From assembly GCA_905480215.1 (NCBI GenBank), contig CAJQPL010000031.1:30206-94205 (forward strand): a DNA stretch of 64,000 nucleotides, read 5' to 3'. Below the pieces are notes generated by a model that worked only from the letters and a program-made list of their open reading frames with translations, was not told the DNA's origin and searched no databases. This document shows, in pieces, positions 1 through 64,000 of this stretch; the stretch's first letter is position 1, and each line of letters begins with the position of its first letter. Source of the DNA: an uncultured Woeseiaceae bacterium. GTDB lineage: Bacteria; Pseudomonadota; Gammaproteobacteria; Steroidobacterales; Woeseiaceae. Position numbers and translations under genes: made by a program.

Positions 1-48
1 CGAAACTGCGGCGAGCATAGCAAGGGTGTAGCTAATGGTACGTCTCAT
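1..48 (-). CDS. N-terminus of a secreted protein cut by the window edge; possibly thiol:disulfide interchange protein DsbC
   Basis: Reverse complement of 1-48 reads MRRTISYTLAMLAAVS, a signal-peptide-like start just downstream of xerD; the DsbC call rests only on common xerD-dsbC synteny. Confidence 0.45.
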   Translation of the reverse strand, partial: MRRTISYTLAMLAAVS

Positions 49-136
49 TTTGGCGATTCCTGACGAACTATATACTGCTAATAGGACCCGACTGAACAAC
101 CGCGGTTCCCTGAATTACGCGCAGTTTAGCAGAGTA

Positions 137-1081
137 TCATCCTCGTGGATGATGTTCGCCGTGCAGGTCTTTGAGCCGTTCGCGGGCGACATGAGTATAG
201 ATCTGCGTCGTCGACAAATCGCTGTGTCCAAGCAACATCTGCACGACTCGTAGATCCGCGCCTCGATTCAAGAGGTGTGTTGCAAACGCGTGTCTCAGGC
301 TATGCGGTGACATCTTCTGGTGCACGCCGGCTTTCTCGGCGTAGCGTTTTATAATGTGCCAAAACGCCTGTCGTGTCATGCGGTCGCCGCGACGCGTCGG
401 GAACAGATAGTCTGTCTGCCGCTCGAGCAGTATTTCCATACGCGGTCCGTTGATAAATTCCTTCAACCAACGTTGCGATTCTTCGCCAAGCGGAATCAAA
501 CGTTCGCGATCGCCTTTACCGACGATACGCAATACGCCCTGATTAAAATTCACCTGTTCCTGCTTCAGGTTGATGAGCTCCGATACACGGAGTCCGGTTG
601 CATACAAGAGTTCGAGCATAGCTCGATCCCGATGACCGAGAGGCTCGTCGGTATTTGGCGCACTCAATAACGAGTCGACCTCATCTTCCGACAGTGTCTT
701 GGGCAACGAGCGACCGATGCGTGGCATTTCGATATCGCTGGTTGGATCTGTTGTCCGCTCACCCTCGCGCATGGTGTAACGATAGAAACGACGAAAACTA
801 GATAGCTGACGTGCGGTTGATCGTGGTTTCGCACCACTCTCAACGCGCTGTGCGATGAAGTCGAGCAAGTCGGACTTGTCCGCTTGATCAACAGTTTTCG
901 CGGACTCAGCCAGACTACGGGACAGAGTCATAAGATCGGCGCGATAGGCACCTAGCGTATTCTTTGAAAGACCACGCTCCATCCAAATAGCATCGAGGAA
1001 TTTATCGACCAGCTCTCCCGAACGGGCGATGACCAGTGCCGCAGGCGTACTTTGTTTGTTACTACTACCCATAATCTCCAA
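137..1081 (-). CDS. xerD: Tyrosine recombinase XerD
   Basis: ATGLRVSEL and HSLRHAFATHLLNRGADLRVVQMLLGHSDLSTTQIYTHV catalytic motifs, ~310 aa; start may be 1072. Confidence 0.9.
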   Translation of the reverse strand: MEIMGSSNKQSTPAALVIARSGELVDKFLDAIWMERGLSKNTLGAYRADLMTLSRSLAESAKTVDQADKSDLLDFIAQRVESGAKPRSTARQLSSFRRFYRYTMREGERTTDPTSDIEMPRIGRSLPKTLSEDEVDSLLSAPNTDEPLGHRDRAMLELLYATGLRVSELINLKQEQVNFNQGVLRIVGKGDRERLIPLGEESQRWLKEFINGPRMEILLERQTDYLFPTRRGDRMTRQAFWHIIKRYAEKAGVHQKMSPHSLRHAFATHLLNRGADLRVVQMLLGHSDLSTTQIYTHVARERLKDLHGEHHPRG

Positions 1082-1300
1082 CTTCTCGGTCGCGCAATCC
1101 TTTGCTGCGATACACCTGCCAATCGGGCTTTAGACTGGTAGCATACTCCGTTCCGAAATCCGGATCTTTGTATCAACCCACCGCGATTGTTCTGCCGATG
1201 CACCGCCAAGCGACGGATATTTCAAGGTTTATAAGTATGCTGACCACACTGCAAACGAGGCGTGATCGCTGTCACAGAAACTCAATGGCATTTACATAAA

Positions 1301-2026
1301 ATGAACGGCTTCAAACGCCTGGCTGAGATGGTATGGGGACTGTATGTCCTTGTTTGCTTTGCAATTGCCTGCATTTTCTCGCTCTTCGTAGCGATTCTAG
1401 TGCCGGGCCCGGAGCGGCGCCACCGGCTGGTAACGTGGGCCTCGAAAATGATATTCGTGCTGGGACGTGTTTCAGTCACGATACGCGGTATCGACAACCT
1501 GCCGTCCGATAGCTGCGTGGTGGTCGCCAATCACGCTAGCTATATCGATGGTGTACTGCTAAAAGCCTATCTGCCGTCGCGCTTCGGCTTTGTAATCAAG
1601 GGTGAAATGAGGGCTATACCTATAGTGTCTTTCCTACTGCGGCGCTCAGGTGCAAAATTTGTTGACCGAAACGAAGGCGCAAAAAGCTCGACGGATGCCC
1701 GACAGCTGGTTCGCGCTGCGCAAGGCGGCGAATCACTGGGGTTCTTCCCGGAAGGGACGTTTTGGCGGGAGCCGGGGATCAGACATTTTCGGGCGGGCGC
1801 ATTCCTGGTTGCGCTAAAGGGCAGTTTGCCCACCGTGCCCATCGCCATTTCGGGTACGCGCCAAATGCTGCCATCGGGCAACTGGATACCTCGTAGAGCA
1901 CATTTATTGGTCGACATATTGCCCGTTATCGCGCCGGGCGACGACGGCTTCACCAATAGTCGACAGCTCGCGGAAACTGTCCGGCAGAAAATAATTGTCG
2001 CAACTGGCGAGCCCGGCATCGATTGA
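1301..2026 (+). CDS. 1-acyl-sn-glycerol-3-phosphate acyltransferase (PlsC family)
   Basis: NHASYIDG and FPEGTFWR acyltransferase motifs, N-terminal TM. Confidence 0.85.
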   Translation: MNGFKRLAEMVWGLYVLVCFAIACIFSLFVAILVPGPERRHRLVTWASKMIFVLGRVSVTIRGIDNLPSDSCVVVANHASYIDGVLLKAYLPSRFGFVIKGEMRAIPIVSFLLRRSGAKFVDRNEGAKSSTDARQLVRAAQGGESLGFFPEGTFWREPGIRHFRAGAFLVALKGSLPTVPIAISGTRQMLPSGNWIPRRAHLLVDILPVIAPGDDGFTNSRQLAETVRQKIIVATGEPGID

Positions 2027-2132
2027 AATCGATGCGCCCATTAGCTACCGTCATTCTTGTATTGCGTCATGCTCCTAAATACCTGAGAGTGGCACTCCAT
2101 CTAGTCTTATCGCCTTGCTGGAGGCATGAAGA

Positions 2133-3314
2133 ATGAGTTCTGATCCTATTGTCATAGTTGCCGCGAAACGTACGCCACTTGGCGCGTTTCAAGGTTCACT
2201 CACCGGCGCCATGAGCCCCGACCTTGGCGCGGCAGCTATTCGCGCCTGCATTGAGGAAAGCGGCGTCGCCGCAGGTGATGTCAGCGAAGTGCTGATGGGC
2301 TGTGTATTGCCAGCAGGCGTCGGCCAGGCCCCCGCCCGTCAGGCAGCCATCAGCGCTGGCATTCCGCTGGCTGCCGGCTGTACAACTCTGAATAAAGTCT
2401 GTGGGTCAGGCATGAAGACCGCCATGCTTGCGAACGACCTTATTAAAGTTGGCAGCGCCAGCATTGTCGTGGCCGGCGGCATGGAATCCATGACAAACGC
2501 GCCATATTTGATGCCACGCGCGCGCAGCGGCTACCGCATGGGCCACCAGCAAGTTCTCGACCATATGTTTTTCGATGGCCTGCAAAACCCTTACGACGGC
2601 AACATGATGGGGCACTTTGCAGAGGAAACCGCCAAGAAATATGCCTTTAGTCGTGAGAGTCAGGACGCGTTCGCGATTGAATCAGTACAACGGGCCCGTG
2701 CCGCCATGGCCAACGGCGCCTTCGATGCTGAAACAACAGCAGTAACGATCAGTGGACGTAAGGGAGACACGACCATCAGCGAAGACGATGGTCCGGGTAA
2801 CGCTGACATTGAAAAAATCCCGACAATGCGCCCTGCTTTCGCAAAAGACGGCACCGTGACTGCAGCGAGTTCGTCATCGATTTCAGACGGTGCTGCAGCA
2901 TTGCTTTTAATGAGCTCGAGCGACGCCAAAAGCCGTGGGCTCAAGCCGCTGGCAACCATCAGCAGTCACTCAAGCTTCGCCCACGAACCGGAATGGTTTA
3001 CCACCGCACCGGTATTCGCGATCAAGGCCTTGCACAAAAAACTTGGCTGGAACCGGGATACAGTCGATCTATACGAAATCAATGAGGCCTTCGCCTGCGT
3101 TACGATGGCGGCCATGACCGACCTTGGCCTGGACCACGCCAAGGTTAACGTTAACGGCGGCGCGTGCGCACTAGGTCATCCCATTGGCGCGACAGGTGCC
3201 AGAATTATCGTCACCTTGTTACACGCATTGAGAAATCGGGGACTTGAGCGTGGCGTGGCATCGCTGTGCATTGGTGGTGGCGAGGCCGTCGCGATCGGAA
3301 TTGAAGTTAGTTAA
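2133..3314 (+). CDS. Acetyl-CoA C-acyltransferase (thiolase)
   Basis: NKVCGSGMKT, GGMESMTNAPY, NVNGGACALGHPIGATGAR, CIGGGEAVA motifs. Confidence 0.95.
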   Translation: MSSDPIVIVAAKRTPLGAFQGSLTGAMSPDLGAAAIRACIEESGVAAGDVSEVLMGCVLPAGVGQAPARQAAISAGIPLAAGCTTLNKVCGSGMKTAMLANDLIKVGSASIVVAGGMESMTNAPYLMPRARSGYRMGHQQVLDHMFFDGLQNPYDGNMMGHFAEETAKKYAFSRESQDAFAIESVQRARAAMANGAFDAETTAVTISGRKGDTTISEDDGPGNADIEKIPTMRPAFAKDGTVTAASSSSISDGAAALLLMSSSDAKSRGLKPLATISSHSSFAHEPEWFTTAPVFAIKALHKKLGWNRDTVDLYEINEAFACVTMAAMTDLGLDHAKVNVNGGACALGHPIGATGARIIVTLLHALRNRGLERGVASLCIGGGEAVAIGIEVS

Positions 3315-3326
3315 TAAGGAAAGTTC

Positions 3327-4094
3327 ATGGATCTTAAGATTGCCAAAGCAGTTATTACCGGCGGCGCCTCCGGACTTGGGTTCGCCACCGCAGAGCGTGT
3401 CATAGCAGCCGGCGGACAAGCGGTATTACTCGACATCAATGCGGAACAAGGCGCGTTGAGCGTCGCCAAACTGGGTGAACGTGCGAAATTCGTCGGCACG
3501 GATGTGTCGGATGAAGCGGCCGTAAAAGCGGCCATTCAAACAGCTAATGATTTCATGGGCGGTATCACTCTGGCCGTCAACTGTGCTGGCATCGCAACCG
3601 CTGGCCGCACGCTAGGTCGTGATGGACCGTGGCCTGCCGAGAATTTCAGCCGTGTCATTCATATTAATCTGATTGGCACTTACATAGTGACTAAAGAAGC
3701 CGCGGCCGTAATGCAGCTCAACGAGCCAAACGATGAAGGCGAACGCGGCGTAGTTATCAGCACCGCGTCCGTTGCCGCGTTTGAAGGGCAGATTGGGCAG
3801 GCAGCATATTCCGCATCCAAAGGCGGCGTTGTTGGCATGATGTTACCGCTGGCGCGCGAGTTTGCTCAGTTTGGTATTCGTGTTAATACCATCGCCCCTG
3901 GCATATTCTTAACGCCGATGATGGCGGGCATGCCAGAAGACGTGCAGGCATCACTAGGCAAGCAGATTCCTTTCCCACCGCGCCTCGGCCGGCCCGAAGA
4001 GTACGCAGATACCGCCGCGTTCATCTACGGCAACCCGGTTGTGAATGGTGAGACGATTCGCATCGATGGTGCGATCCGAATGCAACCGAAATAG
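3327..4094 (+). CDS. SDR oxidoreductase, 3-hydroxyacyl-CoA dehydrogenase type II-like
   Basis: TGGASGLGFATAE Rossmann motif, YSASKGGV active site, directly after thiolase. Confidence 0.88.
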   Translation: MDLKIAKAVITGGASGLGFATAERVIAAGGQAVLLDINAEQGALSVAKLGERAKFVGTDVSDEAAVKAAIQTANDFMGGITLAVNCAGIATAGRTLGRDGPWPAENFSRVIHINLIGTYIVTKEAAAVMQLNEPNDEGERGVVISTASVAAFEGQIGQAAYSASKGGVVGMMLPLAREFAQFGIRVNTIAPGIFLTPMMAGMPEDVQASLGKQIPFPPRLGRPEEYADTAAFIYGNPVVNGETIRIDGAIRMQPK

Positions 4095-4120
4095 AATTTT
4101 GCTGCGCGCGGGCCACTACA

Positions 4121-5770
4121 CTACATATTGGAGTAGTTCGGTCCGCCGCCGCCCTCGGGAACAGTCCAGACGATATTCTGCTGCGGATCCTTGATGTCGC
4201 AGGTCTTACAGTGCACGCAATTCTGAGCATTGATCTGAAATTTTGCACTGCCGTCTTCCTCAACCACTTCATAAACACCCGCCGGACAGTAGCGTTGCGC
4301 CGGCTCATCGAATTCCGGAAGGTTGTAGGTGATGGGCACTGCGGCATCTTTGAGTTTCAGATGCGAGGGCTGGTCTTCTTCGTGATTGGTGCTGGAAAGA
4401 AAAACAGATGACAAACGATCAAAGGTGAGCTTGCCGTCGGGTTTCGGATAGTCAATGACCTTGGCCTCGGAGGCGCGCTGTAAGGCCTCGTGATCCGCAT
4501 CTTTCTTGTGCCAGGTAAACGGCAGCTTGCCGAAAAATATATTTTGATCGATGAACGCAAATGCCGCGCCCCAAAAATTGCCAAACTTGGCTAATCCCGG
4601 TCCGAAGTTGCGACCTCGATAGAGTTCCTCGTATACCCACGAGGATTTAACCTTGTCCTCGAAATCGGTCAGCTCGACACTCGCTGCGCTGTCTGATTGC
4701 AACGCAGCCTGGACACTCTCTGCCGCCAGCATGCCGGTCTTGATCGCGGTATGTGCTCCTTTAATTTTCGCGCCATTAAGAAAACCTGCTGTACAACCCA
4801 CCAGCATGCCACCAGGAAACGTCAGTTTTGGCAACGACTGCAGTCCACCCTTGTTCACCGCACGGGCGCCATAGGCGATTCGTTTTCCCCCATCCAGATA
4901 GCGACGAATTTTTGGATGTGTTTTCCAGCGTTGAAATTCATTAAACGGTGACAAGTGGGGGTTCTTGTAACCCAGAGAAACAATGAAACCGGCAAACACT
5001 CGATTGTTGTCAGCGTGGTACAGAAAACCGCCGCCGTCTGTGTGCGAATCCAGCGGCCAACCGGCAGTGTGCACAACCAGCCCTTCTTCGTGAAGCTCTG
5101 GGTCGATCTCCCAGATTTCCTTGAGACCAAGCCCATAGTGCTGCGGATCCGCGTCGGCACGAAGATCAAACTTCTGAATTAGTTGCTCGCCCAGATTGCC
5201 GCGAACACCTTCGGCGAAAATTGTGTACTTGCCGAGCAATTCATAACCTGGGGTGTACGACGATTTCTTCTCACCGTCCTTGCCAATACCCATATCGCTG
5301 GTAGCCACGCCGATTACGCAACCGTCATCGTCATACAAAACTTCGGATGCCGCGAAGCCTGGAAACACGTTTACACCCATATTTTCGGCTTGCTCCCCCA
5401 TCCATTGGCACAACTGACCCAGGCTAATGATGTAATTGCCCTTGTTGTGCATTGGCCGCGGCAAGAATGGACCGGGCACGGGGAAAGCGCCGCTCGCGCT
5501 GGTCAGATAGTGAACCCTGTCGCCGCTGACTGCGGTTTTGACTGGCGCACCCATGTCGCGCCAGTCGGGAAACAGCTCATTGAGTCCAGTTGGCTCAAAT
5601 ACGTTGCCCGACAAGATATGAGCGCCGATTTCCGAGCCTTTCTCCACTACAACCACAGACAAACTGTCATCGAGCTGCAACAATCTGCAAGCAGCTGCAA
5701 GGCCTGACGGCCCGCCACCCACTACGACAACATCGAATTCCATCGATTCGCGTTCAATCTCATCTGCCAT
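4121..5770 (-). CDS. Electron transfer flavoprotein-ubiquinone oxidoreductase
   Basis: FAD motif VVVGGGPSGLAAA; C-terminal Fe-S motif CPAGVYE...NCVHCKTCDIKDPQQNIVWTVPEGGGGPNY. Confidence 0.95.
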   Translation of the reverse strand: MADEIERESMEFDVVVVGGGPSGLAAACRLLQLDDSLSVVVVEKGSEIGAHILSGNVFEPTGLNELFPDWRDMGAPVKTAVSGDRVHYLTSASGAFPVPGPFLPRPMHNKGNYIISLGQLCQWMGEQAENMGVNVFPGFAASEVLYDDDGCVIGVATSDMGIGKDGEKKSSYTPGYELLGKYTIFAEGVRGNLGEQLIQKFDLRADADPQHYGLGLKEIWEIDPELHEEGLVVHTAGWPLDSHTDGGGFLYHADNNRVFAGFIVSLGYKNPHLSPFNEFQRWKTHPKIRRYLDGGKRIAYGARAVNKGGLQSLPKLTFPGGMLVGCTAGFLNGAKIKGAHTAIKTGMLAAESVQAALQSDSAASVELTDFEDKVKSSWVYEELYRGRNFGPGLAKFGNFWGAAFAFIDQNIFFGKLPFTWHKKDADHEALQRASEAKVIDYPKPDGKLTFDRLSSVFLSSTNHEEDQPSHLKLKDAAVPITYNLPEFDEPAQRYCPAGVYEVVEEDGSAKFQINAQNCVHCKTCDIKDPQQNIVWTVPEGGGGPNYSNM

Positions 5771-5893
5771 CTATTCGTTTTCCCTATTGCCGGTATTGCC
5801 TGAACTGGATATCAATTCTAGCAGCGACTGTGGCGGCATCTATTGCCGCAATGTAATCTTGCACTGCTGCTGTAAGGTGCAAAATACAGGTAA

Positions 5894-6994
5894 TTGGGTA
5901 GATTGGAAATTCAAAAAGCTTACGAGGACAGTATCTCGCTTGAGGGTCATGTCCGCGACCCTGCCCAGCAGGCTGTTGTAGATCGGCTCGCCGATCTACA
6001 GGATCGTATTGTTGCCTACAAGCCTTTGCGGACAAGTTTCTTAGCCAGACTGTCGCGCCAGAATACGACTGTCGGCGGTGAGCGAGGTCTGTACCTGTGG
6101 GGAGGCGTTGGCCGCGGCAAGACGTTCTTGATGGACTTGTTCTACGAGAATCTCGAAATCGAAAAGAAAAAACGTATCCACTTTCATCGCATGATGCATG
6201 AGGTACATATGCGGCTTGGCATGCTGGGTGACACAGAAGATCCGCTTGATGTCATCGCCGCCGACATGGCCGGCAACATGCGGGTGCTGTGTTTTGATGA
6301 GTTTTTTGTCAGCGATATTGCTGACGCGATGATCTTGGGCCGGCTGCTCGAAGGCCTCTTTCGTCGTGGTGTTACGCTGATTGCAACTTCCAACGCCAGA
6401 CCCGACGATCTCTACAAAGATGGCCTGCAACGCTCACAATTTTTACCCGCCATTGAGCAGCTTAAAAAGCATACGGAGGTCGTAGAAATGGATAGCGGTA
6501 CTGACTATCGCCTGCGGCTGTTGCAACAAGCCGGCACTTATCTGACGCCTGACGATAATGTCGCAAGAAAAAGACTGGGCGCGTTTTTCAATGACTCTGC
6601 GACCAGTCAGATTGAGGAACATCGCGATCTCGAAATCAACGGTCGGCAGATTAACGCCTATAAGTGCGCTAAGGGAATCGTCTGGTTCGATTTTGAATCT
6701 ATTTGCGACGGTCCACGCAGTCAGGCTGACTACATCGAGATCGCACGCTGGTATCCAAGTGTCATTGTCTCAAACGTGCCACGTCTCGACCCAATGCGCG
6801 AAGATCAGACGCGACGCTTTATTGCATTAGTTGACGAATTCTACGACCGGCGAGTCAAATTGATAATTTCAGCGTCGTGTGAAGTACAGCAACTATATTC
6901 GGGCAAACGGCTCGAATTTGAGTTCGACCGCACTGCGAGTCGGCTCATCGAGATGCAATCTGAGGAGTATCTCGCGCTGCCGCATCTTGCATGA
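5894..6994 (+). CDS. zapE: Cell division protein ZapE (AFG1-like ATPase)
   Basis: Walker A GLYLWGGVGRGKTFLMD, Walker B LCFDEFFVSDI, ATSNARPDDLYKDGLQR. Confidence 0.92.
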   Translation: MGRLEIQKAYEDSISLEGHVRDPAQQAVVDRLADLQDRIVAYKPLRTSFLARLSRQNTTVGGERGLYLWGGVGRGKTFLMDLFYENLEIEKKKRIHFHRMMHEVHMRLGMLGDTEDPLDVIAADMAGNMRVLCFDEFFVSDIADAMILGRLLEGLFRRGVTLIATSNARPDDLYKDGLQRSQFLPAIEQLKKHTEVVEMDSGTDYRLRLLQQAGTYLTPDDNVARKRLGAFFNDSATSQIEEHRDLEINGRQINAYKCAKGIVWFDFESICDGPRSQADYIEIARWYPSVIVSNVPRLDPMREDQTRRFIALVDEFYDRRVKLIISASCEVQQLYSGKRLEFEFDRTASRLIEMQSEEYLALPHLA

Positions 6995-7006
6995 TAACTT
7001 TGACTA

Positions 7007-7456
7007 ATGGACGACGAACTCAAATTAGAGAATTTTCTGCCATATCAGCTGGCCATTCTTTCCAATACTGTTAGCACATCTATCGCAAGAGCTTACGATC
7101 AGCGGTTCAAAGTATCTATCCCGGAATGGCGAGTCATTACCGCGCTGGGACGATTTCCGGGTCTGTCGGCGATCGAAGTGGCCGAACGCACAACGCTTGA
7201 TAAAGTAGCCGTCAGCCGCGCGGTGACCAAACTCATGAGAGGTGGCCGTATTGATCGCGGGTTTACAGACGTCGACAAACGCCGCTCAATTTTGAATCTG
7301 TCTGAGGAAGGTAAAAAGCTTTACGCTGAAATTTCGCAAATAGGGTTGCAATTCGAACGCGATCTCGTGCAAGGCTTCAGCGACGAGGAGATGGAGAATC
7401 TCAACGACATCATGCAAAGGCTGCTGGCTCGCGCGAAGTCTATCGGACCACTATAA
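7007..7456 (+). CDS. MarR family transcriptional regulator
   Basis: wHTH IPEWRVITALGRFPGLSAIEVAERTTLDKVAVSRAVTKL..GRIDRGFTDVDKRRS. Confidence 0.85.
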   Translation: MDDELKLENFLPYQLAILSNTVSTSIARAYDQRFKVSIPEWRVITALGRFPGLSAIEVAERTTLDKVAVSRAVTKLMRGGRIDRGFTDVDKRRSILNLSEEGKKLYAEISQIGLQFERDLVQGFSDEEMENLNDIMQRLLARAKSIGPL

Positions 7457-7488
7457 AGCGCCTTAAAGGGATAGTTTACGATGTAATT

Positions 7489-10400
7489 ATGGCATCATTC
7501 TTCGCGCCTCTGCCGGCGCCGTATCTCGGAGCAAACACAGTGCCATCCAAAGAAAATCGCCGCGTCGACGACACGAAAGAATCCATCGTCGCCGGAATTC
7601 TATCAAGCAAATCTCGCTCAAAAACACTCAGTAAGCACTCCCAGGCCAAGCTGTTTCTGCGCCAGTACTTTGAAGATATGCCGGTCGAGGACTTGCAGAG
7701 CAGATCTGAAGAAGTGATGGCCAGGGCGGCGATCGATCATCTGGACTTCGGCGTTGTGCGTCGCAAAGGCCAGTCACTGCTGCGGATTTTCAATCCCACT
7801 GTAAAAGAACATGGTTATACGTCGATGTACTCGTTTGTTGAGATGATCAACGACGACATGCCGTTCTTGGTTGATTCAGTGTGCAGCGCCATCAACCGCC
7901 ACGACCTGGCGGTACACATCACTGTGCATCCGATCATTGCGGTGAAACGCGATGGCAAAGGGCGACTAAGCGGCATCGGCAGCCCCGGCGCAAAAGGCAT
8001 AAGAAGCGAATCTTTTGTTCACCTTGCGATCGAAAGGGAAACTGATCCAGCGAAGCTGAAACTTCTGCAACAGGAAATTCGAAAAGTACTTCGTGACGTT
8101 CGAGTTGCCGTACGCGACTGGCAAAAAATGCGCGCGAAAATGCGCGAAGCACGGGATTCGATGCTCAACGGACCGAAGAATGCCGACCCGTTGCTGCAGT
8201 CTGAGAGTCAGGCCTTGCTTGACTGGATGGTCGAGGATCATTTTACCTTCCTCGGTTATCGTGAGTACTCCCTTAAGACCGAAGGAAAACGGTCTTTTCT
8301 CGAATCGGTCGATGGTAGCGGCCTCGGCGTTTTAAGGCGTGACGACCGTGGTCCAAATCCGATCGAACTCACGCCGGAAATGCTTCGCCTGCAGCGTTCG
8401 CGCGACTGGTTGATTCTAACCAAGGCAAATTCACGTTCGACCGTTCACCGCTCGGCGTTTCTCGACTACGTAGGCGTCAAGGTCTTCAACAACAGTGGCG
8501 TCGCTGTTGGCGAAAGACGTTTTATCGGTCTCCTGACCTCGATTGCTTATAGCGAAAGTCCAAAGAACATCCCGTTGATACGGCACAAGATCAGCAAAAT
8601 TTTCGAACTAGCGCAGGTCAACGAATTTGGCCATCGCGGCAAAACTTTATCTCACATCATCGAAACCTATCCCCGTGAAGAGTTAATTCAGAGCACGGTT
8701 CAGGATTTGGCCAGAACCACACTCGGCATCTTGAATCTGCAAGACCGGAAAAGAGTCAAATTCTTTCTTCGTCGCGACGCATTTCGCCGCTTCTTTTCCT
8801 GCCTGGTATTTGTTCCTCGAGACAGATATACGACGGCGATCAGACAACGTATAGAAAAATTACTGCAAGAGTCTTTCGGCGGCATCTCGGTTGATTCTTC
8901 TGTGCAAATTTCCGACTCAGCGTTAGCAAGAGTGCATATGATCGTGCGCACGAAAGAAGGCATGCAGGCACGCATCAGTATTAGTGAAATCGAGAAAAGG
9001 ATTGGCGAATTTATTGTTACCTGGTCCGACCGTTTGCAGCAGCAGTTGTTCGCAGAGTACGACCGCGATGAAGCAGGTCGACTGTTCAAAGCTTATGGTC
9101 AAATTTTTCCGGTCGGTTACCAGGAACATTCTCTGCCTTCGCAAGCGTCCTCCGATATTCTCCGCATAGATAGTATGTGCAATAGCGGTGCGTTACGAAG
9201 CGTAGATCTCTATGTACCCGCGAATTCCGAGCCCGATCATCTTAACTTTATGATCTACAGCAAAGACGAACCGATCGCACTCTCGGATGCGCTACCGATC
9301 ATTGAAAACATGGGCGTATCCGTATTCTCTGAACGCCCCTATGAGGCCGTTTTGGATTCCGGCGAATCGTTTTGGTTACAGGATTTTCATCTGGTGTATC
9401 AGGGCGCCGCGCCGGTCGATTTAGCAGCGGCGGGTAAACGTTTCGAATCCTGCTTCATGGCCGTCCTGGACGGCCTGGCGGAGAACGACGGCCTCAACCG
9501 GCTCGTCCTTAGTGGCGACCTCGACTGGCGCCAGACGGCATTGCTGCGGTGTTATGCGAAACACATTCAACAGCTGGGTTTACCGTTTAGCCAGACTTAC
9601 CTGGAAGACGTGTTAGTAGCGCACTCCACGCTCGTCCCCCTGCTGGTCGAAAAATTCGAACTGCAGTTTGACCCTGGTATTAACAAGTCGCGGCGTGATC
9701 GTGAATTGAAGCGAGTCTCCGCTGCCGTCGATCGTGGCGTGGCGCGCGCAAAAAACGTCGATGAAGACCGCATCTTGACGGCCTTCGCCGGCGGTATTAA
9801 TGCAAGCTTGCGCAGCAACTATTTTCTGACCGAAAACGAACAGCCAAAATCCTATATTTCGATTAAGCTGGATCCGGCGAGGTTACCGGAAATCCCGCTG
9901 CCAAGACCGGTGTTCGAAGTATTCGTGTACTCGCCGGAAGTTGAGGGAGTTCACTTACGCGGCGGCGACATTGCACGAGGTGGCCTGAGATGGTCGGATA
10001 GACGAGAAGACTTTCGCACCGAAGTTTTAGGTTTGATGAAGGCTCAGATTGTAAAGAATACAATCATCGTTCCAACCGGTGCGAAAGGTGGTTTTTTTCC
10101 TAAGCGCGCGCCCAGTGGGGACCGCGATGCGGTGCTGCAGAACGCTATTCATTGTTACAAAACCTTCATCCGTGCTCTGCTCGATATCACTGACAATGTC
10201 ATCGACGGCAAAGTTGTGACGCCGCCGGGAATCGTCTGCCGCGACGGCGATGATCCGTACCTGGTGGTCGCGGCTGACAAAGGCACAGCGACTTTTTCCG
10301 ATATCGCCAATGACATCTCAGCCGAATACAATTTTTGGCTCGATGATGCATTCGCCTCTGGCGGCTCGGCCGGTTACGACCACAAGAAAATGGGCATAAC

Positions 10401-12366
10401 TGCACGCGGTGCCTGGGAAGCGGTCAAACGCCATTTCCGCGAGTTTGGCGTGAACACGCAAACGGACCCGTTCACAGTTGCTGGTATCGGCGACATGGCT
10501 GGTGACGTCTTTGGTAACGGCATGTTGCTGTCACGCAAGATCAAGCTAGTCGCTGCCTTCAACCACAAAAATATTTTTCTCGATCCCGATCCGGATATGG
10601 AAGCGAGCTATCGCGAACGTCAGCGACTCTTCAGGACGCCGCGCACTGGTTGGGAAGACTACGATAACAGCCTGATTGCAAAGGGCGGCGGCATCTATTC
10701 GCGAGACGCGAAAACAATTCGACTGAGCAAGGAAGTCAGGGCATTGCTCGACGTTGATGCCGCATCGCTGAAACCGGACGAATTGATCAGAGCAATCCTC
10801 AAGATGCCGGTCGACCTGCTTTGGAATGCTGGTATAGGAACATATGCCAAGGCCAGTCATGAGGGCCATCCCGATGCCAGCGATCGGAGCAACGATGCTG
10901 TGCGGGTAGATGCCAATGAGCTGCGTTGCAAAGTGATTGGCGAGGGCGGCAATCTGGGCCTCACGCAGCTGGCACGTGTCGAGTACAGCTTGCTTGGCGG
11001 ACGTATCAACACCGACTTCATCGACAATTCGGCAGGAGTCGACAGCTCTGACCGCGAGGTCAACATTAAGATCCTGCTAAGCGATGTTGCTGCGAAAAAA
11101 CGCATGTCACGTGCTAAACGCAATGTTTTGTTGAAATCGATGACCGACGACGTCGCAAAGCTGGTGGTGCGAAATAATTATCTGCAAACACAATCGATTA
11201 GTATGAGCGAAACTATCTCGGCGGCGAGAATTGACGAAACCGCCCAACTGATCAGCGATCTCGAACGAACTGGCTTGCTCGACCGTGAGATCGAGTTCCT
11301 TCCCGATCAATCTCAGATTGATGAGCGGCGTAAACTAAAACTGGGATTCACTCGTCCTGAGCTGGCAGTTGTCTTGAGCTATGCGAAAATCGATCTGTAC
11401 AACGGACTGGTTGAGTCGAAAGAAACCCTGGAAGACTTTCTTGCCATTGACCCGCACCGCTACTTCCCTACTGTTCTACGGCGTCGCTACTCGAATTTTC
11501 TGGCCGGCCACCGGCTAAGCCGACAAATACTGGCAACATTGGTCGCCAATGATCTGATCAACCGCATGGGGCCTACGTTCGTTAGACGCGTTCAACATGA
11601 TACCGGTGCCAGCATCGTTACCGTGGCACGCGCCTACGAGGTTGCTCGAATTATTTCGCGGGCCGGACCGATCTTTCGAACTATCGAATCGTTGGACTAC
11701 GAAATTCCGGCTAATGCACAAGTTTCGATGATGTTTGAAGTCAGCCGTACATTGCGCCACGTTTGCTATTGGCTTATCGAGCAGTACAACGATGATCTGG
11801 ATATCGTCAAAGCCGTTGACCGCCTGAAAGAAAATATGAGTCGCGTTTATTCCCGTTCATCGACTTATCTGTCTCGCGCAAGTCGTGCGCGAAATGAGGC
11901 CGCAGAGCAGCATTACACCTCTTTGGGTGTACCGGAAAAACTTGTGCAGCAAATGGCTTTGTTATTGCTGACACGTCCGGCTCTCGACATGGCGGATCTT
12001 GCGGCAGAACGCGATCGAGACGTACTGGACGCCGCCAGACTATATTCCACCTTCAACGACGAGCTGGAATTGCATTGGCTGCACAACCGCGCTGAGGATT
12101 TGCAGGTCGACGGGCGCTGGCAAGCAATAGCACGCAGCAACTTGCGGGACGAATTTTACCGCTTACGGCGCAAGCTCGCATTCGAATTGCTATCAAAGCG
12201 CACGACCAAGAAGCCCAGTGAAATTGCTGCTGCCTGGCTGAAAAAACATGCTGTGCCTGTCGCTGAGTTCAAGCGCATGATTGAAGAAATGAAATTACGC
12301 GACGACGTCGATTTTGCTACTCTCACGGTCGCGGCGCAGGAATTGCGCGAGTTAATCGAAACCTAG
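7489..12366 (+). CDS. NAD-specific glutamate dehydrogenase, large (~180 kDa) class
   Basis: 1625 aa; [54 protein letters not shown]; an internal GTG start is possible. Confidence 0.93.
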   Translation: [1625 protein letters not shown]

Positions 12367-12422
12367 CTTAGTCATTTTTCGCTAAACCAGGGTTGTCCTG
12401 ACAAATAAGAATTGGAGATTTA

Positions 12423-13166
12423 ATGGCCGGCAAACTTGTATTGTGCCGTCACGGACAAAGTGACTGGAACCTGAAGAACCTCTTCACCGGTTGGACTGAC
12501 GTTGACCTGACAGAGAAAGGCGTTCAGGAGGCGATCGATGCCGGAAATCTATTGCACGAGCTAGGCTACGAGTTCGACATTGCCTATACCTCAGTTTTGA
12601 AACGTGCTATCCGAACACTTTGGCTGGTGCAGGATCAGATGGATCAGATGTGGATTCCGGTAATTCGCGACTGGCGCTTGAATGAACGCCACTATGGCTC
12701 GCTGCAGGGCTTGAACAAAGCAGAAACGGCAGCCAAGTACGGCGAAGAGCAAGTGCATATTTGGCGCCGCAGCTACGACATCCCGCCTCCGGAGATTGCG
12801 CTTGACGATGAGCGGCATCCTGCTCATGACGTACGCTACAAAGGCATTGACGGACTGCCCGCATCAGAATCATTGGCAACTACCCTCGAGCGAGTTTTGC
12901 CGTGCTGGCATGACGTCATTGCTCCGGACTTGATCGCCGGAAAGAACGTACTAATCGCTGCTCACGGCAATAGTCTGCGCGCATTGGTGAAGATGCTGGA
13001 CGATGTTTCTGACGATGAAATTACAGGATTTAATATTCCGACTGGCATACCGCTCGCCTACGAGCTCGACGACGACCTGAAACCGATCTCTCGCGAATTC
13101 CTGGGCGATGCGGATGAAATTGCAAAAGCAGCCGCAGCCGTTGCCGCTCAGGGAAAATCTCACTAA
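12423..13166 (+). CDS. gpmA: 2,3-bisphosphoglycerate-dependent phosphoglycerate mutase
   Basis: [52 protein letters not shown]. Confidence 0.95.
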
Positions 13167-13172
13167 GAGAAG

Positions 13173-14072
13173 TTAGTCCTTACTGCCAGGTTTAGAACGC
13201 GGCTTCCATTCGTCCGACTCAATGACACGCATCAGGCCTTCCTGGGCAGCCGATGCAACCAGCTGGCCATCTTGAGTAAAAAACTCACCTCTGGCATAGC
13301 CACGCACGCCGGAAGAACTCGGACTATCGGTTGTGTACAACAGCCATTCGTCCACTTTTACCGGGCGATGAAACCATAGCGCGTGATCCAGGCTCGCCAT
13401 AATCATGTTGTCGCGCTTGAACGACAGGCCGTGCGGCAACGTCGCAGTACCCAGCAATTCGTAGTCGGAAACATAGGTCAGAAGATTCTGGTGCAGAATC
13501 GGGTCATCCGGCAGCTTGTCTGCTGCCCGAATCCAGACGTGCCGCTGCGGCACCAGTTTTTGCGGTGTTTCGAAATTGACCGGATTGACGTGGCGAAATT
13601 CGAATGGCCGGTCATGCGTCATATATCGCCTTAGTTTCAGGGGGATGTGCTCGAGCATATCCTTGGCGATGTCGGTCACGTCTTTGAGTCCATCGGGACC
13701 GGGAATATCAGGCATCGCCACTTGATGTTCCAGGCCGTCTTCCGGCGATTGGAATGATGCAGCCAGGTTTAGTATCGGTCGGCCATGTTGAATCGCAACG
13801 ACACGACGGTTTGAGAAGCTGCCACCATCTCTTGAGCGATCCACCTCATAGATTATGGGGGATGTAGCGTCTCCGCGACGCAGAAAGTATGCGTGCAAGG
13901 AATGTGCAACTCGATTGTCAACGGTGTACTGAGCGGCCGACAAGGCCTGGCCGATAACCTGTCCACCGAACACCTGCGGGCTGCCAATATCACGACTGTC
14001 GCCGCGAAAAATATTATCTTCGATGCGTTCGAGGACTAACAGCCCGATCAGGTCTTCAAGTACTGGGTGCAT
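13173..14072 (-). CDS. tesB: Acyl-CoA thioesterase II
   Basis: Double hotdog thioesterase; FGGQVIGQALSAAQYTV, SLDHALWFHRP. Confidence 0.9.
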   Translation of the reverse strand: MHPVLEDLIGLLVLERIEDNIFRGDSRDIGSPQVFGGQVIGQALSAAQYTVDNRVAHSLHAYFLRRGDATSPIIYEVDRSRDGGSFSNRRVVAIQHGRPILNLAASFQSPEDGLEHQVAMPDIPGPDGLKDVTDIAKDMLEHIPLKLRRYMTHDRPFEFRHVNPVNFETPQKLVPQRHVWIRAADKLPDDPILHQNLLTYVSDYELLGTATLPHGLSFKRDNMIMASLDHALWFHRPVKVDEWLLYTTDSPSSSGVRGYARGEFFTQDGQLVASAAQEGLMRVIESDEWKPRSKPGSKD

Positions 14073-14077
14073 AAAAT

Positions 14078-14827
14078 TTAGTCGCCTGTGCGACCACCAT
14101 CGACGGCAATTCCCGTGCCACTAACAAAATCCGCGTCGTTGCTGGCGAGAAATAACACGACCTTGGCAATATCGACAGGCTCACCCAATCGCTTCGCGGC
14201 TGACTGCTTTATACAGTGATCCCTAAGGGCGATGTCCTTGCGGAACACATCACGGCTATCGGGCGTCATGACGCCACCTGGTTGAACGCAGTTTGCGGTG
14301 ATGCCAAATTCGCCAACCTCAATCGCCAGCGCACGAGTCAGATCCAGGAGGTCTTGCTCTGCCTGTTCACAATCCGCATTGGCATCCGCGGCAAAGGTGC
14401 TGCGCAGAAAACCCATATTGATTATCCGCCCCGCCGGACTTTTCTTTAGATACGGCAGGACCGCACGGCAAGTCGATAGCGTCAGTGCAGCGCGAGATTG
14501 TAATAGTCGTTCAAGATCGTCATCCGCCGCCGGCATCGGCGCACTGAACGCGATCGGGAAATCGTTGACCAGAATATCAATGCCGCCCAGAGTATCGGCG
14601 GCCTCTTGGATCAAGGCTGGCATTTGATCGGCGTCGACAAGGTTGGCCGACAAACCAGTAATGCCCTTGACGGCCGCAAAGTGTTGCTCAACACCACTGT
14701 TCTTCGTATCAACAGCCAAAACCGTTGCGCCGTGCTTGACCAGTGTACGAGCAGAGGCCTCGCCAATGCCGCTACCGGCACTTAGTACCGCCGCGTTAAG
14801 CCCGTAGAGTCTAAGGGGATCGCCCAT
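14078..14827 (-). CDS. SDR family oxidoreductase
   Basis: SDR fold with C-terminal FLASNDADFVSGTGIAVDGGRTGD; Rossmann motif slightly degenerate (SAGSGIGEAS). Confidence 0.8.
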   Translation of the reverse strand: MGDPLRLYGLNAAVLSAGSGIGEASARTLVKHGATVLAVDTKNSGVEQHFAAVKGITGLSANLVDADQMPALIQEAADTLGGIDILVNDFPIAFSAPMPAADDDLERLLQSRAALTLSTCRAVLPYLKKSPAGRIINMGFLRSTFAADANADCEQAEQDLLDLTRALAIEVGEFGITANCVQPGGVMTPDSRDVFRKDIALRDHCIKQSAAKRLGEPVDIAKVVLFLASNDADFVSGTGIAVDGGRTGD

Positions 14828-14914
14828 CCAGCTTCCTTCTTTGTTATCTATTCAAATGAAACCCACTCTCACGAAATTGACCTCCAATTCGTAAGACCGT
14901 GGACCGATTCTAAC

Positions 14915-14933
14915 GCGTATCTATATGATACGC
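14915..14933. promoter_or_regulatory. Perfect palindrome GCGTATC-TATAT-GATACGC, candidate operator
   Basis: 7-bp perfect inverted repeat with 5-nt spacer in the intergenic region between divergent genes. Confidence 0.4.
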
Positions 14934-14968
14934 TGCAACAATACTGCTGACCGAATTTTGAGGTCCCA

Positions 14969-15049
14969 ATGTCCGACAGCACTTTGAATCTGGGCTACAA
15001 AAATCGCTGTATGCTCAGAGAGAAGACTTGCAGGTGGCAAATGAAATAA
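14969..15049 (+). CDS. Possible 26-aa leader peptide/uORF (MSDSTLNLGYKNRCMLREKTCRWQMK)
   Basis: ATG preceded by GAGG at 5-nt spacing; contains two Cys; upstream of cysteine synthase. No independent support. Confidence 0.25.
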   Translation: MSDSTLNLGYKNRCMLREKTCRWQMK

Positions 15050-15173
15050 TGGCTAACGACTGCTGAATTCAACGATGAATAGACGTTAAATTCGAATGCT
15101 CAGGGAGCGGTCAGGACCCTGTATCAAGCAAGCCGTGTCGCTACAACATCAAAAACATACGCAGGTGATAACG

Positions 15174-16673
15174 ATGCTCTACTCGAATATTCTGGAAACC
15201 GTTGGCAATACGCCGATCGTCAAACTCAACAAGATCGGCCCACAAGACGTCAATATCTACGTCAAAATCGAGTCTTTTAACCCAATGGGTTCGGTGAAAG
15301 ACCGACTGGCGAAGAACGTCATCGAACAAGCCGAGGCTGACGGCACACTTAAGCCTGGCCAAACCGTCATTGAGGCGACTAGCGGCAACACCGGCATTGG
15401 GCTCGCGATGGTCTGTGCCGCCAAGGGCTATCCGCTGGTAGTTGTTATGGCTGAGAGCTTCAGCATTGAGCGTCGCAGGATGATGCGCTTCCTGGGTGCC
15501 AAGGTGGTACTAACGCCAGCCTCGTTGAAAGGCAGTGGCATGCTCGCGAAGGCCACGGAACTGGCTGAGAAACACGGCTGGTTTCTGGTCAGGCAGTTTG
15601 AAAACGAAGCCAACGCGGACGCTCATTCAAAAACCACAGCGCCAGAAATACTCGGTGCTTTCGCTGATCGTAAACTCGACTACTGGGTTAGCGGATTCGG
15701 AACGGGTGGGACGCTAAAGGGCGTTGCACGCGTATTGAAAGAGAAAAGCCCGCATACAATGATTGTGGTCTGCGAACCGGACAACTCTCCTATTCTTGGC
15801 AGTGGCATTCCGCAGGACCGCCTCAATGACGGCACACCAAAAGACAGCCATCCTCTGTTTCGACCGCACTTGATGCAAGGCTGGAGTCCAGACTTTATTC
15901 CAAAGTTGGCAGAAGATGTCGTTAGCGCGAAGTTGATAGACAGCATTGTTCCGATAAACGGCAATGATGCCCTTAGACTGTCCCGCGAGCTTGCAACACA
16001 GGAAGGTATCTTCGTTGGCATCTCGGGCGGCGCAACACTCGCCGGTGCCACCGCTGTTGCAGAAAAAGCGAAGCCCGGATCGAACGTGTTATGCATGCTA
16101 CCGGACACGGGTGAGCGCTACCTGAGTACGCCATTGTTTGACGATATTCCCGCTGACATGACAGAAGAAGAACATGATATCGCGCGCTCGACGCCGAACT
16201 ATAGATTCGACTCGCCGCCGCCTGCGCCGCCGCAGGATGCAGTGCAAGAGGACGAGGACGAGGCACCGCTATTGGTTGAGGAAGACGCGAGAGAATTTCT
16301 CAACACTATTACTCACGACGACGAGCAACCGGTTGTTGTGTTTTCACTGGAATGGTGCGAATTCTCATGGTCGGCGCGGAAAATGTTAGCGCACTACGAC
16401 ATTCCGTATCGAGCTGTCGATCTCGACTCGGTTGCCTACCAGGAAGGCAATCGCGGCGGCAAGATTCGCGCAGCTATTCAGGAACAAACAGGATTAAAGA
16501 CTGTTCCGCAAATCTATATTGGAGGCATACATGTCGGCGGTGCGACGGAGCTTTTTGATGCCGCTAAAGATGGTTCGATGGCGAAGTTGCTGAAGGAAAA
16601 TAATGTCGCCTGGTCTGAGTCTGAAAATCACGACCCGTACACATTCCTCCCGGACTGGCTGCATGCACGCTAG
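15174..16673 (+). CDS. Cysteine synthase/CBS-type PLP enzyme fused to a C-terminal glutaredoxin domain
   Basis: PLP motif NPMGSVKDRLA, TSGNTGIGLAM; C-terminal VVVFSLEWCEFSWSARKML..TVPQIYIGGIHVGGATEL glutaredoxin-like. Confidence 0.9.
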   Translation: MLYSNILETVGNTPIVKLNKIGPQDVNIYVKIESFNPMGSVKDRLAKNVIEQAEADGTLKPGQTVIEATSGNTGIGLAMVCAAKGYPLVVVMAESFSIERRRMMRFLGAKVVLTPASLKGSGMLAKATELAEKHGWFLVRQFENEANADAHSKTTAPEILGAFADRKLDYWVSGFGTGGTLKGVARVLKEKSPHTMIVVCEPDNSPILGSGIPQDRLNDGTPKDSHPLFRPHLMQGWSPDFIPKLAEDVVSAKLIDSIVPINGNDALRLSRELATQEGIFVGISGGATLAGATAVAEKAKPGSNVLCMLPDTGERYLSTPLFDDIPADMTEEEHDIARSTPNYRFDSPPPAPPQDAVQEDEDEAPLLVEEDAREFLNTITHDDEQPVVVFSLEWCEFSWSARKMLAHYDIPYRAVDLDSVAYQEGNRGGKIRAAIQEQTGLKTVPQIYIGGIHVGGATELFDAAKDGSMAKLLKENNVAWSESENHDPYTFLPDWLHAR

Positions 16674-16764
16674 GCCTCAGTTTCGTTCGTCCAAGAGCGA
16701 CCCTTAAGTGAAAGTTTTATTCTCAACCAACGCATATGCGCGCTACACAGGCATCGACTGAACC

Positions 16765-17307
16765 ATGAAGGATCTACAAACTCTTGCAAATATTGGTGAG
16801 ATCATCGGTGCAATCACCGTAGTCCTGTCTCTAATCTATGTTGCTGTCCAAATACGCCAAAGCACACAAGCTCAAAGAACGGAGAATTACTCTCGGGCTA
16901 CGGATCGTTTAGCAGCGTTGCAATCGTTGTTGAGTCAGGACGATGAGTTTTCGACGATCTTTTCAAGAGGAGTCTTAGATACTACGAAACTTACTGCGCA
17001 ACAAAGAATACGATTCACCTGGTCTTTGTATGAAGCTTTTGGTGCATTTGAGTTTATGTTTCATGCTTCGGAAACCGATTCAATACCGGCAGAGGTATGG
17101 GGACGCTGGTCGGCGGCAGTGGCTTGGTGGCTAAGCTTTCCGGGTGTCCAGAATTGGTGGGCAGCAAGACCGATACCCTTTACGGGTAGTTTTACGTCGT
17201 TTGTGGAGTCATTGCTTGAAGACAACCCAACGAACGTCGATTCAACGCGGCGCTTTAATGAGTTTATTTCTAACGGTGGAATTGAGAGCCCTCACAAAGA
17301 TTGCTAA
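16765..17307 (+). CDS. Hypothetical protein with N-terminal TM helix
   Basis: 180 aa ORF in an otherwise empty interval; GAITVVLSLIYVAVQI TM segment. Confidence 0.7.
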   Translation: MKDLQTLANIGEIIGAITVVLSLIYVAVQIRQSTQAQRTENYSRATDRLAALQSLLSQDDEFSTIFSRGVLDTTKLTAQQRIRFTWSLYEAFGAFEFMFHASETDSIPAEVWGRWSAAVAWWLSFPGVQNWWAARPIPFTGSFTSFVESLLEDNPTNVDSTRRFNEFISNGGIESPHKDC

Positions 17308-17330
17308 ACCTATAACTATTTTCCTGGGTA

Positions 17331-18716
17331 ATGTTCCTTATGAAGAAGCTCGTTTTCACTGCCATCGCTAGCACGCTGCTTGTTCAGACGATGAGTCTCC
17401 ATGCACAGGACACACCGCTAGATCGGCTACGTACCTATTTGCAGGTCGACACTGTCAATCCGCCCGGTAATGAAACACGCGGCGTTGCGTTCTTCAGTAA
17501 AATTCTTGACGCGGAAGGAATACGCTATGAAACAGCTGAGTCTGCCCCCGGTCGCGGAAATATATGGGCGCGACTAGAGGGTGGCGATGAGCCAGGACTG
17601 ATCTTGCTGCACCACATGGACGTTGTACCTGCCACGGCATCGGAATGGGACACCGATCCGCTGACGGCAGTGACGCAGGATGGCTATGTCTTCGGACGCG
17701 GCGCTGTGGACGCGAAGTCTTTGGGAATACTGCATCTCGAGGCATTTTTGGCCCTGCATAGGAGCGGGCAACGTCCTGATCGCGATGTCATATTTATGGC
17801 AACGGCGGACGAAGAGGCCGGCGGATTGTTTGGTGCCGGCTGGCTCATCGATAATCGCCCCGAAATTTTCGAAAACGCCGGCTACCTATTGAACGAGGGT
17901 GGCTACGGACTCGAAGCAGATGGACGAATCCTGTTCAAAATCGAGTTGGCGCAAAAACGCCCTTTTTGGCTGCGATTGACCGCAACCGACGAGCCTGGCC
18001 ATGGATCTATGCCGCAGTCGACGTCCGCCCCAACTCGCTTGATTCAGGCGCTGAACAGGATATATGAAACGCCCTTCGAGCCACGCGTAGTCGAACCCGT
18101 TCAAAGAATGTTCGAGGCCATCGCTGCGCAGGCCGGACCTGCATGGCAGGATGAGCTTCTGAACATCCATGAGGCTGTAAAGGACCCGGAATTCTTGCGG
18201 CGCTTCCAGGCGGATAGACCCGACCTTCATGCGCTAATCCGCAACACATGTTCGATAACCATGCTGGTGGGTAGTGAGAAGATTAATGTCGTCCCGCCGG
18301 TAGCCAGTGCGGAGCTCGACTGCCGGATCCTTCCGGATCAGGATGCCCAACAATTCCTCGGAGAGATCGCGTCTCGGGTAAATGATGAGCATATCCGTAT
18401 AGAGGAAATAATGCTTTTCGGCGCGGCTGAATCGAGCGCGGATACGGAGCTTTTTCACCTCTTGGAAGACGTGACAAAACGGCATTATTCGGTGACCAAA
18501 GTAATACCGGCTGTGTCAACGGGCTTCACCGACAGCCACTTTTTCCGGGATATCGGGATCACCAGCTATGGTTATTCTCCGCTAGTCATACGTAAAGATC
18601 ACCTCGCAGGCGTCCACGGCAACAACGAGCGTATTGGCATTGATACGTTCGAACGAGGCGTTGAAATGATGACCGAGATAGTTAGCCGATTTGTGTCTTC
18701 GCATTCTGGCGAGTGA
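17331..18716 (+). CDS. M20 family metallopeptidase, secreted
   Basis: Signal peptide; LLHHMDVVP, FGRGAVDAKS, ATADEEAGG motifs; likely start 17334-17343. Confidence 0.9.
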   Translation: MFLMKKLVFTAIASTLLVQTMSLHAQDTPLDRLRTYLQVDTVNPPGNETRGVAFFSKILDAEGIRYETAESAPGRGNIWARLEGGDEPGLILLHHMDVVPATASEWDTDPLTAVTQDGYVFGRGAVDAKSLGILHLEAFLALHRSGQRPDRDVIFMATADEEAGGLFGAGWLIDNRPEIFENAGYLLNEGGYGLEADGRILFKIELAQKRPFWLRLTATDEPGHGSMPQSTSAPTRLIQALNRIYETPFEPRVVEPVQRMFEAIAAQAGPAWQDELLNIHEAVKDPEFLRRFQADRPDLHALIRNTCSITMLVGSEKINVVPPVASAELDCRILPDQDAQQFLGEIASRVNDEHIRIEEIMLFGAAESSADTELFHLLEDVTKRHYSVTKVIPAVSTGFTDSHFFRDIGITSYGYSPLVIRKDHLAGVHGNNERIGIDTFERGVEMMTEIVSRFVSSHSGE

Positions 18717-18747
18717 GGAATGAGCCTAGTCGCAGGAGCGGCAGACT

Positions 18748-19218
18748 CTACGACTCTTCTTCGTTAAAGAAATACATTCCGAGCGTTTCGGCAACGCACG
18801 CGGGCTTGCGCTGACCTTCGACTTCAATTCGGATTTCGGAGGTCAACAGCAGTGCACCTGCGCGCTTACGCGCTTGCAACACCGTCGCGCGAGCTCGAAG
18901 TCGAGAGCCTACTGGTACCGGTGCATAGAATCGCACTTTGTTCAGACCAAAGTTAATCGCCCTGGCGAGGTTTTTGACCTCAACGAATTTGCCCGTTAAC
19001 GCGGGGATCAGAGCCAGGGTCAAATAGCCGTGCGCAATGGTTTTTCCATCGGGCATTTCCTGCGCCGCTCGCTCGGTATCAACGTGAATCCATTGATGAT
19101 CGGTGGTTGCTTCAGCGAACTGATCGATACGGTGTTGGTCAATGACCGCCCAATCCGAAAGGCCGACTTCCTGTCCCTCAAGCGCCTTCGCATCTTCGAT
19201 CGAGTTAATTATTTGCAA
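18748..19218 (-). CDS. MaoC family dehydratase
   Basis: FAEATTDHQWIHVD..IAHGYLTLALIP hotdog/MaoC motif; TTG start at 19218 is inferred because the longer ORF runs into moaE. Confidence 0.8.
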   Translation of the reverse strand: MQIINSIEDAKALEGQEVGLSDWAVIDQHRIDQFAEATTDHQWIHVDTERAAQEMPDGKTIAHGYLTLALIPALTGKFVEVKNLARAINFGLNKVRFYAPVPVGSRLRARATVLQARKRAGALLLTSEIRIEVEGQRKPACVAETLGMYFFNEEES

Positions 19219-19228
19219 GCCAATACCC

Positions 19229-19678
19229 CTATGCGCCAGCAGAATGTTGGTGCGCGACGCTCGCGCAACGTTCGCAATTGACCCACCCGGAGTCACCATC
19301 AACATAGTGTTCTTTTTTCCAGATTGGCAGACGTACTTTAATTTCGTCAATGATATATCGGCAAGCTTTGAATGCCTCATCGCGGTGCGCAGATGCGACT
19401 GCCACCCAAACAGCACAATCACCGATCTCCAAAAGGCCGGAGCGGTGCACACAATAAACCTTGAGATGCGGAAATCGCTGTTGCGCCTCTGCCATTACCT
19501 TTTCGCCTTCAGCAATCGCCAACGGCTCGTAGACTTCGTATTCCAGGCGCTTAACCTGCTTGCCCTCGTTCACGTTTCGTACCCAACCTTCGAAAACACA
19601 AAACCCACCCGCGCCCGGATCAAACATCTGCTGACGCAATTCTTCAGGGGCGATGTCTGTTTCTGCTATCGAGAACAT
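19229..19678 (-). CDS. moaE: Molybdopterin synthase catalytic subunit MoaE
   Basis: GAGGFCVFEGWVRN, HRSGLLEIGD, PIWKKEHYVDGDSGWVNC. Confidence 0.95.
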   Translation of the reverse strand: MFSIAETDIAPEELRQQMFDPGAGGFCVFEGWVRNVNEGKQVKRLEYEVYEPLAIAEGEKVMAEAQQRFPHLKVYCVHRSGLLEIGDCAVWVAVASAHRDEAFKACRYIIDEIKVRLPIWKKEHYVDGDSGWVNCERCASVAHQHSAGA

Positions 19679-19679
19679 C

Positions 19680-19922
19680 TCAGCCACCTGCCACAGGAGG
19701 GAAAAGCAGAACGGTGTCACCATCACTTATGCTTGCCGACCAATCGGCCATCACATCGTTAACGGCGACCTTGCAATGACCAATCGGTTCGCTGGATCCG
19801 TGTCGTGATCGAGTCTGCTCAAATACGTCCAGGGCAGTTGCGACATCCATATCCAGCACCTCTTCGCTCACTCCAGCGTTTTCGCGAAACATCGCAAAGT
19901 ATCGAATTGTAATTTTCTTCAT
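19680..19922 (-). CDS. moaD: Molybdopterin synthase sulfur carrier subunit MoaD
   Basis: 80 aa ubiquitin-like, C-terminal LLFPPVAGG. Confidence 0.92.
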   Translation of the reverse strand: MKKITIRYFAMFRENAGVSEEVLDMDVATALDVFEQTRSRHGSSEPIGHCKVAVNDVMADWSASISDGDTVLLFPPVAGG

Positions 19923-20506
19923 TGACTAGCCTGCAACACGCTGCTCTCAAGATCATCCGGCGTGTTGATGTTGTCCAGCGATCCCGGCTCAATTTGTTGT
20001 AGTAAGCGCGTATCCGAGCGAATCAGCATCTTGCGAGGACACACGATACCGTCATCCACAAACTGTTGCACGATAGCCTTGCAGCCAACATGGTACACAG
20101 CGCATAAGGGTTCAGGAAGGCCGTCATAAGTACTCGTATAAGCCGTGAATGGCTGATCGCCGTTACGAGACGCCAGCAAGTGCTCGATTGTCGCCTTCGT
20201 GATATTTGGCAAATCGCAGGCGGTGACCAGCCAATCGACATCGGGATGTTCTTCAAGGGCGGAGAGAATTCCGGCTATGGGTCCAACATTCTCATAGCGG
20301 TCGACGATCTGCTTGAACTGGCTGCGTTCAGCATCATCCGCTTGACCTGCACGAGTGGAGACAAACACTTGCTGCACCGATTGGCCGAGTAAATCGACAA
20401 CGAACGCCAGTTGCGATTGCCCGTTCCTATCCAGCAAGGCCTTATCGCGCCCCATACGCCGGCTTTCGCCACCGGCGAGCACCAAACCAAAGACAGGCCT
20501 AAGCAT
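19919..20506 (-). CDS. mobA: Molybdenum cofactor guanylyltransferase MobA
   Basis: GLVLAGGESRRMGRDKALL, VTACDLPNI. Confidence 0.92.
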   Translation of the reverse strand: MLRPVFGLVLAGGESRRMGRDKALLDRNGQSQLAFVVDLLGQSVQQVFVSTRAGQADDAERSQFKQIVDRYENVGPIAGILSALEEHPDVDWLVTACDLPNITKATIEHLLASRNGDQPFTAYTSTYDGLPEPLCAVYHVGCKAIVQQFVDDGIVCPRKMLIRSDTRLLQQIEPGSLDNINTPDDLESSVLQASQ

Positions 20507-21002
20507 CGCGTTCAAAATCCCGCTTGCCACCACTTTTTGAGATGAGTTTCGTTTCACTGATAACAATATCGTGCGACAGCGCTTTCAACATGTCATAGAC
20601 CGTCAATGCGGCAACACTGGCACCGGTCAACGCCTCCATCTCCACGCCTGTCTTGTGCGTCACTTTGCAACAACATTCAATAATTGCGTCGCTACCTTGC
20701 ACCTCGATCTTTATCTTGCAGCTATTCAGTCCCAGCGGATGGCAGAACGGAATCAGCTCGTGAGTTTTCTTTGCCGCCATGACCCCGGCAATAATTGCAG
20801 TCGCAAACACAGGCCCTTTTTTGGTGGATATTTCTTTGTCGGATACCGCTGCCAGGACCTCATCCGGCAGGCGAACGATGGACTGCGCACAAGCCTCACG
20901 GTCGGTAACTGCTTTATCGCTTACATCGACCATGGTTGGTCGGTTATCGCTATCTACGTGACTGAGTTTGCTCAATTCATCCGCCCATTCTGTACATTTC
21001 AA
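20499..21002 (-). CDS. moaC: Cyclic pyranopterin monophosphate synthase MoaC
   Basis: MVDVSDKAVTDREA, IPFCHPLGL, KTGVEMEALTGASVAALTVYDMLKA. Confidence 0.95.
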   Translation of the reverse strand: MKCTEWADELSKLSHVDSDNRPTMVDVSDKAVTDREACAQSIVRLPDEVLAAVSDKEISTKKGPVFATAIIAGVMAAKKTHELIPFCHPLGLNSCKIKIEVQGSDAIIECCCKVTHKTGVEMEALTGASVAALTVYDMLKALSHDIVISETKLISKSGGKRDFERDA

Positions 21003-22038
21003 CTTTCCTTAAAACATGGTGTTCTGCCAAGTCGGGGCTGCGCAGCTCACTGTATCGGTCGGCTCGCTGCAGCCAGATACTCGACAGAATATCCCTGATT
21101 TCGTCATCCGCCGCACCGTTCCGCAGCGACGCTCTCAAATCTGTTCCCTGATTGGCAAACAAGCAGGTATACAACATGCCGTCCGCAGATAAGCGTGCGC
21201 GACTACAATCGCCGCAAAATGGTTCGGTAACGGACGATATGAAACCAATCTCGCCGCCGCCATCAACATATTCATACCGCCGTGCGACTTCGCCCGCATA
21301 ATTCCTGCCAACAGCGCGCAACTGCCAACGTTCCTGGATTTTCGCCAGCAAGTCTTTAGATGGCACAACTTGATTCATGCGCCAGCCATTGCGATTACCG
21401 ACGTCCATGAATTCGATGAGTCGCACGATCGTGCCGCTGCCATGGAAGTGCTCAAGCAAATCCATGACCGTATGATCATTGACTCCCTTTTGCACAACAA
21501 CATTGATCTTAACCGGACCCAGGCCGGCGTCCTCTGCAGCCTTGATTCCTGTAAGAACTTGTTGCAATTCGCCTCTCCCACCACTCATGGCACGAAAAAC
21601 ATCTGCATCAACGCTATCAAGACTAACTGTCACTCGATGTAGTCCGGCAGCCGCTAACTTTTCAGCCGCAGGTGCCAGCAACATGCCGTTCGTTGTCAAC
21701 GCGAGATCCTCAACGCCGGGCAGGCTCACCAGCCGCCGAATAAGATCGCCAATTTTTTTATCCAGCAAGGGTTCGCCACCGGTCAATCGAATTTTGCTGA
21801 CGCCGAGCTCACTGGCTGCCGCTGCGACGCGCATGATCTCGTCGTAGTTCAGCCGTTGCTGTTTCTTTAGAAATTCGTAGTCCGAATTGTACTTTGCTTC
21901 TGGCATGCAATACGGGCAGCGAAAATTGCACTGATCAAGCACTGAGATGCGCAGATCATGCAGCGGTCGAGATAGCGCATCTACGATAGGCGCAGAGCCA
22001 CCGGCAGACTCACTTTTAGGATTGATTTGGGACGTCAT
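20977..22038 (-). CDS. moaA: GTP 3',8-cyclase MoaA
   Basis: Radical SAM DQCNFRCPYCMP, C-terminal CGDCSRARLSADGMLYTCLF and terminal GG. Confidence 0.95.
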   Translation of the reverse strand: MTSQINPKSESAGGSAPIVDALSRPLHDLRISVLDQCNFRCPYCMPEAKYNSDYEFLKKQQRLNYDEIMRVAAAASELGVSKIRLTGGEPLLDKKIGDLIRRLVSLPGVEDLALTTNGMLLAPAAEKLAAAGLHRVTVSLDSVDADVFRAMSGGRGELQQVLTGIKAAEDAGLGPVKINVVVQKGVNDHTVMDLLEHFHGSGTIVRLIEFMDVGNRNGWRMNQVVPSKDLLAKIQERWQLRAVGRNYAGEVARRYEYVDGGGEIGFISSVTEPFCGDCSRARLSADGMLYTCLFANQGTDLRASLRNGAADDEIRDILSSIWLQRADRYSELRSPDLAEHHVLRKVEMYRMGG

Positions 22039-22139
22039 GCAGGCATTGTGCATTAAGAGCCGCCATGACCCAATAGATTCAGACCTTAATCGCCGCATTT
22101 GGTAAGCTCTTTCTCCGTAGCCATAGCAGAGAACACTCA

Positions 22140-23342
22140 ATGAATGTCACTTTTTCAAACGAAGAGATCGCTTTTCGCGCAGAGGTGCGAGCATTCTTCG
22201 AAACTGAATTTCCTCAGGACATTCTGGAAAAGCAGAGACTCTCTATAGCGCTAACACGTGAAGACGTCGTGCGCTGGCACAAAGTGGCCTACAAACGCGG
22301 CTGGGGTGCGCCGAATTGGCCGACTGAGCACGGCGGCACAGGCTGGACCTCAGTGCAAAAATACATTTTTGCTGACGAACAAGCACGTGCCTCCGCGCCT
22401 GTATATCTATCCTTCGGCGTCTCCATGGTCGGACCCATCATTTACACCTTCGGCACCGAACAACAGAAACAGCGTTTTCTACCCGACATCCTGGAATTCA
22501 ATACCTGGTGGTGCCAGGGCTACTCGGAGCCCGGCTCCGGCTCCGACCTTGCATCGCTAAGTACCAAGGCGGACCTCAATGGTGATCATTACGTCGTCAA
22601 CGGCACCAAGACCTGGACCACGCTTGCGCAATTTGCCGATTGGATTTTCTGTCTGGTGCGAACAAATAGTGACGTTGCCAGACGCCAGGAAGGCATCAGC
22701 TTCGTTCTGATCGACATGAAGCAGCCCGGTGTAAGCGTCAAACCAATCAAATTGCTGGACGGCGAATGTGAGGTCAATGAGATCCACTTCGACAATGTGA
22801 AGATACCCGTTGAAAATCTCGTCGGCGAGGAAGGCAAAGGCTGGACCTACGGCAAGGTCCTGCTGCAACACGAGCGCACGAACATTGCCGGGGTGGCGAA
22901 TTCGAAGTACCGATTGGAGCGTCTTCGAGCACAAACAAACGAATCAATTCGCGGTGCAACGCCGTTGGCAAATAATTCAGTATTCATGCGCAAGCTCGCT
23001 GCCGCTGAAGTTGAATTGAAAGCGCTTGAGTACACCGAGCTTCGCACGCTGGCTTCGATAAGCTCCGGAAAAGCGCCGGGACCAGAGTCATCAATATTGA
23101 AAGTCGCCGGTACAGAGCTACACCAGCAAATCGACTCACTGTACGTCGAGGCAGCTGGATATTACGCGTTACCTTTCGTGCCCGAGCAATACGATATCGA
23201 CTTCCCTATAGATGAGCGTATCGGCAACGGCACGCAAACTAAGTCCGCGCTTTCGTATTTTAATCACCGCAAAGTTTCTATTTTCGGTGGTTCCAACGAA
23301 ATTCAAAAGAACATTATTGCCAAGCACGTGCTTGGTATATAG
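22140..23342 (+). CDS. Acyl-CoA dehydrogenase family protein (PimC-like large subunit)
   Basis: GYSEPGSGSDLASLSTKA, FGGSNEIQKNIIAKHVLG; paired with a second ACAD. Confidence 0.9.
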   Translation: MNVTFSNEEIAFRAEVRAFFETEFPQDILEKQRLSIALTREDVVRWHKVAYKRGWGAPNWPTEHGGTGWTSVQKYIFADEQARASAPVYLSFGVSMVGPIIYTFGTEQQKQRFLPDILEFNTWWCQGYSEPGSGSDLASLSTKADLNGDHYVVNGTKTWTTLAQFADWIFCLVRTNSDVARRQEGISFVLIDMKQPGVSVKPIKLLDGECEVNEIHFDNVKIPVENLVGEEGKGWTYGKVLLQHERTNIAGVANSKYRLERLRAQTNESIRGATPLANNSVFMRKLAAAEVELKALEYTELRTLASISSGKAPGPESSILKVAGTELHQQIDSLYVEAAGYYALPFVPEQYDIDFPIDERIGNGTQTKSALSYFNHRKVSIFGGSNEIQKNIIAKHVLGI

Positions 23343-23355
23343 GCGGCGGATAAAA

Positions 23356-24501
23356 ATGGACCTTTCACTCAACGACGTACAAATGATGCTTGCCGACAGC
23401 GTCGACAAATTTATTGGCAACGACTACGACTTCGAGACGCGACAGAAATATGCGGACAGCAAGCAAGGTTACAGCGATGCCGCCTGGCAAACTTTCGCGG
23501 AGCTTGGCTGGACATCCGTCACTCTCAGTGAAGACGACGGCGGTTTCGGTGGCGGCCCGGTTGACCTGACAGTAGTAATGGAGCGCTTTGGCCGCGGACT
23601 GGTCGTGGAGCCTTTTCTCGCGAACGTAGTATTGGCTGGCGGGGTTTTGAAACGTGACGCGAACGCGACGCAGAAATCTGCATGGTTGCTTGCTGCCATA
23701 AGTGGTGAGCTGCAAACCACTCTCGCCTTTACTGAACCATCATCCGGCTACCAGATAAGTGATATCACAACGACTGCCGTCAGTGGCGAAGACGACGACC
23801 AATCGTGGCAGCTCAGCGGCAGCAAAGCCCACGTCATCAACGGTGGCAGCGCCGAACTGATTATCGTCGCTGCAAGGACGTCCGGCGAGCGCAGGGATAA
23901 ACACGGCATTACCCTGTTCGGAATACCTGCCACTGCGCCCGGCATGACAATTCGCAGCTACCCGACGGTCGATGGCTTGCGCGCTGCCGAGATCAGTCTG
24001 GATAACGTAATGGCGAACCACTCCCAGGTTATCGGCAAGATCGACTCAGGCTACGAAACCCTGAATTCAGCCGTTGCGGATGCAACGCTGGCCGTTTGCG
24101 CCGAAGCAATCGGCATCATGACAGTGCTCACCGAAAAGACGATCGAATTCTCGAAAGGACGGGTTCAGTTCGGCGTACCAATTAGTAGCTTCCAGGCACT
24201 GCAACACCGCATGGTCGAAATGTACACAGCCTGTGAGCAAAGTCGTTCGTTGCTAATGTGGGCGGCTATGATGATGCACAAAGGGGGCCCTGCGGCTGAG
24301 CAGGCGATACATTCAATTAAATATCAGGTCGGTATCGCCGGTAAGCGCGTCGGAGAAGAGGCCATACAGATTCATGGCGGCATGGGCGTAACGTGGGAGT
24401 TAGACGTCTCCCACTACTTCAAGCGCCTGACTGCCATCGGCTTAATGTTTGGCAGTGCCGACTGGCATCTGGACCAACTTGCAGCACCCGACGTCGCGTG
24501 A
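23356..24501 (+). CDS. Acyl-CoA dehydrogenase family protein (PimD-like small subunit)
   Basis: ACAD fold, AFTEPSSGYQ, IQIHGGMGVTWELDVSHYFKRL. Confidence 0.9.
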   Translation: MDLSLNDVQMMLADSVDKFIGNDYDFETRQKYADSKQGYSDAAWQTFAELGWTSVTLSEDDGGFGGGPVDLTVVMERFGRGLVVEPFLANVVLAGGVLKRDANATQKSAWLLAAISGELQTTLAFTEPSSGYQISDITTTAVSGEDDDQSWQLSGSKAHVINGGSAELIIVAARTSGERRDKHGITLFGIPATAPGMTIRSYPTVDGLRAAEISLDNVMANHSQVIGKIDSGYETLNSAVADATLAVCAEAIGIMTVLTEKTIEFSKGRVQFGVPISSFQALQHRMVEMYTACEQSRSLLMWAAMMMHKGGPAAEQAIHSIKYQVGIAGKRVGEEAIQIHGGMGVTWELDVSHYFKRLTAIGLMFGSADWHLDQLAAPDVA

Positions 24502-25250
24502 TCCCCAACAGCATCGCAGTCTATTTTGCCGCCAATCAGGAGGTTCTCTGGCTAACTACGCTGCTCGTTGATCTGGGCGGCACCGTTCTGCTGTATAGGC
24601 TTTTTGGCAAAGCAGGACTTCAAGTTGCGATCGCTACGGCTATTATTCTGGCCAATATTCAAGGTCCAAAACTGACTATCATTTTTGGCTTGCAGACCAG
24701 TCTCGGCGTCATCTTTTATTCCACCATATTTTTCGCAACCGATGTATTGAGCGAAAACTACGGACGTGCGGAAGCTAACAAAGCGGTGCGCATGGGTTTT
24801 GCAGTCAGTGTAATTGTGCTACTCATGCTCAGTCTCGCGCTGCTCTACCAACCCAGCGATAAACCGGAAACGGCCGCCTTCGCATCCAGTATTCACAATG
24901 CTTTCGTGACCATTGTGAACTTCACGCCACGATTCGTGTTCGGCTCGCTGCTGGCCTACTACATTAGCCAGAGTTTTGACGTTTGGGCATTTCACAAAAT
25001 CAAGACGATAACGGGAGAGCGCTGGCTGTGGCTACGAAACACCGGGTCGACACTACTCTCTCAGGTGCTGGATACCGCAGTATATTCGCTCGTCGTTTGG
25101 TGGGGTATCGTTGACTTGAGAACAGCAATTGCCCTCGGCGCGGCAAAGTATGTATTCAAGCTGGCGATCGCAATGATTGATACAATTTTTGTTTACTGGG
25201 CTCGGCATACATTTCGCCAGCGACAAGCTATGCAGGCATTACCCGACTAG
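24498..25250 (+). CDS. Queuosine precursor transporter (VUT/YhhQ family)
   Basis: ANIQGPKLTIIFGLQTSLGVIFYSTIFFATDVLSENYGRAEANKAVRMGF; GTG start overlaps the upstream TGA. Confidence 0.85.
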   Translation: MIPNSIAVYFAANQEVLWLTTLLVDLGGTVLLYRLFGKAGLQVAIATAIILANIQGPKLTIIFGLQTSLGVIFYSTIFFATDVLSENYGRAEANKAVRMGFAVSVIVLLMLSLALLYQPSDKPETAAFASSIHNAFVTIVNFTPRFVFGSLLAYYISQSFDVWAFHKIKTITGERWLWLRNTGSTLLSQVLDTAVYSLVVWWGIVDLRTAIALGAAKYVFKLAIAMIDTIFVYWARHTFRQRQAMQALPD

Positions 25251-25264
25251 AAGGTGACACAATT

Positions 25265-26068
25265 ATGAAATGCTCAGGTGTCATAACAATGACAACAGAT
25301 TTTGGTCATAAGGGACCATTTACGGCTGTTATGCGCGGCGTCATTCTTAGTCGGAATCCTGACGCGAAAATCATCGACCTCGCGCACGATATTCCACCAC
25401 AGTGGCCACCCGAGGCAGGATTCTGGATTCGTCGGGCGTATTCATATTTTCCCGCAGGGTCGATTCACCTCGGGATCGTTGATCCCGGTGTCGGCACGGA
25501 ACGCGACATTCTGCTTGCCGAAAGTGACGGGCACGTATTCATCGCACCGGACAACGGTCTTCTGGCATCGTTGCTTGATCACGCCGACGATGCGAACGTG
25601 TGGCGACTCGAGATGGATCGCCTCTCTAGCCTCAGCCTTCCACCACCCAGCGCGACGTTTCATGGCAGAGATATATTTGCGCCAGTCGCCGCTGAACTAG
25701 CCGCTGGCCGGCTATCCCTGAGCGCTATAGGCAAGCCCGTTAATGAGTGGACTCCGGCATGGCTGGATGAGCCCGATGAGCGCGCTAATAAAGTGACCGG
25801 ATCGATCGTTACCATAGACGCATTTGGCAATCTCATTAGCAATATTGACGCATCGATGATCGAGGACTTTCGCCAGCCTATCGCCAATATCGCGGGACAT
25901 GCCATCGAGATGCTGACAACCTATGGTCGCGCCAAGCCTGGCAGTTTACTAGCGCTCATCAATTCTTTTGGCGTTATTGAAATTGCCAAAGCTGAAGGAA
26001 GCGCGGCCGACGGATTAGGATCCGAACGTGGCGCGCCGCTGATTATTAGCGACGGAGCAAGCGCCTGA
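25265..26068 (+). CDS. SAM hydroxide adenosyltransferase (DUF62 / fluorinase superfamily)
   Basis: MTTDFGHKGPFTAVMRGVI, GIVDPGVGTERD, APDNGLL, FHGRDIFAPVAA. Confidence 0.88.
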   Translation: MKCSGVITMTTDFGHKGPFTAVMRGVILSRNPDAKIIDLAHDIPPQWPPEAGFWIRRAYSYFPAGSIHLGIVDPGVGTERDILLAESDGHVFIAPDNGLLASLLDHADDANVWRLEMDRLSSLSLPPPSATFHGRDIFAPVAAELAAGRLSLSAIGKPVNEWTPAWLDEPDERANKVTGSIVTIDAFGNLISNIDASMIEDFRQPIANIAGHAIEMLTTYGRAKPGSLLALINSFGVIEIAKAEGSAADGLGSERGAPLIISDGASA

Positions 26069-26069
26069 T

Positions 26070-27752
26070 CTAGCCTTGTTGTTGCATCGCTTGTTTTTCG
26101 AGTTTCGCCCACGAGTCGCGCAGCGTCACTACCCGATTGAAGATTCGTTTGTTGGCAGAATCTGTCTCACTGTCGGGACAAAAATACCCAAGCCGCTCAA
26201 ACTGAACTACTTCGCCAGAACTCAATTCAGACAATGAAGGTTCGAGTTTCGCAGATACCGTTTCAAGCGAAGTTGCGTTGAGAACCGCGCGGAAATCTTC
26301 CGCCTTGTTTGGATTCACTTCTGTGAACAAGCGATCGTAGAGATTGACCTCGGCATCGATGCAATGCGCGCTGGAAACCCAATGAATAGTGCCCTTCACT
26401 TTGCGCTCACTGCGGCCCGTGCCACTGCGTGTATCGGGGTCGTAGCTGCAGCGCAATTCAACGACGTCGCCTGCGTCGTTCTTAATCACTTCGTCGCAGC
26501 GAATAATATAGCCAAAGCGAAGCCGTACTTCGCCGTCAGGTTTTAAGCGAAAGAATTTCCGTGGCGCCTCTTCCATGAAATCGTCTTGTTCAATCCACAG
26601 CTCTCGCGAAAATGGCAGCGACCGGGTACCCATTTCAGGACGGCCCGGATGATTCATCGCCTCCATCATTTCAACTTTGTCGTCCGGATAGTTGCTTAGA
26701 ACAACCTTCAACGGTCTTAGAACTGCCATGCGGCGCGGCGACTCTTCGCCGAGATTTTCGCGAAGACAATTTTCAAACGCACCCATCTCGATAAGCTTGT
26801 TTTTCTTTGTAACTCCGGCCCGTCGTACGAAATCAAGCAATGCAGCAGCCGGGTAACCACGACGGCGCATACCGGAAATCGTGGGCATGCGGGGATCATC
26901 CCAACCGTCAACAATGCCCTCCTCGACCAAAGCATTCAATTTACGTTTACTTGTAATCGCATACGCCAGATTAAGGCGCGAGAACTCGATTTGTCTCGGT
27001 AAATGCTCTGGCTTGAGCTGCTCAAGAAACCAGTTGTACAGCGGCCGGTGGTCTTCAAACTCCAACGTGCATAAAGAGTGCGTGACGCCCTCAAACGCAT
27101 CGGACATCGTGTGCGCAAAGTCGTACAGCGGATAAATGCACCAGCTGTCGCCGGTATGCTGGTGCGACAAATGACGGATACGGTACAGAGCCGGATCGCG
27201 CAAATTCATATTCGGTGATGCCATGTCGATTTTTGCACGCAGCATCATCTCGCCGTCCGCAAACTCGCCGTTACGCATGCGCTCGAACAGTTCGAGGTTT
27301 TCCGCAACACTGCGGTCACGGTACGGGCTGTTCTTGCCAGCTTCCGTCAGTGTTCCGCGATAAGTACGAGTATCCTCAGCACTCAGACTGTCCACGTAGG
27401 CTTTGTCGATTTCGATCAAGCGCACAGCGGCCTTGTGCAATTGGCCAAAGTAGTCGGACGCGTGAGTTAGCCGATCCTGCCAGTCGAAGCCCAGCCAGCG
27501 CACATCTCGCTCGATGGCGTCAACATACTCGACTTTCTCCTTGCCTGGATTGGTATCGTCGAAGCGCAAGTAGGTACGACCGCCGGTTTCAGCGGTGACG
27601 CCGAAATTCAGGCAAATTGCCATCACATGCCCTATATGCAGGTAGCCGTTCGGCTCCGGCGGAAACCGGGTAACGACTTGTTGGTGCTTACCCGACGCCA
27701 GATCATCGTGGATGATTTGACGGATAAAGTCCCGTGATTCGATTTCGCTCAT
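26070..27752 (-). CDS. glnS: Glutaminyl-tRNA synthetase
   Basis: FPPEPNGYLHIGH (HIGH), SRLNLAYAITSKRKL, class I GlxRS fold. Confidence 0.95.
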   Translation of the reverse strand: MSEIESRDFIRQIIHDDLASGKHQQVVTRFPPEPNGYLHIGHVMAICLNFGVTAETGGRTYLRFDDTNPGKEKVEYVDAIERDVRWLGFDWQDRLTHASDYFGQLHKAAVRLIEIDKAYVDSLSAEDTRTYRGTLTEAGKNSPYRDRSVAENLELFERMRNGEFADGEMMLRAKIDMASPNMNLRDPALYRIRHLSHQHTGDSWCIYPLYDFAHTMSDAFEGVTHSLCTLEFEDHRPLYNWFLEQLKPEHLPRQIEFSRLNLAYAITSKRKLNALVEEGIVDGWDDPRMPTISGMRRRGYPAAALLDFVRRAGVTKKNKLIEMGAFENCLRENLGEESPRRMAVLRPLKVVLSNYPDDKVEMMEAMNHPGRPEMGTRSLPFSRELWIEQDDFMEEAPRKFFRLKPDGEVRLRFGYIIRCDEVIKNDAGDVVELRCSYDPDTRSGTGRSERKVKGTIHWVSSAHCIDAEVNLYDRLFTEVNPNKAEDFRAVLNATSLETVSAKLEPSLSELSSGEVVQFERLGYFCPDSETDSANKRIFNRVVTLRDSWAKLEKQAMQQQG

Positions 27753-27872
27753 GAAGATTTCGACAACTGATTTTCGAAGGGGCGTCATTGTACTCGAACT
27801 TGTTTATCCACGGGGCATTTCGCGTACAATATCGCGCCGTTACAGTCACTTCTTCGAGCAGCAAATCGAATT

Positions 27873-29807
27873 ATGCCGAAAATCACCTTACCAGACGGAT
27901 CCGAACGTCAATTTGATACGAGCGCCAGCGGCGCTGACGTGGCAGCCAGCATCGGCGAAGGCCTGGCGAAAGCCGCTGTTGCTGTGCGTGTGGATGGTTC
28001 CGAGTGGGACCTCGACCGACTTATCGAGCAAGACGCGGCAGTGGAAATCATCACCCGCGACTCGGATGACGGCCTTGAACTGCTGCGCCACGACGCGGCA
28101 CATGTATTGGCGGAAGCCGTTAAGGAGTTGTGGCCAGAGACGCAAGTGACCATCGGTCCGGCGATAGACAATGGCTTTTACTACGATTTTGCGCGCGAAG
28201 AGGCGTTTACCGACGCAGACCTCGAGACCATCGAATCGCGCATGAAAGAAATTGTTGAGCGAAACGAGACGATCAGTCGCGAAGTCTGGAAGCGCGATGA
28301 AGCTGTCAATTTTTTCCGCGGCATCGGCGAGCACTACAAAGCAGAAATTATCGAGAGCATCCCGTCGGCAGAGGACCTGACCCTCTACCGCCAGGGAGAC
28401 TTTATTGACCTTTGTCGTGGACCGCACCTGCCGTCTACCGGAAAGCTGGGCAAGTCTTTCAAACTAACGCGCGTTTCCGGTGCCTACTGGCGCGGCGACT
28501 CAAACAACGAAATGCTGCAGCGCATTTACGGCACGGCGTGGTCGAACGACAAGCAGCTTAGAAAGTACTTACACATGCTCGAGGAAGCTGAGAAGCGAGA
28601 TCATCGCCGTCTTGGACGCGTGATGGATCTATTCCATTTCCAGGAAGAAGCGCCCGGCGCCGTGTTCTGGCACCCGAAAGGCTGGTCTGTATTTCAGTCG
28701 CTAATCGGTTACATGCGGCAAAAACAGAACGAAGCCGGTTACCAGGAGATCAACACCCCTGAAATAATGTCGAAAGCGTTGTGGGAGAAGTCCGGGCATA
28801 ACGCGGCTTTTGGCGACAACATGTTTACGTCAGAGACTGCCGACGGTCGCGTTTACGCCGTTAAGCCGATGAATTGCCCGGGGCATGTGCAAGTCTTCAA
28901 GCAGGGAATTACGAGTTACCGCGACCTGCCCGTGCGTCTTGCCGAATTCGGCAAGTGCCATCGCTACGAACCATCGGGCGCCCTTCACGGCATGATGCGC
29001 GTGCGCGCATTCACTCAGGACGATGCGCACATTTTCTGTACGCCGGAGCAGATTACTGCTGAGTCGATTGACGTCTGCAAACTCATTCTCGATATTTATC
29101 GCGGTTTTGGATTTAATGACGTACGTATCAAATTCGCCGACCGGCCAGAAGTCCGAGTCGGAGAAGATGCCGTATGGGACCAGGCCGAGCAGGCCTTGCT
29201 CAAGGCGCTCGAGGTTGGCGGCCTCGATTACACGCACAATCCAGGCGAAGGCGCTTTCTACGGACCCAAACTTGAGTTCGTCTTGCGCGACGCGATTGGT
29301 CGAGACTGGCAGTGCGGCACCTTACAAGTAGATCTCAACATGCCTGGCCGACTGGGCGCCAGTTACATCGGCGAAGACGGCGAGAAACATTTACCCGTCA
29401 TGTTGCATCGCGCGATATTCGGCTCGCTAGAACGCTTCATGGGTATCCTGATCGAGCACCACGCCGGCAACTTGCCGCTATGGCTGGCTCCACAGCAGGT
29501 TAAAGTCCTGACAATTACCTCGGATGCAGATGAATACGCGACGGAGATCGCAACGTTACTTACAGCCAATGGGCTGCGAGCAAGTACAGATCTTAGAAAC
29601 GAGAAAATCTCCTATAAGGTACGGGAACATAGCGTCGCCAAGATCCCGGTGCAGTTCGCGGTCGGCCAACGCGAGTTGGAAAACCGCACGGTTGCTGTAC
29701 GTCGAATTGGCTCCAAGGCACAACAAGTCATGTCGCTTGACGATGCGCTCGCCGCACTCAAAACTGAGATCGAAAACCGCACGGGCAGCGACACTAGCGA
29801 CAACTGA
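27873..29807 (+). CDS. thrS: Threonyl-tRNA synthetase
   Basis: TGS/editing/class II catalytic domains; [46 protein letters not shown]. Confidence 0.97.
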
Positions 29808-29833
29808 TTCTCGGCCTCTGACAAACCCTCTCC

Positions 29834-29874
29834 TGCGCCGCCAGCCCAATAGCTGCAGGCCGGCGCGCCTGTTT
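29834..29874 (+). terminator. Possible imperfect GC-rich terminator after thrS
   Basis: GCGCCG...CAGC-CCAATA-GCTG...CGGCGC followed by a weak GTTT tract. Confidence 0.3.
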
Positions 29875-30044
29875 GATGCTACCAAAATCCCAAACGTGAC
29901 CGGCCCTGCACTCACAATGTGCGCCGCGTCACAGATTCAGCATCCAGTTGCTGTCAAATGTAAAACCAGCGAAAACCCAAGGCTATACTCCCTCGACGCA
30001 AGGAATCCGTGAGCGATTCAACATAAGACCTTGGAGAAAGCGAA

Positions 30045-33000
30045 GTGCCGGCGGACCAATACAAAACACAAATATTATTGCTACATAGCAAGCAATCGAC
30101 TCTGGACGCCTTAAGTGCAGGGTTTAACGACAGCTATACGGTGCATTGTGCTACCAGCGGAAGCGAGGCATTGAACACGCTCGTCGACACACCAATAAAC
30201 GTTATCGTAACGGTGCAAGACCTGCCCGGCATGAGCGGACTGGACGCGCTTCGTGAAGCGAAGAAACGCTCCCCCGAAACAATAGGAATCCTGCTTGCCG
30301 GCAATGCAGGTGCTGATATTCAGGCTCTGGTCGGCGAAGAAGAAGTATTCCAGGTTGTAACAGGCAGCGTTACCAGCGCCGGCCTTAACCAGTTGGTCGA
30401 CAACGCTACACGTCAAATGAGATTACTGGCACTGGCCGGCGCGGCCAATGATACGGTCGCAAACGTTGATGAGCCCGCCGAACATATCATCATGGAAACT
30501 TCGGAAAACGGCTCAACGATAATCAGTGATGGCACAAATAGATTGCCCGCTCTCGACCCGACAAAGGTATCAGCCGCGATAAGCGTTGGTTCTCGGGCGG
30601 TTGATGTTCTGGTCTTAACCAAGGATCAGGAATTCCTTGAAACAATCAAGGATTCATCGCGCGGCGCGCACAAGGTGTTCTACGCCAATACTCTGGCGCA
30701 GGCAAACGATGCCATTAGCAAGAACAAAATCGGTGTTGCTGTTATCGATGCCGCCATGGTCGGGGAAAAAGTTGAACAATTAACGCAACATCTTCGCAAG
30801 AGTTCACAACGACTGGTATCCATTGTTGCGGGTCGCCGCGACGATGGCGAAATGCTGATGGACCTGATCAACCGCGGCAAGGTGTATCGCTTCTTATTAA
30901 AGCCAGTGTCACCGGGTCGTGCGAGACTTGCCGTAGAGGCTTCGGTCAAGCATCACCTTGAAGCACCCGATGCTGCTTTCAAGATCGTTGCTGGGTCTGC
31001 TGCAGCGACGAGAGCGGCGCCCAATCGGCCGGCGCCAGTAGCAAAACCTGTTGCACCGCCAACGCCTATCGTCAAGGCGGCTCCAAAACCGTCTGTCGTT
31101 GCAACTCCGCAAGCTGTTGCTAAGCAAGCGAAAGTTAAAAAAGCCGCAGCGCCAGTCAAACCAATGTCAAAACCGCTTGCCACGATGCCAAATGACCCGC
31201 CACTGGGGTCGGCAGTCGCACCCGGCGGCGGTTCGCCGATCGAGGATGGATTGGCCAATGCCTTTGGTCAGGATGACTCCAGCTTTACAGAGACGGTGAC
31301 GGGTCTTATCAGTTCCTTCACTGATAAAATTACGCCTGACAGCAAATCGGCCGACGACCTCGATGCCCCTTTGTCCGTAAAAGAAACTGTTGCCGTTAGC
31401 CCCAGGAAATCCGCTCCTGAGGAATCTGCATCGGCCGATGGGATGGACGGGAAGTTATTGCAGAGTCCGAAGTTAATCGGCATGGGTGCTGCCGCAGCAG
31501 CCGTCCTGGTGGCTGGTCTGTTTTGGGTATTTAGTGGTTCGGATAATCCCGTACCCACAAATGAGATTGAACGCGCCGACACCTCGGTCGCAGCAAAGGA
31601 CGCCGTAGCCCCAGTTGAAGTGGAAGTGGAAGTGGAAGTCGCAGCCGAAGTCGACGTCGAAGCACTGCTTGTCGAAGCACGTCAGGCACGCAACTCAGAT
31701 CAGATATTCGATCCGGATGGCAGCAATGCGATCGAGTTGTTTGCAGCCGCGCTGGCAGCCGAACCGGAGAACGACCTTATTGCAGCAGAATTGGATGCGG
31801 CGGTAAACGTTGCGCTGAGCATAGCCGAGTCAGGTATTCTTGAGTCACGGCTCGATGAGACCGATGCTGCCCTGCAACGAGTAGCGTCCGTTGATCCGCA
31901 GAATTCCCGACTTCCATTCCTTACCGCCCAGCTTTCTCAATTGCAGTATCGTGCGAACATCGATATAGCTCGAGCGGCACTCAGCGAAAATCGCCTCGAG
32001 GAAGCGGGTAATGCGCTGACTGCTGCTAGAGCAGCAGGCAGTCTCGAAACCACTGAATTGGACACACTGCAGCAGCAAGTCAATACGCTTCGCAGCGAAC
32101 AAGGCATTGATAGATTGCTCGCGAGAGCGCAAGCAAGACTCGACTCTGGCGATCTTCTGGTTCCCGTCAACGACAATGCGCGTTACTACTACCAGCTTGT
32201 TCTTGCCAAGGACCCAAGCAGTACGGTTGCTCACCGCGGTATTGGCGCTATTGCCAGCACCTTGGTACTTGAAGCGCGTAGCGAGATTCAACGGGGTGAC
32301 TTCAATGGTGCTGAAGATATCCTGGCGCATGTACGAGTCGTAGATCCGAACAACGCCGAGGCGGCTCTTGCCAGTGAAGAACTTGCCGCAGCACGAACCG
32401 CGACACGTGAGAATTCAGCGGCACGCCGTGCAGAACGGGAACAAACTGCATTGCTAGCATCACAAACAGCAGAAACAAACAGGCAAGCTGAAGCTGATCG
32501 ACAAGCCGAAGCCAACAGACAGGCTGAGGCTAATCGCCAGGCAGAAGCCGATAGACAAGCGGATGCTGAACGACAAGCACAGGCCGAACAGCAAGCGGAA
32601 GCTGAACAACAAGCACAGGCAGAACAACAAGCTGAAGCTGAACGACAAGCACAGGCAGAACAACAAGCGGAAGCTGAACGACAAGTTGCCGCCGAGCAGG
32701 CCGCCGCGATTGCAGCCGCTGCGCTGGCCGCCGAGCAGGCTGCGGCTGACTCAGCCGCGCAAACGGCCGCCCGAACAGGTGCGCCAAGCGTACAAACGTT
32801 TGCTGACACTTCAGCCGCTAACAGTCAGAAGGCTGGCGAAGTCATTCCGGCGGCGAAGCCGCAAGCAACCGAAATTGTGCCGGTAAGCTCCTTGAACAGA
32901 ATCAAATATGTTGCGCCGAAATATCCTCGTCAGGCACAACGACGCAATCTCTCCGGCTGGGTTGACATCGTTTTTACGGTTACTACCGATGGCAATGTCT

Positions 33001-33152
33001 CTAATGTTGCGGTCAGAGATTCCAACCCGGCTGACACTTTCAACAGTGCCGCGGTCAAGGCAGTAGAGAAGTGGCAGTTCGAATCGGTTCTGGAAAGCGG
33101 CATCGCTGTGGAAAAACGTGCCGGCGTCCGCATGCTATTCGCTCTTGAGTAG
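30045..33152 (+). CDS. Multidomain TonB family protein: two degenerate receiver-like domains, TM helix, hexapeptide repeat, TonB C-terminal domain
   Basis: 1035 aa, GTG start with GGAG SD; receiver-like segments at about 30060-30420 and 30600-30960; TM 31473-31532; C-terminal YPRQAQRRNLSGWVDIVFTVTTDGNVSNVAVRDSNPADTFNSAAVKAVEKWQF. Confidence 0.85.
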   Translation: MPADQYKTQILLLHSKQSTLDALSAGFNDSYTVHCATSGSEALNTLVDTPINVIVTVQDLPGMSGLDALREAKKRSPETIGILLAGNAGADIQALVGEEEVFQVVTGSVTSAGLNQLVDNATRQMRLLALAGAANDTVANVDEPAEHIIMETSENGSTIISDGTNRLPALDPTKVSAAISVGSRAVDVLVLTKDQEFLETIKDSSRGAHKVFYANTLAQANDAISKNKIGVAVIDAAMVGEKVEQLTQHLRKSSQRLVSIVAGRRDDGEMLMDLINRGKVYRFLLKPVSPGRARLAVEASVKHHLEAPDAAFKIVAGSAAATRAAPNRPAPVAKPVAPPTPIVKAAPKPSVVATPQAVAKQAKVKKAAAPVKPMSKPLATMPNDPPLGSAVAPGGGSPIEDGLANAFGQDDSSFTETVTGLISSFTDKITPDSKSADDLDAPLSVKETVAVSPRKSAPEESASADGMDGKLLQSPKLIGMGAAAAAVLVAGLFWVFSGSDNPVPTNEIERADTSVAAKDAVAPVEVEVEVEVAAEVDVEALLVEARQARNSDQIFDPDGSNAIELFAAALAAEPENDLIAAELDAAVNVALSIAESGILESRLDETDAALQRVASVDPQNSRLPFLTAQLSQLQYRANIDIARAALSENRLEEAGNALTAARAAGSLETTELDTLQQQVNTLRSEQGIDRLLARAQARLDSGDLLVPVNDNARYYYQLVLAKDPSSTVAHRGIGAIASTLVLEARSEIQRGDFNGAEDILAHVRVVDPNNAEAALASEELAAARTATRENSAARRAEREQTALLASQTAETNRQAEADRQAEANRQAEANRQAEADRQADAERQAQAEQQAEAEQQAQAEQQAEAERQAQAEQQAEAERQVAAEQAAAIAAAALAAEQAAADSAAQTAARTGAPSVQTFADTSAANSQKAGEVIPAAKPQATEIVPVSSLNRIKYVAPKYPRQAQRRNLSGWVDIVFTVTTDGNVSNVAVRDSNPADTFNSAAVKAVEKWQFESVLESGIAVEKRAGVRMLFALE
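32481..32696 (+). repeat. 12 tandem 18-bp/hexapeptide units ([RQ]Q[AV][EQDA]A[DNE])
   Basis: RQAEAD RQAEAN RQAEAN RQAEAD RQADAE RQAQAE QQAEAE QQAQAE QQAEAE RQAQAE QQAEAE RQVAAE. Confidence 0.9.
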
Positions 33153-33246
33153 CGAGTGACATTGCTTTACCATACGGTCAAATTATTTTCCGGATTGGAC
33201 CAAATAGTTAAATTCGACTAGAGTTGGCGGGTACTTGCCACCATGG

Positions 33247-33951
33247 ATGCCTCCTGTGCACGAAGAATCCGCTTTACATAACGTCCAGCCTGCGCGAAAA
33301 CAACAGCAGCGAAGTGTCGTTACGCAGCAAAAACTGCTTAATGCTGCAATCGAAGCGTTTGCCGAGAACGGATTTAAGGGAACGTCAACTCGTGATATCG
33401 CGGAACGTGCCGGTGTTCATCATCCGCTGATTACTTATCATTTCAAAAATAAAGACCAATTATGGCGCGCGGCGGCCGACTATATTTTTACTGCATTCTC
33501 GGCGTCGCTGAATAAGTCGCTGAAAGAACACAGCAACTTATCCCCGAAAAGTCAGATGTCTGCGATGATTCGTGTCTATGTCAGCTACGCGAAAGACCAC
33601 CCGGCGCTGCACAAAGTAATGGTTCAGGAAGCCAGCTACCCTAGCCCGCGACTGGATTGGTTGATTGAAGAGCACCTAAAACCGTTTTTCGATTTCGCCA
33701 TCGATATGCTCGGAAAGTTGCAGCAATTAGGCGTCGCAGTACCGGGAAATACTGCCGTGCTATTCAATATGATTCGTCTGTCATCGGGCGGCTTGCTGGC
33801 ACTCGGCAATGAACTTGGCGACTCAAGTGGGCTGGATATTGATGACCCAGAAACAATCGACGAGATTTGCGAAATGATCCTTAGGGTTTTCCTACCGGGC
33901 GAGATGCCGGCTGCCTATGCCGCCAACACCGCAGTCGAAAGCATTGCCTAG
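33247..33951 (+). CDS. TetR/AcrR family transcriptional regulator
   Basis: LLNAAIEAFAENGFKGTSTRDIAERAGVHHPLITYHFKNKDQLW. Confidence 0.9.
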   Translation: MPPVHEESALHNVQPARKQQQRSVVTQQKLLNAAIEAFAENGFKGTSTRDIAERAGVHHPLITYHFKNKDQLWRAAADYIFTAFSASLNKSLKEHSNLSPKSQMSAMIRVYVSYAKDHPALHKVMVQEASYPSPRLDWLIEEHLKPFFDFAIDMLGKLQQLGVAVPGNTAVLFNMIRLSSGGLLALGNELGDSSGLDIDDPETIDEICEMILRVFLPGEMPAAYAANTAVESIA

Positions 33952-33968
33952 CGACTAGCAGATTAGAA

Positions 33969-34922
33969 TCAGCCACCGATGGGTCGATTCGCATAGAGAT
34001 ACAACATTTCCATCGCGAGATGGGATGCGGCGAGCGCCGTAATTTCGGCAACATCGTAGGCAGGGGCAACCTCGACGATGTCCATACCGATGACATTGAT
34101 GCCCTGCAGGCCGCGCAAAATCGACATCGCCTGATAACTTGTCAGTCCCCCGCAAACCGGCGTACCTGTTCCCGGTGCGTAGCTCGGGTCCAGGCAATCA
34201 ATGTCAAATGTAACGTAAACCGGCGCATCGCCGAGGCAGCGACGAATCTCTTTGACAGTCGCTTCGATCGACTGTGACTGCACCAACGGGCCATCGATAA
34301 TATTGAATCCCAGTGTATCCGGATTCTGCGTTCTAAGTCCGACCTGCACAGACGTGGACGGATTAACCAGCCCCTCCTTCGCAGCCCACCAGAACATCGT
34401 GCCATGGTCGATGCGATCGTTTTCATCCGCCCAAGTGTCCGAATGCGCATCAAAATGCAGTATCGACACGGGACCACCATGTTTGCGCACATGCGCCTTT
34501 ATCAACGGATAGGAAATAAAATGATCACCGCCCAAAGATAACAAAGCTGCACCAGCGGATAGCAGCTTAAAGGCCTCTTCTTCTATTTCCCCGGGCACAT
34601 TTTCCGGGCGCCCAAAATCAAAATAAGCATCGCCCGCATCAACCACTGCGAGCTTGTCAAATGGATCAAAATCCATACCGTAAGGTCTTTCCCAGGCCAT
34701 GGTCGCTGACGCGTTGCGAATCGCTCTTGGCCCCAATCGAGCACCGGAGCGATTAGTCGTGGCCGTATCAAACGGCACACCGAGAACGGCCACATCGACG
34801 CCGGTCATATCTTTGCAATACTTTCGACGCATAAACGATGTAACGCCACCGTAAGTCGGTTCGGGCGTCGTTCCGTACAAGCTATCGCGATCTACCGCGT
34901 GGTCATTACTGTGTTTATCCAT
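33969..34922 (-). CDS. speB: Agmatinase
   Basis: GGDHFISYPL, HFDAHSDTW, FDIDCLDPSYAPGTGTPVCGG ureohydrolase Mn ligands. Confidence 0.92.
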   Translation of the reverse strand: MDKHSNDHAVDRDSLYGTTPEPTYGGVTSFMRRKYCKDMTGVDVAVLGVPFDTATTNRSGARLGPRAIRNASATMAWERPYGMDFDPFDKLAVVDAGDAYFDFGRPENVPGEIEEEAFKLLSAGAALLSLGGDHFISYPLIKAHVRKHGGPVSILHFDAHSDTWADENDRIDHGTMFWWAAKEGLVNPSTSVQVGLRTQNPDTLGFNIIDGPLVQSQSIEATVKEIRRCLGDAPVYVTFDIDCLDPSYAPGTGTPVCGGLTSYQAMSILRGLQGINVIGMDIVEVAPAYDVAEITALAASHLAMEMLYLYANRPIGG

Positions 34923-36300
34923 ATTGCGAGCCTGCTAAGGATGCCTTGGTCAAATCAAGCGCTTTCCAGGTCGCCTCTATCATGGTGTCGACTTCGCTGT
35001 GCGAAAGCACGAACGGTGGCGCGCATATTATCTTGTCGCCAACAGCACGCATGCATACCCCGTCTTGCAGTAAGTGATCACGCAGCGTAGCGCCGGCATT
35101 TTGGTCTTCTTCAAATCGCTGCAAAGAACTCTTTTCCTTAACAATCTCGAACGCGCCCATCAGACCTACCATTCGGGTATCACCGATCAACGAATGCTCA
35201 CCGAGCGCACGCCACTTCTCTTGTAGATAGGGCCCGATGTCATTTTTGATTCGCCCAACAAGATTTTCGCGTTGTATCAGTTTGATATTAGCCATGGCGA
35301 CCGCGCAGGATACCGGATGACCGGAGTAGGTATAGCCGTGTGCAAACTCTCCGGCTTTTTCAGTTAACACGTCTGCAACTCGGTCGCTAACGAATACGCC
35401 ACCCAGTGGCAGGTAGCCTGAAGTCACACCTTTGGCGAACGGCATGAAGTCTGGGCGCGTGCCAAAATGATCGGCGCCAAACCACTCTCCCAGGCGGCCA
35501 AAACCGGTAATCACCTCGTCTGAAATCAGAAGGATTCCGTATTCATCACAGATTCGCTGCACTTCTGGCCAGTAGCTATCAGGCGGTACGATGACACCGC
35601 CGGCACCCTGTATGGGTTCGCCGATAAATGCTGCCACCTTATCCGCACCAACTTCTTTGATCTTGTCTTCGATAGTACGTGCCGCCGCGATTCCAAAGTC
35701 ATGCGGCGACAATGACTGATCACTGCCGTACCAATAGGGTTGAGCCACATGCACGATGCCGGGGATCGGCAATCCACTCTGCTTGTGCATAGACTGCATG
35801 CCGCCAAGACTTGCAGCAGCAACGGTAGAACCGTGGTAAGCGTTATCGCGACTGATAATGGTGTGGCGTTCGGGTTGCCCCATGAGATCCCAGTAGGTTC
35901 GAACCATGCGCACGATCGTGTCGTTCGATTCAGAACCTGATCCGGTAAAGAATATTCGATTGAGATGTGGTGGGCTAAGGTCTTGCAAAAGCGCAGCCAG
36001 TTCGATCGCTGGTGGATGCGAACATTGGAAGAAGCTGTTGTAGTACGGCAGTTCCTGCATCTGCGCTGTGGCCGCGTCGACTAACTCCTGCTGACCGTAA
36101 CCTACATTCACGCACCACAGACCCGACATGGCATCGAGGATTTTGTTGCCGTCAGCATCGAAAATATACACGCCTTCTGCGCGAGAAATAACGCGTGAGC
36201 GCTGCGCATGAAGTTCTTTGTGGTCGGTAAACGGATGCAGATGGTGACTCTTATCCATTTCCTGCAGATCGGTGAGTGAGCGTTTGTTTAAAGCGGCCAT
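34915..36300 (-). CDS. Class III aminotransferase, putrescine-pyruvate type (SpuC-like)
   Basis: DAMSGLWCVNVGYGQ, ISDEVITGFGRLGEWFG, FAKGVTSGYLPLGGV. Confidence 0.9.
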   Translation of the reverse strand: MAALNKRSLTDLQEMDKSHHLHPFTDHKELHAQRSRVISRAEGVYIFDADGNKILDAMSGLWCVNVGYGQQELVDAATAQMQELPYYNSFFQCSHPPAIELAALLQDLSPPHLNRIFFTGSGSESNDTIVRMVRTYWDLMGQPERHTIISRDNAYHGSTVAAASLGGMQSMHKQSGLPIPGIVHVAQPYWYGSDQSLSPHDFGIAAARTIEDKIKEVGADKVAAFIGEPIQGAGGVIVPPDSYWPEVQRICDEYGILLISDEVITGFGRLGEWFGADHFGTRPDFMPFAKGVTSGYLPLGGVFVSDRVADVLTEKAGEFAHGYTYSGHPVSCAVAMANIKLIQRENLVGRIKNDIGPYLQEKWRALGEHSLIGDTRMVGLMGAFEIVKEKSSLQRFEEDQNAGATLRDHLLQDGVCMRAVGDKIICAPPFVLSHSEVDTMIEATWKALDLTKASLAGSQYG

Positions 36301-36411
36301 GAAAACCTCTTGCGGCCGAATTGCGGCCGGATGTCATCTAAGTTTCGAAATTCTAACGAGTGAGAATCATTCAGTCAGGTCTACACCACATTCTGAAATG
36401 GATGGTCAACG

Positions 36412-37743
36412 CTATACGTTGAACATCAAAATTTCGCGTTCGTAGGGCGTAATAATTTCCTGGAATTCACTGTATTCAGCCTCTTTTAGAGCGGTATAAA
36501 GACTTACAAATTCATCACCTAACATGCTGCGCATGGCATTGCTGCTCCGCATCGCTTCGATCGCCGCATAGATATGACGGTGTAGATCAAATTCCCCGCT
36601 GTATGCACTGCCCTGCGCCTCTTTACTGGGCTTCAGGCCTTCGACCATGCCCAGATAACCACAGGCCAGCGTCGCAGCAATGACAAGATAAGGATTGACG
36701 TCAGAGCCGGCCAATCGGTTCTCAACACGACGTGCTTCGGGTGGTGAATCCGGAACTCTCAATCCGACTGTACGGTTGTCAATCGCCCATGCAAGATTGA
36801 CCGGCGACGACCAAGGGCTGGCGAATCGCCTATAAGAGTTTACATACGGCGCAAACGCCAACATGGCTTCCGGCATGTAGCGCTGCAAACCAGCAATGTA
36901 GTTGTAGAAGAGATCAGAGGGTGTGCCATCACTATTAGAGAAAATATTGCTGCCACTCTTATCCAAAATACTTTGGTGTATGTGCATCGAACTGCCCGCC
37001 TCTTCGGCGTGCGGTTTGGCGAGGAACGTCACGTGCATACCGTGCGTTATCGCAACTTCACGAAGAGTTCGCTTAAAAAGAAATACCTGATCTGCAAGTT
37101 CGAGTGCATTGCCGTGCTTGAAATTTATTTCCAGCTGCGCGGGGCCCATCTCTTGCGACAGAGTATCAACGAGGATGCCCTGCGCCTCGCAATAGTTGTA
37201 GACGTCGAGGATAAAGGGCTCATAGTCGTTCATCGAATCGATGCTGTAAGGTTGGCGAACATTCTCGGTCCAACCCAGTCGCCCCTCTGGCGGTTTCGCT
37301 TCCGCATCCGGATCAGAGTGCGGACTCAACAAATAGAACTCAACTTCGGGTGCGACAACAGGCACCCAACCTCTTGCCTCAAATTTCGCAATGACGTTAC
37401 GCAACACCGCGCGCGGCGATTTGGTCACCAGCGATCCGTCGCGCATGTAGCAATCGAAAAACACGGACGCGGCCGGATCTGTCGCCCAAGGTACCGGCCG
37501 CAAAGTCGTCGGATCAGGAACCAGCAACATATCCCGATCTTCGACATTAAGCTTGTCGGCGATATAGTCACCAGAGATCGTCTGCGCGAACACAGCCTCG
37601 GGCATCTTTATTTCACCAGATCCGAATTTATCGGCAGGAATGATCTTGCCTCTTGCTGAACCGGCCATATCAGGAACGAACGCTTCTACGTCTTCGATAT
37701 TTCGTTCTTCAAGCCAGGATTGGATCACGTCGGGTTTACTCAC
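36412..37743 (-). CDS. Glutamine synthetase family protein, probable gamma-glutamylputrescine synthetase (PuuA-like)
   Basis: PEVEFYLLSP, GPAQLEINFKHG, SSMHIHQSI, RVENRLAGSDVNPYL; GTG start inferred. Confidence 0.9.
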   Translation of the reverse strand: MSKPDVIQSWLEERNIEDVEAFVPDMAGSARGKIIPADKFGSGEIKMPEAVFAQTISGDYIADKLNVEDRDMLLVPDPTTLRPVPWATDPAASVFFDCYMRDGSLVTKSPRAVLRNVIAKFEARGWVPVVAPEVEFYLLSPHSDPDAEAKPPEGRLGWTENVRQPYSIDSMNDYEPFILDVYNYCEAQGILVDTLSQEMGPAQLEINFKHGNALELADQVFLFKRTLREVAITHGMHVTFLAKPHAEEAGSSMHIHQSILDKSGSNIFSNSDGTPSDLFYNYIAGLQRYMPEAMLAFAPYVNSYRRFASPWSSPVNLAWAIDNRTVGLRVPDSPPEARRVENRLAGSDVNPYLVIAATLACGYLGMVEGLKPSKEAQGSAYSGEFDLHRHIYAAIEAMRSSNAMRSMLGDEFVSLYTALKEAEYSEFQEIITPYEREILMFNV

Positions 37744-37744
37744 A

Positions 37745-38503
37745 TTACACCTGTCGTCGTAGCGCACGTGCTCTGCACGCGTCGCCAAACGTCCCAAAAA
37801 TTGCCATCGAAAATTCGTTTTCAGTTACACGCCATTCGGGATGCCATTGCACCGACAGGCAAAATTCCGCTGCCGAATCCACCGAGAAAGCCTCGATCAA
37901 GCCATCGTCCGCAACAGCCTCTACCGTAACACCGTCGGCCAGCTTCGCGATCCCCTGACCATGCAGCGAATTGACCATTTGCGTTTCCGCATTACACAGC
38001 TTCCGCAAAACACCACCTTCCATCAAGGTAACCGGATGTGACGGTCCGTACTGTAACTCCAGCGGATCATCTTTGTTCTCTAGATGATTATGATAACCCG
38101 GCACATCGCTAACATTTTGATGCAAGCTACCGCCGAGAGCCACGTTTAATTCCTGATGCCCACGACAAACTGCCAACAGCGGTACGCCCTTTTCAATGGC
38201 ACGCAGCGCCAGAGGCATGCTCATCGCGTCGCGTTGCGGGTCGTGAAACCCGGGCTGATCGGATGGCTTAGCGCCATAGTGATGTGGCTCAACGTTGGAA
38301 TAACTACCCGTCAACATCACACCATCAACCTTATCCAGCAAGTCGTCGATATCAATATCGTCCGCGAGCGAAGGCACGATCAACGGTAACGTATTGGAGC
38401 CATCAATGAGCGCACGCAGGTACTTCTCACCCGCGACGTGCGACGGATGCGGATCCAGAACTCGTCGGTCTGACGATACCGCTACGATTGGTTTAGCTGC
38501 CAT
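37745..38503 (-). CDS. Gamma-glutamyl-gamma-aminobutyrate hydrolase (PuuD-like)
   Basis: Peptidase C26: LLAVCRGHQELNVALGGSLHQ, LHGQGI, VQWHPEW. Confidence 0.92.
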   Translation of the reverse strand: MAAKPIVAVSSDRRVLDPHPSHVAGEKYLRALIDGSNTLPLIVPSLADDIDIDDLLDKVDGVMLTGSYSNVEPHHYGAKPSDQPGFHDPQRDAMSMPLALRAIEKGVPLLAVCRGHQELNVALGGSLHQNVSDVPGYHNHLENKDDPLELQYGPSHPVTLMEGGVLRKLCNAETQMVNSLHGQGIAKLADGVTVEAVADDGLIEAFSVDSAAEFCLSVQWHPEWRVTENEFSMAIFGTFGDACRARALRRQV

Positions 38504-38506
38504 ACG

Positions 38507-40351
38507 CTATGCCTGCGCCTGCCGTCCGAACATTCTCAGGACTCCGTACAAGAGCGCAGCGCCGACTATCAAGGATAGCCACGGCGGAAATCCAAAGCCG
38601 CCGGGAATCGTTCCGATAAAGAGTGCAACTACGCCGACTAGTAATGCATAGGGCAGTTGAGTTCGAACGTGCTCGATGTGATCACAGCCACTGGCGATTG
38701 ACGACAGAACCGTGGTGTCCGAAATGGGTGAACAATGATCTCCCCAAACGGCACCCGCCAGACAACAGGCCACTGCCGAATACAAAATGTGCATGCCACT
38801 CGGATCAGCGATTCCATGTACGACCATAACCGCCCAGGATAATGGAATAACCAGCGGCATGAGGATAGCCATCGTTCCCCAACTGGTTCCGGTGGTGAAC
38901 GCTGTGATTGCAGCCAGCAAGAATGTAATTGCAGGAATCAATGCAACCGGGATGGAATCGGCAAACATTGTAACCAGATATTTCGCCGTGCCCAGTGCGG
39001 CCGTGACGTCTGATAACGACCAGGCAAGCACAAGAATAATCATGCCAAACATGGTCGCACGTAACCCCCCGTACCAGGCATCGATCGTTTCGTGCACAGA
39101 TAGAATGCCCTGGCCGATAGTTAGTCCGGCCGCCACCAGAACACCAACGAAAGATGCGTACATCATCGCCCGGTATGGATCGGTCGAGGCGAGAATTTCT
39201 GTAAGCGTCGAACCCTGTCCCAACATGACGAGACTGACAGCCAAAGCGCCAATCAATACGATGATCGGGAGGAAACCATTAAACGCACGCAAGGGAATAT
39301 TGTCTTTCGGCTTAAGGTCATCGCCTTCGAGTGCCGGCAATACTTCCTTGGAAACCGGTTTCACCTCACCCTTTCGAGCACGAACTTCCGCTTTGTACAT
39401 CGGCCCAAAATCTCTCCCGGTCGCAGCTACCATCAACACAAATGCGATAGCTAAAATCGGATAGAAGCTATACGGTATCGATTGAACAAAAACAGAGTAA
39501 GCCTGGACATCATCCAGGCCATCAATAGTTCCAATCGCCTGATCAATCAGGCCGATCTGATATCCGATCCAGGTCGTTATCAGTGCGATGCAGGCAACCG
39601 GCGCCGCTGTCGAATCCACAATATAGGCGAGTTTTTCTCGAGAAATTTTCAAGTGATCAGTCAGCGACCGAGCCGTGTTACCGACCACCAATGTGTTGCT
39701 GTAGTCATCGAAAAATATCATTAGCCCCATTAGCCAGACGGCGACCTGTCCCGAAATAGCCGTCTTCGCTTTACTGACTATTGCCAATACGATGCTGGCC
39801 ATACCGCCATTGCGCGTAATGATGCCCACCATGCCACCAATCATCAGGGTAAATAAGATGATCGATGCTCTATCCGCGTCGGCAAGAGCGCCGCGAACGA
39901 AAACCTGAAACGTATCCAGCAGGCCAACGCCCGCGCCTTTGAGCGTAAAGGACTGCAGAGCCGTGGCACCCATCCACAAACCCAATAGCAACGCCGGTAT
40001 TACGTTGCGCAATATTAACGCGATAGCAATTGCGATCACTGCGGGCAGCACCGACAACCAGCCAGGTATAACGCGTAGCTGGCTACTCGACGATTCGTCG
40101 CCCGCATTCGCCACGAGCGACGCTGTTCCCATTTTGCCAATCGCAATATCGGAAAACCTTGCCAGACCGTCAACATCTGCAACCGCATGATATGAGCTGC
40201 CATCCACTAACAGCTCAACGGACTCACTCGCGCCGGCACCGCTAACGACGTAGTCCATCGGAACATCGACCAGACCGACAGAAGGAGATTGCAGCTCAAT
40301 GGCATTCGCTGAATGTGAAAACATCACCCAGACAAAACTGGCGAGCGACAA
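38507..40351 (-). CDS. NhaC family Na+/H+ antiporter-like transporter with secreted N-terminal beta-rich extension
   Basis: Multi-TM, VWLMGLMIFFDDYSNTLVVGNTARSLTD, GTSWGTMAILMPLVIPL, WGDHCSPISDTTVLSS. Confidence 0.88.
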   Translation of the reverse strand: MSLASFVWVMFSHSANAIELQSPSVGLVDVPMDYVVSGAGASESVELLVDGSSYHAVADVDGLARFSDIAIGKMGTASLVANAGDESSSSQLRVIPGWLSVLPAVIAIAIALILRNVIPALLLGLWMGATALQSFTLKGAGVGLLDTFQVFVRGALADADRASIILFTLMIGGMVGIITRNGGMASIVLAIVSKAKTAISGQVAVWLMGLMIFFDDYSNTLVVGNTARSLTDHLKISREKLAYIVDSTAAPVACIALITTWIGYQIGLIDQAIGTIDGLDDVQAYSVFVQSIPYSFYPILAIAFVLMVAATGRDFGPMYKAEVRARKGEVKPVSKEVLPALEGDDLKPKDNIPLRAFNGFLPIIVLIGALAVSLVMLGQGSTLTEILASTDPYRAMMYASFVGVLVAAGLTIGQGILSVHETIDAWYGGLRATMFGMIILVLAWSLSDVTAALGTAKYLVTMFADSIPVALIPAITFLLAAITAFTTGTSWGTMAILMPLVIPLSWAVMVVHGIADPSGMHILYSAVACCLAGAVWGDHCSPISDTTVLSSIASGCDHIEHVRTQLPYALLVGVVALFIGTIPGGFGFPPWLSLIVGAALLYGVLRMFGRQAQA

Positions 40352-40444
40352 TAATATAATGCGATTTCGGGGGATTAACTGTCGAATGTTGATACGTTTA
40401 TTCCTGCCGTTCTTACCGGCGGCATCTTATCACGGAGATTACAA

Positions 40445-41200
40445 TCAGTACCGGGGCTGTAGCCTTGTCGCTACCGCACACAGCGTTGCGCCGAGCTGCG
40501 CGCGGCGACTTTCGGTCATTCGCTGGCTGGGTCCGCAGATAGACAATGCTCCCAGAATCTCACCCATGCCACCACGCACCACCACGCCGACACCGGAGAA
40601 GCCCTCCTCAAGTTCATCGATTGTTTCTGCAAAACCACGCCGACGAATATCGCCAAGCTGCTTTTCCAGCGTGGCAAGCTCTGTAATGGTTTGCGGTGTA
40701 AGAGCCTGTAGAGTGCTTCTAAGCCGATCCGGACCATGCTGTTCGAATGCGATCAGCGCCTTGCCAGTCGAGGTCGCATGAATTGGCCAACGTGTGCCAA
40801 CATTACCCGACGCACCCACGAAATACTTACTCGTTACCTCATCGAGTATCAGCATCGCGTCGTCGATTGGCACCTCAAGCGTTGCAGTCTCACCGGTTTC
40901 CTCTGCCAGTCGCTTCAAAAACGGTCGCGCGCGCAAGCGAAGATCGTTGCTCGACAACGCCTGCACGCCCAAAGCCATCATGCCGGGGCCAAGCCGATAC
41001 GCGCTGTTCGCCGGGTTCCGGTCAAGCAATTCTTCGCTGAGCAAAGCCTGCAGTAAACGGTGGGTTGTGGTTTTGTTGAGACCTGACAAACCACTCAGCT
41101 CAGCAAGCTGAAGTTCTGGCGCCTCGGCGGTGAATAGCTTCAACAATCTTATTGCCCGAAGCGCGGATTGTGCCCCCTGGGGTGCGGCTTGATCACGCAT
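40445..41200 (-). CDS. IclR family transcriptional regulator
   Basis: SALRAIRLLKLFTAEAPELQLAELSGLSGLNKTTTHRLLQAL plus IclR effector domain; start MRDQAAPQ preferred. Confidence 0.9.
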   Translation of the reverse strand: MRDQAAPQGAQSALRAIRLLKLFTAEAPELQLAELSGLSGLNKTTTHRLLQALLSEELLDRNPANSAYRLGPGMMALGVQALSSNDLRLRARPFLKRLAEETGETATLEVPIDDAMLILDEVTSKYFVGASGNVGTRWPIHATSTGKALIAFEQHGPDRLRSTLQALTPQTITELATLEKQLGDIRRRGFAETIDELEEGFSGVGVVVRGGMGEILGALSICGPSQRMTESRRAQLGATLCAVATRLQPRY

Positions 41201-41310
41201 TATATTCCATACTATGAAGTTATATTTCACATTATAATATCACGACGACTATTGCGAAGGCAGGGAAAATCATTAATGCTCTTGGCTGCAACCCCCATTG
41301 GACAAGAAGT

Positions 41311-42696
41311 ATGGCCAGACAAAGTACGGCGCTGACACAGCTCAAAGCGGCGCAAAGAAAACACGGCAAGTTTGATGCGCTTGAAATGCTCATACCCGAT
41401 CTCAACGGCATTTTACGGGGCAAACGAATTCGCGCTCGCGACTTCGCCAAAGCCTGTGACGATGGTTTCCCATTTTGTGCAGGCACAACCTTGCTGACAA
41501 CGCTTGGCGAGACGGTTGCAGGAATACCCTTCGGTGAAGATGATGGCGATCCCGACGTTCCGGCCAAGCTGGTGCCCGGTAGTTTCGCACCAGTTCCATG
41601 GGCAAAAAAGCCCACAGGACAAGCGCTGTTCCGAACTTACAACGAGGATGGAACACCATTCTGGGGCGATCCGCGCGCGGTTCTTGAGCGTTCCCTGCAA
41701 GCATTGCAAAAGATGCAGCTAAAGCCTGTTATGGCAACGGAGCTGGAATTCTATTTGCTCAATGCCAGGTCCCGGACGCCCAAAGTCGGCGCGCCACTGG
41801 TGCCCGGAACTAACAAGGTGCAGCCAGGTTCACAGGTTTATCACCCGGATGATCTATATGAGGTAGAAGAATTTCTAAACGACGTCTACGATTATTGTGA
41901 CGCACAAAACATACCGGCCGAATCGGTAATCTCGGAATATTCACCCGGTCAGTTTGAGATCAATCTACGCCATGTAGACGACCCGGTGCTCGCCTGTGAC
42001 CACGCAGTACTAATGAAACGAGCTATTAAGGCAGCGGCACGAAAACACGGTTTCATTGCGTGTTTTATGGCAAAACCATTTGAAGAAGATGCCGGCAGTG
42101 GCCTGCATGTTCATATGAGTATCGTGGACAAGAATGCTAAGAATTATTTTTCACACGGCCGTGAAAACCTTGCCACACAACCATTCTCTTCGCGACTACG
42201 GCACGCCGTTGGTGGGCTCCTGAAAACGATGCCGGAGGCGACATTAATCTGCGCGCCAAACGCTAATTCCTATCGGCGACTAAGACCTGACATGTTCGCG
42301 CCTGTCGAACCCAACTGGGGCGTTAACCATCGCGCGGTTTCTATTCGCATACCGACGTCCGATGAGAAAAATCTGCGCTTCGAACATCGTGTTGCCGGTG
42401 CTGATGCGAATCCCTACCTCGTTACTGCCGCAATTCTCGCTGGCGTCCATCACGGACTTAAGAACAAGATTGATCCAGGCAAAATGGTTGAGAAAGGAGA
42501 ACACATCACGCCGAAGCTGAGGATCCCGAATCGCTGGGATGCGGCAGTCGACAAGTTTTCGCGCAGTAAGATTCTGCCGAACTATTTAGGCGCTGAGTAT
42601 TGCAGGTACTACGCGATGAACCGCCGTGGCGAAAGCACGCGATTTCACAACATGATCAGCGAGCTCGACTTCGACTGGTATTTGCGAGCCGTTTAG
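41311..42696 (+). CDS. Second glutamine synthetase family protein (gamma-glutamyl-polyamine synthetase-like)
   Basis: ATELEFYLLNAR, SPGQFEINLRHVDD, SGLHVHMSI, RFEHRVAGADANPYL. Confidence 0.9.
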   Translation: MARQSTALTQLKAAQRKHGKFDALEMLIPDLNGILRGKRIRARDFAKACDDGFPFCAGTTLLTTLGETVAGIPFGEDDGDPDVPAKLVPGSFAPVPWAKKPTGQALFRTYNEDGTPFWGDPRAVLERSLQALQKMQLKPVMATELEFYLLNARSRTPKVGAPLVPGTNKVQPGSQVYHPDDLYEVEEFLNDVYDYCDAQNIPAESVISEYSPGQFEINLRHVDDPVLACDHAVLMKRAIKAAARKHGFIACFMAKPFEEDAGSGLHVHMSIVDKNAKNYFSHGRENLATQPFSSRLRHAVGGLLKTMPEATLICAPNANSYRRLRPDMFAPVEPNWGVNHRAVSIRIPTSDEKNLRFEHRVAGADANPYLVTAAILAGVHHGLKNKIDPGKMVEKGEHITPKLRIPNRWDAAVDKFSRSKILPNYLGAEYCRYYAMNRRGESTRFHNMISELDFDWYLRAV

Positions 42697-44438
42697 TCCG
42701 TGTCAGTTTGAAAGCCAGGGGCCACGCTGGCGGCACCCGGTCTTCTTAAATCTGAAGCACCAATGTAAACGCCGTCTTCGACACCAACGGTCTGCAAACT
42801 ACCCATTGAGGATCGCGACGACAATACGTGGCCGCGCTGCTCAAGAATCGCCCTGGTATCCGGACTAATGCCCTGCTCGACGCGCAACACATCTGGAAGC
42901 CACTGATGATGCACTCGAGGTGCAGCCGTCGCTGCGGCAATATTCATGCCGTGGTCTACCACGTTGATGATCATCTGCAAGACCGTGGTAATTATCCGTG
43001 ACCCACCGGGGCTACCGGTGGCGAACCATGGCTCACCGTCAGCGAAGACGATCGTCGGCGTCATCGAGCTCAGGGGACGCTTATCTGTCTCTATGGCATT
43101 CGCTTTGCCGCCGAGCAAACCGTAGCCATTCGGTGAATTTGGCTTCGCGGAAAAATCATCCATTTCGTTGTTCAGCAGGAAGCCTGCGCCGGGCACCGCA
43201 ATACTGGAACCAAAACTGAAATTCAATGTGTAGGTATTACTTACAACATTGCCCTCGCCATCGATAACCGAATAATGCGTCGTGTTATCGCTTTCAAACC
43301 TTGGCTCGACGCCGGGCGCAACGTCTTCTGACGAACGTGCCTTTTTCATATCTATAGTTGCCGCCATCTGCTTCGCGTAGGCGGCACTCGTCAGCCACTC
43401 AACCGGGACATCGTAAAAATCGGGATCGCCCAAATGCACGGACCGATCTGCGTAGGCCAAACGCGCTGTCTCAGCCAACACATGGATCAAATCAGCGCTA
43501 CCAGCACCCATATCCGCGAGCGGGAAATGTTCGAGAACATTTAGCATCTGTAACAGGTGTACACCGCCGGAGCTCGGCGGTGGCATGGTGACTATCTCTA
43601 TACCGCGATAACGACCGCGAATAACATCCCGTGTCAGCGCCTTGTATGCCGCCAAGGACTCCATGTCTACCAAACCGCCATGGCGTTGCATTTCAGCAGC
43701 AATTTTTTCGGCAATCTCACCACGGTAAAACGCCTCGGGTCCATTTTCCGCGATGAGCGCCAATGTTCTGGCAAGATCTTTCTGTACCAACAGGTCGCCG
43801 GCTTTCTTCGGCACGCCATTCGCATCAAAAAAGTAGTTGCACGCCGCAGCAAAAGCACAAAGCCGTTGCTTTCGCCGTTCGATCAAATATGCGAGAAAAT
43901 AATCTAAAACAATTCCATTCCGCGCTTGTTCGATGGCGGGTTGCAACAACTGTTTCCACGGCAAACGGCCGTACTCCTGATGCGCAAGATACAATCCAGC
44001 CACTGTTCCCGGTACGCCAGCAGATAGATGGCTGAATCGAGCCGTTTCGTTGTCGACATTTCCGTCTTCATCCAGATACATGTCGCGCGTCGCGCGCTTC
44101 GGTGCCATCTCACGGTAGTCGATTGCTATCTGTTCGTCTCGCTCGGCATCATGAATAATCATGAAGCCTCCACCGCCAATGTTACCGGCGATCGGCAATG
44201 TAACGGCCAGCGAAAAACCAACAGCGACCGCAGCGTCGACGGCATTACCGCCATCCTCAAGGATTTTTGCCCCCACTTCGGCCGCGAGTCGTTCCTGTGC
44301 AGCAACCATTCCATTCGAACCAAACACCGGTAAGTGGCGGTCCTGGAAACTCATGATTGGCTGAACTGACACTTGCGCGAACGCAACAAACGGCAGCAAA
44401 ACCAAGCCCACGAAGATCATCATTCCGCGATAAAGCAT
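42693..44438 (-). CDS. ggt: Gamma-glutamyltransferase
   Basis: GGNAVDAAVAVGFSLAV, catalytic TTHYSVIDGEGNVVSNTYTLN, PLSSMTPTIV, GSPGGSRIITTVLQ; signal peptide. Confidence 0.95.
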   Translation of the reverse strand: MLYRGMMIFVGLVLLPFVAFAQVSVQPIMSFQDRHLPVFGSNGMVAAQERLAAEVGAKILEDGGNAVDAAVAVGFSLAVTLPIAGNIGGGGFMIIHDAERDEQIAIDYREMAPKRATRDMYLDEDGNVDNETARFSHLSAGVPGTVAGLYLAHQEYGRLPWKQLLQPAIEQARNGIVLDYFLAYLIERRKQRLCAFAAACNYFFDANGVPKKAGDLLVQKDLARTLALIAENGPEAFYRGEIAEKIAAEMQRHGGLVDMESLAAYKALTRDVIRGRYRGIEIVTMPPPSSGGVHLLQMLNVLEHFPLADMGAGSADLIHVLAETARLAYADRSVHLGDPDFYDVPVEWLTSAAYAKQMAATIDMKKARSSEDVAPGVEPRFESDNTTHYSVIDGEGNVVSNTYTLNFSFGSSIAVPGAGFLLNNEMDDFSAKPNSPNGYGLLGGKANAIETDKRPLSSMTPTIVFADGEPWFATGSPGGSRIITTVLQMIINVVDHGMNIAAATAAPRVHHQWLPDVLRVEQGISPDTRAILEQRGHVLSSRSSMGSLQTVGVEDGVYIGASDLRRPGAASVAPGFQTDTD

Positions 44439-44448
44439 CGCCAATGGC

Positions 44449-45699
44449 CTACGGCAGAACAGTTTTGAAGATAAAGAAGAATATGATCGCAAGAAATGCT
44501 CCCGCGGGAATAGTGACAACCCACGACACCAGAATCCGACCAACAACGCGGAGGTCGATGGCCTCAATACCGCGAGCCATTCCAACACCCAACACTGCGC
44601 CTACCAGCGTATGCGTCGTTGATATTGGAATACCGGTCCCGGATGCAATGACAATAGTTGTTGCAGCGGCAAGCTCCGCCGCAAATCCACGACTGGGAGT
44701 TAGCTGAGTTATCTTCTTGCCAACCGTTGCGATTACGTGTCGCCCGTAAGTGGCCAGACCGATAACAATGCCGCCGCCACCGATAACTAGCACCCACACC
44801 GGCAAAGTCGACTGGGCGGAAATGCTACCAGTGGTCGCAGTACCGATAACCGCAGCCAGCGGCCCGATCGCATTGGCTACGTCATTGGAGCCATGCGCAA
44901 ATGCCATGCCGCAGGCGGTTATTACCATCAAAACGCCGAAGACGCGTTCTACCGTATGGAAGTGCGCGCTTTTCTCGGCCTTTTTATCAGGCTCGATCTT
45001 CGATATGAAGTACGCGCCGATCAAAGAGATTGCGACAGCGATTGCGACAGCCAGCAAGTAACTATCTCTTAGATTCAGGTTCAGACCGACGTGCGTAAGA
45101 CCTTTCAGGATGGTCACAAGCGTAATCGTGAAGGCTGCGAAGAAAATATAAATGGGAACGTAGCGCTTGGCTTTTGTCAGCGGATCATCCTGATGCAAAA
45201 TAAGTCGTTGCACACTCATGTAAATCAGGAAAGCGATAATGCCGGAAGTTAGTGGCGATACAACCCAACTTATGACAATGGTGCCGACCTTACCCCATTG
45301 AACAGCGTCCACACCGATACCAACTGCCGCAAAACCAACAATCGCGCCAACGATGGAATGCGTTGTTGAAACCGGCCAGCCTTTACTGGATGCAATTAGC
45401 AGCCAAGTGCCTGCCGCTAATAACGCGGCCAACATGCCGTATATCAGCAGTTCCTCTTGCCCCTCTAGCAGGCTCGCATCAACAATGCCCTTGCGAATTG
45501 TTGAGGTCACTTCACCGCCCGCCAAGACAGCGCCTGCGAACTCAAATATCGCAGCAACGATAATCGCTTGTTTGATCGTTAGTGCATTCGACCCGACAGA
45601 TGTTGCCATCGCATTAGCGACGTCATTCGCACCGATCCCCCAGGCCATGAAGAGACCAAACGCCGCAGCCAAACCGATATAAATATATTGCGCTTCCAT
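44449..45699 (-). CDS. Inorganic phosphate transporter, PiT family
   Basis: GANDVANAMATSVGSNALT and AHGSNDVANAIGPLAAV duplicated PiT signatures. Confidence 0.95.
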   Translation of the reverse strand: MEAQYIYIGLAAAFGLFMAWGIGANDVANAMATSVGSNALTIKQAIIVAAIFEFAGAVLAGGEVTSTIRKGIVDASLLEGQEELLIYGMLAALLAAGTWLLIASSKGWPVSTTHSIVGAIVGFAAVGIGVDAVQWGKVGTIVISWVVSPLTSGIIAFLIYMSVQRLILHQDDPLTKAKRYVPIYIFFAAFTITLVTILKGLTHVGLNLNLRDSYLLAVAIAVAISLIGAYFISKIEPDKKAEKSAHFHTVERVFGVLMVITACGMAFAHGSNDVANAIGPLAAVIGTATTGSISAQSTLPVWVLVIGGGGIVIGLATYGRHVIATVGKKITQLTPSRGFAAELAAATTIVIASGTGIPISTTHTLVGAVLGVGMARGIEAIDLRVVGRILVSWVVTIPAGAFLAIIFFFIFKTVLP

Positions 45700-45742
45700 T
45701 AAGTACTCCCTGGATCGAAGACGCTTTGCTACTTAGTTTTTA

Positions 45743-46426
45743 TTAGTGAGAAAGCAGAAGCTCAAGACGACGACCAACGCGCTCTGCCATGTCTGCGACT
45801 TCACCCGTCAATTCGATGACCTTGTACATAAACATTGCATCGATCGGGTCCAGCGACTTCTCGATAGCGAACAACGCAGAACGCAGTGCGGCCTGTTTTT
45901 CATCCGTATCAGTTTCTATCTGATCAAGTTCTTCAATTAATCCCGCAACGAGCTCTACCTCGGCGCCACGAAAACCAACCGTAAATAATTCATCCAGTTC
46001 GCGGACGCTCTTTCTAGCCTGTTTTGCCGCATCGATATTGCGATCAACAAATTCGAGAAACTGCTCAGCGATCGCAGCAGGAACCTGCAACTTGCGGCCC
46101 AAGGTGATACCTGAAACATCTTTGCTTCTATTAGCGATTTTGTCCTGCACCAGAAGAAGCTCCAACAGGTCTTCTCGAGGTACCGGCATGAACAGACTCT
46201 TGGGTAAATGCAGACGAATTTCCTTTTTCAGATCATCTGCCTCGTGCTCAAGCTTCTCGATAATGTCACGGTATTCCGCAGCTGTTTCCCAATCTCCAGC
46301 CACTGACGCCGCAAAAAAACCATGCAGCTGCTTCGCACACTTGTATGCGATGTTGATGTGTTTCTCGAGCGGTTGAACCGGCGACGAACCGAATATGTTT
46401 GCCAGCACATTGGCCATAAGCGGCAT
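45743..46426 (-). CDS. DUF47 (PhoU-like) protein, TIGR00153
   Basis: LEKHINIAYKCAKQL..EHEADDLKKEIRLHLPKSLFMPVPREDLLELL; paired with PiT. Confidence 0.9.
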   Translation of the reverse strand: MPLMANVLANIFGSSPVQPLEKHINIAYKCAKQLHGFFAASVAGDWETAAEYRDIIEKLEHEADDLKKEIRLHLPKSLFMPVPREDLLELLLVQDKIANRSKDVSGITLGRKLQVPAAIAEQFLEFVDRNIDAAKQARKSVRELDELFTVGFRGAEVELVAGLIEELDQIETDTDEKQAALRSALFAIEKSLDPIDAMFMYKVIELTGEVADMAERVGRRLELLLSH

Positions 46427-46543
46427 TCCTCTTAGGGGGCTGATTTCGAGCCGCAATCCTAACACAGAGCCCCAAAATGCAAACCCTTTTTAGCGTGATA
46501 AACTGCGCCACACCAATCACCTGATTTGACTGTTGAAAACACT

Positions 46544-46996
46544 ATGGCTCACTGGCTAATGAAGTCCGAACCCGATGCTTACAGCATCGATGACATGCAA
46601 CGAGACGGCCGCGACATGTGGGACGGGATCCGCAATTACCAGGCCCGAAACATGATGCGAGACGACATGAAAATCGGCGACGAAATCATGTTTTACCACT
46701 CAAACTGTAAACAGCCCGGAGTAGTAGGAATCACACGGGTAGTCAGTGATCCGTACCCGGATCCGACGCAATTCGATAAGAAGTCGAAGTATTTCGATGC
46801 CAAGAGCCCGCTAGACAATCCCCGCTGGATCCTCGTTGACGTGGAGTTCGTACGGAAACTGTCCAGAAATATCACATTGACGGAGATCAAGGCACAGAAG
46901 AGCCTTGAGGACATGATCCTGACGCGTCGTGGCAACCGACTCTCGGTCATGCCAGTCAGTAAGAAGCATTGGAACAAAGTTCTCAGTCTCGAATGA
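46544..46996 (+). CDS. EVE domain-containing protein
   Basis: MAHWLMKSEPDAYSIDDM..WDGIRNYQARNMMRDDMKIGDEIMFYHSNCKQPGVVGITRVV. Confidence 0.95.
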   Translation: MAHWLMKSEPDAYSIDDMQRDGRDMWDGIRNYQARNMMRDDMKIGDEIMFYHSNCKQPGVVGITRVVSDPYPDPTQFDKKSKYFDAKSPLDNPRWILVDVEFVRKLSRNITLTEIKAQKSLEDMILTRRGNRLSVMPVSKKHWNKVLSLE

Positions 46997-47126
46997 CCGG
47001 GCTACAATAATCATCGAGTTTCTTCTGCGCCCAACTCAGTAAGTCGCGCATTGATGACTGGTGCTCCGCCAAACGCCAACATGATGACGAGATCCTGAGG
47101 CTCAGCGCAGACAATTGTTGCAGCAT
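46983..47126 (-). CDS. Possible 47-aa small helical protein
   Basis: MLQQLSALSLRISSSCWRLAEHQSSMRDLLSWAQKKLDDYCSPVIRD fills the EVE-queF gap; weak RBS, no homology recognised. Confidence 0.25.
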   Translation of the reverse strand: MLQQLSALSLRISSSCWRLAEHQSSMRDLLSWAQKKLDDYCSPVIRD

Positions 47127-47152
47127 ATGCAGATTTTTTTTAGGACAACCGC

Positions 47153-47968
47153 GTGACAAAATCGAAGCTCCCACTGGGCCAGAAATCCGACTACCCGAAG
47201 CAATACGATCCAGGCGTTTTGTTTGCTATCCCGCGCAGCGAGGCTCGGGCTCAGTTGCTTGGCAGCAGCCTGCCGTTTCATGGCTGTGATATATGGAATG
47301 TCTGGGAATTGACCTGGCTGGGACCATCGGGTGTACCGCTCGTCGCCACCGCAGAAATTCGCATAGCGGCGGAATCCGTCAATCTGGTCGAATCGAAATC
47401 GCTCAAGCTGTACCTCAACTCCTTCGCAATGAGCCGCTTCGACTCGGCAGCAGACGTCGCCGCATCAATTAGCGGAGACCTTAGGGAATGCGCTGGCGGA
47501 GACGTATCGGTGCGCGTTTTTATGTTGACGGACACTCGATCGAACAGCTTCGCAGAGCTGCCCGGCGTCTGTATCGACTCACTACCCATCAGTTGTGACA
47601 GCTATGTCGTAAACGCAAGTCTGTTGGCGGCAGACGACAAAAACCTGGTGCAGGAAGAATTACATACACATCTACTGCGTAGCCTCTGCCCGGTCACGGC
47701 GCAGCCGGATATCGGCAGCCTGGGCATCCATTATCGCGGACCAAAGATTGATACAGAATCATTGCTGCGCTATATCGTTTCGTTTCGCGAGCACAACGAC
47801 TTTCATGAAGCTTGTGTAGAACGAATGTTTATGGACATCTTGCGCCACTGTGGTGCCGAGAAGCTCAGTCTGTACGCGCGCTTTCAGCGCCGCGGGGGTC
47901 TGGATATTAATCCGTTTCGCAGTAATTTCGAGAAGAACCCGGCGGATATTCGCCTTTGGCGTCAATAA
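47153..47968 (+). CDS. queF: NADPH-dependent 7-cyano-7-deazaguanine reductase
   Basis: PGVCIDSLPISCDSY, ESKSLKLYLNSF, YIVSFREHNDFHEACVERMFMDI; GTG start. Confidence 0.95.
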   Translation: MTKSKLPLGQKSDYPKQYDPGVLFAIPRSEARAQLLGSSLPFHGCDIWNVWELTWLGPSGVPLVATAEIRIAAESVNLVESKSLKLYLNSFAMSRFDSAADVAASISGDLRECAGGDVSVRVFMLTDTRSNSFAELPGVCIDSLPISCDSYVVNASLLAADDKNLVQEELHTHLLRSLCPVTAQPDIGSLGIHYRGPKIDTESLLRYIVSFREHNDFHEACVERMFMDILRHCGAEKLSLYARFQRRGGLDINPFRSNFEKNPADIRLWRQ

Positions 47969-47987
47969 CACTCGCTTTCCGCGATCT

Positions 47988-48032
47988 GTGACGGTGGTCA
48001 CTTGCTGACCCATGAGTCACTGAATGGTCAGC
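47988..48032. repeat. Two adjacent inverted repeats between convergent genes
   Basis: GTGAC-GGTG-GTCAC (47988-48001) and GCTGACC...GGTCAGC (48004-48032). Confidence 0.5.
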
Positions 48033-48114
48033 TATGAGCAAGCCACGTGACAAGCGCCGCGATGCGATTCTCAAAGAGCCTCGATTGACCTAAGCGCTAT
48101 TGCATCGCGCCAAA

Positions 48115-49002
48115 TTATTGGTTTTCGCCACGTTCAGCTCGTAAGCGCCGCTCCAACCACCCCAGTGCCGTCTCGGCATAGATGGAACACGCGACGTTAT
48201 TAACAAACGGATTGCCTTCGTCGCGATTCTCAAGCTTGTCCTGCATGCCAAAGAAAAACGGATGCGGTGACAACAAAATATCGCAATCAAGCAATGAAAT
48301 CTTATCGGCGCTATCAATCAATTGTGCCGCAGCAGGATTTTCGCCAAATGAAAAACCTTGCGCCGATACTGCCGTCAGACTATCGGCGTAGACGAGTTGA
48401 TAACAGGTATCAAGCACACACGATTCCCACGACCAACTCATGCCGCCCGGTGTATGACCTGGCGTGTAAATCGCTCTCACATTGACATCTGCGACCGTCA
48501 CGACATCGCCATCTTTAATGGCAACAACGTTTGCTATGGGCGGAAAATTGGCTGTCAACCCCGGAAGATACTGCGGATCGTCGGGCTGCAACTCGCCGCT
48601 GCTCAATGTCTTGGCACCCTCAATACTGCTGTATACGCTCGCACCGGTGAAACGCTGTATCGCAGCGACGCCGCCCGCGTGATCGAAATGTGCGTGCGAC
48701 ACCAGAAGCGTCGAAATATTCTTGGGATCAAATCCAAGACTGCGGATGTTTGCATCAATGACGGCGGCAGACTGTGACAATCCACCATCAATCAATATCA
48801 ATTCTTCACCAGCTTCGATCAGGATAGAAGACAGCCCCGCAGTGCCGACGTACCAGGTGCCACCGTAGATCCGAAACGGCGCTTGCGGCAAATTCCAGTC
48901 CTCGCAATTGTCGCAAACAAAATCGGCGTCAGGCTCGAGCTGTTTCGGCCCACAGGCGACGAGCAGCGATGACAGCAAAAGAGTATAGAAAATTCGACTC
49001 AT
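48115..49002 (-). CDS. Subclass B3-like metallo-beta-lactamase, predicted lipoprotein
   Basis: Lipobox LLVACG; PFRIYGGTWYVGTAGLSSILI; SHAHFDHAGG; YTPGHTPGGMSWSW; CDILLSPHPFFFGM; start overlaps the upstream stop as ATGA. Confidence 0.88.
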   Translation of the reverse strand: MSRIFYTLLLSSLLVACGPKQLEPDADFVCDNCEDWNLPQAPFRIYGGTWYVGTAGLSSILIEAGEELILIDGGLSQSAAVIDANIRSLGFDPKNISTLLVSHAHFDHAGGVAAIQRFTGASVYSSIEGAKTLSSGELQPDDPQYLPGLTANFPPIANVVAIKDGDVVTVADVNVRAIYTPGHTPGGMSWSWESCVLDTCYQLVYADSLTAVSAQGFSFGENPAAAQLIDSADKISLLDCDILLSPHPFFFGMQDKLENRDEGNPFVNNVACSIYAETALGWLERRLRAERGENQ

Positions 49003-49817
49003 GCTAGCGCCCCATATGACATCCGGAGCGCGGCCAACAATAGAAACCCACCAAACAACATACTGAGTTTTTTCTGCGAATATGAATGTGCAATTCTTGC
49101 GCCTATCGGCGCGCAAAGCACCGTCGCCGGGGCAATTAAAACCAGCCCTATTATGCTGACGTATCCAAGGCTGCCCGGTGGAACTCGAACATCATTCCAA
49201 CCGGTGAGAACAAAACCGATTGTACCTGGCAAGCTGATAACCAGGCCCAACAGAGCCGCGGTGCCTACTGCGCGGTGAATGGGTTGGTTGAACAAGGTCA
49301 AAATCATGACCGAAAACGTTCCTCCGCCGATACCCATCATGCTCGAAAAGCAGCCAATTGATGTCGGGATTAAGCTAATCAGCGCGCCGCGAGGGACGTC
49401 GTCCGTCAAGTTTCGGCTTTCTGGCAGGAGAATCATTTTTGCCGCGACTAACACTGCAAATACTGCAAACAGGATGGCCAGGTTTCCGCTGCTCATATGC
49501 GACGCAAGCCAACTTCCCAGCAATGCGCCCGTTAGCACGAACAAGGCCCAGCGCTTCGCGATTTCAATGTCTACGGCCTGGCGTTTATGATGCGCTCGTG
49601 CAGACGCGAGAGACGTTGGGATAATGGTGGCAAGCGAAGTTGCTACTGCGACATGCATCCGAATACCGGGGTCGACGTTTGCGTGGCTCAGCGCGAACTC
49701 AAGCACCGGAACAATAACTATGCCACCGCCGATTCCGAATAATCCAGCAAGGACGCCCGCGATACAACCGCTCGCAATCATCGCGGCTGCCAGCAAAAAC
49801 CATTGCTCGAGCATCAC
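48999..49817 (-). CDS. TauE/SafE family sulfite exporter-like permease
   Basis: Duplicated GLFGIGGGIVIVPVL / MMGIGGGTFSVMIL motifs, ~8 TM. Confidence 0.9.
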   Translation of the reverse strand: MMLEQWFLLAAAMIASGCIAGVLAGLFGIGGGIVIVPVLEFALSHANVDPGIRMHVAVATSLATIIPTSLASARAHHKRQAVDIEIAKRWALFVLTGALLGSWLASHMSSGNLAILFAVFAVLVAAKMILLPESRNLTDDVPRGALISLIPTSIGCFSSMMGIGGGTFSVMILTLFNQPIHRAVGTAALLGLVISLPGTIGFVLTGWNDVRVPPGSLGYVSIIGLVLIAPATVLCAPIGARIAHSYSQKKLSMLFGGFLLLAALRMSYGALA

Positions 49818-49824
49818 TTGATTG

Positions 49825-50679
49825 TCAGCTTATTAAATGATCAGCGTGGAATCTCAAATGCTCTTCGATGAACGTAGCTATGAAGTAGTAGCTATGATCG
49901 TAGCCGTCGTGAATACGCAAACTGAGCGACACACCACTGGCATCACAAGCTTCCTGCAAAAGTTCCGGTTTTAGCTGCTCCTTGAGGAACGGGTCACTCG
50001 CGCCTTGGTCAACCAAAATTTTGCTGTAGGCATTCGCATCAGAAACACTCCTGACAACCTCGCAGGCGTCATAGTCCGACCAGGTCGATTTGTCGTCTCC
50101 CAGGTAATACCCCATCGCCTTCTGGCCCCATGGGCTATGCAGGGTCGTGCAAATAGGTGCGAATGCTGACAAGGACTTGAACATCTCAGGATTGCGCAAA
50201 CCGATGATCAGCGCACCGTGACCACCCATTGAATGTCCGCTCAAACCATGCCGACTCGCATCACCTGGAAAATTTTCAAAAATGACAGACTGCAAATCTT
50301 TCGTTACATAGTCATACATTTGAAAGTTCGTCGACCAGGGAGCTTGTGTCGAATTTACGTAGAAGCCAGCCCCCAGGCCAAAGTCGTAGTTATCGTCGGG
50401 ATCATCCGGTACACCTTCACCGCGAGGACTCGTATCCGGGGACACCAGCATCAAACCCAACTCAGCAGCCATGCGTTGTGCGCCGCTCTTCGCCATGAAG
50501 TTTTCTTCAGTGCACGTCAGGCCCGAGAGAAAGGTGAGTACGGGAACATTGCCGTGAGCTGCCTGCGGCGGCACGAACACCGAAAATTGCATGGTGCAAT
50601 TGTTGCTTATAGACGCGTGACGGTAGACGCCCATCTTGCCACCGAAGCAGCCTGTTTCACTTATCGTTTCAATAGTCAT
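49825..50679 (-). CDS. S-formylglutathione hydrolase
   Basis: FLSGLTCTEENFMAKSGAQR, GLSGHSMGGHGALI, HDGYDHSYYFIATFIEEHLR. Confidence 0.95.
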   Translation of the reverse strand: MTIETISETGCFGGKMGVYRHASISNNCTMQFSVFVPPQAAHGNVPVLTFLSGLTCTEENFMAKSGAQRMAAELGLMLVSPDTSPRGEGVPDDPDDNYDFGLGAGFYVNSTQAPWSTNFQMYDYVTKDLQSVIFENFPGDASRHGLSGHSMGGHGALIIGLRNPEMFKSLSAFAPICTTLHSPWGQKAMGYYLGDDKSTWSDYDACEVVRSVSDANAYSKILVDQGASDPFLKEQLKPELLQEACDASGVSLSLRIHDGYDHSYYFIATFIEEHLRFHADHLIS

Positions 50680-50717
50680 AGCGGCCGATTATGGCCGACA
50701 ATGAAGCGCGGGGGCAA

Positions 50718-51929
50718 TCAGCGTTTTTGAAACACCAGCGTACCGTTGGTGCCACCGAAGCCAAAGCTGTTCGACATTGCAGTCTTAATACCCGCATTTT
50801 CGACCAAAGAGGTGACCAAAGGCGTCCCTACTACCGCCGGATCAGGGTCGTTGACGTTTATCGATGGTGCGATGAAATCGTCCTCAAGCATCAACAAGCA
50901 ATGAATCGCTTCCTGAACCCCGGTTGCACCAAGCGAGTGTCCGCACATCGATTTGGTCGATCCAAAGCGTGGCATTTCCTCGCCAAATAACTCTTTCATC
51001 GCCTCGACTTCTTTCGAGTCGCCGGCAGGCGTACTCGTGCCATGCGTATTGACATAGTCAATCGGGCCTTCAACAGTTGAGCGCGCCAGCTGCATGCACC
51101 GCACCGCGCCTTCCCCGGATGGCGCAACCATGTCACTGCCGTCAGATGTGGCGCCGTAACCGACCAGCTCCGCGTAAATTTTCGCGCCGCGAGCTTTTGC
51201 ATGTTCGAGCTCTTCTACGACTACCATGCCGGCACCGGCGGCACTGACAAAGCCATCTCGCGTAGCATCGTAAGGACGAGAAGCAGACGCAGGATCGTCG
51301 TTGTACTTGGACGACAACGCACCCATGGCGTCAAACAGACAGACAAGTGTCCAATGGTCTTCTTCACCACCGCCAGCAAAAACGATGTCCTGTTTTCCAA
51401 GCTGAATCTGTTCCGCTGCAGAACCGATGCAATGTGCACTAGTGGCACATGCAGACGTCAACGACATATTGACGCCTTTGATCTTGAACGGTGTCGCCAA
51501 ACAGGCTGAAACTGAGCTGCCCATAGTGCGAGTAACCATATAGGGGCCTATTTTTCGCACACCGCGACTGCGCAGAATGTCGGCGCTTTTCACAATATTT
51601 TCGCTAGACGCACCGCCGGAACCAGCGATGATGCCGGTGCGAATATTTGAAATGTCGCTCTCGTCCAAACCGGCGTCGTCGATAGCCTGTTGCATGGCGA
51701 TATAGGCGAAAGCAGCAGAATCGCCCATAAATCGCAATATCTTCCTGTCAATGTGGTCTTTCTTGTCAATATTGATGCTGCCCGAAATCTGGCTACGCAT
51801 GCCCATCTCTTTAAAGCTCTCGTTGGCAACAATGCCTGAACGCCCTAAGAGCAATGATTCTTTGATTTCTTCTTTGGAATTACCGATGCAAGAAACCGCA
51901 CCGAGACCGGAAATGACAACACGCCGCAT
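50718..51929 (-). CDS. fabB: Beta-ketoacyl-ACP synthase I
   Basis: [59 protein letters not shown]. Confidence 0.95.
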
Positions 51930-51938
51930 TATTTGACC

Positions 51939-52490
51939 CTAAAAATTTTCAGTTGAAGTAAACAGGCCGACCTTCAGGTCTTCCGCTGTGTAAATCTCAC
52001 GCCCGTCGACAGATACCGTTCCATCGGCCATCGCAAGTACCAGCTTACGGGCAATCAAACGCTTAATGTCGATTTGAAATGTAACCAATTTGGAGGTCGG
52101 CAGAATTTGCCCGGTGAATTTGACCTTACCGCAGCCCAAGGCGCGCCCGCGACCCTGGTGGCCACCCCAAACGAGGTGAAATCCAAGCAGCTGCCAAAGC
52201 GCATCCAGCCCCAGACATCCTGGCATCACAGGGTCATCCTCAAAATGGCAATCGAAGAACCACAGGTCAGGGTTGATATCGAACTCTGCTTTGATTTCGC
52301 CCTTGCCGTACTTACCAGTGTCATCTGTAATCAGGGTGACACGATCGGTCATGAGCATGGGCGGCTTCGGCAGACGGCCATTGGTCTTGCCAAATATATT
52401 GCCATGTCCACATTCGAGCAGGTCTTCGTAGCTATAGGAACTCTTGCGCACCAGCAACTCCTCAGTGGTGGCTGCGGTTGAAATAGTCAT
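51939..52490 (-). CDS. fabA: 3-hydroxydecanoyl-ACP dehydratase
   Basis: [47 protein letters not shown]. Confidence 0.96.
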
Positions 52491-52638
52491 GCATCCTCCG
52501 GGGACGGTCTCCATTTTACCCAAAGTAGGCAAAGATACCGAGGGATAATACGCGGATTGCTCGCGCCGCAGTTTTGAAATTGCGCCAATTGCGACTAACG
52601 GCTGCAAAGCATCCGAAATATGCTGCTAATAAAGGGTT

Positions 52639-52658
52639 TTTAGGATAATGTCCCTAAA
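52639..52658. promoter_or_regulatory. Inverted repeat TTTAGG-N8-CCTAAA in the divergent fabA upstream region
   Basis: 6-bp perfect arms; function unknown. Confidence 0.25.
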
Positions 52659-52764
52659 TTACCGACAGCGGTCAGTGCAGAGTAATCGCTAGATTTATCA
52701 GAATTGCACAACTCAAAAGTACCGTCAGTTTGATGCTAATAATAATTAAATGGGAGAAGTTCTA

Positions 52765-53145
52765 ATGAGAAAACTAATTTCTGTAATTTTACTTGGCTTA
52801 AGCATATCGCTACCGATAGCAGCAGTGGCAGACGATCATTCAACATTGCGCGTTGTTCAAGTGCAAGCCGACGATGTCGGTGCGTATATCGCACAGCTGA
52901 GTAAAGGCAAAAGCCTGATAAGTGAGGTCGACAGCAAATTCACACTGCGTGCTATACAGGCAACCTTTGCAGGAGAGGCCGCGGGCAACGTTATCGTCGT
53001 TGTCGAATATCCGGGTTCTTTTGGCGAGTTTGCAATGGCTTGGGATAAACTGATGGCCGATCCTGCGGTCGGAGCGTGGCTGGGTGGATTGTCCGAACTC
53101 CGCAGAATTGCCTCGGATAGCCTGTATACCGAGTTCCCACTCTAA
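52765..53145 (+). CDS. Small secreted/periplasmic hypothetical protein
   Basis: Signal peptide MRKLISVILLGLSISLPIAAVADD; ~100 aa mature domain; SD GGGAG upstream. Confidence 0.75.
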   Translation: MRKLISVILLGLSISLPIAAVADDHSTLRVVQVQADDVGAYIAQLSKGKSLISEVDSKFTLRAIQATFAGEAAGNVIVVVEYPGSFGEFAMAWDKLMADPAVGAWLGGLSELRRIASDSLYTEFPL

Positions 53146-53162
53146 TCAGTGCAACTATAAAT

Positions 53163-53204
53163 GGCCATTTGCGGGTAGCGCGTTCAGCGCACCTGCAAAT
53201 GGCC
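53163..53204. repeat. Strong palindrome/hairpin between convergent genes (bidirectional terminator or REP-like)
   Basis: GGCCATTTGC GGGT-A-GCGC GTTCA GCGC-ACCT GCAAATGGCC: 10 bp perfect plus 8 bp with one bulged A, 5-nt loop. Confidence 0.8.
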
Positions 53205-53341
53205 GGTCTGTGTGCGAATTTCATTCCATGAGAAATATAGCCATGGGAAATATAGCGCTGTCCACTTCAGAAGCCGCTTTCCAGCAAGGAATAAAGACCC
53301 GTTTAGACTAGCAAAGCTGACCTGTGCCTTATCGCCGCCAT

Positions 53342-54172
53342 TCAGATTCTGAAACCACCATCAACTTGAATGACCTGCCCATGCATGCCGCTGGAAGAAT
53401 TTGATGCCAGAAAGATAACGCTGGCAGCCACTTCCTGCTCAGTGGGCATTCTTCCAATAGGAATGTCCTTGGTAAAGAAACGTTTTACTTCATCAACACT
53501 TATGTCTTCGGCTTTTGCTCGAGCACGAAATACGTTCTCGCTTCTTTCACCTTCAATGGGGCCCGGCACAATGGCATTGACTTTTATGCCATGTGGACCA
53601 AGTTCAGCTGCGAGGGTATGACTCAGGCCAATAACTCCCCATCGTGTAACGCAATACGCTGCACGCAGCGGATAGGCGGTTCGCCCGGCAACTGAAGACA
53701 GCGTGATTATATTTCCCGACTTCGCTTCACGCATGACTCTTGCGACATGTTTGCAGCAGTAGAAAGTCCCGCTCAGGTTGATATCGATCGTTTCTTGCCA
53801 CTCATCTGTTTCGATGTCGGGCACCATCGCAGTTGGGCCTGCGATAGCTGAGTTATTCACGAGCACATCAATCGACTGATATTTTTCTACGACCCGATCG
53901 ACCATGTCCCGAACGGCACTTTCAGAGCTGATGTCCACCGTCAATGCCAGAGGGTCGGTGTTCATGGCTCGAAGCTCAGTCTCAACCTCTTCGAGCTTTG
54001 TCTGGCTGCGCGCGGCAATAACAACATTCGCCCCGAATCTTCCAAGAGTCAGAGCAATTTGTTTGCCTATCCCGTATCCACCGCCGGTCACTATTACCGT
54101 CTTGCCGGAGATTGACCCGTCATCCAGCCCGCCGTTTTTGCTGTTCATTTTCATAGGTGTGGGAGAGCCCAA
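53342..54172 (-). CDS. SDR family oxidoreductase
   Basis: VTGGGYGIGKQIA, NNSAIAGP, YCVTRWGVIGLSH. Confidence 0.88.
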   Translation of the reverse strand: MGSPTPMKMNSKNGGLDDGSISGKTVIVTGGGYGIGKQIALTLGRFGANVVIAARSQTKLEEVETELRAMNTDPLALTVDISSESAVRDMVDRVVEKYQSIDVLVNNSAIAGPTAMVPDIETDEWQETIDINLSGTFYCCKHVARVMREAKSGNIITLSSVAGRTAYPLRAAYCVTRWGVIGLSHTLAAELGPHGIKVNAIVPGPIEGERSENVFRARAKAEDISVDEVKRFFTKDIPIGRMPTEQEVAASVIFLASNSSSGMHGQVIQVDGGFRI

Positions 54173-54199
54173 GAGCCTGTCTGCTATCGACTTCGTGTT

Positions 54200-54637
54200 T
54201 TAAGCAGGCTCTGGCCAAACAAAGTCGGGATGCAGACTATCGTAGACGGGACGGCCGTCGTCAGGAGCAGCTACACCAGCGGAAGCGTCAAAAAACGCGT
54301 GGTAAGTCGCTGGCAAACTCTCTGCATCATATCCCATGAGGTTCGGCACGATTGCGCGGATGCGTCGTTGTTTGTCGTCGAGCATGATCGGTGCGCCACA
54401 GTCGGAGCAGGTGCAAAGCTCCAGCGGTCCATCGGGATTTTGAGCGTTAAATGGTTGTCGGTTCAAGCCATCGAGGTTATCGACTTTGACGTCGCCGTGA
54501 TTAAAGAAGACGACATGAGTCGTATCTTGCCCGGTAACGTCCTTACATACAGAACAGTGGCAAGTGTGGATGTCTATCGGACCGTTATCTGAGTGAGTAT
54601 GAACGTGCTCACAACCTCCAGTATGTTTATGTGACAT
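54200..54637 (-). CDS. GFA (glutathione-dependent formaldehyde-activating) family protein
   Basis: Zn-binding THTCHCSVCKDVTG and CTCSDCGAPI. Confidence 0.8.
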   Translation of the reverse strand: MSHKHTGGCEHVHTHSDNGPIDIHTCHCSVCKDVTGQDTTHVVFFNHGDVKVDNLDGLNRQPFNAQNPDGPLELCTCSDCGAPIMLDDKQRRIRAIVPNLMGYDAESLPATYHAFFDASAGVAAPDDGRPVYDSLHPDFVWPEPA

Positions 54638-54862
54638 ATCTCGGTTCCTTATTTTGCTTAGATTAGATTCAATCGACCATTAAGGCCGACACCCTAATAC
54701 GCTGAAACGCTCCCAGTATATAGAAATATTGATGCCAGAGGGGTCGGTCTCGGCCGCAGGTAGCTCGTCGAGTTGATCGCGTTAAGATTACCCCGAGGGC
54801 ACGCAGGCCGCTCTACGCTGCCTCTGCAACAGACCGCTTGTAGAAGCACGGCTGTGATACGT

Positions 54863-56800
54863 CTAATGTCGAGCTTTGTCGATTTCGATGACGGTTGATC
54901 GTTTCTTAATGCTCTGCGTATCTTCATACCCGCCGAGCCATGTGAGTAGTTCGCTGGCTGGCATTGGCTTTGCAATGAAATACCCCTGTACCAGGTCACA
55001 ACCCAGACGACGAACAATCGCGTACTGCTGATCTGTTTCCACACCTTCAGCCACGACGTCTAACTGCATCGCTTTGCCAAGGCCAACGATGGCCTCGACG
55101 ACGCGTTTGTTAGCGCTGGAGTCTGATAATTGAGCAACGAAAGCCTGATCGATTTTCAATGTTTGTACAGGCAGTTGCGCCAGATAGCTGAGCGAAGAGT
55201 AGCCAGTACCAAAATCATCGATATGAATTCCCACACCGAAAGCAGCAAGGTCATCCAGTACCGGTTGTGCAATTGTCAGGTCTTCAAGCAAGACGGTTTC
55301 CGTCAATTCCAGATTGATCAGCTTTCTATCCATATTTCCGGCCGACAAAATCCCCTTAATGAGACTGACCAGATCGCTGTTGCGCAGCTGATGTGCGGAA
55401 AGATTGACGCTGACTGGAATGTCCCAGGGACCTTTCTGCCGCCATTTACCGACGTCCTCGCAAACATTTCGCATGATTGCGGCGAACAACAAGTCGGAGA
55501 TCCCCATCTCCTCACTTAGCGGTACGAAATCGGACGGCGGTACTACGGAGCCATCCGGACGAGTCCAGCGCGCCAGCGCCTCAAGTCCAGCGACGTTACC
55601 GTTAGCGGTACTTTGTTGCGGTTGATAGTGCGCGCAAATCTGACCGTTCTCTATGGCATCGCGCAGTTCGCCTTGCAGATCAAACTTGTAGCGGGCGCGA
55701 TAGCGCATTTCGTTGTGATAGAAAGTGACACGGTCCTTCAAGCTGCGCATCGACCGGTGCAGTGCCGATTCCGCGCAGCGAAATACAGTTTTTGCATCAC
55801 GCCCATGAACTGGATGCCACGAAATACCAATACTGGCTGTTAGAAATAGATCACGTCCATCAATTAGAAACGGTGATTCCATGGTCTCCTTGACCTGTTG
55901 CGCAAGCTCGCTTATCTCGTTTTCATTCTCGACTCTTGGCACAAGCAGTGCGAACTCGTCGGCCCCAAATCTTCCAACGATTATCTGATGACGCCTATTG
56001 TCATCACGAAATGTACGGCTCAGTCGATTGCCGATAGAACGCAGCAGCTCGGTACCGGCCTCGTAACCCATAGTTTCGTTGATGGAACTGAAGCGTTCGA
56101 TATCGAGCAACACAACGACGGTATCACCCGCCGAATCTTCAGCTTTCTCGATTAGTATCTTGAGCTCTTCGATAATTAGCAGTTGATTCGGCAAGCGAGT
56201 TACCGGATCGAAATAGGCAATTTTCTGCAGTGCGGCCGTACGCTCCTGGACACGACGCTCGAGATCTTCATTAGCGCTCCGCAGCGCCCTGTCTGAGTGC
56301 CATTTACCGCAAAGTGCCGCTGCTAATTGTCGGCATTCAAGCGAGTGAAATGGCTTTTTGAAAAAGAACACCTTGTCCGCAGGAGGAATCCGCTGACCGA
56401 GGTTTTCGGGTTCAGGGCTTACCGAACCAGTGACAATGACAATGTTGATGTTGGGATCGAGCTGGCGAATCTGCTGCGCTGTCTCGATACCGTCCATGCC
56501 CGGCGGCATACGAATATCAAGGAATACGATAGCGTATGGTTCATTCGTTGCTATCGACGCCTTGACCGCTTCTATAGCTGCCTCCCCCTGATTTCGCGAA
56601 TCCACATCGAAGCCTATCGATCCCCGTGCGTTGGTTTTTTCGCCAAAGAGAACCTTCTCCAGATCACCGAGAGTCGCGGTTGCTACATCAGGCTCGAAAC
56701 TATCGCTCAGGCAACGCAGGTATTCGCCAATAATCAACACATCATCGTCGACTACCAGTACACGATTCGCCAATACTTCGTTCATGACTTGCATGTTCAT
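54863..56800 (-). CDS. Response regulator with receiver, GGDEF (degenerate GADEF) and EAL domains
   Basis: VLVVDDD...VFLDIRMPPG; GRFGADEFALL; GLEALARW, NLELTETVLL, HIDDFGTGYSSLSYLAQLPVQTLKID. Confidence 0.92.
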   Translation of the reverse strand: MNMQVMNEVLANRVLVVDDDVLIIGEYLRCLSDSFEPDVATATLGDLEKVLFGEKTNARGSIGFDVDSRNQGEAAIEAVKASIATNEPYAIVFLDIRMPPGMDGIETAQQIRQLDPNINIVIVTGSVSPEPENLGQRIPPADKVFFFKKPFHSLECRQLAAALCGKWHSDRALRSANEDLERRVQERTAALQKIAYFDPVTRLPNQLLIIEELKILIEKAEDSAGDTVVVLLDIERFSSINETMGYEAGTELLRSIGNRLSRTFRDDNRRHQIIVGRFGADEFALLVPRVENENEISELAQQVKETMESPFLIDGRDLFLTASIGISWHPVHGRDAKTVFRCAESALHRSMRSLKDRVTFYHNEMRYRARYKFDLQGELRDAIENGQICAHYQPQQSTANGNVAGLEALARWTRPDGSVVPPSDFVPLSEEMGISDLLFAAIMRNVCEDVGKWRQKGPWDIPVSVNLSAHQLRNSDLVSLIKGILSAGNMDRKLINLELTETVLLEDLTIAQPVLDDLAAFGVGIHIDDFGTGYSSLSYLAQLPVQTLKIDQAFVAQLSDSSANKRVVEAIVGLGKAMQLDVVAEGVETDQQYAIVRRLGCDLVQGYFIAKPMPASELLTWLGGYEDTQSIKKRSTVIEIDKARH

Positions 56801-56805
56801 CGCGC

Positions 56806-57300
56806 TCAGTTTCCTCTAACCATGGAAACCACGTCTTTCGCCAGCGCCGAGAAGGACAAGGGTTTATTGAAATAATGCAAGTTTTTGGGTGGCGGCACTC
56901 GGCGCTGCAAGTCCTCGAAAGGCATGTCAGAAAACCCTGTTACGAACACAATTTTTACGTCGGAATCGAGTTTTCTAATCTGGCTTCCAGCCTCCACGCC
57001 ATCGATACCCGGCGGCATACGAACATCAAGAATCACGGCATCAAATGGTTCGCCCGCATCTTTGGCCGCAGTTACGGCATCAATTGCATCCTGACCTTGA
57101 CTGCACGAAACAATATTGAACTTGGGTTGATCCTCTATTTCTGTCTCGGGATCGAAAAGTTCCGACGCCAGAGCATCGAGTACCAACATATTTTTCGTGG
57201 CAGCATCATCGCGGAACACTTCCAAGTAGCACTCCAGCACTTGTTCGTCGTCATCTGCGACGAGAACCTTTATGCGCTCCTGATCAAGTTGTGTAAGCAT
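56806..57300 (-). CDS. Single-domain response regulator with atypical inserted receiver
   Basis: KVLVADDDEQVLECYLEVF...AVILDVRMPPGIDGVEAG..FVTGFSD..YFNKPLS. Confidence 0.9.
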   Translation of the reverse strand: MLTQLDQERIKVLVADDDEQVLECYLEVFRDDAATKNMLVLDALASELFDPETEIEDQPKFNIVSCSQGQDAIDAVTAAKDAGEPFDAVILDVRMPPGIDGVEAGSQIRKLDSDVKIVFVTGFSDMPFEDLQRRVPPPKNLHYFNKPLSFSALAKDVVSMVRGN

Positions 57301-57302
57301 AA

Positions 57303-59162
57303 TCAAGTACCTCGCGCTGCAGGGAGTAGTACGTGAAATTCCGCACCACGGCCCTCGCCAGCGCTCTCTGCCGACAATCGGCCACCCATTCCAGCCACGG
57401 CGTTGGCACACCAGTGCAATCCGAGGCCAGAGAAATTTGATTTTTTCTTAGACGTGAATCCACGTCTGAACATTTTTTCTTTCATTGCATGATCAAATCC
57501 TGAGCCATTGTCAGTCACGGTGACACGAACCATAGGCCGTTTATCGACTGTCTCGGTAACAGCCGCCAAGACAATCTGCCCACCCGCTGTATCTTGCCGT
57601 CGTATGGATTCGACTGCATTTAAAATGAGGTTACTCATTACTTGCAGTAATCCTATTCGATGCGCACGAACGCGCTGCTGTTCCAGATCAGCCACAACTA
57701 TCACCTCGACCTCGTCTTGTTCTTCCAACGGAATAACATTCTTCGCCTCGTCAATGATCTCGTCAAGATCCAGCGCTTCGGCGACCGGAACGACGTTCGC
57801 ATACCTCTCTTGATCGGAGAGGATTCCCTCAACCTGCTTGGCCTGCGACGAAACGACCTTCAATTCCTCTAATGAGTTTTTACCAACTCCTCCAATGTGA
57901 TCGAAAGATGCACCGATGTATTGAATAAACTTTGCTTTCCGCTGTGGCTCACATTCGGGATCGGTGAGCTGTTTCAGCGCCTCTTCCACGCGAAGATTAT
58001 CCGTAACATTGAAAGATTTTCGTATGCGATCAATTGCGTTGATCATTGGTGTCATCGCATTGCGAATGTTATGCAATACTTCTGCAGCCGTATCCGCCTT
58101 ACCCGCATTGAACGATTGCTCAAGCAAGGCCTGCCGTGCATCGTTGACTTCGCCGGTCATATCGTCGAACTGATTGGCCAGCGCACCAATCTCGTCATCA
58201 CGATGCATCGAAATTTTACGAGTCAAATCACCACTATCGCGGATAGCGTCGATGTGTGTCGCGAGTTGTTCGATCGGACGCAGAATTGTCTGCCGCAACA
58301 TGACCCAGATAAACGCACAGACAAGAACTCCGGAGCCAATAAGAAGTCCGGTTGCAGCTTTCATCGTTTGTGAACCTAGACTGGAAATATCTCGAGATGT
58401 TCGAGTCTTCATCAATAGAATCGGCTGATCGGATATATCAAGCAGCATCCGCTCCCCGGTCACAAAGTGCTGCCCGGTTTTGTATGACGCAGTGCGATCG
58501 CTGCTGTCCGCATCCGCTTCAACCCAGGACATGTCGACTCCTGTTCTTTCTCGAAGCCTGTCAAGGCGCGCGGTGTCTAGAAACTGGCCCATAACCACAG
58601 CGCCTGCTATTGGGCCTGAATCGTCGGTGCGTAGAATGGGGCGTGAACTAACGATCAGAGGTCCATAATTCGTATCTACAATTCCTAGCGCTTGGTCGCT
58701 GTCGTCTGCGTGCTCGGTCAACGCATTAAACTGTGCATGTCCTGATGCGAAGACATTGAGTTTGTCGATGGCAATTTCCTGATCAGCGACTCGGGCCATA
58801 CTCCAAACCGGGCGACTGTCGGTCGCATAAACCCCCAATACATCGAGGCCGAGACCGTCCAGCGTCGATTGGTCGAGATTGGACTTTTGAAAGCCCGGAT
58901 TTAGCCCGCGCACATAGTCGTAAATGTCATCCCAAGGCGCATAGTCTTTGGTCAGCGCATGAAGATTCTCAACATCGGTCAGCAATGCTGCTTCCGCTCT
59001 ATGTAGATCAGACTTTGCTGCCGAGATCTCCAATTTATCGAATGCCGGAGCAATCACGGCCTGTAATATCGAATAGCTCGCGAGCACGAAAGCCGTAAAC
59101 AGAAAAACGAGCGTCAGCGACACTTTGCTTTGCAGGTGCGTTGTTGGTCCACTATTTGACAT
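57303..59162 (-). CDS. CHASE4-HAMP sensor histidine kinase
   Basis: CHASE4-like periplasmic domain (YAPWDDIYDYVRG), HAMP, H-box EVLHNIRNAMTPM, ATPase VTDNGSGFD..GLGLHWCANAVAGMGG. Confidence 0.9.
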   Translation of the reverse strand: MSNSGPTTHLQSKVSLTLVFLFTAFVLASYSILQAVIAPAFDKLEISAAKSDLHRAEAALLTDVENLHALTKDYAPWDDIYDYVRGLNPGFQKSNLDQSTLDGLGLDVLGVYATDSRPVWSMARVADQEIAIDKLNVFASGHAQFNALTEHADDSDQALGIVDTNYGPLIVSSRPILRTDDSGPIAGAVVMGQFLDTARLDRLRERTGVDMSWVEADADSSDRTASYKTGQHFVTGERMLLDISDQPILLMKTRTSRDISSLGSQTMKAATGLLIGSGVLVCAFIWVMLRQTILRPIEQLATHIDAIRDSGDLTRKISMHRDDEIGALANQFDDMTGEVNDARQALLEQSFNAGKADTAAEVLHNIRNAMTPMINAIDRIRKSFNVTDNLRVEEALKQLTDPECEPQRKAKFIQYIGASFDHIGGVGKNSLEELKVVSSQAKQVEGILSDQERYANVVPVAEALDLDEIIDEAKNVIPLEEQDEVEVIVVADLEQQRVRAHRIGLLQVMSNLILNAVESIRRQDTAGGQIVLAAVTETVDKRPMVRVTVTDNGSGFDHAMKEKMFRRGFTSKKKSNFSGLGLHWCANAVAGMGGRLSAESAGEGRGAEFHVLLPAARGT

Positions 59163-59307
59163 AAGCAAAAATTCTATCCAACATAATCCTAATGTTCCCC
59201 CGCAAGTGTACGGTCTAGAACGCATCTTGAGTGTGACGCAGCGCACCTTCTAGGCATTCATGTGATACCTTACGCCGCTTCGCAGAAGCGCCTGTCGAGA
59301 TCAAAAC

Positions 59308-60006
59308 ATGCCGTTATTCAAACGCACTTTGAGCGAGTTTATTTTTCGACGTTTCATGCTTAAGCATTACGCGTCAAACCTTTTGCTCGATATGAATCTG
59401 GACGCCAAGCGGCAAACCCTTGATTACATCAAAGCAAACATGCCCGATGCGCCCTACTTCGAGAAGCACCCGCAATTGGTGAAGTACGCGCTCGATCAGG
59501 TCGAGAACAAAGGCTTGTATCTTGAATTTGGTGTCGGTCGCGGCAAGTCGATGCGATGGATCGCACCGGAAGTGGATGGCAGCGTGCACGGCTTTGACTC
59601 GTTTGAAGGCATCCAGGAGCACTGGAATGGCAATCCGATCGGTGCGTTTTCACAAAAACAAATGCCGAAAGTACCCGATAACGTTGAGTTTCATGTCGGC
59701 TACTTCGATGCGACGCTGCCGGGATTCCTTGAGGCACATAGCGATTCGATCGCATTCCTGCATGTCGACTGCGACCTTTACTCATCGACTGTAACGATAT
59801 TCGAGCAACTAGGTGATCGCTTGCAACACGGCAGCATTGTTCTGTTCGATGAGTACTACAATTTTCATCGTTGGCAACAGCACGAGTTCAAGGCGTTTCA
59901 GGAATTTGTCGAGAAGTCCGGTCTTACATACGAATACATTGCGTTTTCCGTTACCGGGCAACAGGTTGCTGTTCGCGTGCTCAGTAACCCAACGAGTTCA
60001 CAGTAG
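59308..60006 (+). CDS. Class I SAM-dependent methyltransferase (TylF/macrocin-O-methyltransferase-like)
   Basis: LYLEFGVGRGKSMRWIA, FLHVDCDLYSSTVTIFEQL, SIVLFDEYYNF. Confidence 0.8.
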   Translation: MPLFKRTLSEFIFRRFMLKHYASNLLLDMNLDAKRQTLDYIKANMPDAPYFEKHPQLVKYALDQVENKGLYLEFGVGRGKSMRWIAPEVDGSVHGFDSFEGIQEHWNGNPIGAFSQKQMPKVPDNVEFHVGYFDATLPGFLEAHSDSIAFLHVDCDLYSSTVTIFEQLGDRLQHGSIVLFDEYYNFHRWQQHEFKAFQEFVEKSGLTYEYIAFSVTGQQVAVRVLSNPTSSQ

Positions 60007-60014
60007 CGAAAGTA

Positions 60015-61124
60015 ATGGCAATTCGATCACTGTGTATAACGGAGAGCGCTGATCTCCCGACTATTCAGTCTTTCATCGGCATGAAGAATGCTGGAATCGA
60101 TATCACCGTAGTCTGTCCAGCCGATCAACCAAATCACGATATCTTGAAAAAGGCCGGTGTGCCGACAGTAGATATTCGTCTGCCGAAAAACTTCGATAAG
60201 GATGGCACAGCGAAACTACGTGCTGAACTGATTCGCGGCGACTACCACATCATGCATACCTTCAATAATAAGGCGGTCACTAACGGCCTGCGTGCGTGCA
60301 AGGGATTGCCTGTTAAAGTCGTTTGCTACCGCGGCATAGTTGGCGCCGTCGGCTTTCTGGATCCAATGTCGTGGATGCGCTACTTGAATCCGCGCATTGA
60401 TAGAATCATCTGTGTCGCAGAGGCTATTCGCCAACACTTTCTGCATATGCAGCCCAGATTTCTACGCATGCCAGCGACTCGACCCGTAACGATTCACAAA
60501 GGGCACTTACTCGAGTGGTACGACGCGGAACCGGCTGATTTAACTCAGTTTGGCATTCCTGCCGACGCCTTCGTCGTCGGTTGCACCGCAAATTACCGGC
60601 CCCGAAAAGGAATAGATTTTCTAATCGAAGCGGTTGAAAAAATGCCCAATGACATTCCGCTCCACCTACTGTTGGTCGGGCGCATGGATGCAGAAAAGCT
60701 CACCGCTCGAATCAAAGCCAGCCCGATCGGCGAACGCATTCATCGCTCTGGGTTCAGAACCGACGCACCTGCACTCAGCGCTGCCTGCGATGTCTTTTGC
60801 ATGCCGTCCATTAAACGCGAAGGACTACCGCGTTCGGTTATCGAAGCAATGGCTTACCGTGTGCCGCCGGTCGTGACTGATTCGGGTGGCAGTCCCGAAC
60901 TCATAGTAGACGGCGTCTCAGGGTTCAAAGTACCAACTAAGAACGCGACAGCGTTGGCGGCAAAGTTTGAAGTTCTTTATCGAGACCCTGAGCTCCGCAA
61001 GAAAATGGGAAACGCAGCCCGCGAGCGCATCGGCACTGATTTTCAGAACGAAGATACCGTTAAGAAAACGATCGCGCTTTACGAAGAGCTGGTTCAGGAA
61101 GATGCTGGCTTGGCAACAACGTAA
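60015..61124 (+). CDS. Glycosyltransferase family 4-like
   Basis: VGCTANYRPRKGIDFLIEAV, PSIKREGLPRSVIEAMAYRVPPVVTDSGGSPELI. Confidence 0.9.
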   Translation: MAIRSLCITESADLPTIQSFIGMKNAGIDITVVCPADQPNHDILKKAGVPTVDIRLPKNFDKDGTAKLRAELIRGDYHIMHTFNNKAVTNGLRACKGLPVKVVCYRGIVGAVGFLDPMSWMRYLNPRIDRIICVAEAIRQHFLHMQPRFLRMPATRPVTIHKGHLLEWYDAEPADLTQFGIPADAFVVGCTANYRPRKGIDFLIEAVEKMPNDIPLHLLLVGRMDAEKLTARIKASPIGERIHRSGFRTDAPALSAACDVFCMPSIKREGLPRSVIEAMAYRVPPVVTDSGGSPELIVDGVSGFKVPTKNATALAAKFEVLYRDPELRKKMGNAARERIGTDFQNEDTVKKTIALYEELVQEDAGLATT

Positions 61125-61227
61125 TCGCCTGCGAAGTTCAGGTACTACTTAACCTCAAATTCGCAACAACACAGGCACTCTGTTTCAATCGAAAGTACTG
61201 CGAACATGCTAACATAACGCAGAGATT

Positions 61228-61842
61228 ATGGGCGACTATTTAACCGATTCCGAAACCGTTTTCATTGTCGATGATGATCCTGCCATTCGGATTGCAATGC
61301 AGGCGCTCATGGATTCGGTCAACATTAAGCACGAAATTTTTTCGTCGGCGAACGAGTTCCTGAAAAATGAGTCGCAGCACCGCGCCGGATGCCTTGTTCT
61401 GGATATCCGCATGCCGGGAATTGGCGGACTTGATTTGCAGGAGGAATTGATCGCCCGCGGCAATATGATGCCGATTATCTTTATTTCCGGTCATGGAGAC
61501 ATACCCATGGCCGTGGCAGCGATGCAAAAAGGCGCTGTTGATTTCATACAAAAGCCGTTTCGCGACCAAGAGTTATTGGATTGTGTTCGCCTGGCACTGA
61601 GGACAGACAAGCAACAACGCGAAAAACATGAATACAATGCAAAAATCTCTCGCCTTCTGCAAAAATTAACCGATCGCGAACGCGACGTTTTTGATTTAGT
61701 GGTAACAGGCAAGCCGAACAAGGTCATCGGCTATGAACTCGGCGTAAGCCAACGAACCGTTGAGATTCATCGCTCACGAGTCATGGAGAAGATGCAGGCC
61801 CGTTCATTGGCGGATCTTGTCAGGATGCACATGACCTTATAG
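61228..61842 (+). CDS. FixJ-type LuxR family response regulator
   Basis: FIVDDDPAIRIAM, LVLDIRMPGIGGLDLQ, TDRERDVFDLVVTGKPNKVIGYELGVSQRTVEIHRSRVMEKM. Confidence 0.93.
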   Translation: MGDYLTDSETVFIVDDDPAIRIAMQALMDSVNIKHEIFSSANEFLKNESQHRAGCLVLDIRMPGIGGLDLQEELIARGNMMPIIFISGHGDIPMAVAAMQKGAVDFIQKPFRDQELLDCVRLALRTDKQQREKHEYNAKISRLLQKLTDRERDVFDLVVTGKPNKVIGYELGVSQRTVEIHRSRVMEKMQARSLADLVRMHMTL

Positions 61843-61990
61843 GCAAGAATCACTACATTCATCTACCAATCCGTAGGTATAAACCGAGATCACCTAAGCA
61901 TGACGCCGTATGGTCGTCATCATAGCTGAGCCCTAGCATCTTTAAGTTGGCACAATTAAGTGTGCGGTATCACAGCAACCAGGAGCGATC

Positions 61991-62953
61991 ATGCAGGGAA
62001 TTTCCAAAATATTAGCAGTCTTCGACCCAACGGCCGATGTCCATCCAGCAGTCAAACGTGCCGCCTGGCTTGCTAAGAATACCGGTGCAGAACTGGAAAT
62101 ACTCCTCTGTTACTACAATCAGTATCTAAGCGGTGATCGGTTCTTCGATTCGCCGTCGTTAGAAAAAGCGCGCCTGGAGGTCATCGAGAACGAAGCAAAA
62201 CATCTTGAGGCGCTTGCTGAGCCATTGCGCGAATCAGGTATCGTCGTCAAGACAAGCGTATTATGGGATCACCCTCTTTACGCGGGCATCGTTCGCCACA
62301 CAATCACGAGCGCTGCAGATATTGTTTTCAAGGACACTCACCACCATTCGGCCATGACCCGAGCAGTACTAAGCAACACGGACTGGAATCTGATTCGAAC
62401 CTGCCCGGTACCACTGTGGCTGGTCAAGCCGCGAGACATCAGCAGCGCCCCGGTTTTCATCGCCGCGATTGATCCTACCAACGAACATGATAAGCCCGCT
62501 GCGCTCGACGACCTGATTCTGCGACAAGGCAAGATGTTGAGCGAGCAAGTTGGCGGTTCCGTACACGCGTTTCACTCTTACGATCCACGAATCGCACTGG
62601 CGACAGCTACCGCTAATGCTTACATTCCGGTGTCATTGCCACTTGATGTAATTGAATCGCAAATGCGTGAAAATCATCAGAAGCGGTTTGAGGAGATGGC
62701 TTCATTTCATAGTATCGACGATGAAAACAGGCACTTAATCTCCGGGATTACCCATGAAGAGTTACCCGCACTTGCTGAGCAACTCGACGCGAGTGTTGTT
62801 GTCATGGGTGCTGTTGCGCGTAACCGCTGGAATCGACTGTTCATTGGCGCAACCGCCGAACGAACTCTAGAGCATCTGCCTTGCGACTTATTAGTCATTA
62901 AGCCCGACTGGTTCAAAACGCCAGTCGAGCAAGCCATAAACGAGGCTAGCTAG
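61991..62953 (+). CDS. Tandem-domain universal stress protein (UspE-like)
   Basis: Two Usp domains; C-terminal VVMGAVARNRWNRLFIGATAERTLEHLPCDLLVIKPDWF. Confidence 0.9.
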   Translation: MQGISKILAVFDPTADVHPAVKRAAWLAKNTGAELEILLCYYNQYLSGDRFFDSPSLEKARLEVIENEAKHLEALAEPLRESGIVVKTSVLWDHPLYAGIVRHTITSAADIVFKDTHHHSAMTRAVLSNTDWNLIRTCPVPLWLVKPRDISSAPVFIAAIDPTNEHDKPAALDDLILRQGKMLSEQVGGSVHAFHSYDPRIALATATANAYIPVSLPLDVIESQMRENHQKRFEEMASFHSIDDENRHLISGITHEELPALAEQLDASVVVMGAVARNRWNRLFIGATAERTLEHLPCDLLVIKPDWFKTPVEQAINEAS

Positions 62954-64000
62954 TCTTCAGGAACGAAGCCGGTAAGCGCTGCAGCGCTTGCTGCAGCCAA
63001 TAGCCTCTTGGTACTGACCGGTTTACTCATGACCGTGCAGTTGTCCAGGTGTTGAGTATTTTTGACGATCTTGGAAGTATCGCCGGTGACGATAAATGAC
63101 GGGATATTCTTGCCGAAAAACCCACGAATCTCGCTCACAACATCAATGCCGTTGGACCCATCTAACAAGTGAAAGTCGGAAATAATAAGTGCTGGAACTG
63201 CATTAAGATGCTTAATGAGGGCACTCGCCTCAGCTACGGATGCACCCATCGCAACTTCGTAACCTTCCCCTTCGAGCAATAAGCCCCAGGCTTTCGCCAC
63301 ATTGACGTCGTCCTCAATCAGGACGATCAACCCTGTTGCATCGTTAATGTCATCGGCCTCCTGCGGCTCATCAATCAGCAAACTCTCTGTCTGACTGTCA
63401 ACAATCGGCAGGCGTATTGAGAATCGAGAACCTTTTCCAGGGCTGGATTCGACGTCAATACGGTGCTTAAGCAAATCCGCGAGTCTTCGAACAATGGCCA
63501 GGCCGAGACCGAATCCTCCCTTATTTTGACCCGCTTGTTTAACCTGGTGAAACTCCCGGAATATCGCTTCGAGCTGATCGCCCTCAATTCCAATGCCAGT
63601 ATCTTCAATTTCGATACAACAGAGACTGCCTTCCTCGGCACATCGCAAATGAACCGAGCCCTGATCCGTGTAGCGAATCGCATTGGAAACCAGATTCTCG
63701 ATAATTTCACTAAGCAGATTCGGGTCACTTCTAACCATTGCGCCACAAGTTTCGAACGTAAACTGCAGGCCCCTCTGATCTGCTCGGCGTGCAAACTCAG
63801 TTGCCAGGCGATCGATCACGCGTCGGATGGGAAATTCCTCGAAATCCGGAATTATCGCGCCAGCATCGAGGCGGCTGATATCCAGAAGTGAGTTCAGCAA
63901 ATTCGTCATCGCAGTCAGCGAATACTCCTGGTTCTCGATCATCTCGAGAGCACGCTCATCCGTGACGGTTCGGCGCAACGCACCATTCAGCAGGCTCAAT
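62950..64000 (-). CDS. Hybrid sensor histidine kinase/response regulator, N-terminus beyond window edge
   Basis: LLNSLLDISRLDAGAI, NLVSNAIRYTDQG, FGLGLAIVRRLADLL; C-terminal receiver VLIEDDVNVAKAW..ALIISDFHLLDGSNGIDV. Confidence 0.92.
   Translation of the reverse strand, partial: LSLLNGALRRTVTDERALEMIENQEYSLTAMTNLLNSLLDISRLDAGAIIPDFEEFPIRRVIDRLATEFARRADQRGLQFTFETCGAMVRSDPNLLSEIIENLVSNAIRYTDQGSVHLRCAEEGSLCCIEIEDTGIGIEGDQLEAIFREFHQVKQAGQNKGGFGLGLAIVRRLADLLKHRIDVESSPGKGSRFSIRLPIVDSQTESLLIDEPQEADDINDATGLIVLIEDDVNVAKAWGLLLEGEGYEVAMGASVAEASALIKHLNAVPALIISDFHLLDGSNGIDVVSEIRGFFGKNIPSFIVTGDTSKIVKNTQHLDNCTVMSKPVSTKRLLAAASAAALTGFVPED

Follow-up and report, generated by a model that had tools for sequence, protein, structure and literature searches.

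The standard picture of a TonB-type protein is an energy transducer with hardly any cytoplasmic part, and that of a response regulator is a switch for transcription or enzymes. What might a TonB-type protein do that carries a cytoplasmic part of about 470 residues with two receiver-like domains? The question is raised by a gene of an uncultured Woeseiaceae bacterium, from an order that includes an abundant marine-sediment bacterial group. The whole stretch of DNA analysed (the window, 64,000 nt) corresponds to positions 30,206-94,205 of the forward strand of contig CAJQPL010000031.1 in assembly GCA_905480215.1.

Gene and genomic context

The coordinates and sequence that an earlier note on this DNA had given for the open reading frame were correct, and the gene and its surroundings are as follows.

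26070..27788, minus strand: glutamyl/glutaminyl-tRNA synthetase gene (tRNA-synt_1c), probably glnS; conserved neighbour
27873..29807, plus strand: thrS, conserved upstream neighbour
30033..30036, plus strand: GGAG, Shine-Dalgarno-like, 8 nt before the GTG, read directly in the sequence
30045..33152, plus strand: PsR-PsR-TonB gene, 1035 aa, GTG start
33235..33951, plus strand: TetR-family regulator gene, conserved downstream neighbour

A gap of approximately 237 bp separates thrS from the PsR-PsR-TonB gene, and a scan for promoters and terminators produced nothing scoring above shuffles. The same arrangement, with a minus-strand class I (E/Q) tRNA synthetase gene followed by thrS, the PsR-PsR-TonB gene and the TetR gene, was found in about 50 of 59 related loci. 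The thrS and TetR genes look like plain synteny, and no functional partner gene conserved beside the window gene was found. Further downstream (33969-42696) lies a cluster of arginase-family, class III aminotransferase-like and glutamine-synthetase-like genes that looks like polyamine catabolism.

Domain architecture

The protein consists of two receivers, a disordered linker, one transmembrane (TM) helix, a TPR-like helical rod, a coil and a TonB_C domain:

30066..30428, plus strand: REC1, aspartate-less pseudo-receiver (residues 8-128; Pfam, AlphaFold2 and residue counts)
30429..30602, plus strand: inter-receiver linker (residues 129-186; conserved ANDT...HIxMETSENGSTIISDGT; low pLDDT)
30603..30968, plus strand: REC2, pseudo-receiver without acidic pair, Asp235 and Lys286 kept (residues 187-308)
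30810..30962, plus strand: REC2 beta4-alpha4-beta5-alpha5 block (residues 256-306; RRDDGEMLMDLIN and KPVS invariant in 54 sequences)
30969..31454, plus strand: Pro/Ala/Lys-rich disordered cytoplasmic linker, with a semi-conserved DGLxxAFGxDDSSFTETxTG stretch
31476..31532, plus strand: single TM helix (residues ~478-496; without SHLS motif)
31656..32414, plus strand: periplasmic TPR-like helical rod (residues 538-790; pLDDT ~95)
32415..32879, plus strand: TolA-like coil, repeat and linker (residues 791-945; poorly conserved)
32880..33149, plus strand: TonB_C domain (residues 946-1035; pLDDT ~95)

Two stretches matched Pfam Response_reg (1.9e-11) and residues 957-1032 matched TonB_C (1.2e-14), both above the curated cut-offs, while no FHA domain was detected in the Pfam scan of the protein and the tolA_full model reached 38.4 bits, below its cut-off of 59.45. 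The receiver-like character that the earlier note had read at the N-terminus was borne out by structure prediction: AlphaFold2, run with 54 N-terminal homologues, modelled residues 8-135 and residues 187-306 each as a complete beta-alpha-beta series, so that both N-terminal halves have a complete predicted (beta-alpha)5 receiver fold, and in the full-length model the receivers mostly have pLDDT values of 80-96. The best PDB matches found by Foldseek were PleD, HupR and the TonB C-terminal domain (CTD), the top match for the receivers being PleD, itself a tandem receiver. The TonB_C domain is full-length and canonical and resembles the Pseudomonas TonB CTD. The linker, single TM helix, TPR-like segment, TolA-like repeat and TonB_C domain named in the same note were all seen by Pfam or in the model.

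Receiver residues and the invariant face of REC2

The alignment of 54 homologues upheld the reading that REC1 has HS in place of the acidic pair and has lost the phospho-acceptor Asp. H14-S15 is invariant at the site expected to hold DD; the phosphosite, position 57, is Ala in 52 sequences, Val in one (the window protein) and Glu in one; position 85 is Ala, or Thr in two; G107 is invariant and the Lys-Pro is absent. For REC2, the claim that the Lys is kept and the acidic pair missing was accurate (K286-P287 is invariant, and T/S192-x-D194, with a variable position 193, replaces the pair), but it overlooked D235, an invariant residue that lines up with the phospho-acceptor Asp. Also invariant are A262-G263 and D194, the latter one position past the acidic pair.

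A receiver that lacks one or more of five residues (DD, D, T/S and K) is a pseudo-receiver by definition (PMC12632262). REC1 of the window protein lacks all five and REC2 lacks DD and T/S, so both fall under this definition; the intact phosphorylation residues of a typical response regulator are absent from the window protein and were found only in REC1 of the split relatives described below.

Conservation within REC2 is uneven: RRDDGEMLMDLIN (residues 264-276) and KPVS (residues 286-289) are invariant on the beta4-alpha4-beta5 face, and variation falls on the sides formed by alpha1-beta2-alpha2 and alpha3. Receivers usually dimerise or pass on their output through the alpha4-beta5-alpha5 side (PMC12632262), and because the invariant face coincides with it we infer that this part of REC2 is a protein interface. 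Alternatively, the invariant RRDD-beta5 surface could be a binding site for a small molecule such as a cyclic nucleotide, whose binding would set the state of the TonB arm; the pseudo-receiver of ShkA binds c-di-GMP on its beta5-alpha5 surface (PMC7010744) and RRDDGEMLMDLIN does not vary. We regard this as very unlikely, as a protein interface accounts for the same conservation.

Distribution and selection

In named genomes, nearly all of them Woeseiaceae-type MAGs, 59 related loci were found to hold this fusion. A receiver profile matched 91 of 107 Woeseiaceae genomes (2 of the 91 weakly), and the gene was absent in all genomes of genus g10 (1.1-2.0 Mb, up to 99% complete). The protein, called chimeric in the earlier note, is no one-off but a family-wide, strongly selected protein with conserved synteny, and an assembly or MAG chimera was rejected given the 59 loci with the same fusion. 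No clear fused relative beyond the order was found in a phylum-wide sample at a strict cut-off, and weak psREC-TonB matches occur in f145 and f133, which are further families of the class (L164, L166-L168). Locus L165 (3095-8300) holds in a row a 182-aa open reading frame that weakly matches a pseudo-receiver, a TonB that has approximately 150 cytoplasmic residues and a TonB-dependent receptor (TBDR).

The receivers are the most conserved portion of the window protein, with a mean pairwise identity of 0.75 for REC1 and 0.79 for REC2, followed by the inter-receiver linker (0.69), TonB_C (0.66), the TPR-like part (0.51), and the linkers and coil (0.16-0.34). In close pairs, pN was 0.12-0.40 for the cytoplasmic linker and 0.01-0.08 for REC1 and REC2, pS being similar, and both receivers are under strong purifying selection. 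The loss of phosphorylation residues would fit receivers that are vestigial, functionless decoration, but a vestige is hardly credible as the most conserved and most strongly selected part of a protein, and the idea was rejected on domain conservation and pN/pS.

Evidence for and against energy transduction

The SHLS motif (Ser-3x-His-6x-Leu-3x-Ser) in the TM helix of TonB-type proteins contacts ExbB/TolQ (PMC12905483). Neither this motif nor a TM His was present in 49 homologous TM helices, and no S-3x-H fit was found in 38 TM helices of relatives. As proof against energisation the missing His was weakened by the exbD-linked TonB of the window genome (contig C23), which likewise lacks it. As the earlier note had observed for the immediate neighbourhood, there is no exbD or TBDR gene nearby, and we found neither an ExbD nor a TBDR plug match on the entire 94,205-bp contig C31; the 5 ExbD and 17 TBDR plug matches of the genome are all on other contigs, and the genome also encodes other TonB_C proteins. 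The g10 genomes without the gene still have 4-14 TBDRs and 0-1 detectable TonB_C proteins, an absence that is confounded with genome reduction. Small genomes have been reported for water-column Woeseiaceae (PMC12175321), and g10 is by inference such a lineage.

These observations bear on whether the protein is a genuine TonB, energised by the proton-motive force (PMF), that serves one or more TBDRs and whose uptake is gated from the cytoplasm by the pseudo-receivers. The canonical TonB_C domain, the receptors and several ExbD genes of the genome, the His-less exbD-linked TonB and the distant L165 protein, encoded directly upstream of a TBDR gene, are all consistent with this reading. Ordinary uptake is nevertheless disfavoured because the SHLS motif is missing, the contig carries neither exbD nor a TBDR plug gene, and the TBDRs of g10 persist without the gene; the other TonB_C proteins of the same genome could serve its receptors. 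We therefore consider a canonical nutrient-uptake TonB less likely, and a PMF-energised, cytoplasmically gated one unlikely. The suggestion of a cytoplasmically gated energy transducer or scaffold is sensible as a class of explanation, with energy transducer its weaker half.

Split operons and other fused relatives

The closest relatives of the window protein are a split operon and single-receiver fusions. In the split operon, one strand encodes a membrane histidine kinase (HK; HisKA and HATPase), then a response regulator (RR; REC1 and pseudo-REC2) and then a TM-TPR-TonB_C protein with just ~12-25 residues N-terminal to the TM helix. Such operons occur in Woeseiaceae and, within this order, also in the four families f184-f187. 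Among loci chosen by response regulator match, and hence not a random sample, 13 were complete (L092, L096, L130, L134, L135, L137, L138, L140, L141, L145, L147, L148 and L151); in L146 the TonB frame is shorter. For L092 and L096, collinear matches to the window protein were found with each of REC1, REC2, the TM-TPR part and TonB_C. Directly after the L092 operon (6374-8290) lies a gene for a lipoprotein-like protein with PKD and TolB-type beta-propeller (PD40) domains that is absent from L096, and the operons of L134 (6733-7869), L135 and L138 have a fourth gene, with a second TonB_C-like domain.

Split-form REC1 is canonical throughout (VDDE, D, T and K-P; a second REC1 match in L137 is a separate, ordinary response regulator), and REC1 is decayed or lost in every fused form checked. 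We identified approximately 22 single fused proteins (psREC-TM-TPR-TonB_C, ~430-710 aa) in f2, f3, f183, f190, f191 and f194, including L149, which is cut at the contig start, and further double fusions with a degenerate REC1 in L117 (f183) and L124 (f2). Conserved neighbours of the fused genes reflect lineage synteny only, with the exception of genes for an Hpt-HATPase kinase and a CheX phosphatase just upstream of single psREC-TonB genes in L090, L132 and L142 and of a truncated copy in L143, a third setting with two-component parts. The L143 gene (5250-6425), behind the Hpt kinase and CheX genes, encodes a 392-aa psREC-TM-TPR protein that ends before TonB_C and is either a decayed copy or a variant without this domain. 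Elsewhere in the order, a genome encodes an 867-aa protein with a Ser/Thr protein kinase domain, TM helix and TonB_C (L169, 2798-5398), a further case of a TonB arm that carries a signalling domain in the cytoplasm.

The acidic pair is missing from REC2 in split as well as fused forms, being replaced (mostly by T/S-x) in essentially every member, and the phosphosite Asp remains in almost every pseudo-REC2 domain of the split and single-fused forms. Together with the invariance of D235, D194 and K286 and the kinase and CheX genes adjoining several relatives, the retained Asp would suit a REC2 that works as an unorthodox receiver, with D235 phosphorylated by a kinase in trans and D194 and Lys286 helping. 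This appears improbable for a domain in which the metal-binding pair is so consistently replaced and which is a pseudo-receiver by the definition above.

In an unrooted tree of psREC2 and TonB_C, all split forms formed one clade (support 100/99) and the window family, with L149 inside, another well-supported group (100/100). Response regulator and TonB arm are adjacent in some genomes and fused in others, a Rosetta-stone pattern that supports a functional link between them. Fusion and fission would both fit the unrooted tree.

A proposed trans-envelope signalling or scaffold role

We consider it probable that the window protein is a trans-envelope signalling or scaffold protein, in which a tandem-receiver response regulator is fused to a TM-TPR-TonB_C protein, and we read it as a phosphorylation-independent link from cytoplasm to envelope that may derive from an HK/RR/TonB module. 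The tandem pseudo-receiver would act as a docking or dimerisation module without phosphorylation, through the alpha4-beta5-alpha5 face of REC2; the long flexible linker and single TM helix would couple the helical rod in the periplasm to a partner in the cytoplasm, and the TonB_C end may bind, by beta-strand addition, a partner in the outer membrane or the periplasm. Kinase phosphorylation of REC1 would control the same step in the split operon, and this input could have become dispensable after fusion, with REC1 then decaying or being lost. A point against this scheme is the short pre-TM stretch of the split TonB, which makes direct docking of the response regulator not obvious.

Across a bacterial order, a response regulator module shares an operon with a TonB-type arm or has repeatedly been joined to it in one protein. 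This offers a possible inside-out signalling route to the outer membrane and provides a natural series, from the phosphorylatable split form through single fusions to double fusions with a dead REC1, that bears on how pseudo-receivers act without phosphorylation. More tentatively, the split HK-RR-TonB operons and their phosphorylation-free fused descendants might constitute a new class of two-component systems whose output is a TonB-type arm across the periplasm rather than transcription or an enzyme. In such a class, a signal in the cytoplasm could act directly on proteins of the outer membrane or cell wall.

Comparison with known systems

Our searches of the open-access literature gave no account of receivers that are fused to TonB or share an operon with it, and a 2025 review of pseudo-receivers (PMC12632262) does not mention TonB. 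The combination of a cytoplasmic signalling domain, TM helix and TonB_C is known from GltG, as are phosphorylation-independent receivers from FrzS (PMC1974792) and ShkA (PMC7010744). GltG/PglI of the Myxococcus xanthus gliding machinery (FHA-TM-periplasmic part-TonB_C, 640 aa) is not a nutrient-uptake TonB (PMC3169522) and shares with the window protein a cytoplasmic signalling-type domain, one TM helix, a periplasmic part and a C-terminal TonB_C, but has FHA rather than pseudo-receivers, interacts with the motor protein AglR and has no response regulator relatives. FrzS is likewise built on an aspartate-less pseudo-receiver but is no membrane-spanning TonB-type protein. M56 (BlaR1)-TonB_C proteins (L171, L178) also join TonB_C to an inner-membrane or signalling domain, in their case a protease domain without receivers. 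TonB and TolA have the single TM helix (N-in), long periplasmic spacer and TonB_C fold in common with the window protein, which differs in its long cytoplasmic part, its TPR-like rod and the lack of SHLS and of ExbBD/TolQR neighbours. The closest structural match, PleD, has tandem receivers of which the second is an adaptor, in the same active-plus-pseudo order as the split response regulators, but its output is a diguanylate cyclase rather than a TM-TonB arm, and in the window protein REC1 is inactive too.
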